A DNA stretch of 64,000 nucleotides, taken from positions 62,001 through 126,000 of the forward strand of contig JAKOXG010000018.1 in assembly GCA_029781115.1 (NCBI GenBank). Reading direction: 5' to 3'. Of the stretch, positions 1-64,000 are shown one piece after another. The stretch comes from Candidatus Cloacimonadota bacterium. GTDB lineage: Bacteria; Cloacimonadota; Cloacimonadia; Cloacimonadales; Cloacimonadaceae. How positions within the stretch are numbered: the first letter of the stretch is position 1; each line of letters starts with the position of its first letter. The position numbers and the translations under genes are program-made. The notes under the pieces were generated by a model. It worked only from the letters and a program-made list of their open reading frames with translations. It was not told the origin of the DNA and ran no database searches.

Positions 1-54
1 CAGGCTGGCCATACACAGAAATGCTACAATAGCTACAAAAGCTGTCTTTCTCAT
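1..54 (-). CDS. Exported protein, N-terminal fragment only
   Basis: Only the first 18 codons lie in the window; the gene runs off the left edge. The visible residues are a short basic start (MRKTAF) followed by a hydrophobic run ending near Cys-Met-Ala-Ser, which looks like a Sec signal peptide or a lipoprotein-type leader. It starts 10 bp after the stop codon of the DUF342 gene and is probably the last or a late gene of the tilS-ftsH-hslVU operon. No function can be assigned from this fragment. Confidence 0.55.
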   Translation of the reverse strand, partial: MRKTAFVAIVAFLCMASL

Positions 55-64
55 CTATAGTTCC

Positions 65-1348
65 TTATTCGTTCTTTTCTTCAATATCCAAACCGTTTTG
101 GGCTTGCTGTATCTCATAGCTGTGCTTCAAAATCCTCACCTTGAGCTGCGGCAGGACTTCGCCGCTGATCACGATGCTGGCGGGTTCCCTCTCCTCATCG
201 GTGAGGAAGTGCTCCAGTTCCTGATCCAGCTCTTGCTCTATCTTGCTTATCTTTTGGGAAATCTCCTCGGTCTGCTGCGTTGAGCCCTCTTGCTTGGCAT
301 GCACCAAATCCTTGGTGAGTTGCATGAGCAGCGTCTTGTAGAAGGAACTGATGGTGATCTCCAACTGGGTAAAGTTCTCCGCACCCTGCTGACCGACGTA
401 GCCGGCCCGGATGCGCTTGATGCTCTGCACGTTGCTGTTGATGATGCCGCCAGCGTCAGAGACCTGCACGCCCAACTCACCCACGAGCTCGCACTGTTCT
501 ATCCCACTGCAATTGACCTCGCCTTTGCACAGCAGGCGTGTGCTGCTGATAAAGCCGCTCTTTACCGAGCCCAAAACCTCTATGCCCGGTTTGCGGCACT
601 CCTCGATCTCCTGCTTTACCAACAGGTCTCCCCCACAATACACTTGGCTTTGGCTGATGCGGCCTGTCACAAGCAGGTTGCCGCCCACCCACAGGGAGCT
701 GTCCACCACGTCGCCCTCCACGTTCAGGTTTACGGGCAGCCGCAAGCCTTGCACCCCTGTCAGGTCACCACTCACATAGAGCTCATCGATGATGTGCATG
801 CGGCCATCGTCATCTATGCTGACATAGCCGGCTTTGGTGCTGGTGAAACGTCCCTTTTCGGGATCAAAAACCACGTTCTCGCCTGCCAGGCTCTTGTCGC
901 CCTCCAGCTGCTTGGGGTCAAAGCTGATCATCTCACCCAGCACGTTGTAGATGCTGCCTTCGCGCTCGAAGATGTTGTCGTTAAAATCTGCCAACACGGT
1001 TCCCGCTTCCAGGCAGGAAAGGTGCGAGATGCGCAGCGGGTCTATATTGGCGCCAAAGTCTTTGGCTTCCTCCACATCAAAGTAGTGGTTGATGGTCTGA
1101 TGGATAGACGTGGCTTTGCACATGGCGATGGGGAATTTGAGATCGTATTCTCTCACGAGGTTGTGCTTGCGGGTATAACGCAAGGCGCCTTCAAAGCCGT
1201 ATTTGATTCCTGCTGCATCGATGAGGTCGAGTATCTCCTGTTCGTCGATCAGCCTGCCTGTCTTCTTGATCGTCAGCCAAGCGGAGAGCCTGTCTTCGCT
1301 TATCTCTAAGATCAGGTTTCCCTGTTTGTTTGTAAAAGTGTCATTCAT
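65..1348 (-). CDS. DUF342 / FapA-like polymer-forming protein
   Basis: A 427-residue cytoplasmic protein. Residues about 150-330 carry glycine-rich, beta-helix-like repeats (GDLTGVQGLRLP, GDVVDSSLWVGGNL, GGDLLVKQEIEE) of the type seen in the DUF342 family, which includes Flagellar Assembly Protein A and resembles bactofilin-type beta-helices. A charged, probably coiled-coil helix follows (about 340-390) and the tail is acidic. Family members are linked to flagella, polar assemblies or surface structures, but no flagellar gene is present here, so the role is unknown. Its start overlaps the stop of the upstream pgeF-like gene by 8 bp, so the two are translationally coupled. Confidence 0.8.
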   Translation of the reverse strand: MNDTFTNKQGNLILEISEDRLSAWLTIKKTGRLIDEQEILDLIDAAGIKYGFEGALRYTRKHNLVREYDLKFPIAMCKATSIHQTINHYFDVEEAKDFGANIDPLRISHLSCLEAGTVLADFNDNIFEREGSIYNVLGEMISFDPKQLEGDKSLAGENVVFDPEKGRFTSTKAGYVSIDDDGRMHIIDELYVSGDLTGVQGLRLPVNLNVEGDVVDSSLWVGGNLLVTGRISQSQVYCGGDLLVKQEIEECRKPGIEVLGSVKSGFISSTRLLCKGEVNCSGIEQCELVGELGVQVSDAGGIINSNVQSIKRIRAGYVGQQGAENFTQLEITISSFYKTLLMQLTKDLVHAKQEGSTQQTEEISQKISKIEQELDQELEHFLTDEEREPASIVISGEVLPQLKVRILKHSYEIQQAQNGLDIEEKNE

Positions 1349-2027
1349 GCTCTATTCCCACTAAATTGATTTGCCTACGGTTGCTGCCGTCTCTGCGGAA
1401 GGAATGGTAGCCACGGTCTGCATGGGTACAATTCATATCTTGATCTATATCTCTAAAAGCCACGCCCGCGCTGAGCAGCTGCTGAAACACAGCTGAGCGA
1501 ATGTCCAACTGATGGTTGTCGTTGAGCCGGGGATGCAGCCCTTGCTCCTGCATGGAGCTGACAAACTGCTCATAGAGCTCGGGGCTCACCTGATAGTGCT
1601 CAGCGCAGATGCAAGCACCCACCCACACGCTGAGGTCTTGCGGCAGGATGCCAAAGTGTGCCCTTAACATATCGATAGCTTTGCCCACAATGTTTTGCCG
1701 GGTGCCTTCGCGTCCGGAATGCAAGGCTGCCACTGCCCGATGTTGTTTATCCATCATCAGGATGGGCGCACAATCCGCAGTGCGGATCATCAGATACTGC
1801 TCCGGCACCTGTGTGATCAAGCCATCCACACCGGCAATCTTCGCTTTATCCCCAAAGCCGGCACCGGAATCGCTCTGGCTGCAGATGTGTATCCGGCTGC
1901 CGTGCACCTGTTCAGCGCTCACCACTTGGGAAAGCGGGATCACCTTATCCTCCAGCCTGATGCAGTCCTGTTGCAATAACTGCCGATATTCAGGCTCTCT
2001 TTTCCCAAGGTAAAAGTAGTTTTTCAT
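1341..2027 (-). CDS. pgeF: YfiH/PgeF family purine nucleoside phosphorylase-type protein
   Basis: A 228-residue member of the DUF152 / multicopper-oxidoreductase laccase-like family (YfiH, PgeF). Characterised members act as purine nucleoside phosphorylase/adenosine deaminase or in peptidoglycan precursor editing. The metal-site motifs are visible: QVHGSRIH near residue 40, TADCAPILM near 83 and ALHSGREGT near 100. The usual HAGWRG is replaced by HSGREG, a variation worth noting. It begins 3 bp after hslU ends and overlaps the next gene by 8 bp. The function is given at family level only. Confidence 0.85.
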   Translation of the reverse strand: MKNYFYLGKREPEYRQLLQQDCIRLEDKVIPLSQVVSAEQVHGSRIHICSQSDSGAGFGDKAKIAGVDGLITQVPEQYLMIRTADCAPILMMDKQHRAVAALHSGREGTRQNIVGKAIDMLRAHFGILPQDLSVWVGACICAEHYQVSPELYEQFVSSMQEQGLHPRLNDNHQLDIRSAVFQQLLSAGVAFRDIDQDMNCTHADRGYHSFRRDGSNRRQINLVGIEHE

Positions 2028-2030
2028 GTC

Positions 2031-3392
2031 CTACAAGATGAAGCGTGCCAGGTCTTCGCTTTCGATCACCGCAGCCACCTTCTCTTTCACCAAAGCGGGT
2101 GTGACTCTCAATTCTTTGAGCTGGGGGCTGGGCATTTCAAAGAGGTATTCGTCCAAAAGGGTGTTCATGATGGTGTGCAGACGCCTTGCGCCTATATCCT
2201 CCATCTTTTCATTTGCCAATGCGGCATACTTGGCGATCTCGGCGATGGCCTTCTTTTGAAAGATGAGCTTGCAGCCATCTGCGGCAAACAACGCTTGATA
2301 CTGCTTGACCAGCGAGTTCTCAGGCTCCACCAAGATGCGCTCAAAATCCGCCTGCGTGAGGCTCTGCAACTCCACGCGAATGGGGAAGCGTCCCTGCAAT
2401 TCCGGGATCAGATCTGAAGGCTTGGCCGTGTGGAAAGCCCCGGCAGAGATAAAGAGGATATGCGCCGTATCCACAGGCCCATACTTGGTGGGAACCACAC
2501 TGCCTTCCACGATAGGAAGCAGGTCTCTCTGCACACCGCTGCGTGACACATCGATCTGCCCGTGCTTATCCGGCGAAGCGATCTTATCTATCTCATCAAT
2601 GAAGATGATGCCATCGTTTTCCACCGATTCACGTGCCGCTTCGATCACCTTATCCCGGCTCACCATGCGGTTTGATTCCATATCCAGATAGTAATTGAGG
2701 GCATCCTTGACGCTCATCTTCATGCGCTTCTTTTTGTTGAAGGAACCGGGAAAGATCTGCGACATCACCTCGGTGAAGTCGATTTCCGGCAGATCCGGCC
2801 CCGTAGGCGTGAGAAATTCCAGCGTAGCACCCGTGAAGGGCATTTCAGCGATCTCCACCTGCCTGTCATCCAGTTTCCCGCTCTCAAGCTGCTTCCTCAT
2901 CTTCTCTTTGGTGCGCTGATACCTGGATTCACTGTCGTCAGTCAGCGTCACTTCATTGTGTTTGGGCTCGGGCACCAGGGCATCCACAACCTTGGACACC
3001 GCAATCTCATATGCTCGGTCATAGACCTCTTCCAGCATGCGCATGCGCGTCTGATTGACGGCGCTGCTCATCAGCTCGCGCACCATGGATTCCACGTCTC
3101 TGCCCACATAGCCCACTTCGGTAAACTTGCTGGCTTCCACCTTGATAAAAGGTGCATTCACCAGCCGCGATAGCCGCCGGGCTATCTCTGTCTTACCCAC
3201 TCCGGTGGGCCCCACCATGATGATATTGTTTGGCATGATCTCATCTTGGAGCTCGTCAGTGATCTGCTGCCTGCGCCAACGGTTCCGCAGTGCGATGGCC
3301 ACACTGCGCTTGGCTGCATGCTGCCCCACGATGTATTTGTCCAGCTCCGCTACCACCTTCTTGGGTGTGAGTTTTCTATTGTTATCGCTCAT
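2031..3392 (-). CDS. hslU: ATP-dependent protease ATPase subunit HslU
   Basis: A 453-residue AAA+ unfoldase that feeds substrates to the HslV peptidase. The N-terminal signature LTPKKVVAELDKYIVGQ is followed by Walker A GPTGVGKTE (about 61-69), the pore-type motif EVGYVGRDV, an intermediate I-domain (about 110-240) and Walker [11 protein letters not shown] sensor-type arginine region ELQGRFPIRVEL and a C terminus ending in LARFIL follow, the last residues being those that dock into HslV in known complexes. The length is typical. The start overlaps the hslV stop by 4 bp, as expected for subunits of one complex made in fixed ratio. Confidence 0.97.
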   Translation of the reverse strand: MSDNNRKLTPKKVVAELDKYIVGQHAAKRSVAIALRNRWRRQQITDELQDEIMPNNIIMVGPTGVGKTEIARRLSRLVNAPFIKVEASKFTEVGYVGRDVESMVRELMSSAVNQTRMRMLEEVYDRAYEIAVSKVVDALVPEPKHNEVTLTDDSESRYQRTKEKMRKQLESGKLDDRQVEIAEMPFTGATLEFLTPTGPDLPEIDFTEVMSQIFPGSFNKKKRMKMSVKDALNYYLDMESNRMVSRDKVIEAARESVENDGIIFIDEIDKIASPDKHGQIDVSRSGVQRDLLPIVEGSVVPTKYGPVDTAHILFISAGAFHTAKPSDLIPELQGRFPIRVELQSLTQADFERILVEPENSLVKQYQALFAADGCKLIFQKKAIAEIAKYAALANEKMEDIGARRLHTIMNTLLDEYLFEMPSPQLKELRVTPALVKEKVAAVIESEDLARFIL

Positions 3393-3922
3393 ATTTCTTC
3401 ACTTACCAGATTTTCGTTTGTATAGATGCAGATTTCAGAGGCGATACGCACCGCTTCCGTGACCACTTCCAGGTTTGAAAGCTTGCTGTGCCTCACCAAG
3501 GCTTTGGCAGCGCTGAGCGCAAAGTTGCCTCCGGAACCGATAGCCGCCAGGCCGTCATCCGGCTCCAACACATCGCCCACGCCACTGATCACCAAGATAC
3601 CGGTGGCATCTCCAGCGATCAGCATCGCCTCAAGGCGTCTCAGATACTTGTCACTGCGCCATTCTTTGGCCAGTTCCACCGCCGCTTTACGCAGAGCACC
3701 TTTATTTGCCTTCAGTTTGTCTTCAAACTTCTCAAACAGCGTAAAGGCATCCGCCGTAGCACCTGCGAAGCCGATGATCACCTTGCCATCAAAGATGCGC
3801 CGGATCTTGACCGCTTTGCTCTTGACCACCGCATCGCCCATGGTGACCTGTCCGTCCCCACAGAGCGCGGTGTGTCCGTTTCTATGAATGCCCAGGATTG
3901 TCGTTCCTTGCCAGTTAGTCAT
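3389..3922 (-). CDS. hslV: ATP-dependent protease peptidase subunit HslV
   Basis: A 177-residue threonine peptidase of the proteasome-like HslVU complex. I chose the ATG at 3922 ([11 protein letters not shown]) over the longer reading frame because family homology begins there. The catalytic threonine should be Thr7 (QG|TTILGIHRNG), exposed after removal of a six-residue propeptide, as in Bacillus-type HslV; in E. coli the threonine directly follows Met. GDGQVTMGD, the GFAGATADAFTLFEKFE helix and AIGSGGNFAL are family hallmarks. The start overlaps the ftsH stop by 8 bp and the stop overlaps hslU by 4 bp. Confidence 0.96.
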   Translation of the reverse strand: MTNWQGTTILGIHRNGHTALCGDGQVTMGDAVVKSKAVKIRRIFDGKVIIGFAGATADAFTLFEKFEDKLKANKGALRKAAVELAKEWRSDKYLRRLEAMLIAGDATGILVISGVGDVLEPDDGLAAIGSGGNFALSAAKALVRHSKLSNLEVVTEAVRIASEICIYTNENLVSEEI

Positions 3923-6218
3923 TGTCTTCTTCCTTTGATTCTTCTTCAAGCTCCAGGGAGAGCGGTTCGGCAACATCGGTTACAGGCTCGCTGTGCCCAA
4001 AGCGCAATTCCTTGGCTTTATCATACTTTTCCTGCACCAAGGGCTTGAACTGCTCATCTATATTATCCAGGATCAGCCCAAAGATATCATCCGTGCCAAG
4101 GGTCTCTTTTTCAAAGAGCTCTTTGCTCATCAGTTCCAACAGTTCACGATGTTCGATCATGATCTGGATGGCCTTCTGATGCGCTTCCGTGATGAACCTG
4201 TGTATCTCTTCATCCACCGTCTTGGCGGTTTCATTGCTGTAGATATCGCGGGAGACCAGCTCTCTGCCGAGGAAGACCTCGCCTTGATCGCGCCCGACGG
4301 TCATGGGGCCAACTTTGTCGCTCATCCCCCAGCTGCAGACCATCTTTTTGGCGATCTCGCTCACCCTTTCCAGGTCGTTGCCTGCGCCGGTGGTAAGCTC
4401 GCCAAAGACAACCTCTTCCGCTGCTCTGCCTCCCAAAAGCTCCACCATCAATTGCTCCAGATAGCTGCGGGAATATCCCGTCTTATCCGTCTGCAAAAAG
4501 TGCGTCGCACCCATGGCAAAACCTCTGGGAATGATGGACACCTTGTGCACCGGCTCCGTCTTGGGTTGAAAGATGCTGGCCAGCACGTGTCCGATCTCGT
4601 GATAGGCGGTGAGCTTCTTATCTTCATCAGGGATGACGCGGGAGCGCTTTTCCTTACCCAAGACCAGCTTGTCCTTGGCTTCCTCAAAGTCTTGCATGCC
4701 GATCTCTTTCTTATTGGCGCTGGCGGCGATCAGGGCAGCTTCATTGACGATATTGGCAAGATCCGCTCCACTGAAACCGGGTGTGCCGCGTGCGATCAGC
4801 TCCAGATTCACATCCTCAGCCAGAGGCACCTTGGCCGCATGCACTTTGAGTATCTCCACCCTGCCTTTGATATCTGGCAGGTCGACGGTTACCTGACGGT
4901 CAAAGCGTCCGGGTCTCAAGAGTGCAGGATCCAGGATATCCGGTCTGTTGGTGGCTGCGATGATGATCACCGCTTCGTTTGGCTCAAAGCCATCCATTTC
5001 CACCAGCAGCTGGTTCAGAGTCTGTTCACGCTCATCATGTCCGCCGCCCAGTCCCGTGCCGCGGTGTCTGCCCACGGCATCTATTTCGTCGATAAAGATG
5101 ATGCAGGGGCTATGTTTCTTGCCCTGGTCAAAGAGGTCGCGCACTCTCGCCGCTCCCACTCCCACAAACATCTCCACAAAGTCGGAACCGCTGATGCTGA
5201 AGAAGGGCACGCCCGCCTCGCCGGATACCGCTTTTGCCAGCAGCGTCTTACCCGTTCCGGGACGTCCCACCAGGAGCACACCTCTGGGGATGCGGCCACC
5301 CAGCCTTTGAAACTTCTTTGGTTCCTTCAAAAACTCCACAATCTCCTGCAATTCCTCTTTGGCTTCATCCACTCCCGCCACGTCTTTGAAGCTGATATTG
5401 GTTTTGCTGGGCACGTGCAGGCGCGCCTTACTCTTGCCAAAGCTGAAGGCCTTGGTATTTTGATTGCTCATGCCCCGCAGGAAGAACATCCAGAAGGCGA
5501 TCAGCAAGATAAGCGGCAGCACCAGCTCCAGCACACGCCCCCAGTTTGAGGGCTTGTTGGTCACCACCGTCACGCCCCGCTCCACCAGGCTATCCACCAA
5601 GGCAGGATTGGCAAAGGGCATCACCGTATGGAACTTGGCACCTTGGATATCGGTGTAAAAGATGTCACGCTCGGTAAACTCCGCTTTCTTGACAGTGCCC
5701 AGCTTGACGCTGGCGGCAAATTCTGAATAGCTGCTATTGGTGATCTTGGCCCGGCCTCCACCCCAGAAGGTGAAGAAGAAATAGATCAGAGCCAAAATCA
5801 GCAGCAGATAAGTAAAGGGTGCAAAGGGACTTCTGGGGCGCATCTGTATGCGTGGCGGCATCTGTCCGTCCTGCTGTTGTTCCTGCTCCGGAATCTTCAT
5901 CTCAGGCCGCTTGGGCGGACCGTGCTTTTTGATGCGTCGCTTCACGATGATGATGCGCACGATGCTGAAGACACTGACCAGGATGATGATCCCGATAAAC
6001 CAGTTCATCAGATGGCCAAATTCCGTAAATGCGCTTTGCACCTTATCTGCAGGCAGTTCAGGTATGGCCTTGTTGATCGTTTCATCGGCCGCAGGTGCAG
6101 CCTCTGCAGGCTCTGTAGGCTCTGCAACCTTTGCAGGCACTGTAACCACGCTGTCCACCGTAGCAAAGAGCAAGCCCATGCTCAGCAGCAGCGCCAATAT
6201 GGTAGTAATCTTTCTCAT
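3915..6218 (-). CDS. ftsH: ATP-dependent zinc metalloprotease FtsH with N-terminal extension
   Basis: A 767-residue membrane AAA+ protease for quality control of membrane and regulatory proteins. Walker A is GRPGTGKT (318-325; the second residue is usually Pro), Walker B is IIFIDEID (373-380), SRH is around 422-440 and the zinc site is HEIGH (540-544; HEAGH in most relatives). The ordinary FtsH transmembrane pair is at about 134-152 and 228-248. Ahead of it lie an extra signal-like segment (about 5-22), a Pro/Ala/Glu-rich stretch, another hydrophobic segment (about 68-92) and a Gln/Pro-rich linker. The gene sits in the widely conserved tilS-hpt-ftsH order and overlaps hpt by 4 bp. Confidence 0.96.
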
Positions 6219-6760
6219 GAATATATGCTTTCCTTTAGGATTCCGATATAGGGCAGGTTGCGGTAGAGACCATCATAATCCAAACCATAACCCACCACAA
6301 ATTCATTGCCCACCTCAAAACCAACATAGTCGATTGTCAAGTCCTTGGCATGTGCCTCGGGTTTGTTTAAAAGCGCGCAAACCTTGAGCGAACTGGGCTT
6401 ATGCCTCATCAGGTAATCCCTGATATAGTGAATGGACAGCCCGCTGTCGATGATATCTTCCACCACGATCACATGCCGTCCCTCGATATTGACATCTATA
6501 TCTTTGCGAATCTTCACAGCTCCACTGGACGTGACTCCGCCTCCATAGCTGGAAATAGCCATAAAATCCACCTCCATGGGAATATCCAGCGCCCGGATCA
6601 GATCCGCCATAAACATAAATCCACCCTTGAGGATACCGATCAAAACCGGCACCTTACCCTCATACTCACGGGATATACGGCTGCCCAGCTCTTGGACTCT
6701 TGCCCTGATCTGCGCCTCATCAAAGAGAACCGCAGTGATATCCTGATGCATTGTGCTCAT
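6215..6760 (-). CDS. hpt: Hypoxanthine phosphoribosyltransferase
   Basis: A 181-residue type I phosphoribosyltransferase for purine salvage that converts hypoxanthine or guanine plus PRPP to the nucleotide. The PRPP-binding signature VIVVEDIIDSGLS is near residues 95-107. The flexible-loop region SSYGGGVTSSG and the C-terminal VGYGLDYDGLYRNLPYIG motif that closes on the purine are both present. Length is normal. It lies between tilS and ftsH with 4-bp overlaps on both sides, the arrangement found in many bacteria. Confidence 0.96.
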   Translation of the reverse strand: MSTMHQDITAVLFDEAQIRARVQELGSRISREYEGKVPVLIGILKGGFMFMADLIRALDIPMEVDFMAISSYGGGVTSSGAVKIRKDIDVNIEGRHVIVVEDIIDSGLSIHYIRDYLMRHKPSSLKVCALLNKPEAHAKDLTIDYVGFEVGNEFVVGYGLDYDGLYRNLPYIGILKESIYS

Positions 6761-8187
6761 TGCTTCTTTCCTCGTTTTTTTACTCTGGACATGCGCTTTG
6801 GCTTCTCGTCCGCCGGCTCGACAATGATCTGCACGAGCTTGGTCGAATCCTCTTTGGGCAAAGCGCGCTCATCAACTCTATAGCCCACCACCCAGAGAAT
6901 CCGGTTTCCATCTGCAATGATGGGCACCTGATCCCGCTGCCGGGCAGGGACTTTGGAATCTATAAAAAAGTCTTTCAGTTTCTTGTGACTGGTCATACCC
7001 GAGGGGATGAACCTGTCACCCGGCTCACGGCTGCGGATTACAAGGGGCCATGCTATCTCGTCCGCATCCAGGATCACGTTTGCAGCACTGGGCTGATAGC
7101 CTTGTGGCAGCAGCTTCAGGTTTTTAAACTGAAAGCGATGGTTGCCAAACACCGCCCAGACCCTATCCTCTTCCACCGTCTGCTCCTGCAGCTCCGGCGG
7201 CTCCAATTCACCCCAGCTAAAGCTGATCAGATCATATTCCCGATAGACGACCACATCGTTGGAGAGATGCAACATGGCGCTGCCGTTTCCCTCCATCAAA
7301 GCCTTGATCGCTTGGAAGTGACTGTTGAAGAAATCCATCTCTTCCAAACAGGTCTCGGTATAACAAAGCTTGAAGAAATAGTAAAGCTCGGTATCGGAAA
7401 GCTTTTTCAGCCCTTTGATCGGGAAGCTGATCAGTCCCGGCTCGCTCTCTACACGCCTCTTTTTGAAACGCATTGCCGCCTGCTGTTTGAAATAGACATC
7501 CGCATCATCCATCACGGAGGCCAGATGCGAAAGCTTGTCCAGCAAATCCGGCGCAAAATTGGCCTGCAGATAGGGAATCAACTCCCTGCGCAAGTGATTG
7601 CGCTTGAAGCCGGTATCCTCGTTGCTGGCATCAACCGCCCACTCAAAGCCACATTCGCTCACGATGGCCTGCAGCTCCTCACGACTGAAATCCAAAAGCG
7701 GGTGCAAAAGCCGGTTTTGCTTGACCCGGATGCCCGCCATGCCGTTGATCCCCGTGCCCCGGAACATATTCATCAATATAGTCTCAGCCTGATCTTCCTG
7801 TTGATGTCCCAACACGATAAAATCGAAACGGTAAAGATCCAGGACGTGATAGAGAACCTCAAAACGGGCTTCACGCGCCCTGTTTTCCAGATCGCCGCCC
7901 TCATCAAGCTGCACTCTCCGACAGAGCACCGGCACATTGAGCTTGAGACAGATCTCCTTGACCAAGGCCTCATCCCTGTCGCTGTGTTCACCCCGCAAAC
8001 CGTGATTTACATGACAACAAAGCAGAGTGATGGAGCTCTGTAAACGCAGCTTGGAAAATAAACACAAGAGCCCCAGCGAGTCCGAACCGCCGGACACGGC
8101 CAAAAGCAGCTTTGCTCCTGCGGGATACAACTGCTTGTCATCTATGTGCTTGCGTAGCTTTTCCAAGCCACTCTGAAGAGCAGACAT
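6757..8187 (-). CDS. tilS: tRNA(Ile)-lysidine synthase
   Basis: A 476-residue ATP-dependent enzyme that puts lysidine on C34 of the CAU-anticodon tRNA-Ile, so the tRNA reads AUA. The N-type ATP pyrophosphatase P-loop LLAVSGGSDSLGLL is at about 27-40. HVNHGLRGEHSDRDE and LGHQQEDQAETILMN, typical of TilS, follow, then the substrate-binding and C-terminal domains. A clear AAGGAG ribosome binding site precedes the ATG. It is the first gene of the operon, and upstream sequence turns directly into repeat DNA. Confidence 0.95.
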   Translation of the reverse strand: MSALQSGLEKLRKHIDDKQLYPAGAKLLLAVSGGSDSLGLLCLFSKLRLQSSITLLCCHVNHGLRGEHSDRDEALVKEICLKLNVPVLCRRVQLDEGGDLENRAREARFEVLYHVLDLYRFDFIVLGHQQEDQAETILMNMFRGTGINGMAGIRVKQNRLLHPLLDFSREELQAIVSECGFEWAVDASNEDTGFKRNHLRRELIPYLQANFAPDLLDKLSHLASVMDDADVYFKQQAAMRFKKRRVESEPGLISFPIKGLKKLSDTELYYFFKLCYTETCLEEMDFFNSHFQAIKALMEGNGSAMLHLSNDVVVYREYDLISFSWGELEPPELQEQTVEEDRVWAVFGNHRFQFKNLKLLPQGYQPSAANVILDADEIAWPLVIRSREPGDRFIPSGMTSHKKLKDFFIDSKVPARQRDQVPIIADGNRILWVVGYRVDERALPKEDSTKLVQIIVEPADEKPKRMSRVKKRGKKQ

Positions 8188-8218
8188 CAGGGCTCCTTGT
8201 GATATTTGTAGGAATGAC

Positions 8219-8247
8219 TATGATTTTGAGGTGAGGTGCAGTGTCAA
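8219..8247 (-). promoter_or_regulatory. Candidate promoter of the tilS-hpt-ftsH operon
   Basis: On the minus strand TTGACA (8247-8242) is followed after 17-18 bp by a weak ATCATA/TCATAG -10 region, about 30 bp before the tilS ATG. The same layout, TTGACA then a TCAAAATCAT stretch, occurs upstream of rpmH at 26755-26760, which supports it being real. The repeat array starts about 30 bp further upstream. Confidence 0.4.
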
Positions 8248-8277
8248 GGGTTTTTTGGAGGGCAAGCGAAGCTTGCC

Positions 8278-8310
8278 AGTCGTCAGTAGTCAGTCGTCAG
8301 TCGTCAGTCG
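8278..8310. repeat. Heptamer array, AGTCGTC type
   Basis: Four and a half head-to-tail 7-bp units (AGTCGTC, AGTAGTC, AGTCGTC, AGTCGTC, AGTCG), followed by CTGACGC. It is the first of many such arrays in the window. Between it and the next array (8311-8393) there is about 80 bp of AT-richer sequence in which I see nothing. Confidence 0.85.
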
Positions 8311-8393
8311 CTGACGCACGCTTTAAAGGATACTGGTATAACTGACTTAATTTGAGGACATTATATAACTTGGTGGGACAAGAGGAGCTTGCC

Positions 8394-8669
8394 AGTCGTC
8401 AGTCGTCAGTCGTCAGTAGTCAGTCGCTGCGCTGGATGCGATGGTTAGTGTACTTTTGGAGCAACCAGTATGGTTTTATGGCTTATGTAGCAAATTCCAT
8501 TTGCTTGCGGCGGTTCGGCGACCGCCGGCTACCTTCTTTGGGTCGCTTTGGCAAGCGACCATACAAGGATCCGTGGGAGAACAAAGAGCTCCAGGGCTAC
8601 CCGGATTGCCACCAAGAGCATGCGTACCCCGAAACCAGCGCAGCGACTGACTACTGACGACTGACGACT
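8394..8669. repeat. Inverted-repeat element bounded by heptamer arrays, with two hairpins
   Basis: The left end carries AGTCGTC-type heptamers running into CTGCGCTGG. The right end is the exact reverse complement: 8401-8435 and 8635-8669 are a perfect 35-bp inverted repeat. Inside are two strong palindromes: GGCGGT/ACCGCC around 8509-8526 and GGTCGCTT-TGGC-AAGCGACC at 8541-8560. No believable gene lies inside. The same boundary and hairpin types recur at 11.9-12.7, 21.7-22.2, 26.9-27.3 and 41.2 kb. Confidence 0.75.
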
Positions 8670-8695
8670 TGATCCAGCGACTGCGGCGAAGCCGC

Positions 8696-9079
8696 CTAAG
8701 ACAACTTGGGCTCAAACTTCTCCGGATTGTTCATCATGGATGTTAGCATTCTGCGAATCTCACTGTATTCGCCTATCAGGGTGTTGTACGTAGACTCATC
8801 AATGTATTTGAATCTGAGGCAAAAAGCTAACCAGACTTCTGTTTCCATTTGCTCGGATAATGCATCGCTGAGTTTGTTTATAAATACTTTGGGATAGATC
8901 TTTCTTCCCCAGGCTTCTGCAAGATTGGCGCATATAGACCTTGACGATCTTCGGATCTGGTCTGTCAGCGAATACAGCTCCTCTTTAGGAAATGATCTTG
9001 TGATTTCATAAATCTTGCATGCCAATTCAAACGATTTCTGGTATACGATTAAATCTCTAAAACTCTTTATTACTGCCAT
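8696..9079 (-). CDS. Four-helix-bundle protein (23S rRNA IVP/Avd-like), copy A
   Basis: A 127-residue small helical protein of the S23/intervening-sequence-protein family. The shared features are SFRDLIVYQKSFELACKIYE, the LYSLTDQIRRSSRSI helix and the NLAEAWGR loop, a variant of the usual NIAEGxGR. Family members were first seen inside 23S rRNA intervening sequences. Avd of diversity-generating retroelements is a relative, but most free-standing copies have no known function. The stop codon touches a GCGGCGAAGCCGC hairpin (8683-8695). Direct copies of an AGTCGTC array lie on both sides (8635-8669 and 9122-9159). It differs clearly from copies B and C, which sit in AGGTGTT arrays. Confidence 0.85.
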   Translation of the reverse strand: MAVIKSFRDLIVYQKSFELACKIYEITRSFPKEELYSLTDQIRRSSRSICANLAEAWGRKIYPKVFINKLSDALSEQMETEVWLAFCLRFKYIDESTYNTLIGEYSEIRRMLTSMMNNPEKFEPKLS

Positions 9080-9121
9080 TCTTAACCTCGCTTTTAGTTA
9101 ATACCATACGTATTCTTGAAG

Positions 9122-9159
9122 CCAGCGCAGCGACTGACGACTGACTACTGACGACTGGA
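9122..9159. repeat. Heptamer array with CCAGCGCAG boundary, AGTCGTC type
   Basis: Four units (minus-strand sense AGTCGTC/AGTAGTC) joined to the CCAGCGCAG boundary, about 45 bp upstream of four-helix-bundle gene A. It is in the same orientation as the 8635-8669 array on the other side, so gene A is bracketed by direct repeats. Confidence 0.8.
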
Positions 9160-9160
9160 C

Positions 9161-9195
9161 AAAAAAAAGCCCCGGCGCAGCCAGGGCTTTTTTTG
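9161..9195. terminator. Bidirectional rho-independent terminator
   Basis: A run of A, then GCCC, an 11-nt loop, GGGC and a run of T. The A-tract and T-tract can extend the stem, and either strand gives a hairpin followed by U. It lies 13 bp past the stop of the 9208-10947 gene and upstream of four-helix-bundle gene A. Confidence 0.8.
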
Positions 9196-9207
9196 TCTTA
9201 AAAAAGA

Positions 9208-10947
9208 CTATTTCACAATAACCATCTTCTTGGTCATATTGGTGCTGGGGGTGCTGAGCTTGTAGAAATAGATACCGCTGCCGCAGTTATTTCCACGTGC
9301 ATCTTTACCGTTCCAGTTGATCTGGTGTTCACCTTCGTTGACTTTGAAGGTCTTCACAATTTGGCCAAGGATGTTGTAAACGGTCACTGTGCCATTTTCA
9401 CCTTCCTTGATGGAAACATCAATGGTGGTGCTGCTTGATTGTTTGAAGGGGTTGGGATAAGCATTGCCCATGGTGGTGATGGTGGGAAGGACGGAAGGAA
9501 TCTCGCCTTCCACTCTCACGGTGAGCGGACCATAGAATTGGCCAGTGCCGTTGACTTCAACAGCTTCCAGCCAATACCAATAGGTATGCTGAACTTCTAC
9601 CTCTGAATCAACCCAAGTATAGTCGATGACGTTACTTGTGTTGTTTGCAGGGATGAGAACGGGAAGCATCATGGATGATGCTTGGACATCGCTTTCACCA
9701 CGGTAGACACGATAGCCCAACATTCCAGTTTCACTCTGAGTTCTCCAAGAGAGCTTCACGAAGTTCTCTGCGGTGAGCACAGCACTGAAATTGCTGAGTT
9801 CCACGGGCAGGACTGGAGGATCTTGACGAGTGACGGTAAAGCTCCAGGTTGGAGTATTAACAGCATCGCCCTTGATCTGAGGAGCAATCAGTTTGGCTTG
9901 CAGGGGTGCAAACTCACGGGTGAAACCAGTTGTCTTGCCACCGGGAGCGGGAGCGGGAGGAAGCGGATCGTTGAAGTAGGGTATCACCATCCAGGTGTAG
10001 GTGCCTTCCGCGATTGCGGGGGTTTGCCAAGTAAGGTTACTTCCGACATCAACCGGTGCTCCGCCATTCCAGATTACCTTGTAACCGTCGACGTCACCAG
10101 CTATGGGAGCTTCCCAAGTAAGGTCGTAGTTGGATGCTTCTGCATCATGAGCTATTTCGAAGTTGGCTCCATTTGCAGGATAGGGATTGCCGGCTGCGAT
10201 GGCAGGAGTGTAAGTACCAATGAAGGTAACCGTAGCATCTGCAGCACCATCATAGTTGTAGGATGTGTCGGTTGTGCCTTGAACCACGAATGTGGTTGCA
10301 TCTCTCACCACGGTGTATACACCAGCAACCTCAGCTGTGGGGCCTATGAAGGTCCAAGGTGTAGTCTCACCGGTATCCGCACCATCTTTGCGGATGGCAG
10401 CACCAACGTAGTTGGATCTTACCGTGAAGTTAATCTGTGGGGGGGCTGGGGTGCCAACCAATGCATCAGGCAGAACCCATTGCATAGGCGGGGCAGATCC
10501 CTCATAGTCAAGAACTGGCCCGACGCCAGAAGGCAAAGTGCGGATACGTGTGGCAAAGTTTGCCTCATCTCCGGTGGGGAGGTACCTTAGCTTCATGTGT
10601 ATTTCTTTACCGGCAGAGGGTCCCAGTGGGGAGAATACTTGACAATCGAAAAACGCCCAAGCTCTCATCGGCTGTGATGCGCCGCCAACCTGGAACTTAC
10701 CAACCTTGATTCTATTTCTGGGGTGAGTTTCAGTCGACCCCGTTTCGCCAATTTCTGGGCAAGACACTTCAAAGTACCAGTTGGGATCATGCTGGCCATC
10801 GCCAAGGTTTGGCCACGCTTCGTTAGAAATATAGTCCAATATATCCAAGTTCTCTAATACGATCTGGGTATAAATAGACCTGCCGGTCCAGGCAAAGGCA
10901 CAAACAGCCATTGCCAGCATAGCGATTATTAACAAATGTCTTTTCAT
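9208..10947 (-). CDS. Secreted protein with C-terminal FlgD-like/T9SS-type sorting domain
   Basis: A 579-residue protein with an N-terminal signal peptide (MKRHLLIIAMLAMAVCAFA). The N-terminal half is not recognised. Fibronectin type III-like segments follow (around 270-360, and 385-490 with VKLSWRTQSETGMLGYRVYR). A C-terminal domain of about 85 residues begins GNAYPNPF and contains VTVYNILGQIVKTF, WNGKDARGNNCGSGIYFYKL and a final KKMVIVK. This is the type A sorting/FlgD Ig-like signature used for export and surface attachment in FCB bacteria. It follows the 10957-11607 gene by 9 bp and is probably co-transcribed with it. The cargo function is unknown. Confidence 0.8.
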   Translation of the reverse strand: MKRHLLIIAMLAMAVCAFAWTGRSIYTQIVLENLDILDYISNEAWPNLGDGQHDPNWYFEVSCPEIGETGSTETHPRNRIKVGKFQVGGASQPMRAWAFFDCQVFSPLGPSAGKEIHMKLRYLPTGDEANFATRIRTLPSGVGPVLDYEGSAPPMQWVLPDALVGTPAPPQINFTVRSNYVGAAIRKDGADTGETTPWTFIGPTAEVAGVYTVVRDATTFVVQGTTDTSYNYDGAADATVTFIGTYTPAIAAGNPYPANGANFEIAHDAEASNYDLTWEAPIAGDVDGYKVIWNGGAPVDVGSNLTWQTPAIAEGTYTWMVIPYFNDPLPPAPAPGGKTTGFTREFAPLQAKLIAPQIKGDAVNTPTWSFTVTRQDPPVLPVELSNFSAVLTAENFVKLSWRTQSETGMLGYRVYRGESDVQASSMMLPVLIPANNTSNVIDYTWVDSEVEVQHTYWYWLEAVEVNGTGQFYGPLTVRVEGEIPSVLPTITTMGNAYPNPFKQSSSTTIDVSIKEGENGTVTVYNILGQIVKTFKVNEGEHQINWNGKDARGNNCGSGIYFYKLSTPSTNMTKKMVIVK

Positions 10948-10956
10948 TATGTCTCC

Positions 10957-11607
10957 TTATTTTGATCCTGACATCATTAATTTTCTTGTGGGGGCGGGAG
11001 CGGGTGGAGCAGGCCAAGTCGAAGCAGCTCCCACTCCTACGAGTAAAGGCTTCCCGATGGAGATGGAAAAATCATTATCCCACCATCCGGGCATTAGTTC
11101 TGAGATCACCGGATCCCAAGAATCGGAAACGGAATCCCAAGCTTGAACAACGTTGGCACCTATTTCCGTTCCTGCATCACTCGCCATGGTCAAGTCAGAC
11201 CTATTCAGGGGAATCATGATTGCATTGGCACCCGCGACCAGTGAATAGGTTGCCGGTGTAGGAAGACCACCTACGCTGTAGAGTGCACCTGCACTTGCAA
11301 CACCAATCAGAAGGATATCACCAACACCTACTGCAAAGTCATTATCCCACCATCCAGGCATAAGCTCGGAAATGACCGGATCCCATGACTCAGAAGCGGG
11401 ATTCCATTTCTGAACGATATTGGCACCTGCATAAGTCCCAACATCAGAAGCCAAGGTGAAACCCTGTTCCATGGGCAGAGCTACCAAGTTGTTGCCCGCA
11501 GTCATGTCATACTTAACATACCCAACTACCGCAGAAGGGTCAGATTCTACTGCTGCCAAGAAGCAAAAGCTCATAACCAGCAGCAACGGTATTAATACCT
11601 TTTTCAT
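10957..11607 (-). CDS. Small exported protein with two internal repeats
   Basis: I start it at the ATG at 11607 (MKKVLIPLLLVMSFCFLAA), preceded by GGAGG at a good distance and giving a signal peptide; the longer frame adds sequence that belongs to the leader. The mature protein is about 197 residues. Its core is two copies of a roughly 70-residue unit: each has N-x-(V/I)-x-(L/I)-P, then an ASDxG motif, GAN(I/V)VQ, and an identical SWDPVISELMPGWWDNDF segment. A Pro/Ala-rich tail ends in GSK. The units resemble the GWNL(I/V)S-type repeats at the C terminus of the M14 carboxypeptidase gene here. Function is unknown. Confidence 0.75.
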   Translation of the reverse strand: MKKVLIPLLLVMSFCFLAAVESDPSAVVGYVKYDMTAGNNLVALPMEQGFTLASDVGTYAGANIVQKWNPASESWDPVISELMPGWWDNDFAVGVGDILLIGVASAGALYSVGGLPTPATYSLVAGANAIMIPLNRSDLTMASDAGTEIGANVVQAWDSVSDSWDPVISELMPGWWDNDFSISIGKPLLVGVGAASTWPAPPAPAPTRKLMMSGSK

Positions 11608-11641
11608 AACATTCCTCCGTGAGAATGTATAAAATACAAAC

Positions 11642-11728
11642 TGTCTGGAACCCGACGTCAGGTTCCAAACGGCAATGAAAAGATGCAAACCGGAGCCGGA
11701 AACCGGCATCCAGCCTCGTCTTTTCGAG
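11642..11728 (-). promoter_or_regulatory. Structured 5' leader with three consecutive hairpins
   Basis: The leader of the 10957-11607 gene can form three hairpins in a row on the minus strand. The first is CTCG-loop-CGAG (11728-11715). The second is GATGC enclosing GCCGG-TTT-CCGGC and closed by GCATC (11710-11682). The third is a 10-bp stem GTTTGGAACC/GGTTCCAGAC with one G-U pair (11670-11643), ending about 35 nt before the start codon. The third has no U-tract, so it is not a plain terminator. It could be a riboswitch or a protein-binding leader; I cannot assign a class. Confidence 0.45.
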
Positions 11729-11783
11729 TTCAGTTTAATCGTCGCCACTAAACTTCGTTTGGGTTATCTATTAATACGGTGAC

Positions 11784-11811
11784 ATGCTAACAAAGGTGCC
11801 TTTCCTGTCAA
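11784..11811 (-). promoter_or_regulatory. Candidate promoter for the 10957-11607 / 9208-10947 pair
   Basis: TTGACA (11811-11806) and TAGCAT (11789-11784) lie 16 bp apart on the minus strand. Transcription would start near 11778 and give a leader of about 170 nt, which contains the three hairpins. Confidence 0.45.
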
Positions 11812-11856
11812 GAAGAATATTGGGCTTTTTTCGTTTTTTTATGTTTCTTAACGGAG

Positions 11857-12717
11857 GCCGACTGCGTCGGACGGTTTTAGGTGTTAGGGCTGCGCTGGTT
11901 TCGAGGCTTTCTATTTTTTCCACGGATACACACGGATGTGCACGGATGGGGGCAGCTTCGCCGCAGGTGTTAGGGGTTAGGTGTTAGAGCTGCGCTGGTC
12001 TCGAGGATGAGAATGCTCTTGGTGGCAATCCGGATAGCTCTGGAGCTCTTTGTTTTTCCACGGATGCCTTGTATGGTCGCTTGCCAAAGCGACCCAAAGT
12101 AGGTAGCCGGCGGTTGCCATACCGCCGCCAGCAGGCGCCAGCCTGCTTTCTACCACAACCCCAAAACTAACCACATCTATACCAAAAACACGAGTAACTC
12201 CGAAGCCAGCGCAGCTACTCACAACTGCGGCGAAGCCGACACAGTCGGCCTGGAGAGCGAGGTCATGTGAGGTTGGTCGCTATGGCAAGCGACCATACAA
12301 GAGCAGGCGTATCTTTGGCTCCAGCGCAGCTCTAACACCTAAAACCTAACACCTAACACCTGGACGACGCAGTCGGCCCGGAGAGCGAGGCCATGTGAAG
12401 CAACGGCGGTTCAGCGACCGCCCGTACAAGAGCAGGCGCATCTTTGGCTCCGGCGCAGCTCTAACACCTAACACCTAAAACCTAACACCTAAAACCTGGC
12501 CGACGCAGTCGGCCCTCCTTCCTTACTGAGCCTCCCGGTGATTACCCGGAGCCTCCCGGGAAAAACCCGAGTATCTCCACGGCATCTCCGGGCGGGTGAG
12601 TAAGGGACAAGTGGATAGCGAGGTCATGTGAAGCAGCGGCGGTTCAGCGACCGCCCGTACAAGAGCAGGCGCATCCTCGAGACCAGCGCAGCGACTGACT
12701 ACTGACGACTGACGACT
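11857..12717. repeat. Intergenic repeat mosaic, heptamer arrays and hairpin modules
   Basis: Gene-free. AGGTGTT-type arrays on the plus strand (11873-11888 and 11966-11988) each end in CTGCGCTGG. The same type in reverse lies at 12332-12361 and 12461-12497, and an AGTCGTC-type array in reverse at 12692-12717. Between them are CACGGATG-type 9-mers (about 11930-11948), a GGTCGCTTGCCAAAGCGACC hairpin near 12076-12095, GGCGGTTCAGCGACCGCC hairpins, GGCCGAC/GTCGGCC palindromes, and one copy of the 88-bp element. The arrays face each other, so the whole block is roughly inverted about its centre. 11740-11856 carries the promoter above and nothing else I can identify. Confidence 0.75.
12520..12607 (+). 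repeat. 88-bp structured element, copy 1
   Basis: The outer stem is CCTTACT/AGTAAGG. Inside are a CTCCCGG-TGATTA-CCCGGAG hairpin with one mismatch, a GGG-AAAAA-CCC hairpin and a third GC-rich stem. Near-identical copies lie at 27169-27257 (reverse), 41448-41535 and 48528-48614. Confidence 0.75.
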
Positions 12718-12757
12718 AAAAAAAACACCCCCGGATCCACGAAGGACCCAGGGGCGC
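12717..12757 (-). terminator. Rho-independent terminator of the 2787-residue gene
   Basis: On the minus strand an 11-bp stem with two G-U pairs (CCCCTGGGTCC with GGATCCGGGGG), loop TTCGT, is followed by TG and a run of T. It lies about 30 bp past the stop at 12787. Confidence 0.85.
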
Positions 12758-12786
12758 TTATTATTTCTTCTTTTCAGAAGGTTGGG

Positions 12787-15700
12787 TTAGGGGGTTGCTT
12801 TCCGACGGCCATTGATATCTTTCATATCTCTGACGATCGGATTATCATCTGCCGGTACGATATTCATTTTTGACAGATTGCGCAATGCCAACAGGCCTCT
12901 TGCTGAGTCACGGTAGGTATTGGCGGTGACTTTGTAGAAGCCTTTACCTGCCGTTGTGCTCATGGTGGCGGTGTTGGTATAGACGGTAGCTGCAGGCACA
13001 GTACCGAAGTTGTAGGGATCTTCAGATACGTAGACCTTGTAGTTGTAGGCATAGGGAATTGCCGGCCAATCCAGCACAGCGTTTGTGTCGGAGAGTGTCA
13101 CACTCACCGTAGGAGCGGCTAATGTGGTCACCAAGGAAGCGGGATCCATGATGAATATGGTGTAGGGCACATTGTTGGATGCATATCCACCAGTGGGGGC
13201 GGCGTGATCCAATGTTCCATCAGCGCCATCGGAATAGACATATCTGGTTCTACTGGGATAGTTGGCATCCGGTGTGTTGAGCCAGAAGCAGTTTTGGACC
13301 CAGCCATCCTCCCAGGTTTTACTGGTTCTGATAGCCAGGTTTCCGCCCGTGTAGGTGAAGGGCGTGATGGGGATATGGACTGCGTTGATGCCTTCGGGGC
13401 AGAAGATGTTGCCATCAAATACGAGTTGATAGCCGTCCCAAGGCAGCCAGGCGCCCACGTTTACAGCATCCGTATTTTTCATCCAGATTTGCACAGGGGA
13501 AGTGTGATCTGTCTGGAAATGGTTGTAGTAGACGAGAGCGTTGATCGTGCCACCGGTAGCTTGGACTTCGCTTGCCAGGTAGACAGTCTCTGCCACGAAA
13601 TCCTTGTAATATACGTTGAAGGGATATACGTTTGACATCTGTAGGTTGCCAGCATCGCCTATGGTAAGGAATGACGAGCTTGCTGCGTAGACGGTCACAT
13701 CCTTTGCTGCGGTGGTGTTGTTGGCGACATTCTGGTCACCGGCAAGCACTACTTCAGCGTAAATCGCTGTAGTGCCTGCGGCGGTGGGAGTCCAGCTAAC
13801 AGTATGCACCTTGCTTTCCAAGGAATTGATGACATCAGAAACCTGCAGTTGGCCCAGCGTGGCACCGGAGCCCTGCTCTTTGATGTAGACAGTGTAGTTG
13901 GACTGAGCATCCATGCCTGCGTTGTTCACAGTCACATACTGTTCCTTGGCGACGCCAACTTTACCATATGGACTGCCACCAAGGAAGAGGGCTTCCAGAT
14001 CAGCAGCAAAAGCCTCGGAAACGCGGATATCATCCACAGCGATGAAGTCCAGATTAACCGGTGACTTGGCATGCCAGCCTAAGTAATAGAGACCAGTGGT
14101 GACAGGGGTGAAGAACAGGTCCATTTGAGTCCAATTAGGATAGGTGAGCTGACCATCAAACAGAGCAGCATTGGCGGTCATGGAAGCCACGGTGGGCTGT
14201 GTGCCCCAGTGTACTGCCAATTGTTCGGGAACTTCATTCCAACCTTCGCCCTTCACCTGGAAGCTTATCCTGTAGGCCTGATTGGCTTGCATGCTGAAGG
14301 GGACGGTGATCATCCACTCATCTTTGGGATAAGAAGAGCTGTAGAATACCGCCGCAGCATTGGGTAGAGAGGTAGCACCAACACCGGAAGAGGCTTTCCA
14401 GGGTCTGTTAGCCGGGGAGGAAATAATAGTCCATTGAGCCGGCATTTCACCCGCTGCAAGAGCATCGAAGTTCTCTGTCCAGGGGTAGCTATAAACGACA
14501 GGGTCGTCCTCAATCACAAAGGAATAGGAGGTGGTTTGCACAGCATCGCCATGAGTATTGATGGCTTGGATAGTCCAGTAGTAACGCTGTCCGTAAGTGT
14601 AGCTATAGGGAGGATCTGCGAGCACTGGATTGAGGCCGGTGTTTGTAGTTTCCCAATAGGTGCCACTAAACACATCATCCGGATCAGTGCTCAGGAATAC
14701 GGCATAATAATCCGGTACTCCGCCATTGTTCAGGTCAGGACTCCATTTGAGCTCAAATCCAGCCTTGGGAAGACCCGTAGCTCCATCAGCAGGAGAGACG
14801 AGAGTGGGTGCAGCAGGGGCACCGGCAATAGGCTCGTCTATATATATCATCATGTTGGGACGATAGTTGCTGAGAGTTCCCGTAGTGACGGTATTCCATT
14901 CAGTACTGTCGTGGCGATAATACAGAGTCTTATTTACTGTAGTATCAGTATAATAGGTACTGGCATTCAGCACTGCCGATGGCAGCAAATCATAGCTGGT
15001 TTGGACCACCAGGTTGGACACTCCATCCCAGTAGAAGGGGGAAGTGAGATTGTGGCTGTTCCATCCGGCTACGGGAGTATAAGTACCTGTACCGGTTGAA
15101 TACGCTTGGGTGAGACCGGTCAGGAAGTTGGTATCGGCAAACTCCGTGGCTGTAGTAGCACCGATGCTAATGGTGAAGTTTGGCAGGTTGGCTGAGGTGT
15201 TGGGATTTTGAACGTTGAAGCCAAGGGTTTTGATGATACCTGCTTGGGCTCCCAACGCTGTCAGCTCAGCGGCAGTGAATATATACTGCTCACGGCCATT
15301 CTTGTAGTATCCACCATAAACACATGGAGCACCTGTATTGCTATTGGCAGTCGTTCCCTCACCCACGAAGAAGATATCTTCCGGCAGGATATTGGCACTC
15401 AGAGCCACATCGTAGTTTGTTCCACCATACGCAATACGCAAGGTAGCGGAGATGGGGCCTTCTGTGGTGCTCTGCACCGTTACGGGAACAGTTACAGATT
15501 CATCCCTTCCCAAATCTACTGGCAGGGCTGGGTCGGTGGTTCCAACGGAGAAATCCGCTGCATTGGGACCAACAAAACTGAAGCTGGATGTGCTCAGGTC
15601 TATGGTTCCCGAACCTTCGTTTGTAATGGTGACCAGCACTGGATTGCTGAGGGTGTTATAGAGCAAGGTACCAAAGTTAATGGCATCAGGCGTGTAGGTG

Positions 15701-18700
15701 AAGACCGGAGCCGTGGGCGCGAGTGTCACCGAGATGTCGTCAATACTCATATACATGGGATTATAAGCGACCACGCCATGGATGCCAATCCAATGGATAC
15801 CAGTGGTTTCCGGGGTGAAGGTTCCTCTGATCTGCTGATAATCTCCACTGACAACGCCGGTTTGTTCCACGATGGCGGTCATGCCATCAATGGTGCCAGA
15901 GCTGCCGTAGTAAAGACCAACGGTGGCATTAGCTGCGGTGGTTGTATTCTGCCTGGCCCAGACTTCCACGTCGTAGGCTACCCCACCTTGCAAGGAGAAG
16001 GGTCTCATCAACCAGGCATTGCTGCTCCAACGCAAGGTGGCATTGAAATCACCATTACGTGGGGTACGGTAGTAATCAGTGTTGGTGGAGTTGGCCATCC
16101 AATAATTGCTACCACTCTCCAGATGCTGCACCCAGTTTTTCACTTGAGCACCATGCGTCTGCCCCTCTTCAAAGCCTTCAGTGAAGGGGATGGTATAGAC
16201 GGTCGGGTCTGCCATGGTGGTGAAGCTGCGCGGCGTAGCTGGGGCACTTTCGTCTGTAGTGTTCACCGCTGTCACAGTCCAATACAAGGTGCTGCTGTAG
16301 GGCAAGCCTACAGTGGGTGTGAAGCTGGTAGTCGTGCTGGTGCCGATCAGCGTGGTAGGCATAGTGCTGGCATCACAATAGATATTGTAAGATGTGGGCA
16401 CACCACCTGTGCTGGAAGCAGTCCAGGTGAAGGTGGGATTAGGGTTCAGATCAGTAGCAGCGTCTGCGGGAGCAGTAAGTGTGGGAGCCTCAGGGGCAAT
16501 AGCAGCGAAATCCGGGCCAATGACATAGTCTACATAGTAGGTGGCTGCATACAAACCGGTTTGGAAGCCAAGGTAGTAGTTGTTACCAGCCAGCGTGCTG
16601 AGGTCTATATCGACATTGTACCAGGTGTTGCTTGCGTCGAAGGTGATATCGCTTCCCAATTGAACCCAGCTGACCCTGTCTGTGGAGTATACCACTTGCA
16701 AGATGCCACTGGTATTGGTGCAACGGGTCCAGAAGTTGAGTCTGCTATCGGTATCAATGGCGAGCATAGGCGTGCTGAGCACGTATTGTGTGCTGGCAGA
16801 GCCATACTTGGAGGCAGACTTTGTTCCATGGAAGGGAGTGGTGCTGGTGCTCCAGTTACCCTTATCCCAGCCCGCAGGTGGGAAGCTGGTGGCTTCAAAG
16901 CTCTCAAACAGAGCGTTTTCGCTCAGAGCTCTTCCGCTTAGGGCCACATCATAGTTATTCCCATCATGAACCATGCGCAAGGTGGCAGTATGTGTGCCTA
17001 CTGCGGTGGGGTTGTAACGAACCGGGATGGTGCCGCTTTCGTTTGTGGCAAGAGCAAAAGGCAGGTTGCTGTTATTGAGCTCAAACATCGCCGCATCAGT
17101 TCCGATGATGCTGACGTTTGCTACAGCCAGGTTCAGGGTACCTGCACCCGTGTTTGACACAGTTACATCCTGATAGGCCATGGGAGTATTGACAAAGCCA
17201 GCGCCAAAGTCAATTGTAACAGGTGCATAGGCGAATACGGGTGAGGGTGGAATATCGCCAAACTGCATCTTGATATTGGCATAGGCATTCCTCTGGCTGT
17301 AGTACGCTGCGGCGTCGGGAGGAGTGGCAGGATTAGGGTTTGTGTTATCGTCGTAGTAGAGCAAGGCACGTGTGCCGGTTACAGAAGTGGAGTAGAAGTA
17401 CCCTGAGCTACCACTGTTTCCAGGCGTGTTTTCGTAAACGGCGATCAGGAGGTTGTCTGTGTTGTTGTAGACGAAGGGGGCATCCAGGGTGATATCGACC
17501 CATCCCGCTGTAGCTGGAAGGTTTAACTCGCCGGTGTAGACCTGGGTGAGATTGTCATAAGGCACCCAATCCTGACCATCGGTGAAAGAGTCTTTATTGG
17601 TGTGTGCCATATAGACCGTCCAACCTTTGCTGTTGGTTCCTGCTGCGGCACCGTTCCAGTAGAAGGCGATTTGCTCAACGCGCTTGTCAGGTATGTTGAT
17701 ATCGCTCTGGAGATAGATGGTCTGACTGTAATTGAAGTTGTAGTAGGGATAGATGGGCAGGTAGCCATTGCTAGTTCCATTACCGATATACACCAAACCT
17801 TCCGGGAGGGTGGTGAAGCTGCGCGGTGTAGCTGCAGGACCATCTCCGACTGCGTTCACAGCCTTCACAGTCCAGTACAAGGGGGTATTGTAGGGCAGAG
17901 GAGTGGTAGGTGTGAAGCTGAGCTCTGTGCTGGTACCGATCAGCGTGGTGGGGTTGGTGTTGGCATCACAATAGATCTTGTAGGATGTGGGGATGCCACC
18001 CGTGGTGGGAACAGTCCAGGTGAAGGTGGGAGTAACGCTCACTTCGATAGCAGCGTCCGCTGGTGAAACAAGCCCAGGAGCACCCGGGGCAAGGGGTGTG
18101 ATATTGGGACCAACAACCATATCCACGTAGTAGCTGCCACCAGTTAAACCGGTGCGGAAGCCGATATAGTAGTTGTTACCAGCCAGCGTGCTGAGGTCTA
18201 CATTGACATTGTACCAGGTGTTGGGCTCATTGGGCTCAGCAAAGCTGAAATCGCTGCCCACCTGAGTCCAGTTGGTTCTATCCGTGGAATATACAACTTG
18301 CAGATAGGCGGTGGAATTGGTGCAACGCGTCCAGAAGTCGATGCTGCTATCGGCAGTAACGGTAAGCATGGGGGTGCTGAGCACATACTGTGTAGAGGTA
18401 GAACCAGTTACGTTGGCAGATGCGCTCCCTTGCACAGGGGTTATGAAGGTAGTGCGTCCCCAGTTACCGGCATCCCATCCCATAGGCGGGAAGGTGGTGT
18501 CTTCAAAGCTCTCCAAGAGAGCGTTTGCACCCACGGCTCTGCCGGTCAGGGCTACATCATAGTTGTTGCCACCATAGCTCATGCGCAAGGTGGCAGTATG
18601 TGTACCTGTTGCGGTGGGGTTGTAGCGGACCGGGATATTGCCACTTTGATCTGCTGTGAGCGCAAGAGACTGGAGGTTGGGATCAACTTGGAACATGGCC

Positions 18701-21150
18701 GCATCTGTTCCCACGATGCTAACATCTCCCGGGTTCAGAGTCAGCGTACCAATACCGATATTGGTGACAGTGACATTCTGATATGCTGTAGCAGTATTGA
18801 CGTAGGTAGTATAGAATTCTATGGCGTCAGGAGCATGGGAGAAGATGGGAGCGGTTGGCGTCTCACGCACGCGCACCTGATCCACGTAGAGATAGTTATC
18901 GCCTCCGGCTTCGGTTGATTCCCCGTAGAAGGCAATGTATTTGGTACCCACATGTGCACTGAGATCTATGGCAATAGCTTCGCCCAAGGGAGCGATATTA
19001 TCATACACATCAGTAGAGCCGGCGTTATCCCATCTTTTGAGTTCTGTCGCACCTGACATATCAGGGTTGTCAGAGATCAGGACGATGAACTTGTCATCTT
19101 GTTGTTCGCCAGGGGTAACTGCAACGCCGCTACCATTCCAGTATGAGAGTGCCAGATCAAAATCCAGTTGGTAACCAGTAGCAGGAATAGCGATGGGTGG
19201 TGTGACTAACCAGTATCTGGTGGTAGTGCTGAAAATATTAATCCTGGCACAGGGATTACCGGAATCGGAAACATTGGCGAAGTTGGCGGCTCTGCGCCAA
19301 CCATAGGTAGTAGGGGTGAGCGTGTAGGGATTCTGATCATCATACAAGCCTGAGTAGCGTGCCCATTCTGCAGGCGGGAAGGTGGTATTGGTGAAACCCT
19401 CCACCCAGGGGAAATCATAGATGGTGGGATCATAACAGGCGCCACTGACGTTCAGGGTGGTATTGGCACGTCCATCAGAGATGGTAAAGGTGGCACTATG
19501 GGTACCAACAGCCGTGGGAGCATATTTAATGCTGAAGGTTGTGGTTTCACCCATAGCCAAAGACACTGGCCATTGAGGGGCGTCCGTCACGCTAAAGAAG
19601 CCATCGCTTGTGGGGCTGATACCGGTGACGTTTAGCGTGCCGCCTCCAGCATTCATGATGGTGAAGGTTTGGCTGCTGGTGGTGTTGATAATGAGGCTGC
19701 CAAAGTCATACCCTGCGGGATTGATGCTAAAGACAGGATTGGTTGGCAGGGGCACGAACAACATGAGCACGTTTGGTAGATTAGTGCTCAGCGACCCGTT
19801 ATCTGTAGGTTCGCTACCGTCTTTATACCAACGTTGATTTGAGTCTGTGGTACCGGTAGTGTAGTGGAAATAGGGAATATTTTGATATCCCGCTCCGGAG
19901 CCACCATAGTTGACTTCCACACCGATGAGCAGGTTGCCACCGGTGTAAGGAAATGGCGCGTCCAAGGTTAAATTGTGCCAGCCTGCGCTGTCAAAGGCGT
20001 ATTCCCCCTCTTTTACCACAGTGGCACCAGTGGTGAAATCAGCCCAGGGCATCTGAGCAAGTGCTGTCTCGGAGGTAGGTTTGATGTAGATCTTATAGGG
20101 AATTAATGTGGCTTTGGGAGTAGCTACACTCCAGCCCAAGGTGGTGATTTGGCCAGTCTGCCCGATTTGAGCTTCCGTGTAGAGTGATAAGGAACGAGTG
20201 TATCCATAGTTGACATAAAATGGATATGTTTGGTTGGAAGTTCCCGTGCCGATAATCACCCCATTGACAAATTCAAAGGTACCCGTGGCAGAGGCAGGCG
20301 AGACACCGATACTGTTGCGAGCTTTCACATACCAGGTGTGCGTGCCTACGCTTGTAGAGGCAGGCAGTGCATAAGTGGTTCCCTCCTGATTGCTGCTGAC
20401 CATGGTATCGTCGATATAGACGTCATAGCCAGTAGCATCAGCAGGTCCAGTGGGCTGAGTCCAGCATAGGAGCTGACCAGCCATCACCTGAGCACCATTT
20501 ACGGGTGATACAAGTGTGGGAGCCGCAGGTGCCACAGTGTCTGGGAAGACAAGCTGGATGCGGTTGATGTCGCTATACATTGTTGAATATGCTGCACCAG
20601 GATTGTCAATATCAAAATCAGTGCTATCACTACGATAATACATACCGGTATCGGCTCCGCTGGTGAAAGCTCCACAGTACAAATATGATGAAGTCCAGCC
20701 GGAAGTATACTGGTGTACAGCAACGACCAAGTTATCAGTATTGTTGTAAGTGAAGGGGGTAGTCAGAGGGATCTCCATCCAGTTACCCGCCGCGGGCAGC
20801 AGGGAAGATACATCACCATCAAAGACTTCGGTTAGGCCAGCAGGTGTTTCCCAATCCGAGGCACTGGAAAATGCCGTTTTCTGAGTGTGTCCCAGGTAGA
20901 TTCGCCAACCTTGACTGTTGGTTAAACTACCCGACGCATAGTAGAAACGGATTTTACTTATTGAACCACCTTGACCAATTTGGCTTTGGGTATAGATCTG
21001 CTGCGAATAGGTGAAGTGATAGTAACCATCAATGGGCAATCTTCTGGTAGTTGCAGTTCCATCACCTATTTGCACGGTAAGCGCATAGCTCAGGCTGAAG
21101 ATACTCAGCATCAGAGCTATGAGCACGATTAAGGATAAATATCGTTTCAT
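12787..21150 (-). CDS. Giant secreted multidomain adhesin-like protein (2787 aa)
   Basis: A 2787-residue exported protein with signal peptide MKRYLSLIVLIALMLSIFSLSYA. It is built from repeated modules in rotating order. One is a roughly 150-residue unit beginning IGxGTxxxxxLP(I/F) and containing SQxIYxxSxI (about 25-200, 300-470, 1150-1300, with further relatives later). Others are fibronectin III-like domains with PxLVSPxxGA(T/Q), choice-of-anchor-D/ASH-like domains (PxxxxFGxxxxNTxxxxxVTVxNxGxGTL), and cleaved-adhesin/MAM-like jelly-roll domains (FExTxFPPxGWDxGNW, STPMLxxxxxSxxxFWTRCTN). There is no catalytic motif. Unlike its neighbours it lacks the PNPF-type C-terminal sorting domain; the end is short and basic (NGRRKATP). 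An AAGGAG ribosome binding site precedes the ATG. A surface adhesin or polymer-binding role is inferred from the modules. Confidence 0.85.
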   Translation of the reverse strand: MKRYLSLIVLIALMLSIFSLSYALTVQIGDGTATTRRLPIDGYYHFTYSQQIYTQSQIGQGGSISKIRFYYASGSLTNSQGWRIYLGHTQKTAFSSASDWETPAGLTEVFDGDVSSLLPAAGNWMEIPLTTPFTYNNTDNLVVAVHQYTSGWTSSYLYCGAFTSGADTGMYYRSDSTDFDIDNPGAAYSTMYSDINRIQLVFPDTVAPAAPTLVSPVNGAQVMAGQLLCWTQPTGPADATGYDVYIDDTMVSSNQEGTTYALPASTSVGTHTWYVKARNSIGVSPASATGTFEFVNGVIIGTGTSNQTYPFYVNYGYTRSLSLYTEAQIGQTGQITTLGWSVATPKATLIPYKIYIKPTSETALAQMPWADFTTGATVVKEGEYAFDSAGWHNLTLDAPFPYTGGNLLIGVEVNYGGSGAGYQNIPYFHYTTGTTDSNQRWYKDGSEPTDNGSLSTNLPNVLMLFVPLPTNPVFSINPAGYDFGSLIINTTSSQTFTIMNAGGGTLNVTGISPTSDGFFSVTDAPQWPVSLAMGETTTFSIKYAPTAVGTHSATFTISDGRANTTLNVSGACYDPTIYDFPWVEGFTNTTFPPAEWARYSGLYDDQNPYTLTPTTYGWRRAANFANVSDSGNPCARINIFSTTTRYWLVTPPIAIPATGYQLDFDLALSYWNGSGVAVTPGEQQDDKFIVLISDNPDMSGATELKRWDNAGSTDVYDNIAPLGEAIAIDLSAHVGTKYIAFYGESTEAGGDNYLYVDQVRVRETPTAPIFSHAPDAIEFYTTYVNTATAYQNVTVTNIGIGTLTLNPGDVSIVGTDAAMFQVDPNLQSLALTADQSGNIPVRYNPTATGTHTATLRMSYGGNNYDVALTGRAVGANALLESFEDTTFPPMGWDAGNWGRTTFITPVQGSASANVTGSTSTQYVLSTPMLTVTADSSIDFWTRCTNSTAYLQVVYSTDRTNWTQVGSDFSFAEPNEPNTWYNVNVDLSTLAGNNYYIGFRTGLTGGSYYVDMVVGPNITPLAPGAPGLVSPADAAIEVSVTPTFTWTVPTTGGIPTSYKIYCDANTNPTTLIGTSTELSFTPTTPLPYNTPLYWTVKAVNAVGDGPAATPRSFTTLPEGLVYIGNGTSNGYLPIYPYYNFNYSQTIYLQSDINIPDKRVEQIAFYWNGAAAGTNSKGWTVYMAHTNKDSFTDGQDWVPYDNLTQVYTGELNLPATAGWVDITLDAPFVYNNTDNLLIAVYENTPGNSGSSGYFYSTSVTGTRALLYYDDNTNPNPATPPDAAAYYSQRNAYANIKMQFGDIPPSPVFAYAPVTIDFGAGFVNTPMAYQDVTVSNTGAGTLNLAVANVSIIGTDAAMFELNNSNLPFALATNESGTIPVRYNPTAVGTHTATLRMVHDGNNYDVALSGRALSENALFESFEATSFPPAGWDKGNWSTSTTPFHGTKSASKYGSASTQYVLSTPMLAIDTDSRLNFWTRCTNTSGILQVVYSTDRVSWVQLGSDITFDASNTWYNVDIDLSTLAGNNYYLGFQTGLYAATYYVDYVIGPDFAAIAPEAPTLTAPADAATDLNPNPTFTWTASSTGGVPTSYNIYCDASTMPTTLIGTSTTTSFTPTVGLPYSSTLYWTVTAVNTTDESAPATPRSFTTMADPTVYTIPFTEGFEEGQTHGAQVKNWVQHLESGSNYWMANSTNTDYYRTPRNGDFNATLRWSSNAWLMRPFSLQGGVAYDVEVWARQNTTTAANATVGLYYGSSGTIDGMTAIVEQTGVVSGDYQQIRGTFTPETTGIHWIGIHGVVAYNPMYMSIDDISVTLAPTAPVFTYTPDAINFGTLLYNTLSNPVLVTITNEGSGTIDLSTSSFSFVGPNAADFSVGTTDPALPVDLGRDESVTVPVTVQSTTEGPISATLRIAYGGTNYDVALSANILPEDIFFVGEGTTANSNTGAPCVYGGYYKNGREQYIFTAAELTALGAQAGIIKTLGFNVQNPNTSANLPNFTISIGATTATEFADTNFLTGLTQAYSTGTGTYTPVAGWNSHNLTSPFYWDGVSNLVVQTSYDLLPSAVLNASTYYTDTTVNKTLYYRHDSTEWNTVTTGTLSNYRPNMMIYIDEPIAGAPAAPTLVSPADGATGLPKAGFELKWSPDLNNGGVPDYYAVFLSTDPDDVFSGTYWETTNTGLNPVLADPPYSYTYGQRYYWTIQAINTHGDAVQTTSYSFVIEDDPVVYSYPWTENFDALAAGEMPAQWTIISSPANRPWKASSGVGATSLPNAAAVFYSSSYPKDEWMITVPFSMQANQAYRISFQVKGEGWNEVPEQLAVHWGTQPTVASMTANAALFDGQLTYPNWTQMDLFFTPVTTGLYYLGWHAKSPVNLDFIAVDDIRVSEAFAADLEALFLGGSPYGKVGVAKEQYVTVNNAGMDAQSNYTVYIKEQGSGATLGQLQVSDVINSLESKVHTVSWTPTAAGTTAIYAEVVLAGDQNVANNTTAAKDVTVYAASSSFLTIGDAGNLQMSNVYPFNVYYKDFVAETVYLASEVQATGGTINALVYYNHFQTDHTSPVQIWMKNTDAVNVGAWLPWDGYQLVFDGNIFCPEGINAVHIPITPFTYTGGNLAIRTSKTWEDGWVQNCFWLNTPDANYPSRTRYVYSDGADGTLDHAAPTGGYASNNVPYTIFIMDPASLVTTLAAPTVSVTLSDTNAVLDWPAIPYAYNYKVYVSEDPYNFGTVPAATVYTNTATMSTTAGKGFYKVTANTYRDSARGLLALRNLSKMNIVPADDNPIVRDMKDINGRRKATP

Positions 21151-21201
21151 AATATCTAAGCTCCTTAAAGTAGATATTTTTAAGGTTGTTAGGGGAGTAG
21201 G

Positions 21202-21238
21202 CTTTGCCTATCTTAGGGCCATAGGCTTATAGGCAAAG
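21202..21238. other. Inverted repeat in the leader of the giant gene
   Basis: CTTTGCCTAT and ATAGGCAAAG form a perfect 10-bp inverted repeat around a 17-nt loop, about 50 bp upstream of the giant gene start. It could be an operator or an RNA hairpin; no T-tract follows on either strand. Confidence 0.4.
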
Positions 21239-21520
21239 TCCTGTTTGGTAATAGACGTTGAATTGTTCGCTCCTCGCAGGTGGGGAAAACCGGCTCTGAC
21301 AGGTGGATACACCAATCCTAAAGAATAATGTGCGACGATTATTATTATACAAAGTGCATACACTCTTCAGGCCTCTTTCCTTGGATGCGGGGATGGGAAT
21401 ACAAAAACTGATGTGGCTAAAATCAGCACGGGGAGCAAAAATTGCAGACACGAATCCCCTCAGGAGCCCTAAGCCCCTGCTTTTTTTTGTTTCCGGCTGG
21501 GTAAAGATCCCGAAATTCAT
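21227..21520 (-). CDS. Possible small ORF in the giant-gene leader (doubtful)
   Basis: A 97-codon frame opens with a good-looking ribosome binding site (AAGGGAGACACG before ATG) inside a gene-free stretch. The protein (MNFGIFTQPETKKSRGL...) resembles nothing I recognise and has a mixed composition with no domain signs. It lies downstream of a possible TTGACA at 21655-21660. It could be a leader peptide, an orphan gene or chance. I see nothing else coding between 21151 and 21660. Confidence 0.2.
   Translation of the reverse strand: MNFGIFTQPETKKSRGLGLLRGFVSAIFAPRADFSHISFCIPIPASKERGLKSVCTLYNNNRRTLFFRIGVSTCQSRFSPPARSEQFNVYYQTGLCL
21461..21489 (+). terminator. Terminator-like hairpin on the plus strand
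   Basis: CAGGAGC-CCTAA-GCCCCTG (one mismatch) is followed by eight T on the plus strand. No plus-strand gene precedes it. It may end a small antisense or leader RNA, or be accidental. Confidence 0.35.
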
Positions 21521-21670
21521 CGTGTCTCCCTTGTGCTAAGTTAGCCTTGTTTCTAATGTGAGGCAAATGTAACTCTTTGTGATTGCATGATGTTGCAAAT
21601 CGCATTGAGGAACAAAACTCACACAATAGCAAGGATTGCAGAGGGGGGAAAAATGTCAAGGATTAAAATA

Positions 21671-22199
21671 GGTGTTAGGTGTTAGGGGTTAGGGGTTAGA
21701 GGCCGACTGCGTCGGCCAGGTGTTAGGTGTTAGGTGTTAGGGGTTAGGGCTGCGCTGGAGCCAAGGATGCGCGTGCTCTTGTACGGGCGGTCGCTGAACC
21801 GCCGCTGCGCCTTCGGTGAGGGGTTAGGAGCCGACTGCGTCGGCCAGGTGTTAGGGGTTAGGGGTTAGAGCTGCGCTGGAGCCAAAGATACGCCTGCTCT
21901 TGTACGGGCGGTCGCTGAACCGCTGCTGCGCCTTCGGTGAGGGGTTAGGAGCCGACTGCGTCGGCCAGGTGTTAGGGGTTAGAGGCCGACTGCGTCGGCC
22001 AGGTGTTAGGTGTTAGGGGTTAGGGGTTAGGGCTGCGCTGGAGCCAAGGATGCGCGTGCTCTTGTACGGGCGGTCGCTGAACCGCCGCTGCGCCTTCGGC
22101 CAGGTTTTAGGGGTTAGGGGTTAGGGCTGCGCTGGAGCTAAAGATGCGCCTGCTCTTGTACGGGCGGTCGCTGAACGCTGCTGCGCCTTCGGCCAGGTG
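21671..22199. repeat. Higher-order repeat: heptamers plus hairpin module, four copies
   Basis: Four copies of one composite unit. Each has 2-5 AGGTGTT/AGGGGTT heptamers, the CTGCGCTGG boundary, a GAGCCAAGGATGCGCGTGCT-like segment, TACGGGCGGTCGCTGAACCGCC (a hairpin), then GCTGCGCCTTCGG and often GGCCGACTGCGTCGGCC. The boundary starts near 21750, 21871, 22032 and 22127, so unit lengths vary from about 95 to 160 bp. The last unit runs straight into the stop codon of four-helix-bundle gene B. Confidence 0.8.
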
Positions 22200-22571
22200 T
22201 TAGGGGGAGGACGTTTTTAACCTGGTGCGCATGGTGCTAAGCATTCGGCCAATTTCGTCACACAGAGACAAGGGTGTCTTGGCATCTTGCTCACTGAGAA
22301 ATTTAAGCCGGATTGACAGTAGTAGTTGAGTTTCCAATTCGCTTAATGAACCTTGGGCAATAGAAAGAAAGCGCAAATACTCCTGCCTGGAATCCCTGCC
22401 TTTCCCTTCAGCAATGTTGGAAACTACAGATACTGCTGCTCTGCGCATCTGGTCTGTAAGTGAATACAGCGCAGCTTTGGGAAAACCCGCTGTTATCTGG
22501 TAAATCATCTCAGCAAGGGACATCCCCTTCTGCCACACCATCAAGTCTTTATAACTCTTAATCTTGTTCAT
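22200..22571 (-). CDS. Four-helix-bundle protein (23S rRNA IVP/Avd-like), copy B
   Basis: A 123-residue member of the same small helical family, with SYKDLMVWQKGMSLAEMIY, LYSLTDQMRRAAVSVVSNIAEGKGR and EYLRFLSIAQGSLSELETQL as the typical signature. I start it at the ATG at 22571, the same start as copy C; the eight extra codons of the longer frame would be read from heptamer repeats. The array begins 5 bp upstream (AGGGGTT, ATGAT, ATG) and may supply the ribosome binding site. The stop TAA is read from the GTGTTAGGGGG heptamer on the other side. It differs from copy C at only 5 of 123 residues, so the copies are recent. Confidence 0.88.
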   Translation of the reverse strand: MNKIKSYKDLMVWQKGMSLAEMIYQITAGFPKAALYSLTDQMRRAAVSVVSNIAEGKGRDSRQEYLRFLSIAQGSLSELETQLLLSIRLKFLSEQDAKTPLSLCDEIGRMLSTMRTRLKTSSP

Positions 22572-22576
22572 ATCAT

Positions 22577-22660
22577 AACCCCTAACCCCTAACACCTAAC
22601 ACCTAACACCTAACACCTAACACCTAACCCCTAACACCTAACACCTAACACCTAACACCT
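22577..22660. repeat. Heptamer array, 12 units, upstream of gene B
   Basis: Twelve uninterrupted units, AACCCCT or AACACCT on the plus strand (AGGGGTT/AGGTGTT on the minus). From low to high coordinate the order is two AACCCCT, five AACACCT, one AACCCCT, four AACACCT. It overlaps the last two codons and the stop of the metallo-hydrolase gene and ends 5 bp from the ATG of gene B. Confidence 0.9.
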
Positions 22661-23488
22661 AAACTCCCAATGCACATTATCGTGGTTCAGCAGCAGCTTG
22701 CCGCCTCTTTCCTTGATAGTCTGGTGGATATACTGTTTGGCTAAGTAAGTTTCTTTGCGGTTGACGTCGTAGGCAGAGGTGATAGCCAAAGGTAGATGGA
22801 AAGCGGTGGGGATAATATCGGCAGGATAGATGTAGAATCCGTCTTGGGCTTCGATCTCAACGATCTGGCTGCCCACGCTGTGTCCGCCCGTCTTTTTCAC
22901 TTTGACGCCCGGAGCGATTTCGGCATCTCCGTCCACCAGAGTGAGTTGCAGTTGTGAGTCGCAACCAGTATGGTCGCTTGCCACAGCGACCCCATCTCTC
23001 ACCTGCATCTTTTCTTCCAAAGGCTGCAATTGATTGGGATAATCATAAGCCGCCTGGTTCAAGCCATCGGGGTTTTTGGCCATTTCCCACTCTGCCTTTT
23101 GGCACCAGAGCCGGGCATTGGCAAAGGTGATTTTATCTTCACCTTCATGGGAGGTGATCAGCCCGCCCGCATGGTCAAAATGCAGGTGACTGAGGATGAC
23201 GTCCGTGACGTCCGATGCCTGATAACCCAGCGCCGCCAAAGACTTTTCCAAGATATATTCGGAAGGCTTGTAGATCTTGATTTGCTTTTCGCTGAGTCGG
23301 TTGCCGATGCCGGTATCCACCAGAATCACACGCCCGTGACCCACGATAAGGAGCAGGTCGAGGGCGAGTCTGATGCGGCGCCGCTCGTCCGTGGGCTCTT
23401 TTTTGCCCCAAAGAGCCCAAGGATTCACGCCCATCATGGCGCCGCCATCGGTGTAGTAATGGCCGGCGTCTACCTTGAAGATCTTCAT
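22652..23488 (-). CDS. Metallo-beta-lactamase-fold hydrolase with repeat-derived segment
   Basis: A 278-residue zinc hydrolase of the MBL fold, of the lactonase-like type, with the metal site HLHFDHAGG at about 100-108, a later His in TGGHSVGSQ and Asp in YPADIIPT. The substrate is unknown. Two oddities. The last two residues (Arg-Cys) and the stop codon are read from the heptamer array, so the native C terminus has been replaced or trimmed. Residues about 166-181 (VAVASDHTGCDSQLQ) are encoded by a copy of the intergenic hairpin/heptamer repeat inserted in frame (22944-22993). The gene begins directly after khpB ends and looks like the distal gene of the rpmH-yidC operon. Confidence 0.85.
   Translation of the reverse strand: MKIFKVDAGHYYTDGGAMMGVNPWALWGKKEPTDERRRIRLALDLLLIVGHGRVILVDTGIGNRLSEKQIKIYKPSEYILEKSLAALGYQASDVTDVILSHLHFDHAGGLITSHEGEDKITFANARLWCQKAEWEMAKNPDGLNQAAYDYPNQLQPLEEKMQVRDGVAVASDHTGCDSQLQLTLVDGDAEIAPGVKVKKTGGHSVGSQIVEIEAQDGFYIYPADIIPTAFHLPLAITSAYDVNRKETYLAKQYIHQTIKERGGKLLLNHDNVHWEFRC
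22944..22993. repeat. Intergenic repeat module inserted in frame within a gene
   Basis: The stretch holds GTTGTGAGTCGC (AGTTGTG-type heptamer end) and TATGGTCGCTTGCCACAGCGACC, nearly the same hairpin as the intergenic copies near 12072-12095 and 41258-41281. It lies inside the metallo-hydrolase coding sequence and keeps the frame open. Confidence 0.7.
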
Positions 23489-24325
23489 TTAGTCTTCAGT
23501 TCTTCTGCCGTGATCCCCCCTTTTGGGAGGGCGTCTGTTGGGATAGTATTTGGGTTTGCGGTAGCCGGATTTGTCCTTATCCTTCCTGGGGCTGTAGTCC
23601 TTTTTACCGGTAAACTGTTTATTTTGCGGGGCTGCCTTCCGGGGCGCTTTGCCGCTGAACTTTATCTTTTTGGTGCCGGTTTGATCCAGCACTTCCTGTT
23701 CAGAAAGCTTGGTGGGGAAAACGATGATGCGTTTTTTATCCCCATCACCCACGGTGAGGGTGCGCAGGCCTTTTTGCCGCTTTACATATTGATGGATGAC
23801 GCGGCGCTGCGAGGAGTGCATGGGATCCAGAGTGAGCGGTTTGCCACTTTCACGCGTCTCCTGGATGCGGGAGGTGAAGCGACGCAGGAAGTATTGATCC
23901 TTCTTTTCGCGGTAGCCTTCGCTATCCAGATAGATGATGCTGAGGCGGCGGTCGGAATCAAAGACACGGTTGATAAAGTATTGCAGCGTATCCAGCATGC
24001 TGCCGTTTTTGCCGATCAGGAAGCCGGGTTCGCTGACTCCGGCGATGTCCAGATACACGATTTTACCTTCGCGACGGGCGTCTATCTTTTCAAAGTTTAC
24101 GCCCATCTTTTGCAGCAGCAGCTGCAGGAACAATTTCACTCTGTTTTCCACTTCGGGCAGGTCAAAACTGACGACGGCGGTTTTGGAAGCGAAGAGGCCC
24201 AAAAAGCCTGCCCTTGGCTTTTTGACCACCTCATAGCTGAGCTCCCAATCCTGAACTTGGTATTCCTTGCGGAAAGCGGCAATCACAGCTTCCACGCTGG
24301 TTCCGCTTCTTTTTATCTTTGTCAT
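23489..24325 (-). CDS. khpB: KhpB/Jag-type RNA-binding protein (Jag_N, KH, R3H)
   Basis: A 278-residue protein with the Jag N-terminal domain (about 1-55), a KH domain with GFLIGKNGSMLDTLQ near 112-126, and an R3H-type segment with MHSSQRRVIHQYV. A long, very basic Lys/Arg-rich tail (about 220-278) follows that is not part of the usual fold. Relatives (EloR, KhpB, SpoIIIJ-associated protein) bind RNA and affect cell elongation and envelope growth. Its place directly after yidC is the conserved one. The stop lies right before the metallo-hydrolase ATG and the start overlaps the yidC stop by 4 bp. Confidence 0.92.
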   Translation of the reverse strand: MTKIKRSGTSVEAVIAAFRKEYQVQDWELSYEVVKKPRAGFLGLFASKTAVVSFDLPEVENRVKLFLQLLLQKMGVNFEKIDARREGKIVYLDIAGVSEPGFLIGKNGSMLDTLQYFINRVFDSDRRLSIIYLDSEGYREKKDQYFLRRFTSRIQETRESGKPLTLDPMHSSQRRVIHQYVKRQKGLRTLTVGDGDKKRIIVFPTKLSEQEVLDQTGTKKIKFSGKAPRKAAPQNKQFTGKKDYSPRKDKDKSGYRKPKYYPNRRPPKRGDHGRRTED

Positions 24326-25974
24326 TTAGTAATAGTTTCCTTGGTTTTAATCTTTTTTTGCAGGCGATATTGCTGGATGGCTGAGAAGATGCTATAGACG
24401 GTGTAATATAGCACCAAGCCGGAGGGTAAGCCCTTGAAGATAAAGAACATCATCACCGGCATGATATAGCCCATGAGTTTGGTTGTCTGTTGGGCTTGTT
24501 TCTGTTGTTCGGTCATCTTGCTCTCGTCCGGTGCAGCTGGCTTGACAAATCTGCTCTGCACTATCATCACCAAACCCATGAGGATGGGCAGGACGTAGTA
24601 TTTATCCGGCAGGGAGAGGTCTGTCCACCAGAGGATAAAGCTGGCATTGCGCATATCCAGCGTGTAGCGCAAGACGTTGTAGAGCGAGATCAGGATCGGC
24701 ATATTGATCAGCAGCGGAATCCACATGATGCAGCCGCCAAAGACGTTGATGCCGTGTTCCTGTTGCAATTTGACCATTTCCGCTCTTTGAGCGTTGATAT
24801 CGTTGGCATATTTCTTGCGGATGGCCTCCATCTTGGGTTGAATCTCCTGCATCTTGAGATTTGCTTCCATGCCCTTGCGGGTGAGCGGTTGTTGGATGGA
24901 GGTGAGGACAATCGAGAGAATGAGTGAAAAGACGATGATCACCAAGCCATAGTTGGGCAAATACTTGTGCAGAAATTTGAGGAAGCTGGCGATCAGATTG
25001 GCCAACCAGCGCAACCAGCCGGGCCCACGCTCGGCGATGAGCTGCATCTGTTGGTCATACTTGGCTAAAATGTCATAATCTGCGGGACCGGCATAGATGA
25101 GAAACTCCTGATCCCAAGCCACTTTGCCTACACTGCTCTTGGCAGAAAGCGTCATGGCGGGATTGCCGGTTTCCTGCTGGATATAACCGTTGATCTCGTT
25201 GATCAGGTTGGGCCCGCGCTCGGCCAAAGCGATGGTGAAATACTTGCTGCGCAGAGCAGCCCAGCCAAAGCTCTGAACTTCGCCGGAGACAGGCTTTTTC
25301 TTCAGCTTGGACAGAAGCAGCTTCTGGCTCTCGTTGTTGGCATAATAGACAAACTTATAATCCTGCGCCTTGTATTTGGTATAAGTCTCGCTATCGGCAA
25401 TGCCGGCATCAAAATCCAGTGCCAAGCCATGGATATTGCCCATGTTCTGGACGTTTACCTCACATTTTATCCCATAGCCATCATCCAGACGATAGCTGCG
25501 TCTGACGGCTGGCATGGCTTCGCTGCCAAGATAAAAGACCAGCTCCAGGGAGTCCATGCTCACGCTGTAGTTGAAATTGACATCTTTGAGATCGCTCTGG
25601 GTGGCGGGATGAAAGACGGTGAGATCCGCCACTTTTTTGCCTTTGGGGATGAGTGTTACGAGGGTATCTGCCTGCACCACGTGTTTTTTGAGCGTCACTT
25701 GCGTGATAGCACCACCCAGCGTGGAAAAATCCACCTTCATCAGCTCGTTTTCCAGGGTGATGATGGAAGTCTGTTGGGGCTCCACACCCAGGCTGTCTGC
25801 AGAGTAAAATGGCTGCATGGCACCATTTTCTGCAAGGGTATCCAGAGGTGCAGCTTGCGTGGCAAGCGAATCTGCCGCATCAGCGGCGGGGGGAGCGGGT
25901 TTCCAGATAAACTGATTGAACACAAAGTAGAGGGCAAACATCAATAAGATGGCGAGAAGGGTTCTTTTATCCAT
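24322..25974 (-). CDS. yidC: Membrane protein insertase YidC
   Basis: A 550-residue inner-membrane insertase of the long Gram-negative type. It has an N-terminal transmembrane helix (LLAILLMFALYFVFNQF, about 5-21), a large periplasmic beta domain (about 70-315), and five C-terminal transmembrane segments between about 340 and 535. These include the GCIMWIPLLINMPI and LMGYIMPVMMFFIFKGLPSGLVLYY regions, and the tail is basic. It acts with Sec or alone to fold and insert membrane proteins. Order rpmH-rnpA-yidD-yidC-khpB as in most bacteria. Confidence 0.97.
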   Translation of the reverse strand: MDKRTLLAILLMFALYFVFNQFIWKPAPPAADAADSLATQAAPLDTLAENGAMQPFYSADSLGVEPQQTSIITLENELMKVDFSTLGGAITQVTLKKHVVQADTLVTLIPKGKKVADLTVFHPATQSDLKDVNFNYSVSMDSLELVFYLGSEAMPAVRRSYRLDDGYGIKCEVNVQNMGNIHGLALDFDAGIADSETYTKYKAQDYKFVYYANNESQKLLLSKLKKKPVSGEVQSFGWAALRSKYFTIALAERGPNLINEINGYIQQETGNPAMTLSAKSSVGKVAWDQEFLIYAGPADYDILAKYDQQMQLIAERGPGWLRWLANLIASFLKFLHKYLPNYGLVIIVFSLILSIVLTSIQQPLTRKGMEANLKMQEIQPKMEAIRKKYANDINAQRAEMVKLQQEHGINVFGGCIMWIPLLINMPILISLYNVLRYTLDMRNASFILWWTDLSLPDKYYVLPILMGLVMIVQSRFVKPAAPDESKMTEQQKQAQQTTKLMGYIMPVMMFFIFKGLPSGLVLYYTVYSIFSAIQQYRLQKKIKTKETITK

Positions 25975-25991
25975 TACTTAAGCCTCGCAAA

Positions 25992-26279
25992 TTAGGGAAG
26001 GGGGTCGTAGCCACCGGGGTTGAAGGGATTGCAGCGCAAAACGCGGTAGATGCTCAAGCCAAGTGCCTTGAAAACATTGTATTTTTTAAAGGCCTGCAAA
26101 GCATAGCGGCTACAACTGGGCGTAAAGCGACAGGTGGGCACCATCAGGGGAGACAGTGCAAGCTGATAAAAGCGGATCAAGATGATAAATACCAGATTTG
26201 GCAGACGCAGGATCACTTTGAGGGGCGATCCTTTAAGCTTTGGATGATCTGATTGAGTTGATCGCAAAGTGAGGGCCAT
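25992..26279 (-). CDS. yidD: Membrane protein insertion efficiency factor YidD
   Basis: A small protein with the YidD signature LIRFYQLALSPL, CRFTPSCSRYALQAFKKYN and the C-terminal RCNPFNPGGYDPLP. It assists YidC-dependent insertion at the inner face of the membrane. The frame from the ATG at 26279 gives 95 residues and overlaps rnpA by 67 bp. Family members usually begin just before the ILxxLIRFYQ helix, so a start at the GTG near 26232 (VILRLPNLVFII) is possible and would cut the overlap to about 20 bp. Confidence 0.9.
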   Translation of the reverse strand: MALTLRSTQSDHPKLKGSPLKVILRLPNLVFIILIRFYQLALSPLMVPTCRFTPSCSRYALQAFKKYNVFKALGLSIYRVLRCNPFNPGGYDPLP

Positions 26280-26545
26280 GATAACTGTGCAGCTCCGACG
26301 CGGGCAATCAAATTGAGCTTAAAGCCATGCGGAAGCAGCTCATCCCGGCTGCGAATGAAGGCTTTGATCCGCCTTTTGAGCTTGTTGCGTTGATGGGCCT
26401 TGCCCACACTCTTGCCGATGGTGATGCCCAGGGAAAACTCCTCATCTGAGCGGGAAACTGCTGCCAAAAAGTGTTCAGACCGCAGGTAGAATTCACAAGG
26501 AAAAAGGCTCCTGTATTCATTGTGCCGCGTAATAAAACGCGCCAT
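26213..26545 (-). CDS. rnpA: Ribonuclease P protein component
   Basis: A 110-residue basic protein that binds the RNase P RNA for tRNA 5' end maturation. The hallmark RNR-like motif is GKAHQRNKLKRRIKAFIR (about 48-65), and SVGKAHQRN occupies the usual place. It starts 3 bp after the rpmH stop. It ends inside the yidD frame. Confidence 0.93.
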   Translation of the reverse strand: MARFITRHNEYRSLFPCEFYLRSEHFLAAVSRSDEEFSLGITIGKSVGKAHQRNKLKRRIKAFIRSRDELLPHGFKLNLIARVGAAQLSWPSLCDQLNQIIQSLKDRPSK

Positions 26546-26548
26546 AGC

Positions 26549-26683
26549 CTATGCGCTGAGCGTCTTTCTCCCTTTGGCACGACGACGCGCCAAAACTTTG
26601 CGACCATTGTGGGTGGACATGCGAAGGCGAAAGCCATGCGTGTTCTTCCTCGATCGGTTGGAAGGTTGATAAGTACGTTTCAT
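26549..26683 (-). CDS. rpmH: 50S ribosomal protein L34
   Basis: A 44-residue ribosomal protein. The start [19 protein letters not shown] and the end [12 protein letters not shown] are the standard L34 sequence. A possible AGGAG lies upstream at low spacing. No dnaA gene lies upstream in this window; instead there is repeat DNA and a four-helix-bundle gene. Confidence 0.97.
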
Positions 26684-26737
26684 TTTTGTAGTATACTCCT
26701 AAGTTTTATGTGAAAAAATCACAGATTAACCCATGAT

Positions 26738-26760
26738 TTTGAGGGGGGCTTGGATGTCAA
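26738..26760 (-). promoter_or_regulatory. Candidate promoter of the rpmH operon
   Basis: TTGACA (26760-26755) with an AATCAT -10 region 16 bp on (26738-26733 side), about 50-70 bp before the rpmH start. The spacing and the TCAAAATCAT string match the tilS promoter candidate. The long heptamer array begins 10 bp upstream of it. Confidence 0.4.
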
Positions 26761-26770
26761 GGGGAAAAAC

Positions 26771-26882
26771 AGGTGTTAGGTTTTAGGTGTTAGGTTTTAG
26801 GTGTTAGGTGTTAGGTGTTAGGGGTTAGGTGTTAGGTGTTAGGTGTTAGGGGTTAGGTGTTAGGTGTTAGGGGTTAGGTGTT
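26771..26882. repeat. Heptamer array, 16 perfect-length units
   Basis: The longest array: 16 head-to-tail 7-bp units. With T for AGGTGTT, F for AGGTTTT and G for AGGGGTT the order is T F T F T T T G T T T G T T G T. It ends in AGAGCTGCGCTGG, the fixed boundary, and starts 10 bp from the rpmH promoter candidate. Confidence 0.92.
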
Positions 26883-26912
26883 AGAGCTGCGCTGGTCTCG
26901 AGGGTGCGAATG

Positions 26913-27145
26913 CTCTGAGCAAAAGCGAGATCAGCTACAGAAAGGGTTTGTCCACGGATGATCACGGATGCACACGGATGGAGGGGCGGCTACGCAGGTG
27001 TAGGGTCGCTCGCTGGAGCGACCAGCGTACTCTGAGCAAAAGCGAGATCAGCTACAGAGAGGGTTTGTCCACGGATGATCACGGATGCACACGGATGGAG
27101 GGACGGCTACGCAGGTGTAGGGTCGGTCGCTGGAGCGACCAGCTT
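26913..27145. repeat. Direct duplication of a 118-bp module
   Basis: Two adjacent near-identical copies (26913-27030 and 27031-27145). Each contains TCTGAGCAAAAGCGAGATCA, a GTCCACGGATG/CACACGGATGG 9-mer region, CGGCTACGCAGGTGTAGGGT, and a GGTCGCT-GG-AGCGACC hairpin. Parts recur at 41.1, 41.6 and 47.2 kb with CACGAATT in place of CACGGATG. No coding potential is evident. Confidence 0.75.
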
Positions 27146-27168
27146 CACACGACCTCGCTATCCACTTG

Positions 27169-27257
27169 TCCCTTACTTACCCGCCCGGTGATGCCGTGGA
27201 GATACTCGGGTTTTTTACGGGAGGCTCCGGGTAATCACCGGGAGGCTCAGTAAGGAA
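27169..27257 (-). repeat. 88-bp structured element, copy 2 (reverse)
   Basis: The reverse-complement copy of the element at 12520-12607, with the same outer CCTTACT/AGTAAGG-like stem and the same internal stems. The A-rich loop is one base longer. Flanked by the GCGAGGTC and GGCCGACGCAGTCG modules. Confidence 0.72.
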
Positions 27258-27306
27258 GGAGGGCCGACGCAGTCGTCCAGGTGTTAGGGGCCGACGGGCG
27301 TCGGCC

Positions 27307-27339
27307 AGGTTTTAGGGGTTAGGTTTTAGGTTTTAGGGG
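27307..27339. repeat. Heptamer array forming the 3' end of gene C
   Basis: AGGTTTT, AGGGGTT, AGGTTTT, AGGTTTT, then AGGGGG. The TTA at 27333-27335 is the stop codon of four-helix-bundle gene C on the other strand. A GGCCGACGGGCGTCGGCC palindrome lies just to its left. Confidence 0.8.
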
Positions 27340-27704
27340 GAGGGTGTTTTTAACCTGGTACGCATGGTGCTTAGCATTCGGCCAATTTCGTCACACAGGG
27401 ACAAGGGAGCCTTGGCTTCTTGCTCACTGAGAAATCTAAGCCGGATTGATAGTAGTAGTTGAGTTTCCAATTCGCTTAGTGAACCTTGGGCAATAGAAAG
27501 AAAGCGCAAATACTCCTGCCTGGAATCCCTGCCTTTCCCTTCAGCAATGTTGGAAACTACAGATACTGCTGCTCTGCGCATCTGGTCTGTAAGTGAATAC
27601 AGCTCAGCTTTGGGAAAACCCGCTGTTATCTGGTAAATCATCTCAGCAAGGGACATCCCCTTCTGCCATACCATCAAGTCTTTATAACTCTTAATCTTGT
27701 TCAT
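27333..27704 (-). CDS. Four-helix-bundle protein (23S rRNA IVP/Avd-like), copy C
   Basis: A 123-residue protein, 118/123 identical to copy B 5 kb away, with the same NIAEGKGR loop and SLSELETQL helix. Start at MNKIKSYKDL; the array begins 7 bp upstream on the minus strand (AGGGGT, ATTATGAT, ATG), with AGGGG as a possible ribosome binding site. The stop codon is read from a heptamer. Copies B and C sit at either end of the rpmH-yidC operon block, each between heptamer arrays. Both their coding sequence and their flanks are conserved, which points to recent copying of gene and flanks together. Confidence 0.88.
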   Translation of the reverse strand: MNKIKSYKDLMVWQKGMSLAEMIYQITAGFPKAELYSLTDQMRRAAVSVVSNIAEGKGRDSRQEYLRFLSIAQGSLSELETQLLLSIRLRFLSEQEAKAPLSLCDEIGRMLSTMRTRLKTPSP

Positions 27705-27711
27705 ATCATAA

Positions 27712-27755
27712 TACCCCTAACCCCTAACCCCTAACACCTAACACCTAACACCTAA
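27712..27755. repeat. Heptamer array upstream of gene C
   Basis: About six units (three AACCCCT-type, three AACACCT), then a CCGACGCAGTCGG palindrome and the 3' end of the M6 protease gene 26 bp on. Confidence 0.85.
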
Positions 27756-27780
27756 CCGACGCAGTCGGCCTAAGAATACC

Positions 27781-30700
27781 TCAATTCCGTATCGCTTTCA
27801 CATAGTAGAAACCCAATGGCAGATTGCTCAGGTCATCGTATTGAAGGGCGCTGATATTGGAGCCGATCCGTTCGTAAGTGCCGTAGGGCTCAGTGGCGCG
27901 CCAAACTTCGTAGCAATCCGCATGTTCAACCGCAGTCCAAGTGATGCGGAAGCCGCCATCTATCTTGGTGATGGCAGTGATCTCAGGAGTTGGGACGCTA
28001 TCCCAGACCTCCATGGTGGCGTTCACATTGGGGCTGGGATTGGCGGTGTCGTTGGAATAAACGGTGATCTGAGCTGCATAGTTGCCCACTGCCATACCAA
28101 CAGCGGAGAAATTGGCGGTAATGGTGACGCTTTCACCTCCGGCAATGCTGCCAGAGACAGGGTGCACGCTCAGCCAGTCGATGGGGAGAAAATCCTCAGC
28201 CAGCGCCACGGAACCTGAGAGGGTATGGGGTTCGGATTGCCACTCGTCACCGTTGATGGTCCAGGGCAGGGTGAGGTAGCCGCTGAAGCCTGAGGCTATG
28301 CTCACATTGACCGTGGCGGAAGCGGATTCGCCGCCCTTGATCAGGCCATAGCCGTTGGATGTCTCACCGTGCCAGGTGATGGTTACACCTTCGCCACTGC
28401 TCAGATTCGGAGTCAGGTCTCCCCCACTGCCGCCCACGAAATTGGTGACGCTATTTACGGTCACGCCGGTGGGGAAAGTGATGATCATATCTGTGATCCA
28501 CTCCGTATCTGTACTGCCATTGGTTACGGTGAAGGTCCAATCCACCGTGGTGCCGGGCAGGTAATGCGTGGCGTCCAGGGTAAAGGTGCTGCCTGCGATA
28601 CTCTTATCTTGTTTTGAAGCTGCCTGCGGTTTGTCGATGGTTCTGGGGCTTTGCTGTGCCATGCAGATATCGAAAGTGAGGGGTCGGCTGCCGTTGTTGG
28701 TGATGGTAAAGCTGTCGGTACCGCTGGTGCCCACTTGCAGGTTGGCAGAGAGGGCGTTGCCATCGATGCTGATGGTGGGCAGGATATAGCCCGTGCCGCT
28801 CACGGCGATATTGACGCTGGCTTCGTTCACAGCATTGCCGGAAATCACCACATTACCATTGTAGGCAGTCGCGGCAGTGGGTGCAAAAGTGAGATTGTAG
28901 GTCTTGCTGGCTCCTGCTGCTACTGTGAAGCCCATGCTGTAGCGGCTTCCCCCTGTGGATTCCAGGATGCGTGTGGAACGACCAGCCTCAGCCACCGTGT
29001 AACCTGCGGGCGTGGTGATGGTGCCGGTGAGGGTCTGGTTTCCAAAGTTCCGGATGGTGAAGGTTTTTACTGCGTTGCTGCCCACGGCAACGTCGCCAAA
29101 GGCCAAGCTTACAGGAATTACATCTAACAGTGGTCCATCCGGGGCAGCCTGATAGGCCAGCTTGAGATTGGGGCGCAGGTTGGAGGTGGAGCCGCCACTG
29201 AAGACGTTGGTTTGATCATTACCGTCTCTGCGCACGTAGCGGTAACCGTTGGGCACGGAAGTGTATTGGGTAGTGCCGCTCCTGTTACAGTCGCTACATA
29301 TACCAAAGGCGGTGTCGATTACAATGTTGTCTATTCCGTTCCATAAGAAAGGAGTTGAGAGGACATACATGTTCCAGCCGGTAGCCGTGGGCTGGTAGGA
29401 GGCGCTGTTCCAGACTTGTTTGAGACCGGTGGAAATCCAATCTGAGGCGTCTGCAGCAGCGGTGTGTCCCATACGGATCACAAAATTGGGCATGGCATAG
29501 TCCGGTAATCCGGTTACGTTGAAACCGATCTGGTTGATAATGGTGGGGCCGATCACGCCAACAGCATTGAGTTCCGCCTTGGTGTAAACCGACTGTCCGT
29601 GCAGACTCTTGTACCAGACGTTGATCGGAGAGGCTGCAGATGTTCCGGTGGAGCCGGTTCCGGAGCCGATGGTAGCCTCTATGGGCAGCACAGCGAGCCT
29701 GATATTGGGACGATAGTTGGAGGTGTAACCAGTGCTAAAGATGTCGGTCTGATCAACAGAGTCGCTTTGTCCATAGCGGTAACCGCTGGTCACAGTGGTG
29801 AATTGGACGGTTCCGCTGGAGTTCCAGGATTCGGTCAAGCCAAAAGCAGTGTCGATCACGATATTATCTGTTCCATTCCAGAGGAAAGGAGTGGAGAGGG
29901 TATACATGTTCCAACCGGTAGCGGTAGGCCGGTAGGAAGCTTCGCTCCATACTTGGGTGAGACCGGTGGTGATCCAGTTTGAGGCATTGGTGGCAGTGGT
30001 GTGCCCTATGCGGATCACGAAATTGGGCATGGTTCTGGCGGGCAGACCGGTGATGTTGAAGCCGATGCGGGTAATTTGGATAGGTCCCTCCACTCCGGCA
30101 GCGTTGAGCTCCGCCTTGGTGTAAACCGATTGTCCGCGCCGGCTCCGGTAATAGACGTTGATCGGAGAGGCTACAGAAGTTCCGGTGGAGCCGGTTCCGG
30201 TGCCGATGACAACTTCACGGGGCAAGCTGGCGGAAGGTGTTGCCTGAACGGTGTTTGAGGGATCAGAAACTCCGCTGCTGTAGATGGCTATCACGTGATA
30301 ACTATAGGTGGTTTCATTTACCACGGAGTTGTCTATATAATTGAAGTTGGTGATTGTAGTTAACAAGCTGCCATTGCGATAGATGCGGTAAGAAGTAGGA
30401 GTGCCGGTAAGCGGAGTTTGCCAGTCGAGTCTCACAGAACCGTTGCTGGCTGTGGCGGTCAGATGCCTGGGAGGGAGCATGGTTCCTGTGGCTACTGCGA
30501 AGGGATAGTAGTTTGAATCCCATTGGTTTGAAGAGAGGTGAGTAACGCGGACATGCACATCCTCGCTATTGTTCATGGCAGGCACGTTGTTCCAGGTATA
30601 GCTGCCGCTATTACTCGTGCTTGAGGTGATCAGATTCCAGTTTTGGCCGCCATCACTGCTATATTCCAGCTTCACGCTTCCCGTGGTGACCTTGCTCTTC

Positions 30701-32286
30701 CAGGTGATTACTTTGCTGGTGCCGCTTTGCCAGATCTCGCCTCCATGCGGCGAGGTGAGCTGAATCTCAGATATTTTCACCTTGAAGGTGATGGTATCAC
30801 CGGCAGTGCCCACATCAAAGAGGTTCAAGCCTCCGGCTGAGTCATCACGCAAAAAGCCGTTTGGCGTGGTGGCTTCGCTGAGCTCGGTGCGTCCGGTTTG
30901 CGCTGAAAAGTGTGCCTGACTCAAGTTGCCATTAATGCTGTTTGTCCCGCCCGGCCTGTAGATATAGAGCTCATCCGGGGGGCCATCAGCGTTGCCCTCC
31001 ACACTCGTATTCAATCTATAGACCAGCAGTCCGGTACCCGGAAGGTTGCCATCATAGGTGCCGTCCGACTTCCTGTATTCCAAGAGGTAGTCTTCGCCAG
31101 CTTTCCAGCTTTTGATGCGATAGATATTGTTGGTGGAGGCAGATGCCACCGGGTGCAGGGTATAAGTTCCGGAGGTGGTGATGGTGGGCACGTTGCTTGA
31201 ACTTATCCACTGCCCGTATCTGTGTTTCATCCAGGCGCTCATGTGTTGGGGTGGGGTGAGGTTGGTGGCCATCAGGTCCCAACTTCCTACGGGAGATATA
31301 TCAGTGTTATAGTATCTATACAGGTCTGGAGCTCCCAAGCTGTGGAACATCTCGTGAGACAGCACGCTGGCTCCGGAGTAGTTGAGTGAGTTTTCCAATT
31401 GGAAATTGAAGTCGTAGACGCGTTTGTTATTGATGTAAACGTAGGTGGTATACATATTCCAGCGATGCGGCCAAAGCAGATCCGCCCAGCCATCCGTTGC
31501 CCCTTGGACGATGAAGCAAACATTATCCACCTTGCCATCGTTGTCCCCATCGATCACCAAAGAGCTGGGAATACCCGATCTCACAGCTTCCACAGCCCTC
31601 TTCAACAACTGCCGCTCGCGTGTGGCGCGCTGGCTGTCCCCAGAATAACCATTGGGATTGGAAGAGCTGTAGGGTTGGAAATAGCTGCGCGGATAGCTGT
31701 CTGTATAAGAAAGCACCGTATTCCCATTGGGCGCAGGATAGAAGTGGGAATCTATGGTCAGCTGATTGTAGGAGGCAGCTTGGAAATAGCGCTTCATCGA
31801 GTCATCTGCCGGCGCATTGTGAATCTGCTGATAATAGCTGAAGGAAGTGCTGAACTCCGGGCTGTCTGAAAACTTGATGAAGATCACGATGTTGTTCAAT
31901 TGACCGGAATGAGGGGCACGAGAACCGCTGTAATCGCGCATATGTGAGTAGCGTTCATACTTTTCCCTGATCTCGTCTTGGCTCAGGTTCAGTCCCGGAA
32001 CGATACCACGCACATTGGGTCTGTCTCTGCCCACCAACAGGTCTGAGGGAACCAAGCGACCACGCTCTTGCATTGCGTAGACATAGGCTCCGGTATCGTC
32101 CTTGACTATGGTGTAATTATCCGCATCATGCAGCCAGTTGTGAAATTCGTCACCGCTGGCATAGATATTGATCTTGCTGCCGTCCGGCTGAGTAGCCTCG
32201 ATAGGCAGAAAGCTGTGGGGTGCTGCTGCCAAGTTTGTGACAATCATAACCATGATTAAGATTGCCAGTCTTGCAATTTGTCTCAT
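27781..32286 (-). CDS. Secreted M6-family metalloprotease with multidomain C terminus
   Basis: A 1501-residue protein from the ATG at 32286 (MRQIARLAILIMVMIVTNLAAA, a signal peptide with GAGGG before it). A propeptide-like region is followed by an M6 peptidase domain with the zinc motif HEMFHSLGAPDLY at about 310-322 and GSWDLMA, typical of immune-inhibitor-A-type proteases. Later parts: a Ser/Thr-rich Ig-like domain (about 515-600), FN3, two copies of a roughly 150-residue unit with SPINVxYxS and GQSVYTKAELNA, an ASH-like domain, a DUF11-like domain, and a final FN3-type segment FRITWTAVEHADCYEVWRA. That last segment is shared with the C25 gene at 34730. It probably acts on extracellular protein. 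Confidence 0.9.
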   Translation of the reverse strand: MRQIARLAILIMVMIVTNLAAAPHSFLPIEATQPDGSKINIYASGDEFHNWLHDADNYTIVKDDTGAYVYAMQERGRLVPSDLLVGRDRPNVRGIVPGLNLSQDEIREKYERYSHMRDYSGSRAPHSGQLNNIVIFIKFSDSPEFSTSFSYYQQIHNAPADDSMKRYFQAASYNQLTIDSHFYPAPNGNTVLSYTDSYPRSYFQPYSSSNPNGYSGDSQRATRERQLLKRAVEAVRSGIPSSLVIDGDNDGKVDNVCFIVQGATDGWADLLWPHRWNMYTTYVYINNKRVYDFNFQLENSLNYSGASVLSHEMFHSLGAPDLYRYYNTDISPVGSWDLMATNLTPPQHMSAWMKHRYGQWISSSNVPTITTSGTYTLHPVASASTNNIYRIKSWKAGEDYLLEYRKSDGTYDGNLPGTGLLVYRLNTSVEGNADGPPDELYIYRPGGTNSINGNLSQAHFSAQTGRTELSEATTPNGFLRDDSAGGLNLFDVGTAGDTITFKVKISEIQLTSPHGGEIWQSGTSKVITWKSKVTTGSVKLEYSSDGGQNWNLITSSTSNSGSYTWNNVPAMNNSEDVHVRVTHLSSNQWDSNYYPFAVATGTMLPPRHLTATASNGSVRLDWQTPLTGTPTSYRIYRNGSLLTTITNFNYIDNSVVNETTYSYHVIAIYSSGVSDPSNTVQATPSASLPREVVIGTGTGSTGTSVASPINVYYRSRRGQSVYTKAELNAAGVEGPIQITRIGFNITGLPARTMPNFVIRIGHTTATNASNWITTGLTQVWSEASYRPTATGWNMYTLSTPFLWNGTDNIVIDTAFGLTESWNSSGTVQFTTVTSGYRYGQSDSVDQTDIFSTGYTSNYRPNIRLAVLPIEATIGSGTGSTGTSAASPINVWYKSLHGQSVYTKAELNAVGVIGPTIINQIGFNVTGLPDYAMPNFVIRMGHTAAADASDWISTGLKQVWNSASYQPTATGWNMYVLSTPFLWNGIDNIVIDTAFGICSDCNRSGTTQYTSVPNGYRYVRRDGNDQTNVFSGGSTSNLRPNLKLAYQAAPDGPLLDVIPVSLAFGDVAVGSNAVKTFTIRNFGNQTLTGTITTPAGYTVAEAGRSTRILESTGGSRYSMGFTVAAGASKTYNLTFAPTAATAYNGNVVISGNAVNEASVNIAVSGTGYILPTISIDGNALSANLQVGTSGTDSFTITNNGSRPLTFDICMAQQSPRTIDKPQAASKQDKSIAGSTFTLDATHYLPGTTVDWTFTVTNGSTDTEWITDMIITFPTGVTVNSVTNFVGGSGGDLTPNLSSGEGVTITWHGETSNGYGLIKGGESASATVNVSIASGFSGYLTLPWTINGDEWQSEPHTLSGSVALAEDFLPIDWLSVHPVSGSIAGGESVTITANFSAVGMAVGNYAAQITVYSNDTANPSPNVNATMEVWDSVPTPEITAITKIDGGFRITWTAVEHADCYEVWRATEPYGTYERIGSNISALQYDDLSNLPLGFYYVKAIRN

Positions 32287-32420
32287 GTTTCCCTCTTTGT
32301 GTCTTAAAAACGTTTTGTTTGCTATCGCTATCCTGAACATCGCCATGATGTTCACGTAAACTCTAAACATTGGTTAATGACCCTTTATTCACATCTATGA
32401 TTGGTCTTTCGATCTGTGGC

Positions 32421-32449
32421 ATTATTTTTACGATGGTGATATGAGTCAA
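32421..32449 (-). promoter_or_regulatory. Candidate promoter of the M6 protease gene
   Basis: TTGACT (32449-32444) and AATAAT (32426-32421) lie 17 bp apart on the minus strand, about 135 bp before the start codon. Repeat DNA begins about 20-40 bp upstream. Confidence 0.5.
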
Positions 32450-32490
32450 GGACTTTCTCGCTTTGCGCGAGAAGGCAAGCTTCGCTTGCA

Positions 32491-32880
32491 AGTCGTCAGT
32501 CGTCAGTAGTCAGTAGTCAGTCGCTGACGCCTTCGGCGAGGTGTTAGGTTTTAGGTGTTAGGTGTTAGGTGTTAGGGGTTAGGGGTTAGGGGTTAGGGGC
32601 TGCGCTGGGGCCTTCGGCCAGGTGTTAGGTGTTAGGGGTTAGGGGTTAGAGCTGCGCTGGAGCCAAAGATGCGCGTGCTCCGAGCAAAAACGAGCGGAGA
32701 CTATTAAAGCAAAAGGCCAGCTTTTGCTGGCCCTTAATTCGTGTTAATTCGTGGGCAAAACCTTTCTATAGCAGGTCTCGCTTTTGCTCAAAGCATGCGT
32801 ATCTCCGAAACGTGCGTCAGCCCCTAACCCCTAACCCCTAACCCCTAACACCTAACACCTAACACCTCGCCAAAGGCGCT
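32491..32880. repeat. Repeat mosaic with two heptamer types and G-quadruplex motifs
   Basis: AGTCGTC/AGTAGTC heptamers (32491-32523) are followed 16 bp later by eight AGGTGTT-family units (32539-32594), then the CTGCGCTGG boundary. A second short array lies at 32620-32650. A reversed array at 32821-32866 runs almost into the M14 gene stop. GGGG tracts separated by TTA occur four in a row on the plus strand at 32575-32599 and on the minus strand at 32845-32821. A GGCCAGC-TTTT-GCTGGCC palindrome is near 32714-32731 and CGTGTTAATTCGTGG-type 9-mers are near 32740-32755. Gene-free. Confidence 0.8.
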
Positions 32881-32884
32881 GCCA

Positions 32885-34723
32885 CTACGGATAAGTAAGC
32901 GTGCAAGGCTGCGAGACTTTGATCCAATAGCCTTTGCCTGGTTCCATGTTGGTGGGATTGGTGCCCAGGTAGCGCACCTCCTGCAGGTATGAGGAGATGG
33001 AAGCCAGAGCAGTGGAGGTGGGTTTGGCCACTTCAGGCAGGTAGGAAACGAGGTTCCAACCAGCTTTGAGGTCGATTGGGGTGGCAGAGGCTTCTACCGG
33101 AGTGCCGCTCACCGTCAGGGTGGTGGGAGCGGACATATTTACCCAGTAGGCACCGCCCGGGGTAAGCTCTTGCAGGGTATTGAAATAGGCAGCCATGGAG
33201 GGCATGTAGCTACGGGATTCATTCTTCACCTGGATGAGCCCGGTCACGCCGGCAAAGACATCCGTCAAAGCGTAAGAATCGGGAACCACATTGAGGCTGA
33301 TCAGGTTCCATCCCTGATTGAGGGTGATGTCCAGGGAGTTGACAACCTCGCCAAAGACCACGGTAACGGGGGTCATCTGGCCTGCATTGACGGTCACCTG
33401 AACATTTTGGGGATCGTAACCCGCCGTGGTGACGGTAAGGGTGTAGGTGCCGGGTTGGAGGTAGCGGTAGAAATCACCGTGGGTGGCGTCGGTTTCGATG
33501 ATGGAGTAGACGTCGTCATGGCCGGCGATGTTGATCTCGGCAGCCAAGGGATTGCCGTATGCGTCCACCACGGTGCCGTGGACACCGTCCAAAGCCAGTT
33601 CCAGATAGCTGAGTATGGCTTCGTAATTGTAGTTCCAGTAGTCGGGCATGGTGGAAGCGGCGGGCATCTTGGTGTTTGAGCATTCGATGGTCACTTCACG
33701 GCCGTTGCGCGTGTAGTTCATCCAGTCTTGGCGTCCACCGGCTATCGAATACCAGTCGGCACCGTTGATGATACCATTGGAGCTGATGTTGGTGAAATAG
33801 CCACTGGGGCCGTTCTCTTGAGCTTTGGAAGCGTAAACCAGGCTGGAGGAGATAAACCAGGCATCGTCCGCATGTCGGGTGCTGGTGAAATCCCAGGGGT
33901 AGTTCACCACTTCCGCGCCACCGTGGAAGTTTGCGCCAAAGACAAAGTTGTGAGCATTGGCAAAGTCCATCATGGCCTGAGTTTCGGGCTGGATGGCACC
34001 ACTGTTCAGGCTGCCATTATAATTGGGATAATTGCGGTTGAGGTCAACTCCGTTGGCATTGTAACGGCGAGCGTTGGAGACGGTATTGTCGCCACCGTAG
34101 TAGGTGCCGTCGGGATTGGTATTGGGAGCGATATAGAGCTCCATGGAGTTGACGATATTGGTGAGGCGGGGATTGCTTCCGTATTGGCTGAGCAGTGTGT
34201 CGATGAGGCGCAGCATCAGGATCCAGCCGGTGGTTTCATCGCCGTGCATGGTGCTGGAGAGCAGCACTTCGGGCTCCTTCTCCTCGCTGGCAACGTTGTC
34301 CGAAATCTTGGCAACCAGGATGGAGCGACCGTTTACGGTGGTGCCCACGTTGATGATCTGGCATAGATGGGGGTAGTTGCTGGCAAAGCTGTTCATCGTA
34401 GCCACATAGGTGCTGTAGGTGGGGTAAGTGTCCCAGCTCTTGGCTGCGTTGACATCGGAACTCATCACCACGGGAAATTCGCTGGAGGGAGCGGGCAAAA
34501 GCTGGGGATTGAATCCCAGTTTGCCAAATTCCGCCCATTCAGAGTCATTGGCGTAGGCATAGACCCAGTTTCCCTTCACGTTGTCGATGGATATGATCCG
34601 GGTGAGGTGTTGCAATTGGGATTGGTCGATGAGCTCGAACCGGAAGTAATACTGGGTCCACTCCCCTGCCAGCAGGGGCAGGGAGAGTAGAACCAGCAGA
34701 ATTGCTATGATTATGTTTTTCAT
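32885..34723 (-). CDS. Secreted M14 zinc carboxypeptidase
   Basis: A 612-residue exported peptidase with signal peptide MKNIIIAILLVLLSLPLLAG. The M14 domain runs from about 90 to 385: STMHGDETTGW (zinc His and Glu, about 154-164), PNTNPDGT, NRNYP, the second metal His in NFHGGAEVVNYPWD, and the catalytic Glu near REVTIECSN. A carboxypeptidase-regulatory-like domain follows (about 390-465, VHGTVVDAYGNPL), then two units with GWNL(I/V)S that resemble the small protein at 10957. There is no PNPF-type sorting domain. It starts 6 bp after the C25 protease and is probably in its operon, so endo- and exopeptidase are made together. Confidence 0.92.
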   Translation of the reverse strand: MKNIIIAILLVLLSLPLLAGEWTQYYFRFELIDQSQLQHLTRIISIDNVKGNWVYAYANDSEWAEFGKLGFNPQLLPAPSSEFPVVMSSDVNAAKSWDTYPTYSTYVATMNSFASNYPHLCQIINVGTTVNGRSILVAKISDNVASEEKEPEVLLSSTMHGDETTGWILMLRLIDTLLSQYGSNPRLTNIVNSMELYIAPNTNPDGTYYGGDNTVSNARRYNANGVDLNRNYPNYNGSLNSGAIQPETQAMMDFANAHNFVFGANFHGGAEVVNYPWDFTSTRHADDAWFISSSLVYASKAQENGPSGYFTNISSNGIINGADWYSIAGGRQDWMNYTRNGREVTIECSNTKMPAASTMPDYWNYNYEAILSYLELALDGVHGTVVDAYGNPLAAEINIAGHDDVYSIIETDATHGDFYRYLQPGTYTLTVTTAGYDPQNVQVTVNAGQMTPVTVVFGEVVNSLDITLNQGWNLISLNVVPDSYALTDVFAGVTGLIQVKNESRSYMPSMAAYFNTLQELTPGGAYWVNMSAPTTLTVSGTPVEASATPIDLKAGWNLVSYLPEVAKPTSTALASISSYLQEVRYLGTNPTNMEPGKGYWIKVSQPCTLTYP

Positions 34724-34729
34724 ACTACT

Positions 34730-37700
34730 TTAGTTTTTGATCGCCTTGATGTAGTAGAAGGCCTTGGGCAGTTCGGTAAGATCGTTGTACTGCAAGGCGT
34801 TGATATTGGAGCCGATCTTTTGGAAGGTTCCATAAGGATCGGTGGCGCGCCAAACTTCGTAGACATCGGCATTCTCCACGGCATTCCAGGTGATGCGGAA
34901 ACCACCGGAAATCTTGGTGATGCCGGTGATCACAGGCGTATTGAGCTCGGTGATCGCAATCACACTGATGGGTGCAGGGCTGGCGGTGCTACCGATTACA
35001 TCATTGTAGGCAAGGGTATAGGTTTGACTGGCGTCGTAGCTCTGGTTGGCGCTGTAGTCAAAGACCTTGAAGCTGACCACTTCGCCGCTGGAAGCCAGGT
35101 TTACCACCAGAGTCACATAGGCATTGCCGCCATTGATCACCACATCGGCCGTGCCGCGACATTCTGTGCCTACAAAGGCACCGACCACGTCGTTGAGTCC
35201 GGCTGCGACTTCATAGATGCTCACGATGCCGTGGATGGTGGCGGAATTGGGGTAGACAACGGGTGTCCAATCAGGGCGGGTCACTTCGTTGACGGTTACC
35301 ACGACGCTGTCGTAGGCGTAGCTGTGGCCGTCATAGACGGAGAAGGTGATGGTTTCGCTGCCAGTCCAGTTTTGGGTGGCGGTGAAGGTCACATTCATGC
35401 CGCTGATGTCCACCAGGATATTGGTGTTGCCGCTGTAGCCCAGGGTGAGTGGATCGAGTTCCGGATCGGAGACGTAGGAGCTGAAATTTACAGTCAGGCT
35501 GCCGTTGCGGTCAAACTCGAAGCTGGCGGGCAGGGCTATCTGAGGCGAGGCGTTGTCCCATACGTCCATGCTGGCGTTGACATTGAGGCTGGGGTTGACG
35601 GGATCGTTGGAATAGATGCTGAGCAGAGCTGCATAGCTGCCCACTGCCATACCCACAGCGGAGAAGTTGGCGGTGATGGTTTGGCTTTCACCTGCGGCAA
35701 TGCTGCCGGAGAGAGGCTGCACGCTCAGCCAGGGAACGGGAGGCAAGTCCTGAGCCAGCGTAATGCTGTCGGAGAGGGTGTGGGGGGCTTCACCGTGAAT
35801 ATCACCGTTGATGGTCCAGGGCAATGAGAGATTGCCACCAAAGCTTGAGCCTATGGTCACATTGACCGTGGCAGAGGCCGATTCGCCTGCCTTGATCATA
35901 CCATAACCGTAGGAGGTCTCACCATGCCAAGTGATGGTCACACCGTTACCACTGTTCATATCCGGAGTCAGGTCACCATTACTGCCGCCTACGAAGTTGG
36001 TAGTGCTATTCACGGTCACGCCGGTGGGGAAAGTAATGATGACATCCTTGAGCCATTCGTAACCGGTGCTACCGTTGGTCACGGTGAAGGTCCAGTCCAC
36101 CGTGGTGCCCGGCAGGTAATCAGCGGTATCCAGGGTTAAGGTGCTGCCTGCGATACTCTTATCTTGACCGGAAGCCAATTGCAGCCCCTTGTTGGCTCTG
36201 GAAGCGAGCTCTTCCATAGTGATATTGAAGCTGAGAGGCTTGCCGCCGCTATTAGTGATGATGAAGCTATCCGTGCCTTGGGTTCCGACCTTCAGGTTGG
36301 CATAGAGCGCGTTGCCGTCGATACTGATGGTAGGTGGGATATAGCCCATACCGCTCACCGCGATATTGACGCTGGTATCATTGTTGGAATTGTTGGCGAT
36401 CACCACGTTGCCGTTGTAGGCAGTCGCGGCGGTGGGCGTGAAAGTGAGGTTGTAGGTCTTGCTGGCGCCTGCGTTCACGCTGAAAGCCAGGCTATTGCGG
36501 CTTTCCTTCGCAAACTGCATGCTTCTGGTGGATCGACCAGCCTCAGCCACAGTGTAACCCGCGGGCGTGGTGATGGTACCGGTGAGAGTTTCGTCGCCGC
36601 CATTCAGGATGGTCAAGGTCTTTACTTCGGTGCTACCTACGGCCACTTCACCATAGTTCAAGGTGTTAGGGCTGACCGCGATCATGGGTCCTCCCGCATT
36701 GGGCTGCAGGATCAGCTTGAGGTTGGGACGAAGGTTCGAGTTATAACCACCGGTAAAGACGCCGGTCTGATCTTCGTTGTCAGCGCGCACATAGCGGTAA
36801 CCATTGCTCACGGACGTATACTGGGTAGTTCCGCTCTTATTGTAGCCACTTGTCGGACTAAAGGCGGTATCCACCACAATGTTGTCTGTGCCGTTCCAGA
36901 GGAAGGGGGTGGAAAGGGTATACATGTTCCAACCGGTGGAGGTAGGTTGGTAGGATGCACTGCTCCAAACCTGGGTGAGGAGCCCTTCAGGGATCCAACT
37001 TGAGGCGTCGGTAGCAGTGGTGTGTCCCATGCGGACCACGAAATTGGGCATGGCATAACCCGGTAAGCCGGTGATGTTGAAACCGATCTGAGTAATATAG
37101 ACAGATCCAACTACACCGGCAGCGTTGAGCTCCGCCTTAGTGTAAACAGATTGTCCGTGCAGGCTCTTGTACCAAACGTTGACGGGACAAGCGATATTGG
37201 TGCCGTTTGAGCCGGTTCCAGTGCCAATGATGACTTCGGATGGCACGATGCCGGTAGGCATGACCTGAACCGTGTTGGAGGGATCTGAATCCCCACCGCT
37301 GTAAATAGCGGTCACGTAATAGGAGTAGGTGGTCTCGTTTACTACGGTATCATCGGTGTGAGTAAGGCCCGTGACCGTGGTCAGCAGGCTGCCATTGCGG
37401 TAGATGCGGTAACCTGTGGGCGTGCCAGTCAGCGGGGCTTGCCAAGTGAGCTCCACATAACCGTTGCCTGGTGTGGCACTCAGGTTTTGGGGTGGATAGA
37501 GCATTCCCACGGCGGGGAATATCTTCAGCTTCAGATTGGGCAGATTGGTGCTGGCAGTCAAAGAAACCGGCTGAGAGTTATCATTGCTGCTCTGCCGGGC
37601 ACGGGCGGGAGAAGCTGTGGTATGGCGCCACGAAGGGTTAGCTGATGTCCACTGCTGGTTGCCCTTGATGGTAAGGATGGAGAGGTTGCTGCCGTCATAG

Positions 37701-40700
37701 GGGAACCGGTTATCCAGATCGACTTCCATCCAGCCGCTGGTGGCATTGTTGGGCCAAGGGCCACTGTAAACCTGCGTATAGCCCTCGGTAGTGTAGTTTC
37801 CGCTCGCCAAGGTGGTTGAACTGGTGTTCTTCATATAGACGGTCACGGCCTCGATGTCAGCCATATCAGAGCCGCCGGATTTGTAGAAAGCCATGGACTT
37901 GATGGAGCCTGCAGTGCCGATCTCAGAAGCCAGATAGATAGCCTCATGGCTGGAATAGTTGTAATAGCGATCCAGGGGGTATCTCTGAGTGGAGGTTCCC
38001 GTGCCAATGATCACTTCCAGCGGTGCTCCCACTTCCACGCCTTCGGTGATGTTGGCACCATATTGGCCGGCAGTCGCGGCGAAAACGAAGTCCACCAGTG
38101 TGCCTTCCGACATGGAAGCGGCGGCTGTAACCGTAAAGCTGAGGTTAGTGCTGCCACCAGCAGCGATGGAGCTGAAATTGGCGGTACCGGAATTGACCGT
38201 GATGCCTGTTGCGGAGCAATTGAGGGTAGCCGTTCCAGAAGTGGAGGCGGCACCACCGTTGTTGGAGAGCGGCATGGTGATGGTCACCGTTTCGCCCGGG
38301 TCAAGCAGGCCGTTGTTGTTGCCGCCGGGATCGGAAATAGTCATGGTTCCGAAGGACAAAGCCGGTGCTTTCAATGTCAGGGTGAAGTTATGAGTCCAAG
38401 GATCTTGGCCGCTCATGGTCATGGTGATAGTGAAGTTGGCCACGGTGCCGTCAGCAACGTTGTTGGTGATGGTGATCGCATAGGCATTGTTCGCAAATAC
38501 GGATGCTCCGGCGGCCAGGCTGCTGATAGTGTGGTTGGCGTCGGTGATGGTGACGCCGGCGGTGGAGCAGCTCAGCACTGCACTCACGTTGGTGGCGTTG
38601 CTACTGCCCACGTTTTTGAAGGTCACATCCAGGTAGCCGCTTTCGTTGTATTCGGGAATGTCGTTGTTGGCATCGTCATAAGCCACTGTTTCCACAGACA
38701 GATAGGGGCCACTGGTGGAAATGACGGGGATGTCTGCGATCTTGGTGATGCGGTTTTGTGCGGTGAGCACCAACTTGGCGGTTCCGGCTGTATTGAAGGG
38801 ATTGATGGTAAGGGTGAGATTGCCGGAGGCGTTGGTGATACCGCTGCCGTAGAGCACTCCATTCATGGAAAGGCCGACGCGGGTGTAAGGAGCGGCTCCG
38901 GTGATGGCATAGCTGGTGTTGCCGATCGCTATCTGGGTGGGATAGGAAGCCGGATTGGCGGTGGGGACACCCATATAGGGCATCAGTGAGGGGTCGCCCA
39001 TGATGTGGTAAACTTCCCAGTAGTAGTTCGAGCGTGAGCTGCCGCTTTGCACCACTGCCATATTGCCCGAGTAGATGGTCTCACCGGTGGTGGTGGCCCA
39101 CTTGTCATAGCTTTCGCCGTGGGTGTGGAACATGGCGTCGTAAGCACCCAACTTGTTGGCATCATAGGCGGGGGCGGAGCCGTTGATGTTGGTTTTGTAA
39201 CCCACCGCCCAATAATAGTCTTCGTTCCAATAGGTGCTGTCTATGCCGCCGATATAGACCACGCCGCCACCGTCTGCCTTGCGGATGACAGCTTCGCCAA
39301 AGCAGGGGCTGGAGATATTAAAGTGGTTGGTGATACAGCAGTTGCCCACCATCACGCCATACTTACCGGAGTTGGTCATGGCATTCACATGGGAGGTATT
39401 GAATTCAGGGTTTGCCCAGGAAGTATCGCTGCCGTGGGCGGTGTAAACGATGTAGCCACGGCCTTCATTGGCGTTGGCTCTGATCTGGGCAGCACTTTGG
39501 CCGGACTCGGGATAGAGATAGTTGTTTGAGGTAATGCCGTGGGATGCGTTGAAATACTGGGTGGTAGCATAGTTGATGGCACCGTTGCCGTGGGTGGAGG
39601 CAAAGTTGCTGTCCACACCGGCGATGAGCACGGTCTTGCCCAGATAGCTGAGGTCTGGCATCAGGGTCTTTTCATAAGTGATGGTTTTATTGATCACGTT
39701 GGCCAGTTCGGTGGTGCTGGAAACCGAGAAGCGGCCGTGATACATCTCCGGCAAGTAGTCGCTGCCGTTGAGGCGCACGTAGGTGAGGTCGGTAACGTAG
39801 CCGGAAGCCTCGGCTGAATTGGTGGTGACAGCGATGCTGCCGGATTCGTCACCGATAATGATCAGATAGGTAGGTGCCGGATTCTGAGCGGTGGCATTGT
39901 TCCACAGGTTTTGCATGTAGTTCTTAATGGCCGTGGTGGTGTTTGCCATGTCACCGCCGCTGCCTACTGATGCCACGCTTACGGCAAAGCCCTGCTGGGT
40001 CTTCCATTCCACGTAATTTTGCAGGCTGGCATTGTTGGTGTAGCCAACCGGGCAGAGGATGACCATCTTGGTGGGATTACGTACCAGCACGGTGCGGGTC
40101 TCTGCTTCCCAGTTGAAGATGATGTTTGCATAAAGCTTTTCAAACTCCCAAGAGGCAGTTTTGGCCAGAAGGTCTGCGGTAGCACCGAGATCCGGATTGA
40201 TGAAGTCTACACGCAGATCCAGGTTTTCCAGCACGCGGATGCTGTTGGTGACGGGATTGTAGCGCACGGGATAAAAGTCGAGGGCGAAGACACGCACACC
40301 GCGCATGATGCCAAGTTCCGAAACTTCCACCCAGTCGCGGGTGTTAAATTCGTTCTTGCGGTAAAGCGCATCATTTATCTCAAAGGGTATGGTGGTAGCA
40401 GATTTGGAGATGGGCGCCTGAGCGGGGATGACGGGATTGCGCAAGGTGGTGGCTTTGCTGTTCATTTCCCGCTCCTGCGGTGAATTGAGGGTGAGACGGA
40501 CTTCTGCGCCCAAAGGCACGGCGATAGTCTTACGCAGCATGGGCAGCTTGGGCTCTCCCACTTCGGTGCTGAAGCCCCAACCTTCGATGGAAAGCTCATC
40601 AAAAGTGCCCTTCCGGGTCTGGACTTCAAGGATGTTCAATTTGCCAACCTGATAGTTGACTTCAAAACCGAGGTCGCTGTTGTTTTTCAGCAGAGCCCGG

Positions 40701-40810
40701 TTTGGGGTATGGTTCAGCTCTACCTGCCTGCTCTGGGCGGACAAGGCAAAAGCTGCGGATAATATCACTGCCAATAGCAGCAATATCTTAGCCTGTGACT
40801 TTAAGCTCAT
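34730..40810 (-). CDS. Secreted gingipain-like C25 cysteine protease, paralog 1 (2026 aa)
   Basis: A 2026-residue protein with signal peptide MSLKSQAKILLLLAVILSAAFALSA. A propeptide region (about 30-245) is followed by the C25 peptidase domain, with catalytic His in YTAHGSDTSW (about 459) and Cys in MVGNCCIT (about 490). Then come Ig/CARDB-like domains, the SPxxxWYKSLHGQSVYTKAELNA unit, ASH-like and DUF11-like domains, a cadherin-like domain, and the final FRITWNAVENADVYEVWRA segment shared with the M6 protease. About the first 900 residues are close to the neighbour at 41787. Gingipain-type enzymes cleave proteins at the cell surface; the cleavage specificity here is unknown. Confidence 0.92.
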   Translation of the reverse strand: MSLKSQAKILLLLAVILSAAFALSAQSRQVELNHTPNRALLKNNSDLGFEVNYQVGKLNILEVQTRKGTFDELSIEGWGFSTEVGEPKLPMLRKTIAVPLGAEVRLTLNSPQEREMNSKATTLRNPVIPAQAPISKSATTIPFEINDALYRKNEFNTRDWVEVSELGIMRGVRVFALDFYPVRYNPVTNSIRVLENLDLRVDFINPDLGATADLLAKTASWEFEKLYANIIFNWEAETRTVLVRNPTKMVILCPVGYTNNASLQNYVEWKTQQGFAVSVASVGSGGDMANTTTAIKNYMQNLWNNATAQNPAPTYLIIIGDESGSIAVTTNSAEASGYVTDLTYVRLNGSDYLPEMYHGRFSVSSTTELANVINKTITYEKTLMPDLSYLGKTVLIAGVDSNFASTHGNGAINYATTQYFNASHGITSNNYLYPESGQSAAQIRANANEGRGYIVYTAHGSDTSWANPEFNTSHVNAMTNSGKYGVMVGNCCITNHFNISSPCFGEAVIRKADGGGVVYIGGIDSTYWNEDYYWAVGYKTNINGSAPAYDANKLGAYDAMFHTHGESYDKWATTTGETIYSGNMAVVQSGSSRSNYYWEVYHIMGDPSLMPYMGVPTANPASYPTQIAIGNTSYAITGAAPYTRVGLSMNGVLYGSGITNASGNLTLTINPFNTAGTAKLVLTAQNRITKIADIPVISTSGPYLSVETVAYDDANNDIPEYNESGYLDVTFKNVGSSNATNVSAVLSCSTAGVTITDANHTISSLAAGASVFANNAYAITITNNVADGTVANFTITMTMSGQDPWTHNFTLTLKAPALSFGTMTISDPGGNNNGLLDPGETVTITMPLSNNGGAASTSGTATLNCSATGITVNSGTANFSSIAAGGSTNLSFTVTAAASMSEGTLVDFVFAATAGQYGANITEGVEVGAPLEVIIGTGTSTQRYPLDRYYNYSSHEAIYLASEIGTAGSIKSMAFYKSGGSDMADIEAVTVYMKNTSSTTLASGNYTTEGYTQVYSGPWPNNATSGWMEVDLDNRFPYDGSNLSILTIKGNQQWTSANPSWRHTTASPARARQSSNDNSQPVSLTASTNLPNLKLKIFPAVGMLYPPQNLSATPGNGYVELTWQAPLTGTPTGYRIYRNGSLLTTVTGLTHTDDTVVNETTYSYYVTAIYSGGDSDPSNTVQVMPTGIVPSEVIIGTGTGSNGTNIACPVNVWYKSLHGQSVYTKAELNAAGVVGSVYITQIGFNITGLPGYAMPNFVVRMGHTTATDASSWIPEGLLTQVWSSASYQPTSTGWNMYTLSTPFLWNGTDNIVVDTAFSPTSGYNKSGTTQYTSVSNGYRYVRADNEDQTGVFTGGYNSNLRPNLKLILQPNAGGPMIAVSPNTLNYGEVAVGSTEVKTLTILNGGDETLTGTITTPAGYTVAEAGRSTRSMQFAKESRNSLAFSVNAGASKTYNLTFTPTAATAYNGNVVIANNSNNDTSVNIAVSGMGYIPPTISIDGNALYANLKVGTQGTDSFIITNSGGKPLSFNITMEELASRANKGLQLASGQDKSIAGSTLTLDTADYLPGTTVDWTFTVTNGSTGYEWLKDVIITFPTGVTVNSTTNFVGGSNGDLTPDMNSGNGVTITWHGETSYGYGMIKAGESASATVNVTIGSSFGGNLSLPWTINGDIHGEAPHTLSDSITLAQDLPPVPWLSVQPLSGSIAAGESQTITANFSAVGMAVGSYAALLSIYSNDPVNPSLNVNASMDVWDNASPQIALPASFEFDRNGSLTVNFSSYVSDPELDPLTLGYSGNTNILVDISGMNVTFTATQNWTGSETITFSVYDGHSYAYDSVVVTVNEVTRPDWTPVVYPNSATIHGIVSIYEVAAGLNDVVGAFVGTECRGTADVVINGGNAYVTLVVNLASSGEVVSFKVFDYSANQSYDASQTYTLAYNDVIGSTASPAPISVIAITELNTPVITGITKISGGFRITWNAVENADVYEVWRATDPYGTFQKIGSNINALQYNDLTELPKAFYYIKAIKN

Positions 40811-41037
40811 AGGTATCTCCTTGTATTAAGTTAAATATCTTCATAGAAATGCATGCTGAATTGCTCATGTGTTTAGAGCTCTTCACGGGCTACAACAATC
40901 GAACTCGACGGTATCTGTCAAGCGAAAAAAACATTTGGTAATGCAAAGCTAATTCAGAAGATAGCACCATTGTTTTGCCAGCCAAAGGCTTCCCGTTCTG
41001 AGGGAAAATGTGGTTCACGGAGCAAGCGGAGCTTGCA
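40811..41037. other. Upstream region of C25 paralog 1
   Basis: It holds an AGGAG-type ribosome binding site just upstream of 40810 (minus strand) and a TTGACA at 40921-40916 followed by a poor -10. The GGTATCTGTCAAG string here is also present upstream of paralog 2 (about 46998-47010), so it is probably an inherited promoter segment. I see no gene. Confidence 0.35.
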
Positions 41038-41782
41038 AGTCGTCAGTCGCCAGTAGTCAGTAGTCAGTCGCTGCGCTGGTTTCAGAGATAAGCGTACTCT
41101 GAGCAAAAGCGAGATCAGTTACAAATAGGGTTTTCCCACGAATTACACGAATTACACGAATTTGGAGGGCATAAAGGGGCGGGTCACGCAGGGCTGGGCG
41201 TGCTTTTTATGAGAAGCGAGATCAAAGACAACAATACGAAAGTCCACGGATGCCTTGTATGGTCGCTTGCCAAAGCGACCCAAAGAAGGTAGCCGGCGGT
41301 TGCCATATCGCCGCCAGCTGGCGCAGCCTGCTTTCCAACACAACCCTACAACAATCCGCATTGCCTCCACTTTCACACCCATCTTTGCCTCTTGCGAAGC
41401 TCTCACAACTCACAACTCACAACTTGCCGGCGCAGTCGCCCCCCTCTTCCTTACTGAGCCTCTCGGTGATTACCCGGAGCCTCTCGGGAAAAACCCGAGT
41501 ATCTCCACGGCATCACCGGGCGGGTAAGTAAGGGACAAGTGGAGCTTGCAAGTCGTCAGTCGCTGCGCTGGTTTCAGAGATAAGCGTGCTCTGAGCAAAA
41601 GCGAGACCAGCTACAGAAAGGGATTTCCCACGAATTACACGAATTAAGGGGGCCAGCTTTTGCCGGCCCCCTTCCTTATATTCTACGGTCGTTTTTACTC
41701 AGAGCACACGCATCTCCGAGACGTGCGTCAGCCCCTAGAACCTAACACCTAACACCTAAAACCTGGCCGACCCCCGTCGGCC
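41038..41782. repeat. Repeat mosaic between the two C25 genes
   Basis: Heptamers of three kinds: AGTCGTC/AGTAGTC at 41038-41070 and about 41550-41567, CACAACT (AGTTGTG reversed) at 41402-41424, and AACACCT at 41732-41764. Hairpin GGTCGCTTGCCAAAGCGACC lies near 41262-41281. There are twin TCTGAGCAAAAGCGAGA-CACGAATTACACGAATT modules near 41097-41160 and 41589-41645, a GGCCGAC/GTCGGCC palindrome at 41766-41782, and the 88-bp element. The right end touches the stop codon of C25 paralog 2. Gene-free. Confidence 0.75.
41448..41535 (+). repeat. 88-bp structured element, copy 3
   Basis: Compared with copy 1 it changes CTCCCGGG to CTCTCGGG, which makes a clean CTCGGG-AAAAA-CCCGAG stem, and TCTCCGGG to TCACCGGG. 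Changes that keep or improve pairing suggest the RNA or single-strand form matters. Outer CCTTACT/AGTAAGG stem intact. Confidence 0.75.
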
Positions 41783-41786
41783 TGTG

Positions 41787-44700
41787 TTACTTTTTCAGAA
41801 CCAGTTTCTTGACAGCGTTGTAGCTGCCGCAGCTCATCTTGTAGAGATAGATACCGGAGCCCAGGGCTCTGCCGGCGCTGTCACGTCCATCCCAAGTAAC
41901 CTTGTAATATCCGGGAGCATCGTGGAAACGCTCAAAGCTGCGCACCAACTGTCCTCTGGTATTATAGATAGCTATCTTCACCTTGTCAGGAGCCTTGAGC
42001 TGGTAACGGATATTGGTATCGGGATTGAAGGGATTGGGGTAGGCATTCCCGAGCTCGGTAACCAGCGGGATGGGAGGTGTGGATGCTCCGATTTCAGTGC
42101 TGAAGATTACGCTCACGGGTCCGTGGTAGTTGGAGGTGCCGTCCATATCCACATCCTGCAGCCAGTAGTAATAGGTTCCGTCGTCTTCCAACTCCTCATC
42201 CACATAGATGTAGGTCTGGGCGATGGCGGTGTTTGTCCCCTCTGTCAGGTCAGAGACCTTGATGGCGGAACTCAGCTCTGAAGCGTGGTTACGATAGACG
42301 TTGTAGCCCAGGAGGTTGCTTTCGGTCTGAGAAGTCCAGGTGATCTGCACGTAGTTTTCAGCGGTGAGGGTTGCCGAGAAATGAGAGAGCTCCACGGGCA
42401 GGGTGGGGTTGTTGTCAGGCGAAAGGACGACGTAAACATCACCCTTGGCGGTGAAATCGATGCCGCTGAGCACGGCGGTGGTACTACTTGGTCCGACCAC
42501 CAAGGGATAAGGCGCAGCATCATGCCAGCCTCCACCCCAATAGCCGATCAGATACCAAGTGCCGGCAGCAGTGATATCGAAGGTGAGGGTAACGTTGTTT
42601 CCTGTGCCAGAATAGCCGGCAATATGTGCAGTTGTGGGATCCAGATTGGGCAAGGCAGCTATCTCCGGTGTAGTTCCTCCAGCAGGAACGATGAACAGGT
42701 CATGGCTTGAGACGAAGGTGGCTCCGGTCACGTTGCTGGCAGGATAGGATACACCTGCCTCAATATCGGGAGCCCAGACCTCCATGGTGGCGTTCAGATT
42801 TAAATTGGGGTTGACGGCGTCGTTGGACTCAATGGTCATCAAAGCTGCATAGCTGCCCACAGTCATACCGACAGCGGAGAAATTGGCGGTGATGGTGGTG
42901 CTTGCTCCCGCGGCAAGGGTGCCGGAGAGGGGCTGCACACTCAACCAGGAAACGGGGGAAGCAGCCTCGGCCAACACGACAGAACCGGAGAGGGTGTGAG
43001 GATTATTCCCCCATCCATCGCCTGTGATAGACCAGGGCAGGGTAAGGTTGCCACTTAAACTCGGAGCTATGCTCACATTGACCGTGGCGAATGCAGATTC
43101 ACCTGGTCTTACCAAACCGTAACCTTGGGAGTCTTGGCCATGCCAGGTGATAGTCACGCCGTTACCGCTGGTCACATTCGGAGTCAGGGGTCCCCCACCG
43201 CCGCCGATAAAATTGGTAACGTTGTTTACAGTCACGCCGGCAGGAAAAGTAATGGTCACGCCTTTGAGCCATTCATTGTCTGAGCTGTTGTTGGTTACGG
43301 TGAAGGTCCAATTCACCATAGAGCCGGGCAGGTAATCTGTAGTGTCCGTAGCAAAGGTGCTGCCTGTGATGTTCTTCCCTTGAGCAGGAGCTGTCTGAGG
43401 TTTGCTGTTGGCTTTGGAGTTTAGTTCTTCCATAGCGATGTTAAAGGAGAGAGGTATGCTACCTGTGTTGGTGATGATGAAGCTGTCTGTACCCTGGGTA
43501 CCCACCTTCAGGTTGGCAGAGATCGCATTGGTATTGAGGTTGATGGTGGGTATTCCTGTAGTGAGCCTGAGGTTGGGACGGGAGCTGGAAATGGAGCCAC
43601 CGCTAAAGACATAGCTCTGATCTGCACTGTTGCTGCGTACATAGCGGTAGCCGTTGGCCACAGTCGTATACTGGACGGTTCCGCTTGAGGCAGAAGATCC
43701 GATCAGGCCAAAAGCGGTATCCACCAAGATATTGTCCTTTCCATTCCACAAGAAGGGGGTGGAGAGGGTGAACATGTTCCAACCTGTAGCTGTGGGCTTG
43801 TAGGAGGAACTGCGCCAGACTTGGGTGAGGCCGGCGAAGAGCCAACTTGAAACGTCGGAGACACTGGCATGTCCCATCCGGATAATGTAATTGGGCATGC
43901 TCTTGGTTGGCAGACCGGTGATATTGAAACCGATCTGAGTGATGTAGATGGGTCCAAACACACCGGCAGCATTGAGTTCCGCTTTGGTATAAACTGACTG
44001 CCCGTGCAGGCTTTGGTAGTAGACGTTGATGGGGCTGGCCGTGGAGGTGCCAGTGGAACTGGTGCCGGTACCGAGAACAACTCCGGCAGGTGGACCACCT
44101 ACATATACGTTCTTGGTAGTGGTTGTGCTATAATTTCCGGCTGTGGTGGAAAAGATAAAGTTGGCCAGTGTTCCCGGCGTCATAGAGGAGGCAGCCGTCA
44201 CTGTGAAATTGAGATCGATGTAACCAGACGCAGGGATGGCGTTGAAATTGACGGTGCCGATATTGACCGTAATGCCCGGTTTGGTGCAGCTCAGGGTGGC
44301 TGTTCCAGTCGGTGAGGCTGCACCATCGTTGTGCAGTCTCATGGTGACTGTCACAGTTTCGCCAGGATCGAGCCTGTGGTTGTTGTTGCCCGTGGGATCG
44401 GAAATAGTCATGTTGCCAAAAGCCAAGACCGGTGCATTCAAGATCAGAGGAAAGTTGTAAATCCAGGGATTGTGACCACTCATGGTCATAGTGATGGTAA
44501 AATACGCTACGGTGCCGTTGGCGACGTTGTCGGCAATGGAGATGGCGAAGGCGTCATCAGCGAGCACGGAAGCTCCGGCAGCCAAGTTACTAATAGTGTG
44601 GTTGGCGTTGGTGATGGTAACGCCAGGAGTGCTGCAGCTCAGCACCGCACTCACGTTGGTAGCGTTTCCGGAGCCCTCGTTTTTGAAGGTCACATCCAGG

Positions 44701-46892
44701 TAACCGCTTTCGTTGTATTCAGGAATATCGTTGTTGGCATCGTCATAAGCAACCGTGGTCACCGACAGGTGGGGTTCAGCACCGCTCCTGACCTTGATGT
44801 CCACGATCTTGGTGATGCGGTTTTGTGCGGTGAGCACTAACTTGGCGGTTCCGGTTGTAGTGAAGGGAGTAATGGGGAGGTTGAGGTTGCCGGAAGCGTC
44901 GGTCATGCCACTACCGTAGATCACTCCATTCATGCTAAGGCCAACGCGGGTGTAGGGTGCGGCTCCGGTGATGGCATAGCTGGCGTTGCCGATCATAATT
45001 TGTGCATGATAAGAGGCGGGATTGGCAGTGGGGACTCCAAGGTAAGGCATCAGGGAGGGGTCGCCCATGATGTGGTAGATTTCCCAGTAGTAGTCCCTGA
45101 GTGTGCTACCGCTTTGCACTACCGCCAAGTTGCCCGCATATACAGTCTCGCCGATGGTGGTAGCCCATCTGTCATGGGCTTCACCGTGGGTGTGGAACAT
45201 GGCGTCGTAAGCACCCAGCCTTTGAGCGTTATAAGGATGAGCGGTGCCATCGGGGCCGGGTTTATAACCCACTGCCCAGTAATAGTCTTCATCCCAGTAG
45301 GTGCTGTTGGTACCACCGACGTAAGCCACGCCGCCACCGTTGGCTTTACGAATGACAGCTTCACCAAAGCAGGGGCTGGAGTAGTTGAACGTGTTGGTGA
45401 TGCAGCAATTTCCCACCATCACGCCATATTTGCCGGTGTTGGTCATGGCATTTACGTGGGTGGTATTGAATTCAGGATCTGCCCAAGAGATCTGGCTCCC
45501 GTGAGCCGTATAGACCATGTAACCACGGCCTTCATTGGCGTTGGCTCTGATCTGTGTGGCGCTGCTGCCGGAGGCGGGATAGAAATAAGTGTTGGAGGTG
45601 ATGCCATGGTTGGCATTGAAATATTCGGTGGCAGCATAGCTGATGGCACCGTTGCCATGTCTGGGAGCAAAATTGGCATCCACACCGGCGATGAGCACGG
45701 TTTTGCCCAGATAGCTGAGGTCTGACATCTGCGTCTTTTCAAAGGTGATAGTCTTGTTGATGACGTTGGCCAATTCGGTGGTGGTGGAAACGGAAAAGCG
45801 ACCGTGATACATCTCCGGCAAGTAGTCATTGCCATTGAGGCGCACATAGGTGAGGTCGGTGATGTGATCGCTGGTCTGAGTGGTGCAGGTTCCACCGGGA
45901 TTGGAGACAATCGAGATGGTGCCGGATTCGTCACCGATGATCAGCAGATAGGTAGGAGCCGGATTCTGTGGGGTAGCGCTATTCCACAGGTTTTGCATGT
46001 AGTTCTTGATGGCGGTGGTGGTATTTGCCACGTTGCCGCCGTTGCCGACACTTACCACACTTACTGCTATGCCCTGCTGGGTCTTCCAGTCTACGTAGTT
46101 CTGCAGGCTGGCGTTGTTGGTGTAGCCAACCGGGCAGAGAATGACCATCTTGGTAGGCTGGCGCACCAGCACGGTGCGGGTGCTGGTATCCCAGTTGAAG
46201 ATGGTGTTGGCATAGAGCCGTTCAAACTCCCAGGAGGCAGTCTTGGCCAACATATCGGCGGTGGCACCTAAATCCGGATTGATGAAGTCTACACGCAGAT
46301 CCAGGTTTTCCAGCACGCGGATGCTGTTGGTGACGGGATTGTAGCGCACGGGATAAAAGTCGAGGGCGAAAACACGCACGCCGCGCATGATGCCAAGCTC
46401 CGAAACCTCCACCCAGTCGCGGGTGTTAAATTCGTTCTTGCGGTAAAGCGCTTCGTTCACCTCAAAGGGTATGGTGGTGGCAGCTTTGGAGATGGGCGCC
46501 TGTGCGGGGATGATGGGATTGCGCAAGGTGGTGGCTTTGCTGTCCATTTCCCGCTCCTGCGGTGAATGGAGGGTAAGGCGAACTTCTGCGCCCAAGGGCA
46601 CGGAGATGGTCTTACGCAACATGGGCAGCTTGGGCTCTCCCACTTCGGTGCTGAAGCCCCAACCTTCGATGGAAAGCTCGTCAAAGGCACCCTTCTGGGT
46701 CTGGACTTCAATGATCTTAAGAGCGCCAACCTTATAGTTGACGTCAAAACCGAGGTCACTGTTGTTTTTCAGCAGAGCCCGGTTTGGGGTATGGCTCAAC
46801 TCCACCTGCCTACTCTGGGCAGACAAAGCAAAAGCCGCGGTAAACATCACTGCCAGTAGCAGTAACAACTTTGCCTGGGACTTGAAGTTCAT
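41787..46892 (-). CDS. Secreted gingipain-like C25 cysteine protease, paralog 2 (1701 aa)
   Basis: Start at the ATG at 46892 (MNFKSQAKLLLLLAVMFTAAFALSA), with AAGGAG in front; the longer frame upstream has no signal peptide. The order is propeptide, C25 domain (YTAHGSQISW, MVGNCCIT), Ig/CARDB-like domains, one GQSVYTKAELNA unit, a DUF11-like domain and FN3. A C-terminal domain follows with NAYPNPFNP, IAIYNTRGQLVRSF, WDGRDSAGRALGSGIYLYKM and KKLVLKK. Unlike paralog 1 it therefore ends in a FlgD-like/T9SS-type sorting domain. Its close match to paralog 1 over the peptidase half points to a tandem duplication with different C-terminal parts. Confidence 0.92.
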   Translation of the reverse strand: MNFKSQAKLLLLLAVMFTAAFALSAQSRQVELSHTPNRALLKNNSDLGFDVNYKVGALKIIEVQTQKGAFDELSIEGWGFSTEVGEPKLPMLRKTISVPLGAEVRLTLHSPQEREMDSKATTLRNPIIPAQAPISKAATTIPFEVNEALYRKNEFNTRDWVEVSELGIMRGVRVFALDFYPVRYNPVTNSIRVLENLDLRVDFINPDLGATADMLAKTASWEFERLYANTIFNWDTSTRTVLVRQPTKMVILCPVGYTNNASLQNYVDWKTQQGIAVSVVSVGNGGNVANTTTAIKNYMQNLWNSATPQNPAPTYLLIIGDESGTISIVSNPGGTCTTQTSDHITDLTYVRLNGNDYLPEMYHGRFSVSTTTELANVINKTITFEKTQMSDLSYLGKTVLIAGVDANFAPRHGNGAISYAATEYFNANHGITSNTYFYPASGSSATQIRANANEGRGYMVYTAHGSQISWADPEFNTTHVNAMTNTGKYGVMVGNCCITNTFNYSSPCFGEAVIRKANGGGVAYVGGTNSTYWDEDYYWAVGYKPGPDGTAHPYNAQRLGAYDAMFHTHGEAHDRWATTIGETVYAGNLAVVQSGSTLRDYYWEIYHIMGDPSLMPYLGVPTANPASYHAQIMIGNASYAITGAAPYTRVGLSMNGVIYGSGMTDASGNLNLPITPFTTTGTAKLVLTAQNRITKIVDIKVRSGAEPHLSVTTVAYDDANNDIPEYNESGYLDVTFKNEGSGNATNVSAVLSCSTPGVTITNANHTISNLAAGASVLADDAFAISIADNVANGTVAYFTITMTMSGHNPWIYNFPLILNAPVLAFGNMTISDPTGNNNHRLDPGETVTVTMRLHNDGAASPTGTATLSCTKPGITVNIGTVNFNAIPASGYIDLNFTVTAASSMTPGTLANFIFSTTAGNYSTTTTKNVYVGGPPAGVVLGTGTSSTGTSTASPINVYYQSLHGQSVYTKAELNAAGVFGPIYITQIGFNITGLPTKSMPNYIIRMGHASVSDVSSWLFAGLTQVWRSSSYKPTATGWNMFTLSTPFLWNGKDNILVDTAFGLIGSSASSGTVQYTTVANGYRYVRSNSADQSYVFSGGSISSSRPNLRLTTGIPTINLNTNAISANLKVGTQGTDSFIITNTGSIPLSFNIAMEELNSKANSKPQTAPAQGKNITGSTFATDTTDYLPGSMVNWTFTVTNNSSDNEWLKGVTITFPAGVTVNNVTNFIGGGGGPLTPNVTSGNGVTITWHGQDSQGYGLVRPGESAFATVNVSIAPSLSGNLTLPWSITGDGWGNNPHTLSGSVVLAEAASPVSWLSVQPLSGTLAAGASTTITANFSAVGMTVGSYAALMTIESNDAVNPNLNLNATMEVWAPDIEAGVSYPASNVTGATFVSSHDLFIVPAGGTTPEIAALPNLDPTTAHIAGYSGTGNNVTLTFDITAAGTWYLIGYWGGGWHDAAPYPLVVGPSSTTAVLSGIDFTAKGDVYVVLSPDNNPTLPVELSHFSATLTAENYVQITWTSQTESNLLGYNVYRNHASELSSAIKVSDLTEGTNTAIAQTYIYVDEELEDDGTYYYWLQDVDMDGTSNYHGPVSVIFSTEIGASTPPIPLVTELGNAYPNPFNPDTNIRYQLKAPDKVKIAIYNTRGQLVRSFERFHDAPGYYKVTWDGRDSAGRALGSGIYLYKMSCGSYNAVKKLVLKK

Positions 46893-46916
46893 AAGATTCT
46901 CCTTAATATATCCATT

Positions 46917-46946
46917 AAAATATTGTATTAAAGAAAAGCATGTCAA
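46917..46946 (-). promoter_or_regulatory. Candidate promoter of C25 paralog 2
   Basis: TTGACA (46946-46941) and TATTTT (46922-46917) with an 18-bp spacer, about 25 bp upstream of the start codon. A second TTGACA at 47009-47004 lies in the segment shared with paralog 1, so the true start of transcription is uncertain. Confidence 0.4.
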
Positions 46947-47118
46947 ATCACTCAGCTGTGCTGAATTCATCACGAACCCACATTCATCGAACATGATGGT
47001 ATCTGTCAAGTGAAAAATCCATTGCACAAGGTAAGGCTAATCAGGGATAATGCGCTATTATCTTACCGGCCAATCGCTTCCTGCTCTGATTGAGAATTTG
47101 AATTGCGGGGAGCCGGTT

Positions 47119-47440
47119 GCGCCGGCGCCGGCACCGGCGCCGGCGAGTTGTGAGTTGTGAGTTGTCAGTTGTGAGTCGCTGACGCTGGAGCCAAAGATAC
47201 GCGTGTTCCGAGCAAAAGCGAGATCAGCTACAGAAAGGGTTTTCCCACGAATTACACGAATTAAGGGATAATGGGGGTACAGCATTGGGCTGGGCGTGCT
47301 TTTTATGAGAAGTGAGACCAAAGACGACAATAAGAAAGTCCACGGATGCACACGAATTAACACGGATGGGCGGCGGTCGCCGAGCCGCCGCATGCAAACG
47401 CAGCTTGCTTCAAAACTGTCAACTGAAGCTTGTCTTCTCG
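47119..47440. repeat. Repeat mosaic upstream of the arsR-type gene
   Basis: It opens with a GC palindrome (GCGCCGGCGCCGG/CACCGGCGCCGGCG, 47119-47145), runs into AGTTGTG-type heptamers (47146-47178), then CTGACGCTGGAGCCAAAGAT. Next are the TCCGAGCAAAAGCGAGATCA module, CCCACGAATTACACGAATTA, a plain stretch, CACGGATG 9-mers near 47341-47370, and a GCGGCGGTCGCCGAGCCGCCGC-type hairpin near 47371-47393. Gene-free. Confidence 0.7.
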
Positions 47441-47470
47441 CTATTTTGGCATCTGTCGTGCAGAAAGTTC

Positions 47471-47514
47471 TTGACATATTTCGGGCTTCGGTTAATTAGG
47501 TATTCAATTAATTA
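47471..47514 (+). promoter_or_regulatory. Candidate promoter/operator for the arsR-sdpI pair
   Basis: TTGACA at 47471-47476 with a TAATTA-type -10 16 bp on. It overlaps an AT-rich imperfect inverted repeat (TAATTAGG...CAATTAATTA, about 47492-47514) of the kind ArsR-family repressors bind. A clear AAAGGAG lies before the ATG. Confidence 0.45.
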
Positions 47515-47532
47515 CTAAACAAAGGAGAAACG

Positions 47533-47814
47533 ATGTCAGATTCATTTTACAAGGCTATATCGGACCGGACGCGGCGGGAAATACTTTCCCTGCTGAGGCG
47601 TAAGGGACCGATGTCCGTGAACGAGATCGCAGGCCATTTCACAATCAGCCTGCCCGCCATCAGCGAGCATCTCAAGGTGTTGCGCAATGCAGACCTCGTC
47701 TCCACTCGCAAAGAAAAGCAATTTGTGTTTTATAGCCTCAACACCACGGTGCTTGAGGATCTGGGCAGGTGGGTGCTGGATCTGATCAAAAGAAAGGAGG
47801 TGAATGATGATTAG
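47533..47814 (+). CDS. ArsR/SdpR-family winged-helix repressor
   Basis: A 93-residue single-domain winged helix-turn-helix protein. ISDRTRREILSLLRRKGPMSVNEIAGHF and the recognition helix SLPAISEHLKVLRNADLV are typical of the ArsR superfamily. There is no cysteine at all, so it is not a thiol metal sensor. Pairing with an SdpI-like gene that overlaps it by 11 bp makes it an SdpR-type autorepressor, whose target is probably its own operon. It is the first plus-strand gene of the window. Confidence 0.92.
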   Translation: MSDSFYKAISDRTRREILSLLRRKGPMSVNEIAGHFTISLPAISEHLKVLRNADLVSTRKEKQFVFYSLNTTVLEDLGRWVLDLIKRKEVNDD

Positions 47815-48466
47815 ACTAAAGAAGTACAAATGGGCACTGCTGGTGCTGGTGTTGCACCTGGCGGCTGTGCTCTGGTTTGCCACCCAGCTTCCGGCAGACG
47901 TGCAAGTTCCCATCCACTGGAACTACCAAAACCAGATCGATGGCTGGACAGGCCGCACTACAGGCCTGGTTTGGGGAATTGGATTTAACGTGCTCTTGTT
48001 TCTGCTGCTCTATATGTTCCACTGGTACTCTCCCTGGTATGAGAAAAACGCCGAGCGATTCGAGAAAATCCTGCCTCCCCTTACCACCACTTTGTTGGTC
48101 TGTTTTGCCGCCATCAGCCTATACTCTCTGTATGTGGCCAAATGGGGCGAAGTTCCCGGCGTAAACCTGATCCTGGTACTCATCGGCTTAGTTTTGATGT
48201 TTTTGGGTAATCTGCTGCCGAAAGTGCCAAAGAATACGCTCGTGGGCATCCGCACACCCTGGACTATCGCCAATGAACTGATCTGGGAAAAGACACACCG
48301 CTTGGGCGGCTGGCTGTTCGTGCTCAGCGGCATCGTCCTGATCATCAAGGGGCTCATTCTGCCAAAATCCGCCTGGTTTCAAAATGTGACCACCGTGTTG
48401 GTTTTTGGCTGCCTGCTTTATCCGGCGCTGCACTCCTTTATCCTGTTTAAGAAATTGGGTAAGTAA
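47804..48466 (+). CDS. SdpI-family membrane protein (DUF1648)
   Basis: A 220-residue integral membrane protein with about six hydrophobic segments. The DUF1648 part at the N terminus has PADVQVPIHWNYQNQIDGW, and the SdpI-type C-terminal half has VPKNTLVGIRTPWTIANELIWEKTHRLGGWLF. SdpI of Bacillus is both immunity factor and signal for toxin SdpC; many SdpI-like proteins occur without a toxin, and no SdpC gene is visible here. Start MMIRLK follows a GGAGGTGAATG site inside the repressor gene. Confidence 0.9.
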   Translation: MMIRLKKYKWALLVLVLHLAAVLWFATQLPADVQVPIHWNYQNQIDGWTGRTTGLVWGIGFNVLLFLLLYMFHWYSPWYEKNAERFEKILPPLTTTLLVCFAAISLYSLYVAKWGEVPGVNLILVLIGLVLMFLGNLLPKVPKNTLVGIRTPWTIANELIWEKTHRLGGWLFVLSGIVLIIKGLILPKSAWFQNVTTVLVFGCLLYPALHSFILFKKLGK

Positions 48467-48527
48467 GGAGGGTTTAGGTTAACTCGCAGGCAAGGCGTTG
48501 CAGAAAACATGCCGTTTGCCCAGCTCT

Positions 48528-48614
48528 TCCTTGCTTAGCCTCCCGGTGATTACCCGGAGCCTCCCGGGAAAAACCCGAGTATCTCCACGGCATCTCCGGG
48601 CGGGTGAGTAAGGG
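48528..48614 (+). repeat. 88-bp structured element, copy 4 (solitary)
   Basis: It lies 61 bp past the sdpI-like stop. The left arm of the outer stem is changed (CCTTGCT with AGTAAGG keeps a G-U pair). This is the only copy with no heptamer array beside it, which helps define its ends. 48467-48527 shows nothing else. Confidence 0.72.
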
Positions 48615-48627
48615 CGAAGGGGGCGCC

Positions 48628-48662
48628 TGGGGATTGATGCGGGCTCCCAGGGTATTTTACTT
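48628..48662 (+). terminator. Terminator-like hairpin after arsR-sdpI
   Basis: CCTGGG, a 14-nt loop, CCCAGG, then TATTTTACTTTT on the plus strand. A likely end for the arsR-sdpI transcript. Confidence 0.5.
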
Positions 48663-48835
48663 TTGGTCGGAACAGGACAACATTTAACCTATTTGTATCG
48701 CTATTGCTGTCAAGAGGTTGCGGACTTTGCTTTTGTGATTTTTCAAGGGTTGGGTGAGATCGTCAGTGTATATTATAGAGGGGCATGTTTGGCGAGTGAG
48801 ATTTATGAACTTTGCCGGAGCTTTGGACTTCGCAC

Positions 48836-48865
48836 TTGACATATTGGCAAGCGGGAAAATATTGG
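48836..48865 (+). promoter_or_regulatory. Candidate promoter of xth
   Basis: TTGACA at 48836-48841 with TATTGG 18 bp on, about 27 bp before the start codon. It rules out the longer frame, because that would start upstream of the promoter. 48663-48835 shows nothing else. Confidence 0.5.
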
Positions 48866-48891
48866 GGTCAAAACAAAGAATGGAGCCCACG

Positions 48892-49662
48892 ATGGACATC
48901 ACTTTTTGGAGCTGGAACGTAAACGGCCTCAGAGCCATTTTGCAAAAGGATTTTATCAAGACGATACAGACGGAAAAGCCTGACTTTCTCTGCTTGCAGG
49001 AGACCAAGCTGCAGGAGCATCAGATACCCAAGGAATTGGATGCTTTGACCGGCTATCAGAGGTATTGGTCTCATGCCGAGCGCAAGGGCTATTCCGGCAC
49101 GCTTACCATGGCTGCCTTTGAACCGCTGAAGACGGAGTATGCCATTGGCGTGGAAGAATTTGACACCGAGGGGCGGATCGTGATGACTGAATATGAGAAG
49201 TTTGTTCTCTACAACATCTATTTCCCCAATGGGCAGCAGAATGAAGAGAGGCTGGATTACAAACTGCGCTTTTATGACCGTTTCTTTGAGGTGATGCAGG
49301 ATAAGCGCAAGACGGGCAAGATGATCATCGTGACGGGGGACTACAATACTGCGCACCACCCAATAGACTTGGCACGTCCCAAAGAAAACGAGAAGACTTC
49401 AGGGTTTTTGCCCATCGAAAGAGAGTGGCTGGACAAGATCGTCAAGCACGGCTGGGTGGATACTTTCCGGCATTTTCACCCTGAACCGCATCGCTATTCT
49501 TGGTGGAGCTACAGGGCTGGGGCAAGGGTGAGGAACGTGGGCTGGAGGATAGACTATTTCTTTGTGGATCAGGAACATCTATCCTGGGTGAAGGATGCAG
49601 ACATCCGGGATGATGTGATGGGATCAGATCACTGTCCGGTGACGCTGACGATCAGTATTTAG
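48892..49662 (+). CDS. xth: Exodeoxyribonuclease III
   Basis: A 256-residue AP endonuclease/3'-5' exonuclease of base-excision repair. I start at 48892 (MDITFWSWNVNGLRA) behind a GGAG site; family homology begins there. Motifs in order: WNVNGLRA (about 8-15), LCLQETKLQ (metal Glu), IYFPNGQQNEERLDYKLRFY, VTGDYNTAHHPIDL, RVRNVGWRIDYFFV and the catalytic GSDHCPV at the end. Convergent with the CAP gene, with only 5 bp between stops. Confidence 0.95.
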   Translation: MDITFWSWNVNGLRAILQKDFIKTIQTEKPDFLCLQETKLQEHQIPKELDALTGYQRYWSHAERKGYSGTLTMAAFEPLKTEYAIGVEEFDTEGRIVMTEYEKFVLYNIYFPNGQQNEERLDYKLRFYDRFFEVMQDKRKTGKMIIVTGDYNTAHHPIDLARPKENEKTSGFLPIEREWLDKIVKHGWVDTFRHFHPEPHRYSWWSYRAGARVRNVGWRIDYFFVDQEHLSWVKDADIRDDVMGSDHCPVTLTISI

Positions 49663-49667
49663 AGCTG

Positions 49668-50453
49668 CTATTTTACCTGGAATTTGAAATCGGAAGGGAA
49701 GTGGCCGTTGTTCCAACCGAAAGCCAGACGGTATGGGCCTTTGCCATAATCGAAGGGTAGCTCCAGCTTGAAGACAGAGCCCTCTTCCCAAGTGATTTGC
49801 AGAGGTTTGATGCCCAAGGCGTAGGTTTTGGGGCTCAGCATCACCTTGGTATCCTTGTTTGGGAGGATCAGGTAGGCGGCAAAGGTTTCCCGGGGCTCCA
49901 CTGCCACATATTGAAAGTGAACCGGGTAGCTTTGCTTGAGTGAGTATTCCCTGAGGGGCGGGGTCAGCATTTTCACCACCGGATAGGCAAAGTTTTGCAC
50001 CAGGTAGAGCTCATCTTCCAAGAGGAGCACACCCACTCCCAGGTGACTGTAATCCGGCGAGAGGATGTTATCCCGGTGCTCGGGGGAGTTCATCCAACCC
50101 TCCACGACCTGGGCGGGGCTGTATTTACGTTCGTAATTTTGGTGATAGGCAAGGTTTTCACCGATGCTGTATACCATCATTTGAGGGTAATATTTCCTTT
50201 GCCTGCCATCCACCTGCAGGTTTTCCCGGTCTTTGTGGGAGAAGAAGTTGTAACGGGACATATTGCGGGCATGACGACGCGCCAGGACGCTGAGACCTTC
50301 ATCTGGCAACAGAGGCGGAAGCTGGTATTTGGCCCTGTATTGGTTTGTGATTTTGAAGATGGCCGCCTCAAACTCTGCTACGGAGAGCAGGTTTTGGCAG
50401 TGTAAAAGCGTTGATAAAAGCAGCAGGAAGATGGAAATAATGAGCCTTTTCAT
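49668..50453 (-). CDS. Secreted CAP-domain protein
   Basis: A 261-residue protein with signal peptide MKRLIISIFLLLLSTLLHCQ. A CAP/SCP domain spans about 30-160: ITNQYRAKYQLPPLLPDEGLS, ARRHARNMSRYNFFSH, IGENLAY, VEGWMNSPEHRDNILSPDYSHLGVG. Bacterial CAP proteins are exported and their activity is mostly unknown. The C-terminal 90 residues look beta-rich and unclassified. Starts 18 bp after the DUF5683-like gene, and is probably in one operon with it and the kinase-like gene. Confidence 0.88.
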   Translation of the reverse strand: MKRLIISIFLLLLSTLLHCQNLLSVAEFEAAIFKITNQYRAKYQLPPLLPDEGLSVLARRHARNMSRYNFFSHKDRENLQVDGRQRKYYPQMMVYSIGENLAYHQNYERKYSPAQVVEGWMNSPEHRDNILSPDYSHLGVGVLLLEDELYLVQNFAYPVVKMLTPPLREYSLKQSYPVHFQYVAVEPRETFAAYLILPNKDTKVMLSPKTYALGIKPLQITWEEGSVFKLELPFDYGKGPYRLAFGWNNGHFPSDFKFQVK

Positions 50454-50471
50454 CAGCCGGTATTCTCCTGA

Positions 50472-50936
50472 TCAAAAGCTGTATTCCAAGCCCACGCCGG
50501 AGGTGGAAAAGCGGAGCTTGAGGTCTTGCTTGTTGGAGTCAAAATCCTTGAGATGGGCATCTACAAAGGCATCGATCATGCTCAGTGCTGCGGTGATGCC
50601 TATCCACCAGACGTCGTTGTTGAATCTGTCTGTATAGCGTTGCTCCAAATTCTTAAGGCGGCTTGTTTCCAAGGGGTCAGAGCTGTTTGCAGCCTGGGAG
50701 CGGTAGTCCTTCAGCTTGCTGTCGTGCCGGATGGCGGAGGTGATGAGATAGCCTTGAACGCCAATCACTACTCCGGCTTTGACCCAAGCGTGGTTGTAAA
50801 GCTGGCCACCGCCGGGGATTACGGCACTGAGCAGCAGAGCTTTGGTGGGCTGAGAAAGCGGTTTGGCAGAGCAGATGCTGGGCAGCAGCCAAGCCAGGCA
50901 AAGCAACAGGATGATGAGAGAGCGTGTGTGTTTCAT
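50472..50936 (-). CDS. DUF5683-like membrane protein
   Basis: A 154-residue protein from the ATG at 50936 (MKHTRSLIILLLCLAWLLPSICSA, signal peptide); the longer frame overlaps the upstream gene. ALLLSAVIPGGGQLYNHAWVKAGVVIG followed by a charged segment and VWWIGITAALSMIDAFVDAHL match the DUF5683 pattern common in FCB bacteria, with two hydrophobic hairpins. Function is unknown. Confidence 0.72.
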   Translation of the reverse strand: MKHTRSLIILLLCLAWLLPSICSAKPLSQPTKALLLSAVIPGGGQLYNHAWVKAGVVIGVQGYLITSAIRHDSKLKDYRSQAANSSDPLETSRLKNLEQRYTDRFNNDVWWIGITAALSMIDAFVDAHLKDFDSNKQDLKLRFSTSGVGLEYSF

Positions 50937-50947
50937 GGTGACAAGCC

Positions 50948-51793
50948 TCAGCGGTAATAGCTGTGGAGATCGTATTGGAGGAGCCGTTCCAGTTGCAGGC
51001 CTTCCCGCCAATGGTAGTGTGGATGAGAGTCAAAATCCAAGGCGGTGTCGATGATTCTCACCGCAGCGCGGCAGGAGGAAAAGAGGTCGTAACCATTGAG
51101 TAATCCAGCCAGGAGAAAAGAGGCAAAGCAATCTCCAGAGCCAGGATTCACACCTTCCTTGACGCCATAGGCGATGGTTTGCCAGCGGTCTTGATCTGCG
51201 TCGTACACGCCGTTGAGACGTTGCCCGGGATCCACCGAGGGAATGCTGCTGATCGCTACTTGGCGAGGGCCGAGCTTGCAGAGCTGCTTGGCAATATCCT
51301 CCCAATCAAGCAGCGGGTCATCCAGGGAATCCTCGCCCAAAAGAAAGGCCACTTCGCTGATATTGGGTGTGATGAGGTCTGCCTTTGCTACCAAACGACG
51401 CATGGCGGTGATCATGTCTGCATCGTAGCAGGAATACAGCTCTTGCTGGTCTCCCAAAACGGGATCTACCAAGACGATAGTGTGCTCATCTGCCAATGTA
51501 TCTATGGCGTGGATGAGGATGTCCACCTGGTCTGGCCCACCCAGAAAGCCACTGTAAATGGCGTCAAAATCAAGCTTCAGCTCGTGCCAGTGGTCGATGA
51601 AGGTATTCATGCCATCATCGAAGGGCAAAAAGGAATAGCCCGGGTGGTCTGTATTGGCAGAAAGCAGGGCCGTGGGCAGGGCGGCAACCCGGATGCCCAA
51701 ACGGTAGAAGATGGCAATGGCGGCGACGAGCGAGGTGTGCCCGACGCCGGAGAGATCATGAGCGGCTAAGACTCTTTTGGAAAGTGCTTGCAT
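50948..51793 (-). CDS. Pyridoxal/pyridoxamine kinase-like protein
   Basis: A 281-residue ribokinase-fold enzyme of the PdxK/PdxY (COG2240) group, which phosphorylates B6 vitamers. Start at 51793 (MQALSKRVLAAHDLSGVGHTSL), where homology begins. VLVDPVLGD (about 117), LITPNISEVAFLLGE and the anion-hole/catalytic motif VNPGSGDCFASFLLAG (about 222-237) are visible. GSGD stands in the usual G(T/S)GD place with catalytic Asp. Substrate choice among B6 forms cannot be set from sequence. Four-base-scale spacing to the next gene (11 bp). Confidence 0.85.
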   Translation of the reverse strand: MQALSKRVLAAHDLSGVGHTSLVAAIAIFYRLGIRVAALPTALLSANTDHPGYSFLPFDDGMNTFIDHWHELKLDFDAIYSGFLGGPDQVDILIHAIDTLADEHTIVLVDPVLGDQQELYSCYDADMITAMRRLVAKADLITPNISEVAFLLGEDSLDDPLLDWEDIAKQLCKLGPRQVAISSIPSVDPGQRLNGVYDADQDRWQTIAYGVKEGVNPGSGDCFASFLLAGLLNGYDLFSSCRAAVRIIDTALDFDSHPHYHWREGLQLERLLQYDLHSYYR

Positions 51794-51893
51794 GTGGTTC
51801 CTAAGGGCGAAAAAAGTTGGGGTCTTTGGGGGCACAGTTGCAGTCGAGCGGAGAGATGTGGCTCCATCCGCTCGACACAACTATAGTTATTGT

Positions 51894-52295
51894 TTAATGG
51901 TTTTCTTTACAGAGCTCCACCAGCACACCCAGGGTGGATTTTGGGTGCAAGAAAGCTATATCAGCTTGATGGGCTCCGGGGCGGGGTGTTTTATCAATGA
52001 GGCGAATTCCCTTTTCCTCAGTCTCTTTGAGAGCAGCTTCCAAGTCTTCCACGGCAAAGGCAATGTGTTGCACGCCTTCGCCTCTCTTTTCGATAAACTT
52101 GGCTACAGGGCTGTCTTCAGAGGTGGGTGCCACCAGCTCTATGCGGGTGTCTCCAACGGGGAAAAAGGCTACCTTCACCATCTGGGAAGGAACTTCCTCC
52201 ACTCCTTCGAGGGTGAGTCCCAGCTTTTGGTAGAGGGCAATTCCTTCGTCCAAGTCCTTCACTGCGATGCCGATGTGACTGACCTTCTTAATCAT
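51894..52295 (-). CDS. mce: Methylmalonyl-CoA epimerase
   Basis: A 133-residue VOC-fold enzyme that interconverts (R)- and (S)-methylmalonyl-CoA. KVSHIGIAVKDLDEGIALY and GVQHIAFAVEDLEAAL are the two paired modules with metal His, and Glu in IELVAP and VELCKEN completes the site. Overlap of 4 bp with korC upstream couples it to 2-oxoacid oxidation. This suggests succinyl-CoA made by the Kor enzyme enters, or comes from, the methylmalonyl-CoA/propionate route. Confidence 0.94.
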   Translation of the reverse strand: MIKKVSHIGIAVKDLDEGIALYQKLGLTLEGVEEVPSQMVKVAFFPVGDTRIELVAPTSEDSPVAKFIEKRGEGVQHIAFAVEDLEAALKETEEKGIRLIDKTPRPGAHQADIAFLHPKSTLGVLVELCKENH

Positions 52296-52846
52296 TTTTG
52301 GTTTCCACCTGTATACTGATCTGCCAGATCGTAGCCGATCTGCAGAGCTTTGAGGTTGAGGTCTACAAAGGCGGGCTTCACGTTCTGTTTCAGGGAAATC
52401 TCCAGGGATTTTTCGCTGACTACTTTGGTGATGCGCACCAGGAATCCCAAGGCAAGGATGTTGGTGCTGATCGCAGAACCCAGCCTTTCGATGGCGATGT
52501 CTGTGAAGGGGAGTTCGTAGGTATTGTCGGCAGCCAGAGCGATGTTTTTCACGTGGGTGGTATCCACGATGAGGATGCCTTTCTCTCTGAGGTCAAAGAG
52601 ATACTTGTCGCAAGCCTCTTGGGTGAGGGCGAGCAGGCAGTTGAAGTTCATCGCTTCAGGGAAATAGATTTCCCTATCGCTGATAATCACGTCTGCGCGG
52701 GATGAACCACCGCGTGATTCCGGGCCATAGCTCTGGGTTTGGGTTACATGACGTTTATCGATCACAGCGGCTCCCGCCAGGATGATGCTGGCTAAGATGA
52801 GGCCTTGGCCGCCGCTGCCGGAAAGTCTGATTTCATAGTTTTTCAT
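52292..52846 (-). CDS. korC: 2-oxoacid:ferredoxin oxidoreductase, gamma subunit
   Basis: A 184-residue gamma subunit of the four-part 2-oxoacid oxidoreductase. The start IRLSGSGGQGLILASIILAGAA is the classic glycine-rich motif, followed by QSYGPESRGGSSRADVIIS. Overlaps korB by 4 bp and mce by 4 bp. Confidence 0.93.
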   Translation of the reverse strand: MKNYEIRLSGSGGQGLILASIILAGAAVIDKRHVTQTQSYGPESRGGSSRADVIISDREIYFPEAMNFNCLLALTQEACDKYLFDLREKGILIVDTTHVKNIALAADNTYELPFTDIAIERLGSAISTNILALGFLVRITKVVSEKSLEISLKQNVKPAFVDLNLKALQIGYDLADQYTGGNQK

Positions 52847-53685
52847 GCTTCTTCTCCCATGGCAGCAACGCGTGCGACTAAGTCTGCATAGCGTTCTGTA
52901 TATTCAGGCATGATCTCTTTGCGCAGGGTGCCGCGGATGATCTTACCTTCTCTCTTTTCCGGAGGCAGCTTGTCTACGGCTGAGAGCGGGATGGAGTTGT
53001 CTCGCATATCCTTCATCATCTGGGCAGGGCCACCTTTCTTGTTGAGGCGTCCGAAGATGACGGGGCAAGCACTCACTATTTCCAGGAGGCTGAAACCGGG
53101 ATGCGTGAGGGCATCAGACACCATCTTCTGCACCTCTTGAGTGTGGAAAGCAGTGGTGCGGGCTACGTGGGTAGCTCCGGCACCCAAGGCGAGCTGGCAA
53201 ATGTCAAAATCCGGCTCGATGTTTCCATAAGGAGCCGTGGTGGCGAACGCCTCGTGAGGCGTGGTGGGCGAAGCCTGGCCACCGGTCATGCCGTAGATGT
53301 TGTTGTTGATCAAGATCACGGTGAGGTCGAGGTTGCGTCTTGCGGCGTGGATCAGGTGGTTGCCACCGATCGCGGTGCAGTCTCCATCACCGGTCACGAC
53401 TATCACTTTCAGGTGGGGCTTGTGCATCTTGATACCCGTGGCAAAGGCGATAGCCCTGCCATGCAGGGTGTGCAGGGTATTGAAATCCACATACACGGGC
53501 ATGCGTGAAGAGCAGCCGATACCGGACACCATCACGATGTCATCACGGTGAATATCCAGGCTGGCGACGCCTCTGATGATGGAACCAAGCACGATTCCAT
53601 TGCTGCAACCGGCACACCAGACGTGGGGGAACTTCTTGTCGTGCCTCAGATAATCGTGCACTACTTTTTGGGGTATATTGGCCAT
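52843..53685 (-). CDS. korB: 2-oxoacid:ferredoxin oxidoreductase, beta (TPP-binding) subunit
   Basis: A 280-residue TPP-binding subunit. HVWCAGCSNGIVLGS (about 22-36) and the TPP/Mg motif GDGDCTAIGGNHLIHAARRN, then NNNIYGMTGGQASPTTP, are all typical of KorB. The stop/start junction with korA is TAATG (1-bp overlap). 2-oxoglutarate is the best guess for substrate, because mce follows and a KorABCD set is complete. Confidence 0.95.
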   Translation of the reverse strand: MANIPQKVVHDYLRHDKKFPHVWCAGCSNGIVLGSIIRGVASLDIHRDDIVMVSGIGCSSRMPVYVDFNTLHTLHGRAIAFATGIKMHKPHLKVIVVTGDGDCTAIGGNHLIHAARRNLDLTVILINNNIYGMTGGQASPTTPHEAFATTAPYGNIEPDFDICQLALGAGATHVARTTAFHTQEVQKMVSDALTHPGFSLLEIVSACPVIFGRLNKKGGPAQMMKDMRDNSIPLSAVDKLPPEKREGKIIRGTLRKEIMPEYTERYADLVARVAAMGEEA

Positions 53686-54932
53686 TACATCACCTCCTTG
53701 ACCTTTCTAAGGATATCGTTTGGAGTAAGCATCTGTCCGTTGACCTTGGTGAGACCCACCACATTGCCTTCACTCTTGTCTCTGGTCAGGCGTTTGATCT
53801 CACGGATAAACTGGCCTTGGTTGAGCTCCGGAACGATGACAGCCTCAACGTCTTGCAACATCTTGCGCACCGCTTCATCGGGGAAGGGCCAGATGGTGAG
53901 CGGACGCAAGAGCCCGAGCTTGATGCCTTCGCTGCGAGCGATGGCTACAGCGGCTTTGGCAGAGCGGGCGGTGATGCCTGCGGCGAAGATGGCGATCTTG
54001 GCATCTTCCATCTGATGGCTTTCGATCTGAACCAAGTCACGGATATTGTAGGTGATTTTACGACGCAAGCGAGCCATCATTTCGGCTGCTTCCGCGGCTT
54101 TATTGGTGGGGAAGCCGAGTGCGTCGTGAGTGAGGCTGGTCACGTGGAATCTATATCCTTCGCCATAGCTGGCCAAAGGTGAGAGATACTTTTGGTCTTT
54201 GTCATAGTGTTTGTACCAATGAGGTGGCACGTTGGGCTTGATTCTGCTGATCACACGCGTCTTTCTGAGGTCTGGCAACAGCACGGATTCCCTCATGTGG
54301 CCGATCACTTCATCCAGTAAGAGCACCACGCAGGTGCGGTATTTCTCGCTGAGGTTGATAGCTCTAATGGTGAGCTCATAGCTTTCTTTGACGCTGTCGG
54401 GATAAAGGACGATAGCCGGGCTGTCACCATGTGAACCCCAGCGGGCTTGCATGATGTCACCCTGGGAAGGGCTGGTGGGCATACCCGTGGATGGGCCTGC
54501 CCTCTGAACGTTTACCACCACGCAGGGCGTCTCGGTGATCTTGGCAAAGCCAATGCCTTCCTGCATCAGGGAAAAACCGGGGCCACTGGTGGCGGTGAGA
54601 GCCTTGGCTCCTGCTAATGATGCACCGGCGATGGCGCAGATGCTGGCAATCTCGTCTTCCATCTGGATAAAGGTGCCGCCGCGCTTGGGGAGCTCACGCG
54701 CCAAGATTTCGGCGATCTCTGTGGAAGGTGTAATGGGGTAGCCGGCGAAGAAGTTGCAACCGGCATCCAAGGCTCCATAGGCCACGGCTTCATTGCCCTG
54801 CATCAGCACGTTTTTGCGCTCATGCTTCTGCTCCAGTTCCTCCAGGGGACCGGGGACTTTCACTTCTACTTCGGCAACTTTGGCTTTGGTCTTGGGAGCT
54901 TTTTTCTGGCTTTCTAATTTTGCTTTTGGCAT
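53685..54932 (-). CDS. korA: 2-oxoacid:ferredoxin oxidoreductase, alpha subunit
   Basis: A 415-residue alpha subunit. I start at 54932 (MPKAKLESQKK), which has AAGGAG in front. The first 45 residues are a Lys/Pro-rich extension not found in most KorA. The core starts MQGNEAVAYGALDAGCNFFAGYPITPSTEIAE, then SGPGFSLMQEGIG and VNVQRAGPSTGMPTSPSQGDIMQARWGSHGD. The family's oxidoreductase partner domain lies at about 280-400. Spaced 14 bp from korD. Confidence 0.94.
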   Translation of the reverse strand: MPKAKLESQKKAPKTKAKVAEVEVKVPGPLEELEQKHERKNVLMQGNEAVAYGALDAGCNFFAGYPITPSTEIAEILARELPKRGGTFIQMEDEIASICAIAGASLAGAKALTATSGPGFSLMQEGIGFAKITETPCVVVNVQRAGPSTGMPTSPSQGDIMQARWGSHGDSPAIVLYPDSVKESYELTIRAINLSEKYRTCVVLLLDEVIGHMRESVLLPDLRKTRVISRIKPNVPPHWYKHYDKDQKYLSPLASYGEGYRFHVTSLTHDALGFPTNKAAEAAEMMARLRRKITYNIRDLVQIESHQMEDAKIAIFAAGITARSAKAAVAIARSEGIKLGLLRPLTIWPFPDEAVRKMLQDVEAVIVPELNQGQFIREIKRLTRDKSEGNVVGLTKVNGQMLTPNDILRKVKEVM

Positions 54933-54946
54933 TTCTTGTTTACTCC

Positions 54947-55246
54947 TTAGCGTTCCTTTGCGCCGGTGATGGCAAAGTCTGGGCATAGCCTATCACAAGT
55001 CTCACAATGAATACATTTATCCGGATTTGCCACATAAGGTGAGCCATCCGCCCGACGTCCAAGGCACCCAGTGGGACAAAACGCCACACAGATGCCACAC
55101 TTCTTGCACCAATTGTAATAGATCCACACGGGCGAACTCCTGTCACCCGGGTCTTTTACCTCGGTGATCTCGACTTCCATCTTTTCTGGAATGTCTTCTT
55201 CTCGGATGATCATGCCTGATTTGTCTCTCTGGACTTTGCTTGGCAT
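54947..55246 (-). CDS. korD: 2-oxoacid:ferredoxin oxidoreductase, delta (ferredoxin) subunit
   Basis: A 99-residue 2[4Fe-4S] subunit. Two cluster motifs are seen: CKKCGICVAFCPTGC and CIHCETCDRLCPDFA. It passes electrons from the TPP subunit to ferredoxin. It is the first gene of the kor set; the 104-bp gap to the aminotransferase upstream holds a hairpin. Confidence 0.92.
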   Translation of the reverse strand: MPSKVQRDKSGMIIREEDIPEKMEVEITEVKDPGDRSSPVWIYYNWCKKCGICVAFCPTGCLGRRADGSPYVANPDKCIHCETCDRLCPDFAITGAKER

Positions 55247-55294
55247 CTCTTTTCCTCCATATGTCTTGTATTGATTTGTTTAAAGGGTTAGACG

Positions 55295-55332
55295 GCTCTC
55301 CCCCGCCTTGGAAAAGCTAAGAGCAGGGGAGA
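55295..55332 (-). promoter_or_regulatory. Hairpin between aminotransferase and korD
   Basis: CTCTCCCC and GGGGAGAG form an 8-bp stem around a 22-nt loop, with no T-tract. It may be a partial terminator, attenuator or mRNA-stabilising element between the two halves of the operon. Confidence 0.4.
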
Positions 55333-55350
55333 GATAATCGGTCTGTAATA

Positions 55351-56574
55351 TTATTTGTTGTGGTTGGCGATCAGCTTCTTGTAGAAGTCTCCCAAGCGCT
55401 TGGCACCTTCGCGGTTGGTTTCCTCGCTCTCGTAGGAGAAGTTCAGACGCATGGTGTGGTGGCCACCACCATCGCAGAAGAAGGAAGTGCCGGCCACGTA
55501 GGCGACGTTTGCTTCCTTGATACAATCCAGCAATACGGCGTTTGTATCTAAGTATTTGGGGCCTTCCAGCATCAGGAACAGGCCGCCCTGAGGACGTGTC
55601 CAGGTAAACTCTTCCGGCATAAAGTCTTCCAAAGCTTTCAGCATGCCTTTCTGCTTTACGCTATACATCTTCTTGATCTCTTCGATCTTGCTGTCCAAGA
55701 GGCCTTTCTCCATAAAGCGGGCAGCGATGCGTTGGGTGAAGGGAGGGGTGCAGAGGTCTGCTGACTGCTTGGCAACGACGATCTTATCAAGGACGTCAGG
55801 ATGCCCGATCACCCAGCCAATCCTGAAGCCGGGGCAGAAGATTTTGGAGAAGGTGCCCAGAAGAATCACGTGGCCAGTGCCATCCAGTTCGTAGATGGTC
55901 TTTTGCTCTTCGCCTTCATAGCGAAGCTCACGGTAGGGGCTGTCTTCAAGGATGAGGATGTCATAACGACGGGCAATTTCAAGGATTTGCTTCCTTCTGC
56001 GCTCGCTCATGGTCATGCCGGCGGGGTTGTGGAAATCCGGGATCAGATAGATGAATTTGGGTCTCTTACCCTGAGCTATCTGCTCTTTGATCTTCTCTTC
56101 CATGTAGACGGGGTCTTCGCCTTCTTCGTCCATGGGAATGCCTATCATGTTGGCACCGTAGTTATGGAAAGCATTGATGCCGCCCAGGTAGGAAGGCAAG
56201 CCCACGATCACGGGATCGCCCGGATCGATAAAGACCCTGCCGACCAGATCAAGAGCCTGCTGAGAAGCTGTGGTGATGATCACGTTTTCCTTGCCGATGT
56301 TCAAACCTTTAGCATTGTATCTCTTGACCAAGAGTTCACGCAACAGGTTGTCACCTTCGGTGGAGCCATACTGCAAGGCGATGTTGGCTTCGTTGTCCAT
56401 CACTTCGTTCATGACTTCTTTGAGTTCTTTGACGGGGAATGTGAGAGGAGAGGGAAATCCTCCCGAGAATGAGATGAGCCCGGGCTGTCCCAAATACTTG
56501 AGCAGCTCACGGATAGCGGAACGCTTCATACCTTTTGCACTGGTAGATAACGCAGCTTGTAAATCGGTGATCAT
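55351..56574 (-). CDS. PLP-dependent aminotransferase (class I/II, MocR/LysN-like)
   Basis: A 407-residue aminotransferase. LISFSGGFPSP at the N-terminal region, VIITTASQQALDLVGR (cofactor pocket), YLIPDFHNPAGMTMS, EDSPYREL, the Schiff-base lysine in GTFSKIFCPGFRIGW (about 232-246) and the C-terminal MRLNFSY are typical of the 2-aminoadipate/branched or aromatic amino-acid aminotransferases. Beside the kor genes it fits the first step of amino-acid fermentation: amino acid to 2-oxoacid, then oxidation with ferredoxin. The exact substrate is not shown. Confidence 0.9.
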   Translation of the reverse strand: MITDLQAALSTSAKGMKRSAIRELLKYLGQPGLISFSGGFPSPLTFPVKELKEVMNEVMDNEANIALQYGSTEGDNLLRELLVKRYNAKGLNIGKENVIITTASQQALDLVGRVFIDPGDPVIVGLPSYLGGINAFHNYGANMIGIPMDEEGEDPVYMEEKIKEQIAQGKRPKFIYLIPDFHNPAGMTMSERRRKQILEIARRYDILILEDSPYRELRYEGEEQKTIYELDGTGHVILLGTFSKIFCPGFRIGWVIGHPDVLDKIVVAKQSADLCTPPFTQRIAARFMEKGLLDSKIEEIKKMYSVKQKGMLKALEDFMPEEFTWTRPQGGLFLMLEGPKYLDTNAVLLDCIKEANVAYVAGTSFFCDGGGHHTMRLNFSYESEETNREGAKRLGDFYKKLIANHNK

Positions 56575-56882
56575 GATGATCCTCCATCTATGTTATTTTT
56601 GTCATATACCAAAACTTTCTTGTTTGTCTTGCGCCACTCTTGATATGCAGCCTTGATCTGAAGCTCCCAGACGATACGCTTGTCATTGTCTTCAAAAGTG
56701 ACAATATCAATGTAGTGGGTGCGTTTGCTTTTGCCGACAAAGCTCTTGCGGGGAAATTCCACCACGATCTCGCCGTCATAGTTCAGGATGGCGATCTCGT
56801 TCAGAAAAACCCCATCGGCGATCTGGATAACCGCACGTGCTTCGACACTCCCGGACTGCACATCACGAAAGTGTATGTTCAT
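56571..56882 (-). CDS. SpoVG-like small protein (tentative)
   Basis: A 103-residue soluble protein. VEARAVIQIADGVFLNEIAILNYDGEIVVEFPRKSF matches the general pattern of SpoVG (a conserved beta-rich nucleic-acid-binding regulator): a strand, then F-x-(I/L)-x-(D/E)-I-x-(I/V)-x-(D/N)-x-(D/G), then V-x-(F/M)-P. Similarity is modest and the tail (IQAA..., DKNNIDGGSS) is its own. It overlaps the aminotransferase by 4 bp. Confidence 0.5.
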   Translation of the reverse strand: MNIHFRDVQSGSVEARAVIQIADGVFLNEIAILNYDGEIVVEFPRKSFVGKSKRTHYIDIVTFEDNDKRIVWELQIKAAYQEWRKTNKKVLVYDKNNIDGGSS

Positions 56883-56913
56883 AATTCACTCCATTTATCC
56901 ATTTATCACCAAA

Positions 56914-57432
56914 CTATATTTGAAGCCCATTTTGGTCAAGCTCTTTTTTAGCCCATCCGCTTTTGGCACTCAAAAGTAGCACACAGTGAGCCGCAATGCC
57001 ACCGGAACCACTCACTCCAAGCCCCTCTTCTGTGGTAGCTTTGATGGAAATCTGTTCCTTTTCTGCCGCCAAAAGAGAGGCGAGGCTGGTGCGCATGGCA
57101 TCGATATAGGGTTTAAGCTTGGGTTGTTCACACACGATGGTGGCATCCAGATTGACCAATTGATACCCCTTGTCGGTGACCATCTGCCTGACGGCTTCCA
57201 GCAACTTGCCGCTGTCGGCGTCCTTGTACTTGGGATCCGAGGGCGGGAAGTGAGCGCCTATATCGCCCAAAGCCAAAGCCCCCAAAAGGGCGTCCATCAC
57301 AGCATGCAGGAGCACATCCGCATCCGAATGTCCAAGTAGGCCATATTCGTGCTCGATCCTGACCCCACCCAAGATGAGCGGGCGATCGGGCACCAGCTTG
57401 TGGACGTCGTAACCGTAGCCTATTCTAAGCAT
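56914..57432 (-). CDS. ispF: 2-C-methyl-D-erythritol 2,4-cyclodiphosphate synthase
   Basis: A 172-residue enzyme of the MEP isoprenoid route. GYGYDVHKL (metal Asp/His), LGHSDADVLLHAVMDALLGALALGDIG and KATTEEGLG are the usual motifs. The normal GFTGRGEGIAA stretch reads GVSGSGGIAA, two residues shorter. The C terminus is about ten residues longer than E. coli IspF. ispD lies 2.8 kb upstream with glmS between. Confidence 0.94.
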   Translation of the reverse strand: MLRIGYGYDVHKLVPDRPLILGGVRIEHEYGLLGHSDADVLLHAVMDALLGALALGDIGAHFPPSDPKYKDADSGKLLEAVRQMVTDKGYQLVNLDATIVCEQPKLKPYIDAMRTSLASLLAAEKEQISIKATTEEGLGVSGSGGIAAHCVLLLSAKSGWAKKELDQNGLQI

Positions 57433-57435
57433 TCC

Positions 57436-60195
57436 TCAGTCCACGGTAATGGATTTGGACACGTTTTTGGGCACGTCGGGATGCACGCCGTGGTCCGCTA
57501 TACCCAGCCTGTCCAGCTTCTTCATCTTGCGCACGCTCATCTTGAAAGCCAAAAGCTGCAAGACGACGGTAGCCGAGAAGCAGGTGAGCAGGCTGTCACC
57601 GGTTTTGGGCAGGAAGATGTAGTTCCACCCGTAATAAAGCTCTTCATTGGGCTTGGTGGCTGCGTTCTTGCGCAGCTTATCGTTTTCTTCGGCAATCACA
57701 TAGGTATCAGCACCACGGATCTTGTGTGTGTTGATCTGAGAGATGGTGAGGTTCACGTCTCTCTCGCTGGGCCCCGTGATGTAGATCAGGGGATAGTTTC
57801 GATACATGGGCTGGATAAAGTCTTTCTCTTTGGTGATCTGGTTGAATATCCTGTAGCCTTCGGGACTGAGGTTGAAGGGTTTGGCTGCGGTAAAGATCCA
57901 GGCACTGAGCGCCCTGACGATCTCGATCATCTCCTTGCGATCTATGTTATTCTCGGTGCAGAGCTCGCCGACTTCATCCAAAGCATCGGTGAAGGCTTTG
58001 CTGTAGTTGCGCACGTGCTTGAGGCCAAAGACGGTGTTTTTGCCCAGGATGGTATTTGGCCCGTGTTTAAACTCGCTGGCTTCCTTGCCTTCGGCGTGGT
58101 TGAGTACCGTTTCCCTGATCTTCAAAGCTCCTTCCATGGCCACTCCGGTGATTTTGGTAGCCAAAATGTGCAAGGAAGGCTCCATGTAGATCTTGGCTGC
58201 CACAGCATCGATGATATCTGCAGTATTGGTGATGGTTTCCTTGATCAGTTCCGGGATGTAGGCCAAGCTCTTCAAGCGCGCTTCCAGCCTGGCTTGCCTT
58301 TGGCTCTTTTCCTGCTCTGTCCAGCCGTTTTCTGTCTCCTCGAGGATCATCTTTGCGGTGCGGATCGCCAAGTAATAGAGCAGCGTGATCTGGTTCATAA
58401 AGCTTTTGGTGGCCGGCACCGCGATCTCGGGGCCGCAGAGGATGGGGATGGCCACATCGCTCTTTTCCTGTCCCAGCGTGGAGTTCATGTTGTTTACCAA
58501 CACCACCTTGGACACGTCCAGACCGGAGGAGTCAATATCGTTGAAGATGTCGATCAAATCCTTGGTTTCGCCGGATTGCGAGACTCCGATGATCAGGTCA
58601 TGATCCTTCAGGCATTGTGAAAATTCGCCCCTGAAGTCGCCCGGCAGGATGGGGATGATCTCAAAGCCGGCAATTTCATTGAAGAACAGCGAACCCACCT
58701 TGGTGGCATGAAAGCTGGTTCCGCAGGCGATTGTATAGGCACGGCGCTGGTGTTGGACGGTCGTCTTGATCAGCTCTAAAAAGCTGAGCACTTCCTTTTC
58801 AAATTCGTCGACGCTCTTCAACTCACACACGCTGTCTAAAGCCTTGGCCAGAGCAATGCGGGAGAGCTCATATTCGTCGCCAATCAGGTCGATAAAGACG
58901 TTTTTCTCATTGCTGAAGAAGTATTTCTTATCAAAGTCTTGTTTGACAGCCACATCAAAGATCTCAGGGAAGTCCTTTCGGCAAATGGGGAAGAACTTCT
59001 TCCATTGAGCGGATGAATGATAGTCATCAAACACCTTCTCACGGCTGGCAGGGTCTTCTGCCTGCATCAGCTGGGCGACCAGCTCTTCCAAAGACTGGGT
59101 TAGCTTGTTGCTTTCCAAGAGCTTAAACATCCTCTTGCCAGTGTTTGAACCACCCAAAAAGAGCTTCACCAGCTTACCTGTGGATTCCACCTCGGCAAAG
59201 ATTTCCTGCTCCATAAAGAACTCATACTCCGGCAAGAGCTGCACGTCTTCTGCCCTCAGCTTGGAATAAACCGCTTGAGTAGGGATCTTATCGCCTTTGG
59301 CATAGGTCTCATCAGGCTGGTTAAAGTGTTTAAAACAAAGGTCTTTACCGGCATACACCTGGAAGTAATCCGCGTTGTATTCCACAAACTCGCCTTCACG
59401 CAGATTCACCAACATCTTGGTAAACTTAAGCACGGCAGTGAGATCGCTGGAAGCCAAGGCAAACTTTCCTCCATCCAGCTCTCCGACGCCAAAATAGAGA
59501 CTGCTGCCGCTCTTGATCGCCCAAAGCGTGCGTGTCTTGGGATGCACGATCACCGCAGCAAAGGAACCCACCAGGTCTTGCCCGGCACTCACGATAGCCC
59601 TGCGCATGCAAGCCTTGATCTTTTCTGCATCCTTTGGTTCACCGGCTTTTTCGAGCTCGATGTCAAAGTAGTGCTCCACCGTGTGAACCACGATCTCGCC
59701 ATCGTTGTCGCTCACCACTGTGTGGCCTTCCTTGGTGAGAAATGCCTTGAGCTCACGCGTGTTGGTGATATTTCCATTGTGAGCACCATATAGATGCCGT
59801 TTACACTTAACTTCATGGGGCTGAGCGTTTTCCTTGGTAACAGCACCAAAGGTCGCCCAACGCACCTGTCCACAAAAGATCTGCCCCTTCTGGCGTTCGA
59901 TGCCCAAGGTCTTGACCAAGGTGCTGGGAGCGCCCACATCCTTGAGCAATACTATGTTTTCGCCCTCCGCCTGGAATGCGGCTCCGGTGGAATCAAAGCC
60001 CCTATACTCCAGTGCTTTGAGCAGTTGCGAGGCATATTGCCCCAAGTTTGTCTGCACTTTTGCCAAAGCTAAACCCAAGACTCCACATCCCGTTCCAAAG
60101 ACGGGTATGCGAATGCTGGGGTTGAACTTAGCCACTTTCCCGGCCAAGCGTTGCAGCCAGGAATTGTAAACCATTAACACACTCTTCATCATCAT
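57436..60195 (-). CDS. glmS: GlmS-type glutamine:fructose-6-phosphate aminotransferase, long form (919 aa)
   Basis: It makes glucosamine-6-P for the cell envelope. The glutamine amidotransferase domain starts at about 37 (GTGCGVLGLALAK) with EYRGFDSTG, RWATFG (112-117), HNG (139-141) and SDNDGE; two SIS domains are at about 485-640 and 680-860 (CGTSFHATKVG, VSQSGETKDL, ending PKNVSKSITVD). It is about 310 residues longer than E. coli GlmS. The nucleophile Cys, residue 1 in most, is Cys37 here with no start codon beside it, so a propeptide must be removed. About 110 extra residues lie between FMEQEI (about 327) and the first SIS domain. Overlaps ispD by 4 bp. Confidence 0.88.
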   Translation of the reverse strand: MMMKSVLMVYNSWLQRLAGKVAKFNPSIRIPVFGTGCGVLGLALAKVQTNLGQYASQLLKALEYRGFDSTGAAFQAEGENIVLLKDVGAPSTLVKTLGIERQKGQIFCGQVRWATFGAVTKENAQPHEVKCKRHLYGAHNGNITNTRELKAFLTKEGHTVVSDNDGEIVVHTVEHYFDIELEKAGEPKDAEKIKACMRRAIVSAGQDLVGSFAAVIVHPKTRTLWAIKSGSSLYFGVGELDGGKFALASSDLTAVLKFTKMLVNLREGEFVEYNADYFQVYAGKDLCFKHFNQPDETYAKGDKIPTQAVYSKLRAEDVQLLPEYEFFMEQEIFAEVESTGKLVKLFLGGSNTGKRMFKLLESNKLTQSLEELVAQLMQAEDPASREKVFDDYHSSAQWKKFFPICRKDFPEIFDVAVKQDFDKKYFFSNEKNVFIDLIGDEYELSRIALAKALDSVCELKSVDEFEKEVLSFLELIKTTVQHQRRAYTIACGTSFHATKVGSLFFNEIAGFEIIPILPGDFRGEFSQCLKDHDLIIGVSQSGETKDLIDIFNDIDSSGLDVSKVVLVNNMNSTLGQEKSDVAIPILCGPEIAVPATKSFMNQITLLYYLAIRTAKMILEETENGWTEQEKSQRQARLEARLKSLAYIPELIKETITNTADIIDAVAAKIYMEPSLHILATKITGVAMEGALKIRETVLNHAEGKEASEFKHGPNTILGKNTVFGLKHVRNYSKAFTDALDEVGELCTENNIDRKEMIEIVRALSAWIFTAAKPFNLSPEGYRIFNQITKEKDFIQPMYRNYPLIYITGPSERDVNLTISQINTHKIRGADTYVIAEENDKLRKNAATKPNEELYYGWNYIFLPKTGDSLLTCFSATVVLQLLAFKMSVRKMKKLDRLGIADHGVHPDVPKNVSKSITVD

Positions 60196-60893
60196 GATAA
60201 ATCCTTTCTATAGTGTTTGACGAGCAGCTCAGCCAATAGCAGGTCTGCTTCATCCGTAATCTTGATATTCAATGCATCCGATTCCAATGCCCTCACCTCT
60301 GCCCCATAGTGTTGCACCAAAGCTGCATCATCAGTAGCCTCAAAGCCATCTTGCCTTGCTCTTTGGTGAGCATCATAGATGAGCTGGTATTCAAAAGCTT
60401 GTGGCGTGAGAGCTTGCACCAAGTTTTCCCTGGGAACATGCCTGATGATCAGACCATCCTTCACCTCTTTGATACTGGGTTTGACCTTGGCCACAGGGAT
60501 CACCGCCGGACAGCGCTTCAGCTCCTGAGCAAGCTCTTCTATCAGCTTCTCTTGGAGCAAAGGACGCACCCCGTCATGGATAAACACCCGGCCACAGTTT
60601 TGCGGACAGGCCTGAAGAGCTTTGTAGACGGATTCCTGCCTGGTTTTCCCACCGGCAATCACCTTGATACTTTTACCTAATCGATGCTCTTTTATCAAGT
60701 TATCAGTGGTCTCCAGCTCATCTGCGGGTGCGGTCACCACAATCTCACCTATCAGCGGAGATTTTACAAAAGGAATGATAGCACGAATCAAGACAGGAAG
60801 CCCATCCAGCAGCATAAACTGCTTCTTGAGTTTGCCACCCATCCTGAGCCCACTGCCAGCGGCAGTGACGATGGCTACATTCACTCCTTCCAT
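60192..60893 (-). CDS. ispD: 2-C-methyl-D-erythritol 4-phosphate cytidylyltransferase
   Basis: A 233-residue nucleotidyltransferase of the MEP route. VTAAGSGLRMGGKLKKQFMLLDGLPVL (CTP-binding start), GGKTRQESVYKAL, IHDGVRPL, and TDDAALVQHYGAEV are characteristic. Overlaps the radical SAM gene by 13 bp and glmS by 4 bp. Confidence 0.95.
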   Translation of the reverse strand: MEGVNVAIVTAAGSGLRMGGKLKKQFMLLDGLPVLIRAIIPFVKSPLIGEIVVTAPADELETTDNLIKEHRLGKSIKVIAGGKTRQESVYKALQACPQNCGRVFIHDGVRPLLQEKLIEELAQELKRCPAVIPVAKVKPSIKEVKDGLIIRHVPRENLVQALTPQAFEYQLIYDAHQRARQDGFEATDDAALVQHYGAEVRALESDALNIKITDEADLLLAELLVKHYRKDLS

Positions 60894-61828
60894 AGATAAA
60901 ACACCCCTCTGGCCTCGCGCTTCACGTTGAGTTTGCCTTGGAGATTGAACTCGCGCAGGATCTTGCTAACCTCGTTGATGTGTACACCCAAGGTGACGGA
61001 AAGGTCTTCTGCAGTGCAAGGACGGCGCAGGAGCACAGCCCGGATCTGTGAAATGAAGTCCTCACTCACCGGCTGCAACACAGGCAGCGCGGCTTTGGCA
61101 ATCACTTCCACCGGCATAGTCAAGCGCGATGAAAACAGCCTTTGGATGCCATGCAGCAATTTCGGCGGCGCAGCTTGCACCCATTCCTCCGCCCCGGGAC
61201 GATCAAGCGCATTGAGCTGCACCAGATCCGGCTTGATTTTCTCAATGGCATTTATCAGCGCTTCCAGCTCTTCCGGCACGTCGTTTATGCCTTGGATGAT
61301 AAACACTTCCAGCCATATTTGTCCCTCATATTCACTCCTGAGGTCTATCAAGCTTTGGATCAGCGTTTCTATCCTGAGCTGAGGATGCGGACGGTTTATC
61401 TTTTCATAGCTCGCTTGCGTAGCGGAATCCAGGGATGGCAAAATCAGATCGCAGGGGATGATCTCCTCACGCAACTGCTTGTCAAATAGCAGGGTTCCGT
61501 TGGTGAGCAGAGCCAGTTTATATTCCGGATAATAGGTTTTGATGTGTTGCACCACCCTTCCGATGCCACTATTGAGAGTTGGCTCTCCGGCGCCTGAAAA
61601 GGTAATGTAATCGAGATAGGGCTTTGGTTTTAGAGCCCGATCAATCTCTTCCAAGATGCCGTCTATTTCGATGTATTCTGCTCGCTCTATCAAAAGGTCG
61701 GTAGTGCGCTGAACTTCACAATAGACGCAGTTTAAGCTACAGTATTTGAAGGGTGCCAAATCCACGCCCAAGCTTAGGCCAAGGCGTCTGGAATTTACAG
61801 GGCCAAACAGATGACGGTATTTACTCAT
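60881..61828 (-). CDS. Radical SAM protein with C-terminal winged helix
   Basis: A 315-residue radical SAM enzyme, COG0731-like. The cluster motif is CSLNCVYCE (about 30-38), followed by FSGAGEPTLN and LALLTNGTLL. After about residue 245 comes a winged-helix-like domain (RPCTAEDLSVTLGVHINEVSKILREFNLQGKL), which would be unusual for a metabolic enzyme. The substrate is unknown. It begins directly after the bamA stop and overlaps ispD by 13 bp. Confidence 0.85.
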   Translation of the reverse strand: MSKYRHLFGPVNSRRLGLSLGVDLAPFKYCSLNCVYCEVQRTTDLLIERAEYIEIDGILEEIDRALKPKPYLDYITFSGAGEPTLNSGIGRVVQHIKTYYPEYKLALLTNGTLLFDKQLREEIIPCDLILPSLDSATQASYEKINRPHPQLRIETLIQSLIDLRSEYEGQIWLEVFIIQGINDVPEELEALINAIEKIKPDLVQLNALDRPGAEEWVQAAPPKLLHGIQRLFSSRLTMPVEVIAKAALPVLQPVSEDFISQIRAVLLRRPCTAEDLSVTLGVHINEVSKILREFNLQGKLNVKREARGVFYLWKE

Positions 61829-64000
61829 TTAAAAGGTTGTTCCAAATTGCAGGTGCGGTTCCCAGCCGCCTTCATCGAGGTTGTAAGCATAGTCAAAACC
61901 AATGAGACCAAAGGGACTACGAATGCGCACTCCGGCGCCGGTGCCTTTCTTAAACTTCAAGAAGTTGAATTCTCTCATCTTGTTGAAGCTATCTCCGGCA
62001 TCGAAGAAGCCCAGGAAGATGATCTGATCACCCGCAATGGGGTATCCTATTTCTGCACTGAAGATTATGGCTCTGGTTCCGCCTCCGGGAGGGCCCACGC
62101 TACGATCAGGATAGCCACGGATGCCATCCACACCTGTGCCTCCCAGATAAAACTTTTCATCCGGCGGTGCATCTTTACTTCTTCCGTAGGGCATCACATA
62201 ACCAAAGCGCCACTTATTCCTCAGCGTGATCTTTTCCCATGCTTCGGCAAACCAGCTCACCTGCATAATCTGCTTGAAATAATCGAAGTCACCGCCCAGG
62301 ATGCCGCCTGCAAGCTCTGAAAACACCGTAACTTGCGAGCCTCTGGTGGGGAAAAAGATATTGTCACGCGAGTCACGGCTGATGGTGGCATTCACGGCGC
62401 TGGTATACCTCCAGGAAAGCGAATCCAGCTCGATCAAGGTCGCATTGGCCAAAGAATCCGCCATGATCTTGTCCATGTTGGTGATGCGGTATTTTTTGCT
62501 GTAGAGGGAGTAGCTGCCTACGATGCGGGTGCGGTCTATCCAAGGCAGGTATTGCCCCAGGCGCAGACTGGCTCCCCGCGTCGAAATCTTGTAATGAAAT
62601 GAGCTCCAATCCTTTTGTGTGTAGTAGAGATTGGCACCGAAAAGGATGTCTGTATCATACAGATTGGGGTTGGTGAAGCCCAGCTCAAAGTTCTGAACGC
62701 TCCCACCAAATTCCCAGCTCAAGTTGCCAGCCCAGTTGTTGCCAAAGAGATTGTTTTGCGAGACCGAAAGCTGTCCCACAAACTTATCTTGGCTATTGTA
62801 TCCCACGCCACCATTGGCCACACCCGAATGCTTATCCGTCACATCCAGATAGAGGTCGATGTCGCCATTTTGATTGATGGGCACATAGTCCAAGCCAATA
62901 TCCGGCTCAAAGAAACCCAGGTTGTAGATATTCTGCTGACTGCGTATCACTTGGCTCTGACGGTAATAATCCCCGGGAGCGATGTCCAATTGACGCCTGA
63001 TCACCTTTTCCTTGGTGCGTCTGTTGCCAGCAATATGGATCTGCCTCACCTTGGCCCGTGAACCTTCATTAACCTTAAGGGTCACAAACAATTCATTGTC
63101 ATTGCGGCTTTTCTCATGCTGGATATGCGTGTAGATGTAGCCCTCATCAAAATACAGGGAGTAGACTTTACCCAGTTGCTTTTCAAACTTTGCCTCGTCA
63201 AAAGGCTCTCCTATTTTCTGGGTGAACTGGGAAAGAATCGTGTTGGTATCAAAGTTTTCATTGCCTTCCACCGAAATTCCACCCATCAGGTATCTCTCAC
63301 CCTCATTTATCACGATCTTGAGCTGCAAATCCTTTTCATTCAAGGAGATCAACTCCCAAGGACCAATCTTCACATCCACATAGCCCCTCTGCTTGTAATA
63401 GGTGGCCAAGTTGACCAGGTCTGTCTCAAACTTCTCCTGTTCAAAGCGACCCGAACGCAGCAGTGACGCCACTTTGGTCTTCATTCTCTTTTGCAGGGCT
63501 GCAGATTCTATCTGCTCGTTACCCTCGAAGATAATGGATTTGAGAGCTACCCTTTTCCCTTCCTCAACCTCTACTTTCACTCGCACTCGATTGGTCTCAT
63601 CCACGTTTTCAAAGATGGTCACCCTCACGTTGTTAAATCCCTTGCTCTTATATTCTTTGCTGAGCTTTTGTTGCAGGGTATTCTTCTGATATTCGCTCCA
63701 AAAACTACCCACTCTCAGGCTGATGAGCTCATCAACTTTATCCTTCTTGACCGCCTTCATGCCCAAGAACTCGATATTGGCCAATACCGGGTTTTCCACC
63801 ACTCTGATGATCAGGTTCACACCCGTGTTATAAACCTCGGAATGCACCTGAATATCCTTGTAAACCCCCATCTTGTAAAGGGTTTTGATGGCACTCGCCA
63901 CCTGCTCAGGATCAAGAGGGTCGCCCACTCTGATGCCAATCGCTGAAGTAGCCAACTCCGCAGAAGTGGTCTTATTGCCTTCCACCTTGATGGCGTATAT
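61829..64000 (-). CDS. bamA: Outer membrane protein assembly factor BamA (5' end outside window)
   Basis: At least 723 residues; the frame is open through position 64000, so the start lies outside. POTRA domains fill about the first 330 visible residues (VRVGDPLDPEQVASAIKTLYKMG, AGNRRTKEKVIRRQLDIAPGDYYR). The Omp85 beta-barrel follows, with the plug motif GGTGVDGIRGYPDRSVGPPGGG and GAGVRIRSPFGLIGFDYAY, ending in the C-terminal Phe (LQFGTTF), the usual barrel signal. It inserts outer-membrane proteins and shows the cell has an outer membrane. Confidence 0.95.
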   Translation of the reverse strand: MYAIKVEGNKTTSAELATSAIGIRVGDPLDPEQVASAIKTLYKMGVYKDIQVHSEVYNTGVNLIIRVVENPVLANIEFLGMKAVKKDKVDELISLRVGSFWSEYQKNTLQQKLSKEYKSKGFNNVRVTIFENVDETNRVRVKVEVEEGKRVALKSIIFEGNEQIESAALQKRMKTKVASLLRSGRFEQEKFETDLVNLATYYKQRGYVDVKIGPWELISLNEKDLQLKIVINEGERYLMGGISVEGNENFDTNTILSQFTQKIGEPFDEAKFEKQLGKVYSLYFDEGYIYTHIQHEKSRNDNELFVTLKVNEGSRAKVRQIHIAGNRRTKEKVIRRQLDIAPGDYYRQSQVIRSQQNIYNLGFFEPDIGLDYVPINQNGDIDLYLDVTDKHSGVANGGVGYNSQDKFVGQLSVSQNNLFGNNWAGNLSWEFGGSVQNFELGFTNPNLYDTDILFGANLYYTQKDWSSFHYKISTRGASLRLGQYLPWIDRTRIVGSYSLYSKKYRITNMDKIMADSLANATLIELDSLSWRYTSAVNATISRDSRDNIFFPTRGSQVTVFSELAGGILGGDFDYFKQIMQVSWFAEAWEKITLRNKWRFGYVMPYGRSKDAPPDEKFYLGGTGVDGIRGYPDRSVGPPGGGTRAIIFSAEIGYPIAGDQIIFLGFFDAGDSFNKMREFNFLKFKKGTGAGVRIRSPFGLIGFDYAYNLDEGGWEPHLQFGTTF

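Follow-up and report, generated by a model that had tools for sequence, protein, structure and literature searches.

ERIC elements are imperfect palindromes of about 100-130 bp. REPs are short palindromes tagged with GTAG or CGTC, and those of the GTAG type often lie beside RAYT genes (PMC3733652); our comparison with prokaryotic MITEs and ERIC elements is drawn from a review (PMC10969869). In the literature searched, we found no description in Cloacimonadota of the repeat reported here. Here, we analysed a stretch of 64,000 nucleotides (the window) from a Cloacimonadota genome of 2.25 Mb (G000), which contains a repeated hairpin that is probably a non-autonomous, MITE/ERIC-like palindromic mobile repeat of intergenic DNA, amplified separately in each species.

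The original prediction placed four copies of an 88-bp structured element in the window. A repeat search (families D13 and I1-I3), a probe and a covariance model (R2) agree on all four at the sites claimed, and a related stretch without the hairpin lies upstream of copy 1:

12509-12617, forward strand: copy 1, core 12521-12605 (R2 111.3 bits; probe match 12566-12586)
27159-27267, reverse strand: copy 2, core 27171-27255 (R2 103 bits)
41438-41545, forward strand: copy 3, core 41449-41533 (R2 115.4 bits)
48517-48625, forward strand: copy 4, core 48529-48613 (R2 118.9 bits)
12360-12420, forward strand: empty-site-like paralogue, a repeat stretch similar to the sequence on either side of copy 1, with the hairpin absent (read directly from the sequence)

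The 21-base core probe matched the window four times versus zero matches expected (none in 100 shuffles), and the covariance model gave the same four copies and no further one within the window. The 85-base cores of the four copies are identical at 79-83 of 85 bases, i.e. they differ at 2-6 positions, and copies 1 and 2 have about 147 bases in common if the flanks are included (inverted repeat I1, 12488-12634/27142-27288, 93%). The full element is longer than predicted, extending to about 109 bp around the 85-bp core, because many copies have additional pairing (CACCCAC...GTGGGTG) outside the CCTTACT/AGTAAGG stem; the outer part of the consensus is CACCCACCTCTT...CCAAGTGGGTG, and the element is GC-rich (about 0.6). 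In the empty-site-like paralogue, which reads CGACGCAGTCGGCC ... GCGAGG-CATGTGAAGCA-CGGCGG, the junction is not clean and a few bases differ.

A covariance-model search of 125 genomes of the phylum, as the original prediction had proposed, gave matches in 10 genomes, all of family f1 (genera g1, g3 and g4). G000 contains at least 43 copies. Its sister species G005, a 99% complete genome that ranks with the richest in copies, has at least 34 (118 first-look candidates); 27 were found in G021, which belongs to another genus, and a few each in G001, G002 and G004, some of these matches being the two strands of one palindrome. Diverged subfamilies are present in eight genomes besides G000 and G005. 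No copy was detected in the sister genome G003 (93% complete), and the 21-base probe had no match in viral contigs.

It had also been claimed that the element has its own ends, and this is supported: copy 4, which is flanked by an SdpI-like gene (47804-48466) and an Exo_endo_phos gene (48754-49662; Pfam), is missing at the orthologous loci of G002 and G005, where both flanking genes are present in order (84-88% identity in G002). At these empty sites the intergenic DNA is too diverged for the exact junction to be read, and few further sites are comparable with G002. Conversely, G000 and G005 have sites in common (L014/L037, L026/L041, L155/L147 and L158/L150) and, therefore, the insertion is older than their split at some loci.

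The G000 copies are intergenic and dispersed. By simple ORF calls, the nearest genes of 42 of them are convergent in 16 cases, divergent in 10 and codirectional or undecided in the rest, and these mixed orientations speak against a leader or riboswitch-like element of fixed orientation. The many intergenic copies and the slight excess of convergent over divergent neighbours are consistent with a DNA site of host function (a nucleoid-protein, gyrase or segregation site, or a bidirectional terminator) that was spread by selection like BIMEs, as is a motif of about 11-12 bases (GATGNCGNGGA) that, in several genomes, is repeated within the arms of the element. However, none was detected in G003 and only few in G002; therefore, the element is dispensable. 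Moreover, there is no terminator-like T-run around copy 4, and we regard a host site as very unlikely.

Other repeats are also present in the window. The only three genes for S23/IVP four-helix-bundle proteins (PF05635) in G000 all lie here (8738-9058, 22236-22550 and 27369-27683), near 7-bp arrays (CTAACAC, GTCGTCA), and two of them are within 300-base blocks that are 96% identical. The giant ORFs at 12787-21150, 27781-32370, 34730-40810 and 41787-47027 contain or share long duplicated stretches (families D2-D6 and D11-D17). At about 48783-48813, there is a repeat of about 30 bp (GGTGAGATCGTCAGTGTATATTATAGAGGG) with a promoter-like look, of which G000 contains many near-exact copies and which is also found in G002 and G005.

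The outer stem CCTTACT/AGTAAGG of the original prediction was recovered in the predicted fold; by contrast, its three inner stems were not, and the minimum-energy fold is a single long bulged hairpin with AAAAA as the closing loop. The hairpin (about 109 nt) has a predicted energy of -61.2 kcal/mol versus -36.2 +/- 3.4 kcal/mol for shuffles (z -7.4), and the stretch surrounding a copy in G001 has a predicted fold of -104.7 kcal/mol. The RNAalifold consensus fold of the close copies differed and was poorly supported, and the single hairpin was used instead. With this structure, 86.6% of the cells are paired in 47 close copies versus 37-49% when it is slid along the alignment.

Differences between the copies had been described as tending to preserve pairing. 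The single cases in copies 3 and 4 stand, i.e. a C-to-T change in copy 3 restores a U-A pair at a position of the apical stem (columns 48-62) that is a C.A mismatch in 28 of the 47 copies, and a G-U is kept in copy 4 at columns 17-93; over all 47 close copies, however, covariation is slight at most, with eight double-change pairs versus 6.5 expected and a covariation score of 0.088 versus 0.081 +/- 0.005 for shuffles, of which 25 of 500 reach it. In the core, paired and unpaired columns are equally conserved (93.3% versus 93.8%), and identity is 93% in the core versus 73% in the outer columns. Thus, the close copies come near to the pattern that the original prediction had named as evidence against itself, i.e. 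no covariation and changes spread evenly over stems and loops, whereas covariation between genomes is strong: stem sequences are largely different yet still pair, with compensatory differences in 35 of 40 pairs, a count for which the alignment had been fitted to the structure and the matches had been selected by the hairpin model. Correction or exchange at the DNA level can maintain pairing between the arms of palindromic DNA. Given this possibility, the fitted alignment and the selected matches, the pairing between genomes therefore shows a conserved palindrome and not an RNA.

In the main stem, G.T mismatches exceed A.C mismatches (75 versus seven cells), and, with the asymmetric ends as the reference, the A-rich loop falls on one and the same strand. 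Both would fit, as would the strong predicted fold and the pairing across genomes, a functional structured RNA, either a small RNA or a hairpin in transcript processing or stability, that is selected for its fold. However, the G.T excess is due to a few positions, is small in G021 (33 to 21) and does not extend to the outer and apical helices, and the asymmetry was not taken to indicate an RNA strand. Similarly, no Rfam family was reached when the whole window was searched at the gathering score and copy 1 permissively, the sole match (NsiR1) being a chance match outside the element and below its cut-off. Nor do the near-absence of covariation among close copies, the variable position and orientation relative to genes, and the lineage-specific presence and absence of a dispersed, high-copy element fit an RNA. 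The functional RNA raised in the original prediction is thus not supported and we consider it quite unlikely; most likely, the hairpin is retained for reasons other than encoding a cellular RNA.

Some copies are part of larger units. Five of the at least 43 copies in G000 are inside complete 214-224-bp units (type A) with terminal inverted repeats (TIRs) of the sequence GGCTCATGTTCAATTTTAGTGGG (ends also given as GGCTCATGTTCA(A)TTT). One of these units has a perfect 8-bp target duplication (GTATTTTA/GTATTTTA), two have near 8-bp duplications (AAGAGTGA/AAGAGTAA and GAAGGCAG/GAAGGTAA), and the remaining two have no convincing duplication. In G005, some copies are in units of about 215 bp with the TIR CCCnnATAATGCARTAG (also given as CCCnnATAATGCA) and 5-bp duplications, TTTAT and TTAAA, that were read by eye; in the G021 copies, no separate TIR or duplication was recognisable. 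The units in G000 and G005 differ, so inverted-repeat units of more than one kind contain the hairpin core. In G002, about 15 places within roughly 0.3 Mb carry a further, dispersed unit, about 485 bp long, with G000-type ends (GGCTCATGTTCAATTT) and a different interior (e.g. L219:5749-6233 and L232:6830-7387). A hairpin resembling a REP, with the sequence GGTCGGTCCGGCGACCGACCCTAC or one close to it, adjoins the left end of the G005 copies L138, L139, L144, L149 and L151; in many G005 copies it does so at the same base, as if REPs inserted there preferentially.

This exact junction with GGTCGGTCCGGCGACCGACCCTAC in many G005 copies, as well as the two RAYT-like genes in G000 (224-aa frames) and the two in G021, would fit a REP/REPIN-type element that is moved by RAYT, a Y1 tyrosine transposase, upon recognition of the single-stranded hairpin. 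However, the G000 RAYT-like genes (L072 and L073) are within their own dense REP arrays (GTACGGGCGGTCGCTGAACCGCC, GTATGGTCGCTTGCCATAGCGACC; the REP sequence GTACGGGCGGTCGC is also named alongside them), and these two loci contain no copy of the element while L241 has only an 18-base weak match. Moreover, the copy-rich and 99% complete G005 has no Y1_Tnp match, and the element is one bulged hairpin of about 109 nt and not a short tagged stem of 20-40 bp. RAYT was discarded as the mover because no copies lie beside the RAYT genes and none of these genes was detected in G005, and we hold a REP/REPIN-type element to be unlikely. The search for movers of the TIR units covered two DDE families: an IS1595-type transposase (PF12762) is absent, and an IS256-type transposase (PF00872) is present only in G002, with other ends. 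As none bear the ends of the TIR units, these transposases were also rejected.

High copy number, intergenic scatter, presence and absence at orthologous sites, species-specific subfamilies that keep pairing, and some TIR units all support that the element is a mobile repeat of the MITE/ERIC-like kind. Against it, only five of the at least 43 G000 copies are in complete TIR units and no transposase with matching ends was found in the families searched; moreover, the better conservation of the core (93%) than of its surroundings (73%) is not predicted for a plain MITE. As a mechanism for such a mobile repeat, we suggest that a transposase supplied in trans moved the TIR units, the candidate families searched having none with these ends, and that later REP insertions and truncations may have reduced the copies to what they all share, the hairpin core. 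Most likely, the hairpin was kept because mobilisation needs the palindrome itself or because its arms are homogenised at the DNA level. Alternatively, the core could be an independently mobile or selected module, common to different transposon-like units (with the TIR GGCTCATGTTCA in G000, with the TIR CCCnnATAATGCA in G005 and bare in G021), in which each species has replaced the stem sequences but retained the loop, the ends and the pairing; such a hairpin-based element would have a mechanism of mobilisation or host function not yet described. We find this joint claim, taken as a whole, unlikely; if the core were truly a module of different transposon ends, the question would be what keeps the hairpin intact while its sequence is replaced. 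As a mobile repeat, the element gives a practically uncultured phylum an ERIC-like repeat family of its own, which can serve to trace recent genome change and to type strains, and it cautions against taking repeated hairpins for RNAs on the strength of 'compensatory' differences.

In comparison with known systems, the element resembles integron attC sites in forming an imperfect bulged hairpin; however, RYYYAAC/GTTRRRY ends were not seen by eye, in line with the original prediction, and the copies are solitary, far apart and without a cassette array. It has in common with REPs and REPINs that it is palindromic, dispersed and intergenic, and RAYTs and their REPs coexist with it in G000; by contrast, those RAYT genes carry other REPs, the long bulged hairpin with its A-rich loop differs from short GTAG-tagged stems, and G005 is rich in copies without a detectable RAYT.

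The best reading is that the element fits the MITE/ERIC-like class, a known kind of repeat, with an incomplete set of MITE features. It is short, non-coding and dispersed in many copies, and has empty orthologous sites (copy 4, in G002 and G005). The element forms an inverted repeat over its whole length; separate TIRs are found in a minority (five units in G000, several in G005), as are target duplications (one perfect and two near 8-bp duplications in G000, two of 5 bp in G005 and none in others). As in Correia elements and QMITE2, a small non-coding sequence with inverted repeats and some target duplications would form a stable stem-loop if transcribed; it differs in that no parent insertion sequence was found among the IS256 and IS1595 families, in that one hairpin core is in two different TIR units, and in being GC-rich (about 0.6) and not AT-rich. 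ERIC elements are likewise imperfect palindromes of similar size that lie between genes in tens to hundreds of copies, with lineage-specific numbers, and no dedicated transposase is known for them either. The likeness to ERIC elements is one of features between different phyla and, unlike them, the Cloacimonadota core is also found inside larger units with separate inverted repeats.

What the first reader, a model, noticed from the sequence alone, without database searches (positions are those of the whole stretch)
22200..27755. Four-helix-bundle genes fused at both ends to heptamer arrays: a candidate mobile system
Two genes (22200-22571 and 27333-27704, 118 of 123 residues identical) each lie between 7-bp arrays. 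In both, the stop codon TAA is read from a heptamer and the upstream array begins within 5-8 bp of the ATG, with AGGGG in place to act as ribosome binding site. Gene and array are thus one unit. The family (23S rRNA intervening-sequence protein, TIGR02436/PF05635, related to Avd of diversity-generating retroelements) has no settled function. Near-identical copies 5 kb apart, on either side of a conserved operon, suggest they move or are copied. My hypothesis is that the protein recognises the array or a hairpin RNA/DNA and helps spread it, comparable in logic to RAYT transposases with REP sequences, though the families are unrelated.
Basis: partly seen in the sequence, partly recalled or inferred. 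Interest (0 to 1): 0.87.

Follow-up and report, generated by a model that had tools for sequence, protein, structure and literature searches.

The report
Small-protein gene inside mobile repeat hairpins
Across many bacterial phyla, genes for a small ring-forming protein of unknown function usually sit inside a hairpin built from two facing arrays of 6-9-bp repeats, and gene plus arrays come and go at the same genomic sites as one unit, which points to an unrecognised class of mobile element that links several long-unexplained bacterial repeats.

Summary
A third family copy (8696-9079) sits between a different heptamer array. Of 236 PF05635 genes with full flanks, from many phyla, 69% have a short tandem array (period 7, sometimes 8) within 250 bp, against 12% of 858 control ORFs; 33% against 0.8% have arrays on both sides. 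The two arrays face each other (67 of 78 same-period pairs inverted), G-rich upstream and C-rich downstream of the gene, so the transcript is a hairpin with the gene in its loop. The repeat unit follows the protein lineage, not the host genome. Copies of the unit are scattered in genomes holding that lineage and largely absent from genomes without it. Presence/absence is shown at orthologous sites, with breakpoints at or near the array edges. Cyanobacterial heptamers, the Xanthomonas GGGAATC repeats and S23p-bearing rRNA intervening sequences look like parts of the same class. That the protein recognises and spreads the array is inferred: no catalytic motif, target duplication or required reverse transcriptase was found.

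The parts
22200..22571 (-). copy 1: four-helix-bundle (PF05635/TIGR02436, S23p/IVP) gene, 123 aa
   Evidence: dN/dS 0.17 against copy 2
22576..22662 (.). upstream array of copy 1, 12 heptamers, TTAGGTG/TTAGGGG on the coding strand
22001..22206 (.). downstream, inverted arrays of copy 1 (22001-22032, 22107-22125, 22191-22206) with intervening repeat sequence; RNA of 21999-22680 folds into a hairpin, z -6.2
27333..27704 (-). copy 2: four-helix-bundle gene, 123 aa
27713..27757 (.). upstream array of copy 2
27309..27337 (.). short irregular downstream array of copy 2
   Evidence: sequence read directly; found by the relaxed unit scan
26771..26884 (.). outer 16-copy array, inverted relative to 27713-27757; homology with relatives G005 and G002 stops at 26761
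8696..9079 (-). copy 3: third and only other PF05635 gene of the genome, 40% identical to copy 2
8646..8669 (.). downstream array of copy 3, unit ACGACTG
9131..9157 (.). upstream array of copy 3, unit ACGACTG, same orientation as the downstream one (an exception)
32539..32867 (.). gene-less convergent pair of TTAGGNG arrays (32539-32599 and 32620-32649 facing 32821-32867)

Best explanation
These are small selfish elements made of a G-rich short tandem array (unit usually 7 bp, sometimes 6, 8 or 9), a gene for a pentameric four-helix-bundle protein, and the same array inverted. Shown: gene and arrays form one unit that is present or absent at orthologous sites; the unit sequence follows the protein lineage and not the host genome; array copies with the same unit, often as gene-less inverted pairs, are scattered in genomes that hold the matching protein lineage; predicted transcripts fold into a hairpin with the gene in the loop; the protein is under purifying selection. 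Inferred: the protein binds the hairpin or G-rich strand of its own unit, as RNA or single-stranded DNA, by analogy with its structural relative Avd, and in trans helps host replication or recombination copy gene-bearing and gene-less hairpins into intergenic sites. In logic this is REPIN/RAYT without a recognisable transposase. The S23p-bearing intervening sequences of 23S rRNA would be a branch settled in rRNA loops.
For: Association: 163/236 genes with an array within 250 bp, 79 on both sides; controls 104/858 and 7/858; array coverage 18% in the first 100 bp and about 0.7% at 300-3000 bp. Intergenic-matched: 54% of flanks against 11% of other intergenic intervals. Inverted in 67 of 78 same-period pairs, units within one mismatch in 59 of 78 against 2 expected; upstream unit G-rich in 106 against 5, downstream C-rich in 95 against 13. 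Unit against lineage: 0.9% matching below 35% identity, 38% at 65-80%, 83% at 80% or more; same genome but different lineage 1/125. Dispersed arrays: TTAGGNG in 8 of 61 relatives, including all five other genomes with the nearest proteins; ACGACTG only in the two genomes with that version of copy 3; GGGANTN median 277 sites in 12 Xanthomonadaceae with the matching lineage, 0 in 32 without the family. Convergent pairs 12 against 1 divergent in the own genome. Sites: Nostoc plasmids empty / gene-less / with gene; Anabaena 90 against a 99% identical plasmid; copy 3 against G002. dN/dS 0.08-0.17. Structure: like 2GSC and 2RLD (five chains each) and Avd.
Against: No nuclease, transposase or recombinase motif; no target-site duplication; insertions replace some target sequence. 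About 31% of members show no array at my threshold and about 13% of pairs are direct. Arrays occur without the gene in some genomes (G028, G089, G126, G135). Linkage alone explains why gene and flanking unit are inherited together; only the dispersed copies argue for action in trans. No binding data.
Confidence: 0.55

Rival explanations
1. The hairpin element spreads by host processes alone (replication slippage and template switching at G-rich repeats), and the gene is a passenger that gains by living in a mobile hairpin.
For: No enzymatic motif in the protein; gene-less array pairs are common; some genomes have arrays without the gene.
Against: The unit differs between lineages within one genome (1/125 match) but is shared by one lineage across genomes. 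Array load depends on the presence of the matching lineage. A mere passenger need not be spread over so many phyla or keep low dN/dS.
Confidence: 0.22
2. The arrays are cis-regulatory or RNA-processing sites of a host gene: the protein binds its own array to control its own mRNA and perhaps others.
For: Arrays abut start and stop codons and provide ribosome-binding-like sequence; the transcript is predicted to form a strong hairpin.
Against: Whole units are absent at orthologous sites and the gene is patchy between sister genomes. May hold in addition to the main explanation.
Confidence: 0.12
3. The element is a retroelement that uses a reverse transcriptase in trans, the protein acting like Avd.
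For: Fold similarity to Avd of diversity-generating retroelements; an RNA hairpin intermediate would suit copying.
Against: Several genomes about 99% complete hold the family and have no RVT_1 hit (G012, G015, G017, G041). No RT lies beside the window copies.
Confidence: 0.08

Closest known systems
23S rRNA intervening sequences (IVS) with S23p ORF, as in Coxiella (PMC4990558) and Leptospira
   Same: Same protein family; terminal inverted repeats form a stem with the ORF in the loop; the Coxiella element has 3-4 tandem heptamers (GACAGAT) just upstream of the ORF and a 28-bp stem.
   Different: IVS lie in rRNA genes; none of the loci tested here matches 23S rRNA. The IVS paper read does not describe heptamer arrays as a general feature or dispersed gene-less copies.
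REPIN/RAYT (PMC3116915)
   Same: Gene beside its own repeat, inverted doublets forming hairpins, gene-less copies scattered, repeat type specific to the protein lineage.
   Different: RAYTs are Y1 transposases; this protein is an unrelated four-helix bundle, and the repeat is a tandem array rather than a short palindrome.
Cyanobacterial STRR heptamers (PMC2670836) and tRNA-Leu intron P6b heptanucleotide hairpins (PMC3488679)
   Same: 7-bp units, hairpins, intergenic or RNA-loop location; gene-less inverted heptamer arrays seen here in Nostoc plasmids.
   Different: No protein partner is described for them in the papers read.
Xanthomonas and Nostoc G-quadruplex heptamers GGGAATC and GGGGA(T/C)T (PMC4692102)
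   Same: Same unit type as the arrays around the Xanthomonadaceae gene between accB and accC; many convergent pairs reported in Xanthomonas.
   Different: Described as G-quadruplex repeats only; no link to the four-helix-bundle gene (a search of the paper's main text for S23 found nothing).
Avd of diversity-generating retroelements
   Same: Same fold and pentamer type; sequence similarity detectable but below family cut-offs.
   Different: No RT beside it; template and variable repeats were not sought.

Membership tests
PF05635 / TIGR02436 four-helix-bundle protein | profile score above curated cut-off | tested here: met
   134 and 136 bits against 33.8; 126.5 and 127.9 against 24
PF05635 / TIGR02436 four-helix-bundle protein | four-helix bundle as in 2GSC | tested here: met
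   AlphaFold pLDDT 95; 2GSC TM 0.90, rmsd 0.8
23S rRNA IVS | located in an rRNA gene | tested here: not met
   no E. coli 23S match in any of the 226 loci; no Rfam hit in the window
23S rRNA IVS | complementary ends with the S23p ORF in the loop | tested here: met
   folds
23S rRNA IVS | excision by RNase III | not testable with these tools
   needs an RNA experiment
REPIN/RAYT | Y1 (HUH) transposase | tested here: not met
   only PF05635, bAvd and Avd-type matches
REPIN/RAYT | inverted repeat pairs scattered in the genome and specific to the gene's lineage | tested here: met
Diversity-generating retroelement (Avd) | Avd family score above cut-off | tested here: not met
   41-42 bits against 80
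Diversity-generating retroelement (Avd) | reverse transcriptase nearby | tested here: not met
   none among the ORFs around copies 1 and 2; the only RVT_1 hit of the genome is on another contig
Insertion sequence / transposon | target-site duplication | tested here: not met
   none seen at two sites with counterparts that lack the element

The most novel reading that the evidence does not exclude
A categorically new class of mobile element found across bacterial phyla: a non-enzymatic pentameric protein recognises the short tandem repeat of its own lineage and spreads gene-bearing and gene-less array hairpins. This would account for cyanobacterial STRR heptamers, the Xanthomonas GGGAATC repeats and rRNA intervening sequences.
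Probability: 0.42. Interest if true: 0.94.

Novelty: new variant of a known kind. Interest (0 to 1): 0.88.

Why it matters
The S23p/IVP family has solved structures but no function, and short heptamer repeats have been described repeatedly without a cause. Linking them gives both a testable role, turns repeat load into a trait predictable from one gene, and would add a mobile-element strategy that lacks a recognisable transposase. It also suggests where rRNA intervening sequences came from.

Tried and rejected
Reverse transcriptase as partner: not consistently present. Location in rRNA: no. Simple insertion into a pre-existing array: would give direct, not inverted, arrays. Host-wide slippage as sole cause: units differ between lineages in one genome. 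Shorter intergenic space around control genes: corrected, 54% against 11%. Two Calothrix plasmids carry the same gene region within a longer shared stretch with an integrase, so they do not define the ends. Riemerella and Nostoc edaphicum (first locus): no empty-site counterpart found in PLSDB. Phage collection: no match. Literature searches for a protein-array link found none, but the library is open-access only.

Full report
Observation. The two genes and their arrays are as described. The genome (2.25 Mb, 22 contigs) holds exactly three members of the family, all in this window; the third, at 8696-9079, lies between arrays of another unit, ACGACTG. Copies 1 and 2 flank the rpmH-rnpA-yidD-yidC-jag operon plus a metallo-hydrolase-like gene (names from my reading of the translations).

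Is the association real? I collected 247 distinct PF05635 genes from 61 relatives, from 80 loci drawn from a scan of 84,980 species genomes and from 25 of those genomes. A lag scan (+1 match, -2 mismatch, periods 5-12, score at least 12) finds an array within 250 bp of 163 of 236 genes with full flanks and on both sides of 79; shuffled flanks give 0.2% per flank, and none at score 14. Control ORFs from the same loci: 104 of 858 and 7 of 858. Fisher P for 'either side' is 4e-32 in the window's relatives and 1e-35 in the other genomes. Array coverage is 18% in the first 100 bp and falls to about 0.7% beyond 300 bp. Restricting the comparison to intergenic sequence leaves 54% against 11%. Periods: 7 in 174 arrays, 8 in 58, 9 in 6, 6 in 3, 12 in 1.

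Anatomy. Of 82 genes with arrays on both sides, 78 have the same period; 67 of these are inverted, 10 direct, 1 tied; the two arms agree within one mismatch in 59 (shuffled mean 2.0, maximum 6). Upstream units are G-rich on the coding strand in 106 against 5 cases, downstream units C-rich in 95 against 13. Median distance from the conserved core is 32 bp upstream and 18 bp downstream. Start or stop codons are sometimes read from the array (22 of 127 and 23 of 126). RNA of a Nostoc example and of copy 1 folds into a hairpin with the gene in the loop (z -7.0 and -6.2).

Unit and lineage. Between genomes, the unit matches within one mismatch in 0.9% of gene pairs below 35% protein identity, 10% at 55-65%, 38% at 65-80% and 83% (5 of 6) at 80% or more; above 55% identity 50 matches against a permuted mean of 6 (maximum 18 in 2000). 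Within one genome, different lineages share the unit in 1 of 125 pairs. Linked inheritance would explain the flanking arrays, but not the dispersed ones: TTAGGNG triplets occur in 8 of 61 relatives, including all five other genomes with the proteins nearest to copies 1 and 2; ACGACTG occurs only in the two genomes with that version of copy 3; an 8-bp unit only in three genomes of one genus. In Xanthomonadaceae the gene sits, in the loci read, between accB and accC (identified by me from the flanking sequence; the two are adjacent in E. coli), flanked by CGGGATT/AATCCCG, and the GGGANTN pattern has a median of 277 sites in 12 genomes with that lineage and 0 in 32 genomes without the family (Mann-Whitney P 8e-8). 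This matches the published G-quadruplex repeat of Xanthomonas (PMC4692102), and the solved structure 2GSC belongs to that lineage. Exceptions exist: G089, G126 and G135 have arrays but no gene.

Presence and absence. (a) Copy 3: relative G005 has the gene and ACGACTG arrays at the same site; G002 has there only a gene-less convergent pair of another unit (TTAGTTG), and its own single gene elsewhere, between inverted TTGTGAG arrays. (b) At copies 1 and 2, homology with G005 and G002 stops at 22665/22677 and 26761, the array edges being 22662 and 26771, so within about 15 bp. (c) Nostoc plasmids, downstream of a traM-like gene: four have a 50-53-bp spacer, three have gene-less inverted arrays of three different units, two have the gene between AGGGAAC/GTTCCCT arrays. 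About 45 bp of the short spacer is missing in the gene-bearing form. (d) Anabaena sp. 90 carries the gene between cas6 and cas4 with arrays at both edges; a plasmid 99% identical over the matched parts lacks it and has about 245 bp of other sequence there. No target duplication is seen; direction of change is inferred, best supported in (c), where four plasmids share the short state.

Protein. dN/dS is 0.08-0.17 in five comparisons. The model (pLDDT 95) matches 2GSC and 2RLD and, more distantly, Avd, including Avd in the diversity-generating retroelement ribonucleoprotein. RVT_1 is missing from several nearly complete genomes that hold the family.

Interpretation. A gene-plus-inverted-array unit that is present or absent at orthologous sites is shown. 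A trans role of the protein is the simplest reading of the lineage-specific dispersed arrays, but it is inferred; binding and copying are untested. The Coxiella intervening sequence has heptamers upstream of its S23p ORF and a 28-bp stem (PMC4990558), which fits a common class, though I did not examine rRNA-borne members. I rate novelty as a new variant because IVS and REPIN/RAYT each share major features; a wholly new class is not excluded.

Limits.

Noticed in passing
window 12514-12614, 27162-27262, 41443-41542, 48524-48631: A palindromic intergenic repeat of about 100 bp (CTCGGTGATACTCGGGAAAAACCCGAGTATC...), with dozens of copies in relative G005; unrelated to the heptamers.
   Followed up: no
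window 41402-41424 and 47145-47176: AACTCAC arrays without a matching gene in this genome; the unit matches the arrays around the gene of relative G002, so they may be relics of a lost lineage.
   Followed up: partly
window 32491-32867; contigs C9, C10 and C1 of the same genome: Gene-less convergent array pairs enclose nested inverted sequences (gctgcgctggttt...aaaccagcgcagc type) and 9-bp CACGAATTA arrays, like hairpins inserted into hairpins.
   Followed up: partly
L409 (Anabaena sp. 90 plasmid pANA02): The element lies inside a type I-D CRISPR-cas operon between cas6 and cas4, which may bear on the report of PF05635 in CRISPR neighbourhoods (PMC10053308).
   Followed up: partly
L262 and L263 (Calothrix brevissima NIES-22 plasmids 1 and 2): The gene follows a phage-integrase-family gene in a segment shared by two plasmids, with 7-bp arrays on both sides.
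   Followed up: no

Follow-up and report, generated by a model that had tools for sequence, protein, structure and literature searches.

A REP-type palindromic repeat lies in frame within a lactonase-like hydrolase gene of a Cloacimonadota genome

The window analysed here, a stretch of 64,000 nucleotides, comes from contig C4 in a draft genome of 2.25 Mb in 22 contigs (G000), and on its minus strand, at 22652–23488, lies a gene for an MBL-fold, lactonase-like metallo-hydrolase with a 278-residue ORF that is interrupted in frame. The protein scores 60 bits against the Pfam Lactamase_B model (cut-off, 22.7) and 165 bits against the NCBIfam model of the YtnP lactonase, under the cut-off of 425. 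Residues H101, H103, D105, H106, H203, D224, and H269, which correspond to the metal ligands of MBL enzymes, are all retained in the alignment. Nineteen extra residues sit between the segment that follows the HxHxDH motif and the strand preceding the GGH metal ligand, and outside of this segment the protein is ordinary. A protein search matched the hydrolase in 77 of the 124 genomes of the phylum, its own included. A scan of viral contigs for homologs returned two distant loci.

The extra residues are encoded by 57 bp at 22944–23000 (plus-strand reading, limits within a few bases) that are missing in relatives. A preliminary description of this DNA had proposed that an intergenic repeat is inserted in frame within the metallo-hydrolase gene, and an alignment of orthologs had been set beforehand as the test. 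Both the hairpin and the heptamer end on which the proposal was based were confirmed inside the 278-residue ORF, and across 30 of the 77 matching genomes (29 others and its own) the exact segment is carried by one genome only, with none of the 29 other orthologs, taken from genus mates as well as from other families, possessing it. The extent of the segment had been underestimated, at about 16 residues and 50 bp (22944–22993). Within the insert, a repetitive extragenic palindrome (REP) unit at 22968–22991 (plus strand, antisense to the hydrolase gene) consists of a GTAT head and a 20-bp hairpin, GGTCGCTTGCCACAGCGACC, at 22972–22991 (plus strand). It is preceded at 22951–22962 (plus strand) by GTTGTGAGTCGC, the end of a heptamer (GTTGTGA)n repeat present as a single unit, with 5 bp between the heptamer end and the GTAT. 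A second, weak hairpin (GTTGC/GCAAC) is unrelated to the REP, and, with one REP only, the insert is not a REPIN (two inverted REPs acting as a unit). A search for a target-site duplication yielded only TGCA, present at both edges of the insert and 57 bp apart, a 4-bp match that is compatible with chance.

At the DNA level, the nearest genus mates in the genome search, G028 and G032, each show a gap of exactly 57 bp against the hydrolase gene, best placed at the same point in both. As both of these genomes carry the repeat elsewhere and not at this site, the insert most simply postdates the split from them. Based on the first alignment for each ORF, this is the sole gain of at least six residues among the window ORFs that match the G028 or G032 contig, with the exception of a large repetitive ORF (12790–21207) that aligned at 45%. 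On the minus strand at 12787–21150, a 2,787-residue ORF is built from modules that recur along its length, and the G028 contig contains several stretches related to it.

The hairpin belongs to a repeat family that is abundant in this genome. Allowing up to three mismatches, the window has five occurrences where 0.00 are expected, and the absence of any match in 100 shuffles excludes chance. Allowing up to two mismatches, the genome holds 108 copies, compared to 0 in the reversed control. Among 49 genomes of the family searched with up to one mismatch, the hairpin was found 101 times in G000, 41 times in G032, and 37 times in G028, with single matches in G033 and G048 and one match in the reversed control (in G012), such that practically all copies of the REP belong to three genomes of a single genus. 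A single strand of the 20-bp hairpin, with its 7-bp stem, is predicted to fold, and its length falls within the 20–40 bp of REP palindromes. A head of the REP type (GTAT, GTAG, or GTAC) precedes 99 of the 102 copies located in G000 (GTAT, 84; GTAG, 11; GTAC, 4; other, 3), GTAG proper being present in only 11, which makes the family a variant of the usual GTAG form; the 78 copies in G028 and G032 have GTAT (38), GTAC (21), GTAG (13), and other heads (6). In the window, intergenic copies are located at 12071–12094 (plus strand, GTAT and hairpin), 41257–41280 (plus), 8541–8564 (minus), and 12275–12298 (minus), and a GTAG variant lies outside any conserved ORF at 27000–27023 (plus). Nearly all copies are intergenic: of the 108 hairpins in G000, 102 were examined, and one was inside a conserved gene (the hydrolase) and one made up the 3′ end of another (L148, position 1278), while ORF inspection revealed no clear interior case among the 78 copies in G028 and G032.

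The heptamer end, the 12-mer GTTGTGAGTCGC, occurs six times in G000 (reversed control, 0), twice in G028, three times in G032, and not in the three other genus mates, and it usually terminates (GTTGTGA)n arrays. Between genes of the window, at 22560–22665 and 41390–41425, there are arrays of the heptamers CCTAACA and CTCACAA, (CCTAACA)n and (CTCACAA)n, which resemble short tandem heptamer repeats. At two places in G000, a REP-like hairpin is found about 40 bp downstream of a heptamer end on the same strand (L212, located by pattern, and L220, by eye). The preliminary description had pointed to near matches of both parts at 12.07 and 41.26 kb; the hairpin does match there, but the heptamer differs from that of the insert in its order, distance, or orientation relative to the hairpin. 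Because spacing, order, or orientation vary between the insert and other copies, the insert shares its building blocks with the intergenic DNA but is not a fixed module of heptamer and hairpin. The suggestion that the module moves as a unit is accordingly borne out for the 24–27-bp REP core and not for its flanks: the best matches elsewhere in the genome cover 27 of 27 nt, in two copies of an array on contig C19, while the genome search gave no full match for the 24 bp that precede the REP core or the 9 bp that follow it, only the 27-nt core being repeated and no source being found for the other 30 bp.

The array on C19 adjoins a gene of 221 residues (L127:850–1515, minus strand) with matches to the Y1_Tnp and REP-associated tyrosine transposase (RAYT) models. 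It scores 24 bits against Pfam Y1_Tnp (PF01797; cut-off, 23) and 63 bits against NCBIfam NF047646 (E 2.5e-17), under the cut-off of 80, and a phmmer search against solved structures returned no match at E 0.1. The protein possesses the HUH motif NHVHV, with HVH at residue 129, as in Y1 HUH transposases of the IS200/IS605 type. Its nearest REPs (814–837, minus strand; 1531–1554, plus strand) are inverted around the gene, the arrangement of a REPtron, and there are 13 REP copies within 5.3 kb of its surroundings. A paralog 74% identical (L198; G000:C20:41885–42547) is surrounded by a second hairpin, GTACGGGCGGTCGCTGAACCGCC, of the type GTAC GGGCGG..., and a RAYT of G028 (L199, contig C45) has a third type, GTAC GGGCGC..., on one side. 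The second, GTAC-type hairpin occurs 70 times in G000 and, among the six genomes of the genus, is likewise found in G000, G028, and G032 only. That each paralog lies near its own hairpin type suggests co-specialisation of transposase and repeat.

The 57-bp segment is thus a REP insertion, and the proximity of its closest copies to a transposase gene indicates that the insertion was probably RAYT-driven. Overall, it is very likely that a REP (GTAT head and hairpin), along with some dozens of adjoining bases, the heptamer end among them, was copied into the hydrolase coding sequence after the split from the two nearest sequenced relatives. Because the acquired DNA measures 57 bp and contains no stop codon in the frame that is read, the gene has stayed open and its product is longer by 19 residues. 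The RAYT, as a single-strand transposase of the Y1 HUH kind, is the likely agent that would have cut and pasted the REP copy, the source may have been an array similar to that on C19, and the hydrolase is presumed to fold and work with the added loop.

The alternative with most weight leaves the RAYT out of the insertion. A fragment of intergenic mosaic bearing the REP could have entered by template switching or end joining during repair, assisted by TGCA, which stands at both edges of the insert at a distance of exactly 57 bp. The flanks of the REP core in the insert, which do not match the REP family, would fit such a patchwork, as would the second gene described below, which holds a long mosaic of several repeat kinds and more than one REP. 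Further, G032 has 41 REP copies, yet no RAYT of this group was detected there at E 1e-10. Set against this route are the closest copies, which lie in the array next to the C19 transposase, and an arrangement of REP and RAYT that is the very one by which REPtrons are defined, and, while it retains an appreciable share of the probability, insertion without the RAYT is judged the less probable course.

Two other explanations would remove the insertion itself, and both are highly improbable. If the 19 residues were ancestral and had been lost in other lineages, some of the aligned orthologs, sampled from the same genus out to other families, might be expected to keep them, and none of the 29 does, while the DNA in question is a repeat abundant only in three genomes of one genus. 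An assembly artefact, for which a draft of 22 contigs and a common repeat might give occasion, is scarcely more credible, as both unique flanks come from the same ortholog when a false join at a repeat would alter a flank; the 5′ side is collinear with the contigs of both relatives for 3.7 kb, and the frame is kept. A REP insertion in the lineage of this genome, with the RAYT as its probable agent, is therefore retained as the reading of the locus.

With regard to the state of the protein, relative-rate counts gave no indication of faster evolution in the window lineage. With G013 as the outgroup, there are nine changes specific to the window and 10 specific to G028, and 11 and 11 when the window is compared to G032; for the other five outgroups, the counts for the window and G028 run from 6 and 15 to 8 and 6. 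Pairwise Ka/Ks of the hydrolase is 0.124 and 0.132 between the window and the two relatives and 0.090 between G028 and G032, compared to 0.068 and 0.060, and 0.076 between the relatives, for the first 210 codons of the neighbouring gene, all near saturation (Ks about 0.9). Both the rate and the Ka/Ks comparisons span the whole divergence and not just the time since the insertion. These values fit a gene still under constraint, and some slight relaxation is possible in the window hydrolase, as its Ka/Ks lies a little above the value between the two relatives. Among solved structures, the best homolog is 3esh. In the profile alignment to 4zo2, nine additional residues fall exactly at the insert junction, and 4o98 and 4le6 have none there; this suggests a place that tolerates length change and lends indirect support to the surface loop predicted in the preliminary description. 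An AlphaFold model built from three sequences (the window, L021, and L022, the latter two duplicating two of the 29 aligned other genomes) had a pLDDT of 34 and was set aside.

Repeats of this kind also contribute to other genes in the genome. Among 65 of the 70 GTAC-type copies of G000 that were examined, one was found inside a gene, which encodes 286 residues on the minus strand of contig C10 (G000:C10:272687–273544; L148:1288–2145) and has no Pfam or NCBIfam match. The protein was matched in 19 of the 49 family genomes, its own included (E 1e-5), mostly over the C-terminal part, and the N-terminal stretch is conserved with G032. Linking these two parts, approximately 85 residues are encoded in frame by a heptamer pair, a GTAC-type REP, and TTCGTG units. 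The G032 ortholog (L333) has a different mosaic at this position, with 72–73% identity to intergenic DNA of the window (12103–12226 and 41286–41424). The last codons and the stop of the C10 gene in G000 are themselves a REP, and a GTAC-type REP likewise forms the last residues and 3′ end of a ThiF/TcdA-like gene on C13 (L329:298–1065, plus strand). Based on the hydrolase insert, the linkers of differing mosaics, and the gene ends and stop codons supplied by REPs, it might tentatively be proposed that, in this small clade, mosaics of REPs and heptamers, spread by one or more RAYTs, repeatedly become coding DNA, from which new loops, linkers, and gene ends continue to arise, although as a general statement this is regarded as doubtful.

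Several other candidates were set aside. The possibility that many copies of this REP lie in genes was rejected, as the ORFs next in length that span a copy of one or the other REP type (L083, L099, L109, L318, L124, and L115) gave no Pfam match. The repeat precedes the conserved domain in L150 and L313, as it does in L225 of G028, the last being judged by eye only. A generic hairpin finder listed eight hairpins in the window, an incomplete set that missed the GTAC-type copies; one of the eight, at 53926, looks like a chance hairpin within a conserved gene.

REP elements have been characterized as hairpins preceded by a head, in most cases GTAG (PMC8266576, PMC2817692), and a 2013 study (PMC3733652) describes REPs within the ORFs of a number of species, over half of them in dimers or groups that encode 20–30 residues and some supplying stop codons, along with transposases of the REPtron type. 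The preliminary description of the hydrolase as a rare direct case of repeat-driven protein change was for this reason overstated, and palindromic elements of Rickettsia have likewise been described in frame within protein genes (PMC10969869). As in the intragenic GTAG/CGTC REPs of PMC3733652, a four-base head is followed by a hairpin, with most copies intergenic and few in frame in genes. The repeat differs in a head that is mostly GTAT and not GTAG, in a target that is a lactonase-like hydrolase and not a repair gene, and in a host related to the Cloacimonadota, a group that a word search of that paper did not find; word searches on Cloacimonadota names likewise returned no relevant report of REPs in that group. 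In REP/RAYT (TnpA-REP) REPtrons (PMC2817692, PMC8266576), the transposase gene stands between two inverted REPs and each paralog has its own REP type. Two inverted REPs bracket the gene here as well, although its 221-residue transposase matches the RAYT model weakly and cleavage at the GTAT head is putative. The Rickettsia elements (PMC10969869) share a palindromic repeat in frame within a protein gene, but are approximately 150 bp with a conserved encoded peptide and many in-frame insertions, compared to a 57-bp insert with a 24–27-bp core here and one interior insertion among 102 copies examined, which places this repeat outside of that class.

In our judgement, few clean cases bring together the repeat, the empty site in near relatives, a likely transposase, and an intact frame, and the present one permits a direct test of the effect of an acquired 19-residue loop on an enzyme, while the gene on C10 indicates that longer mosaics can also become protein. 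As intragenic REPs were described in 2013 (PMC3733652), the hydrolase insert leaves the general picture unchanged and is not a first, but a clean further case of a phenomenon on record for a small number of other bacteria.
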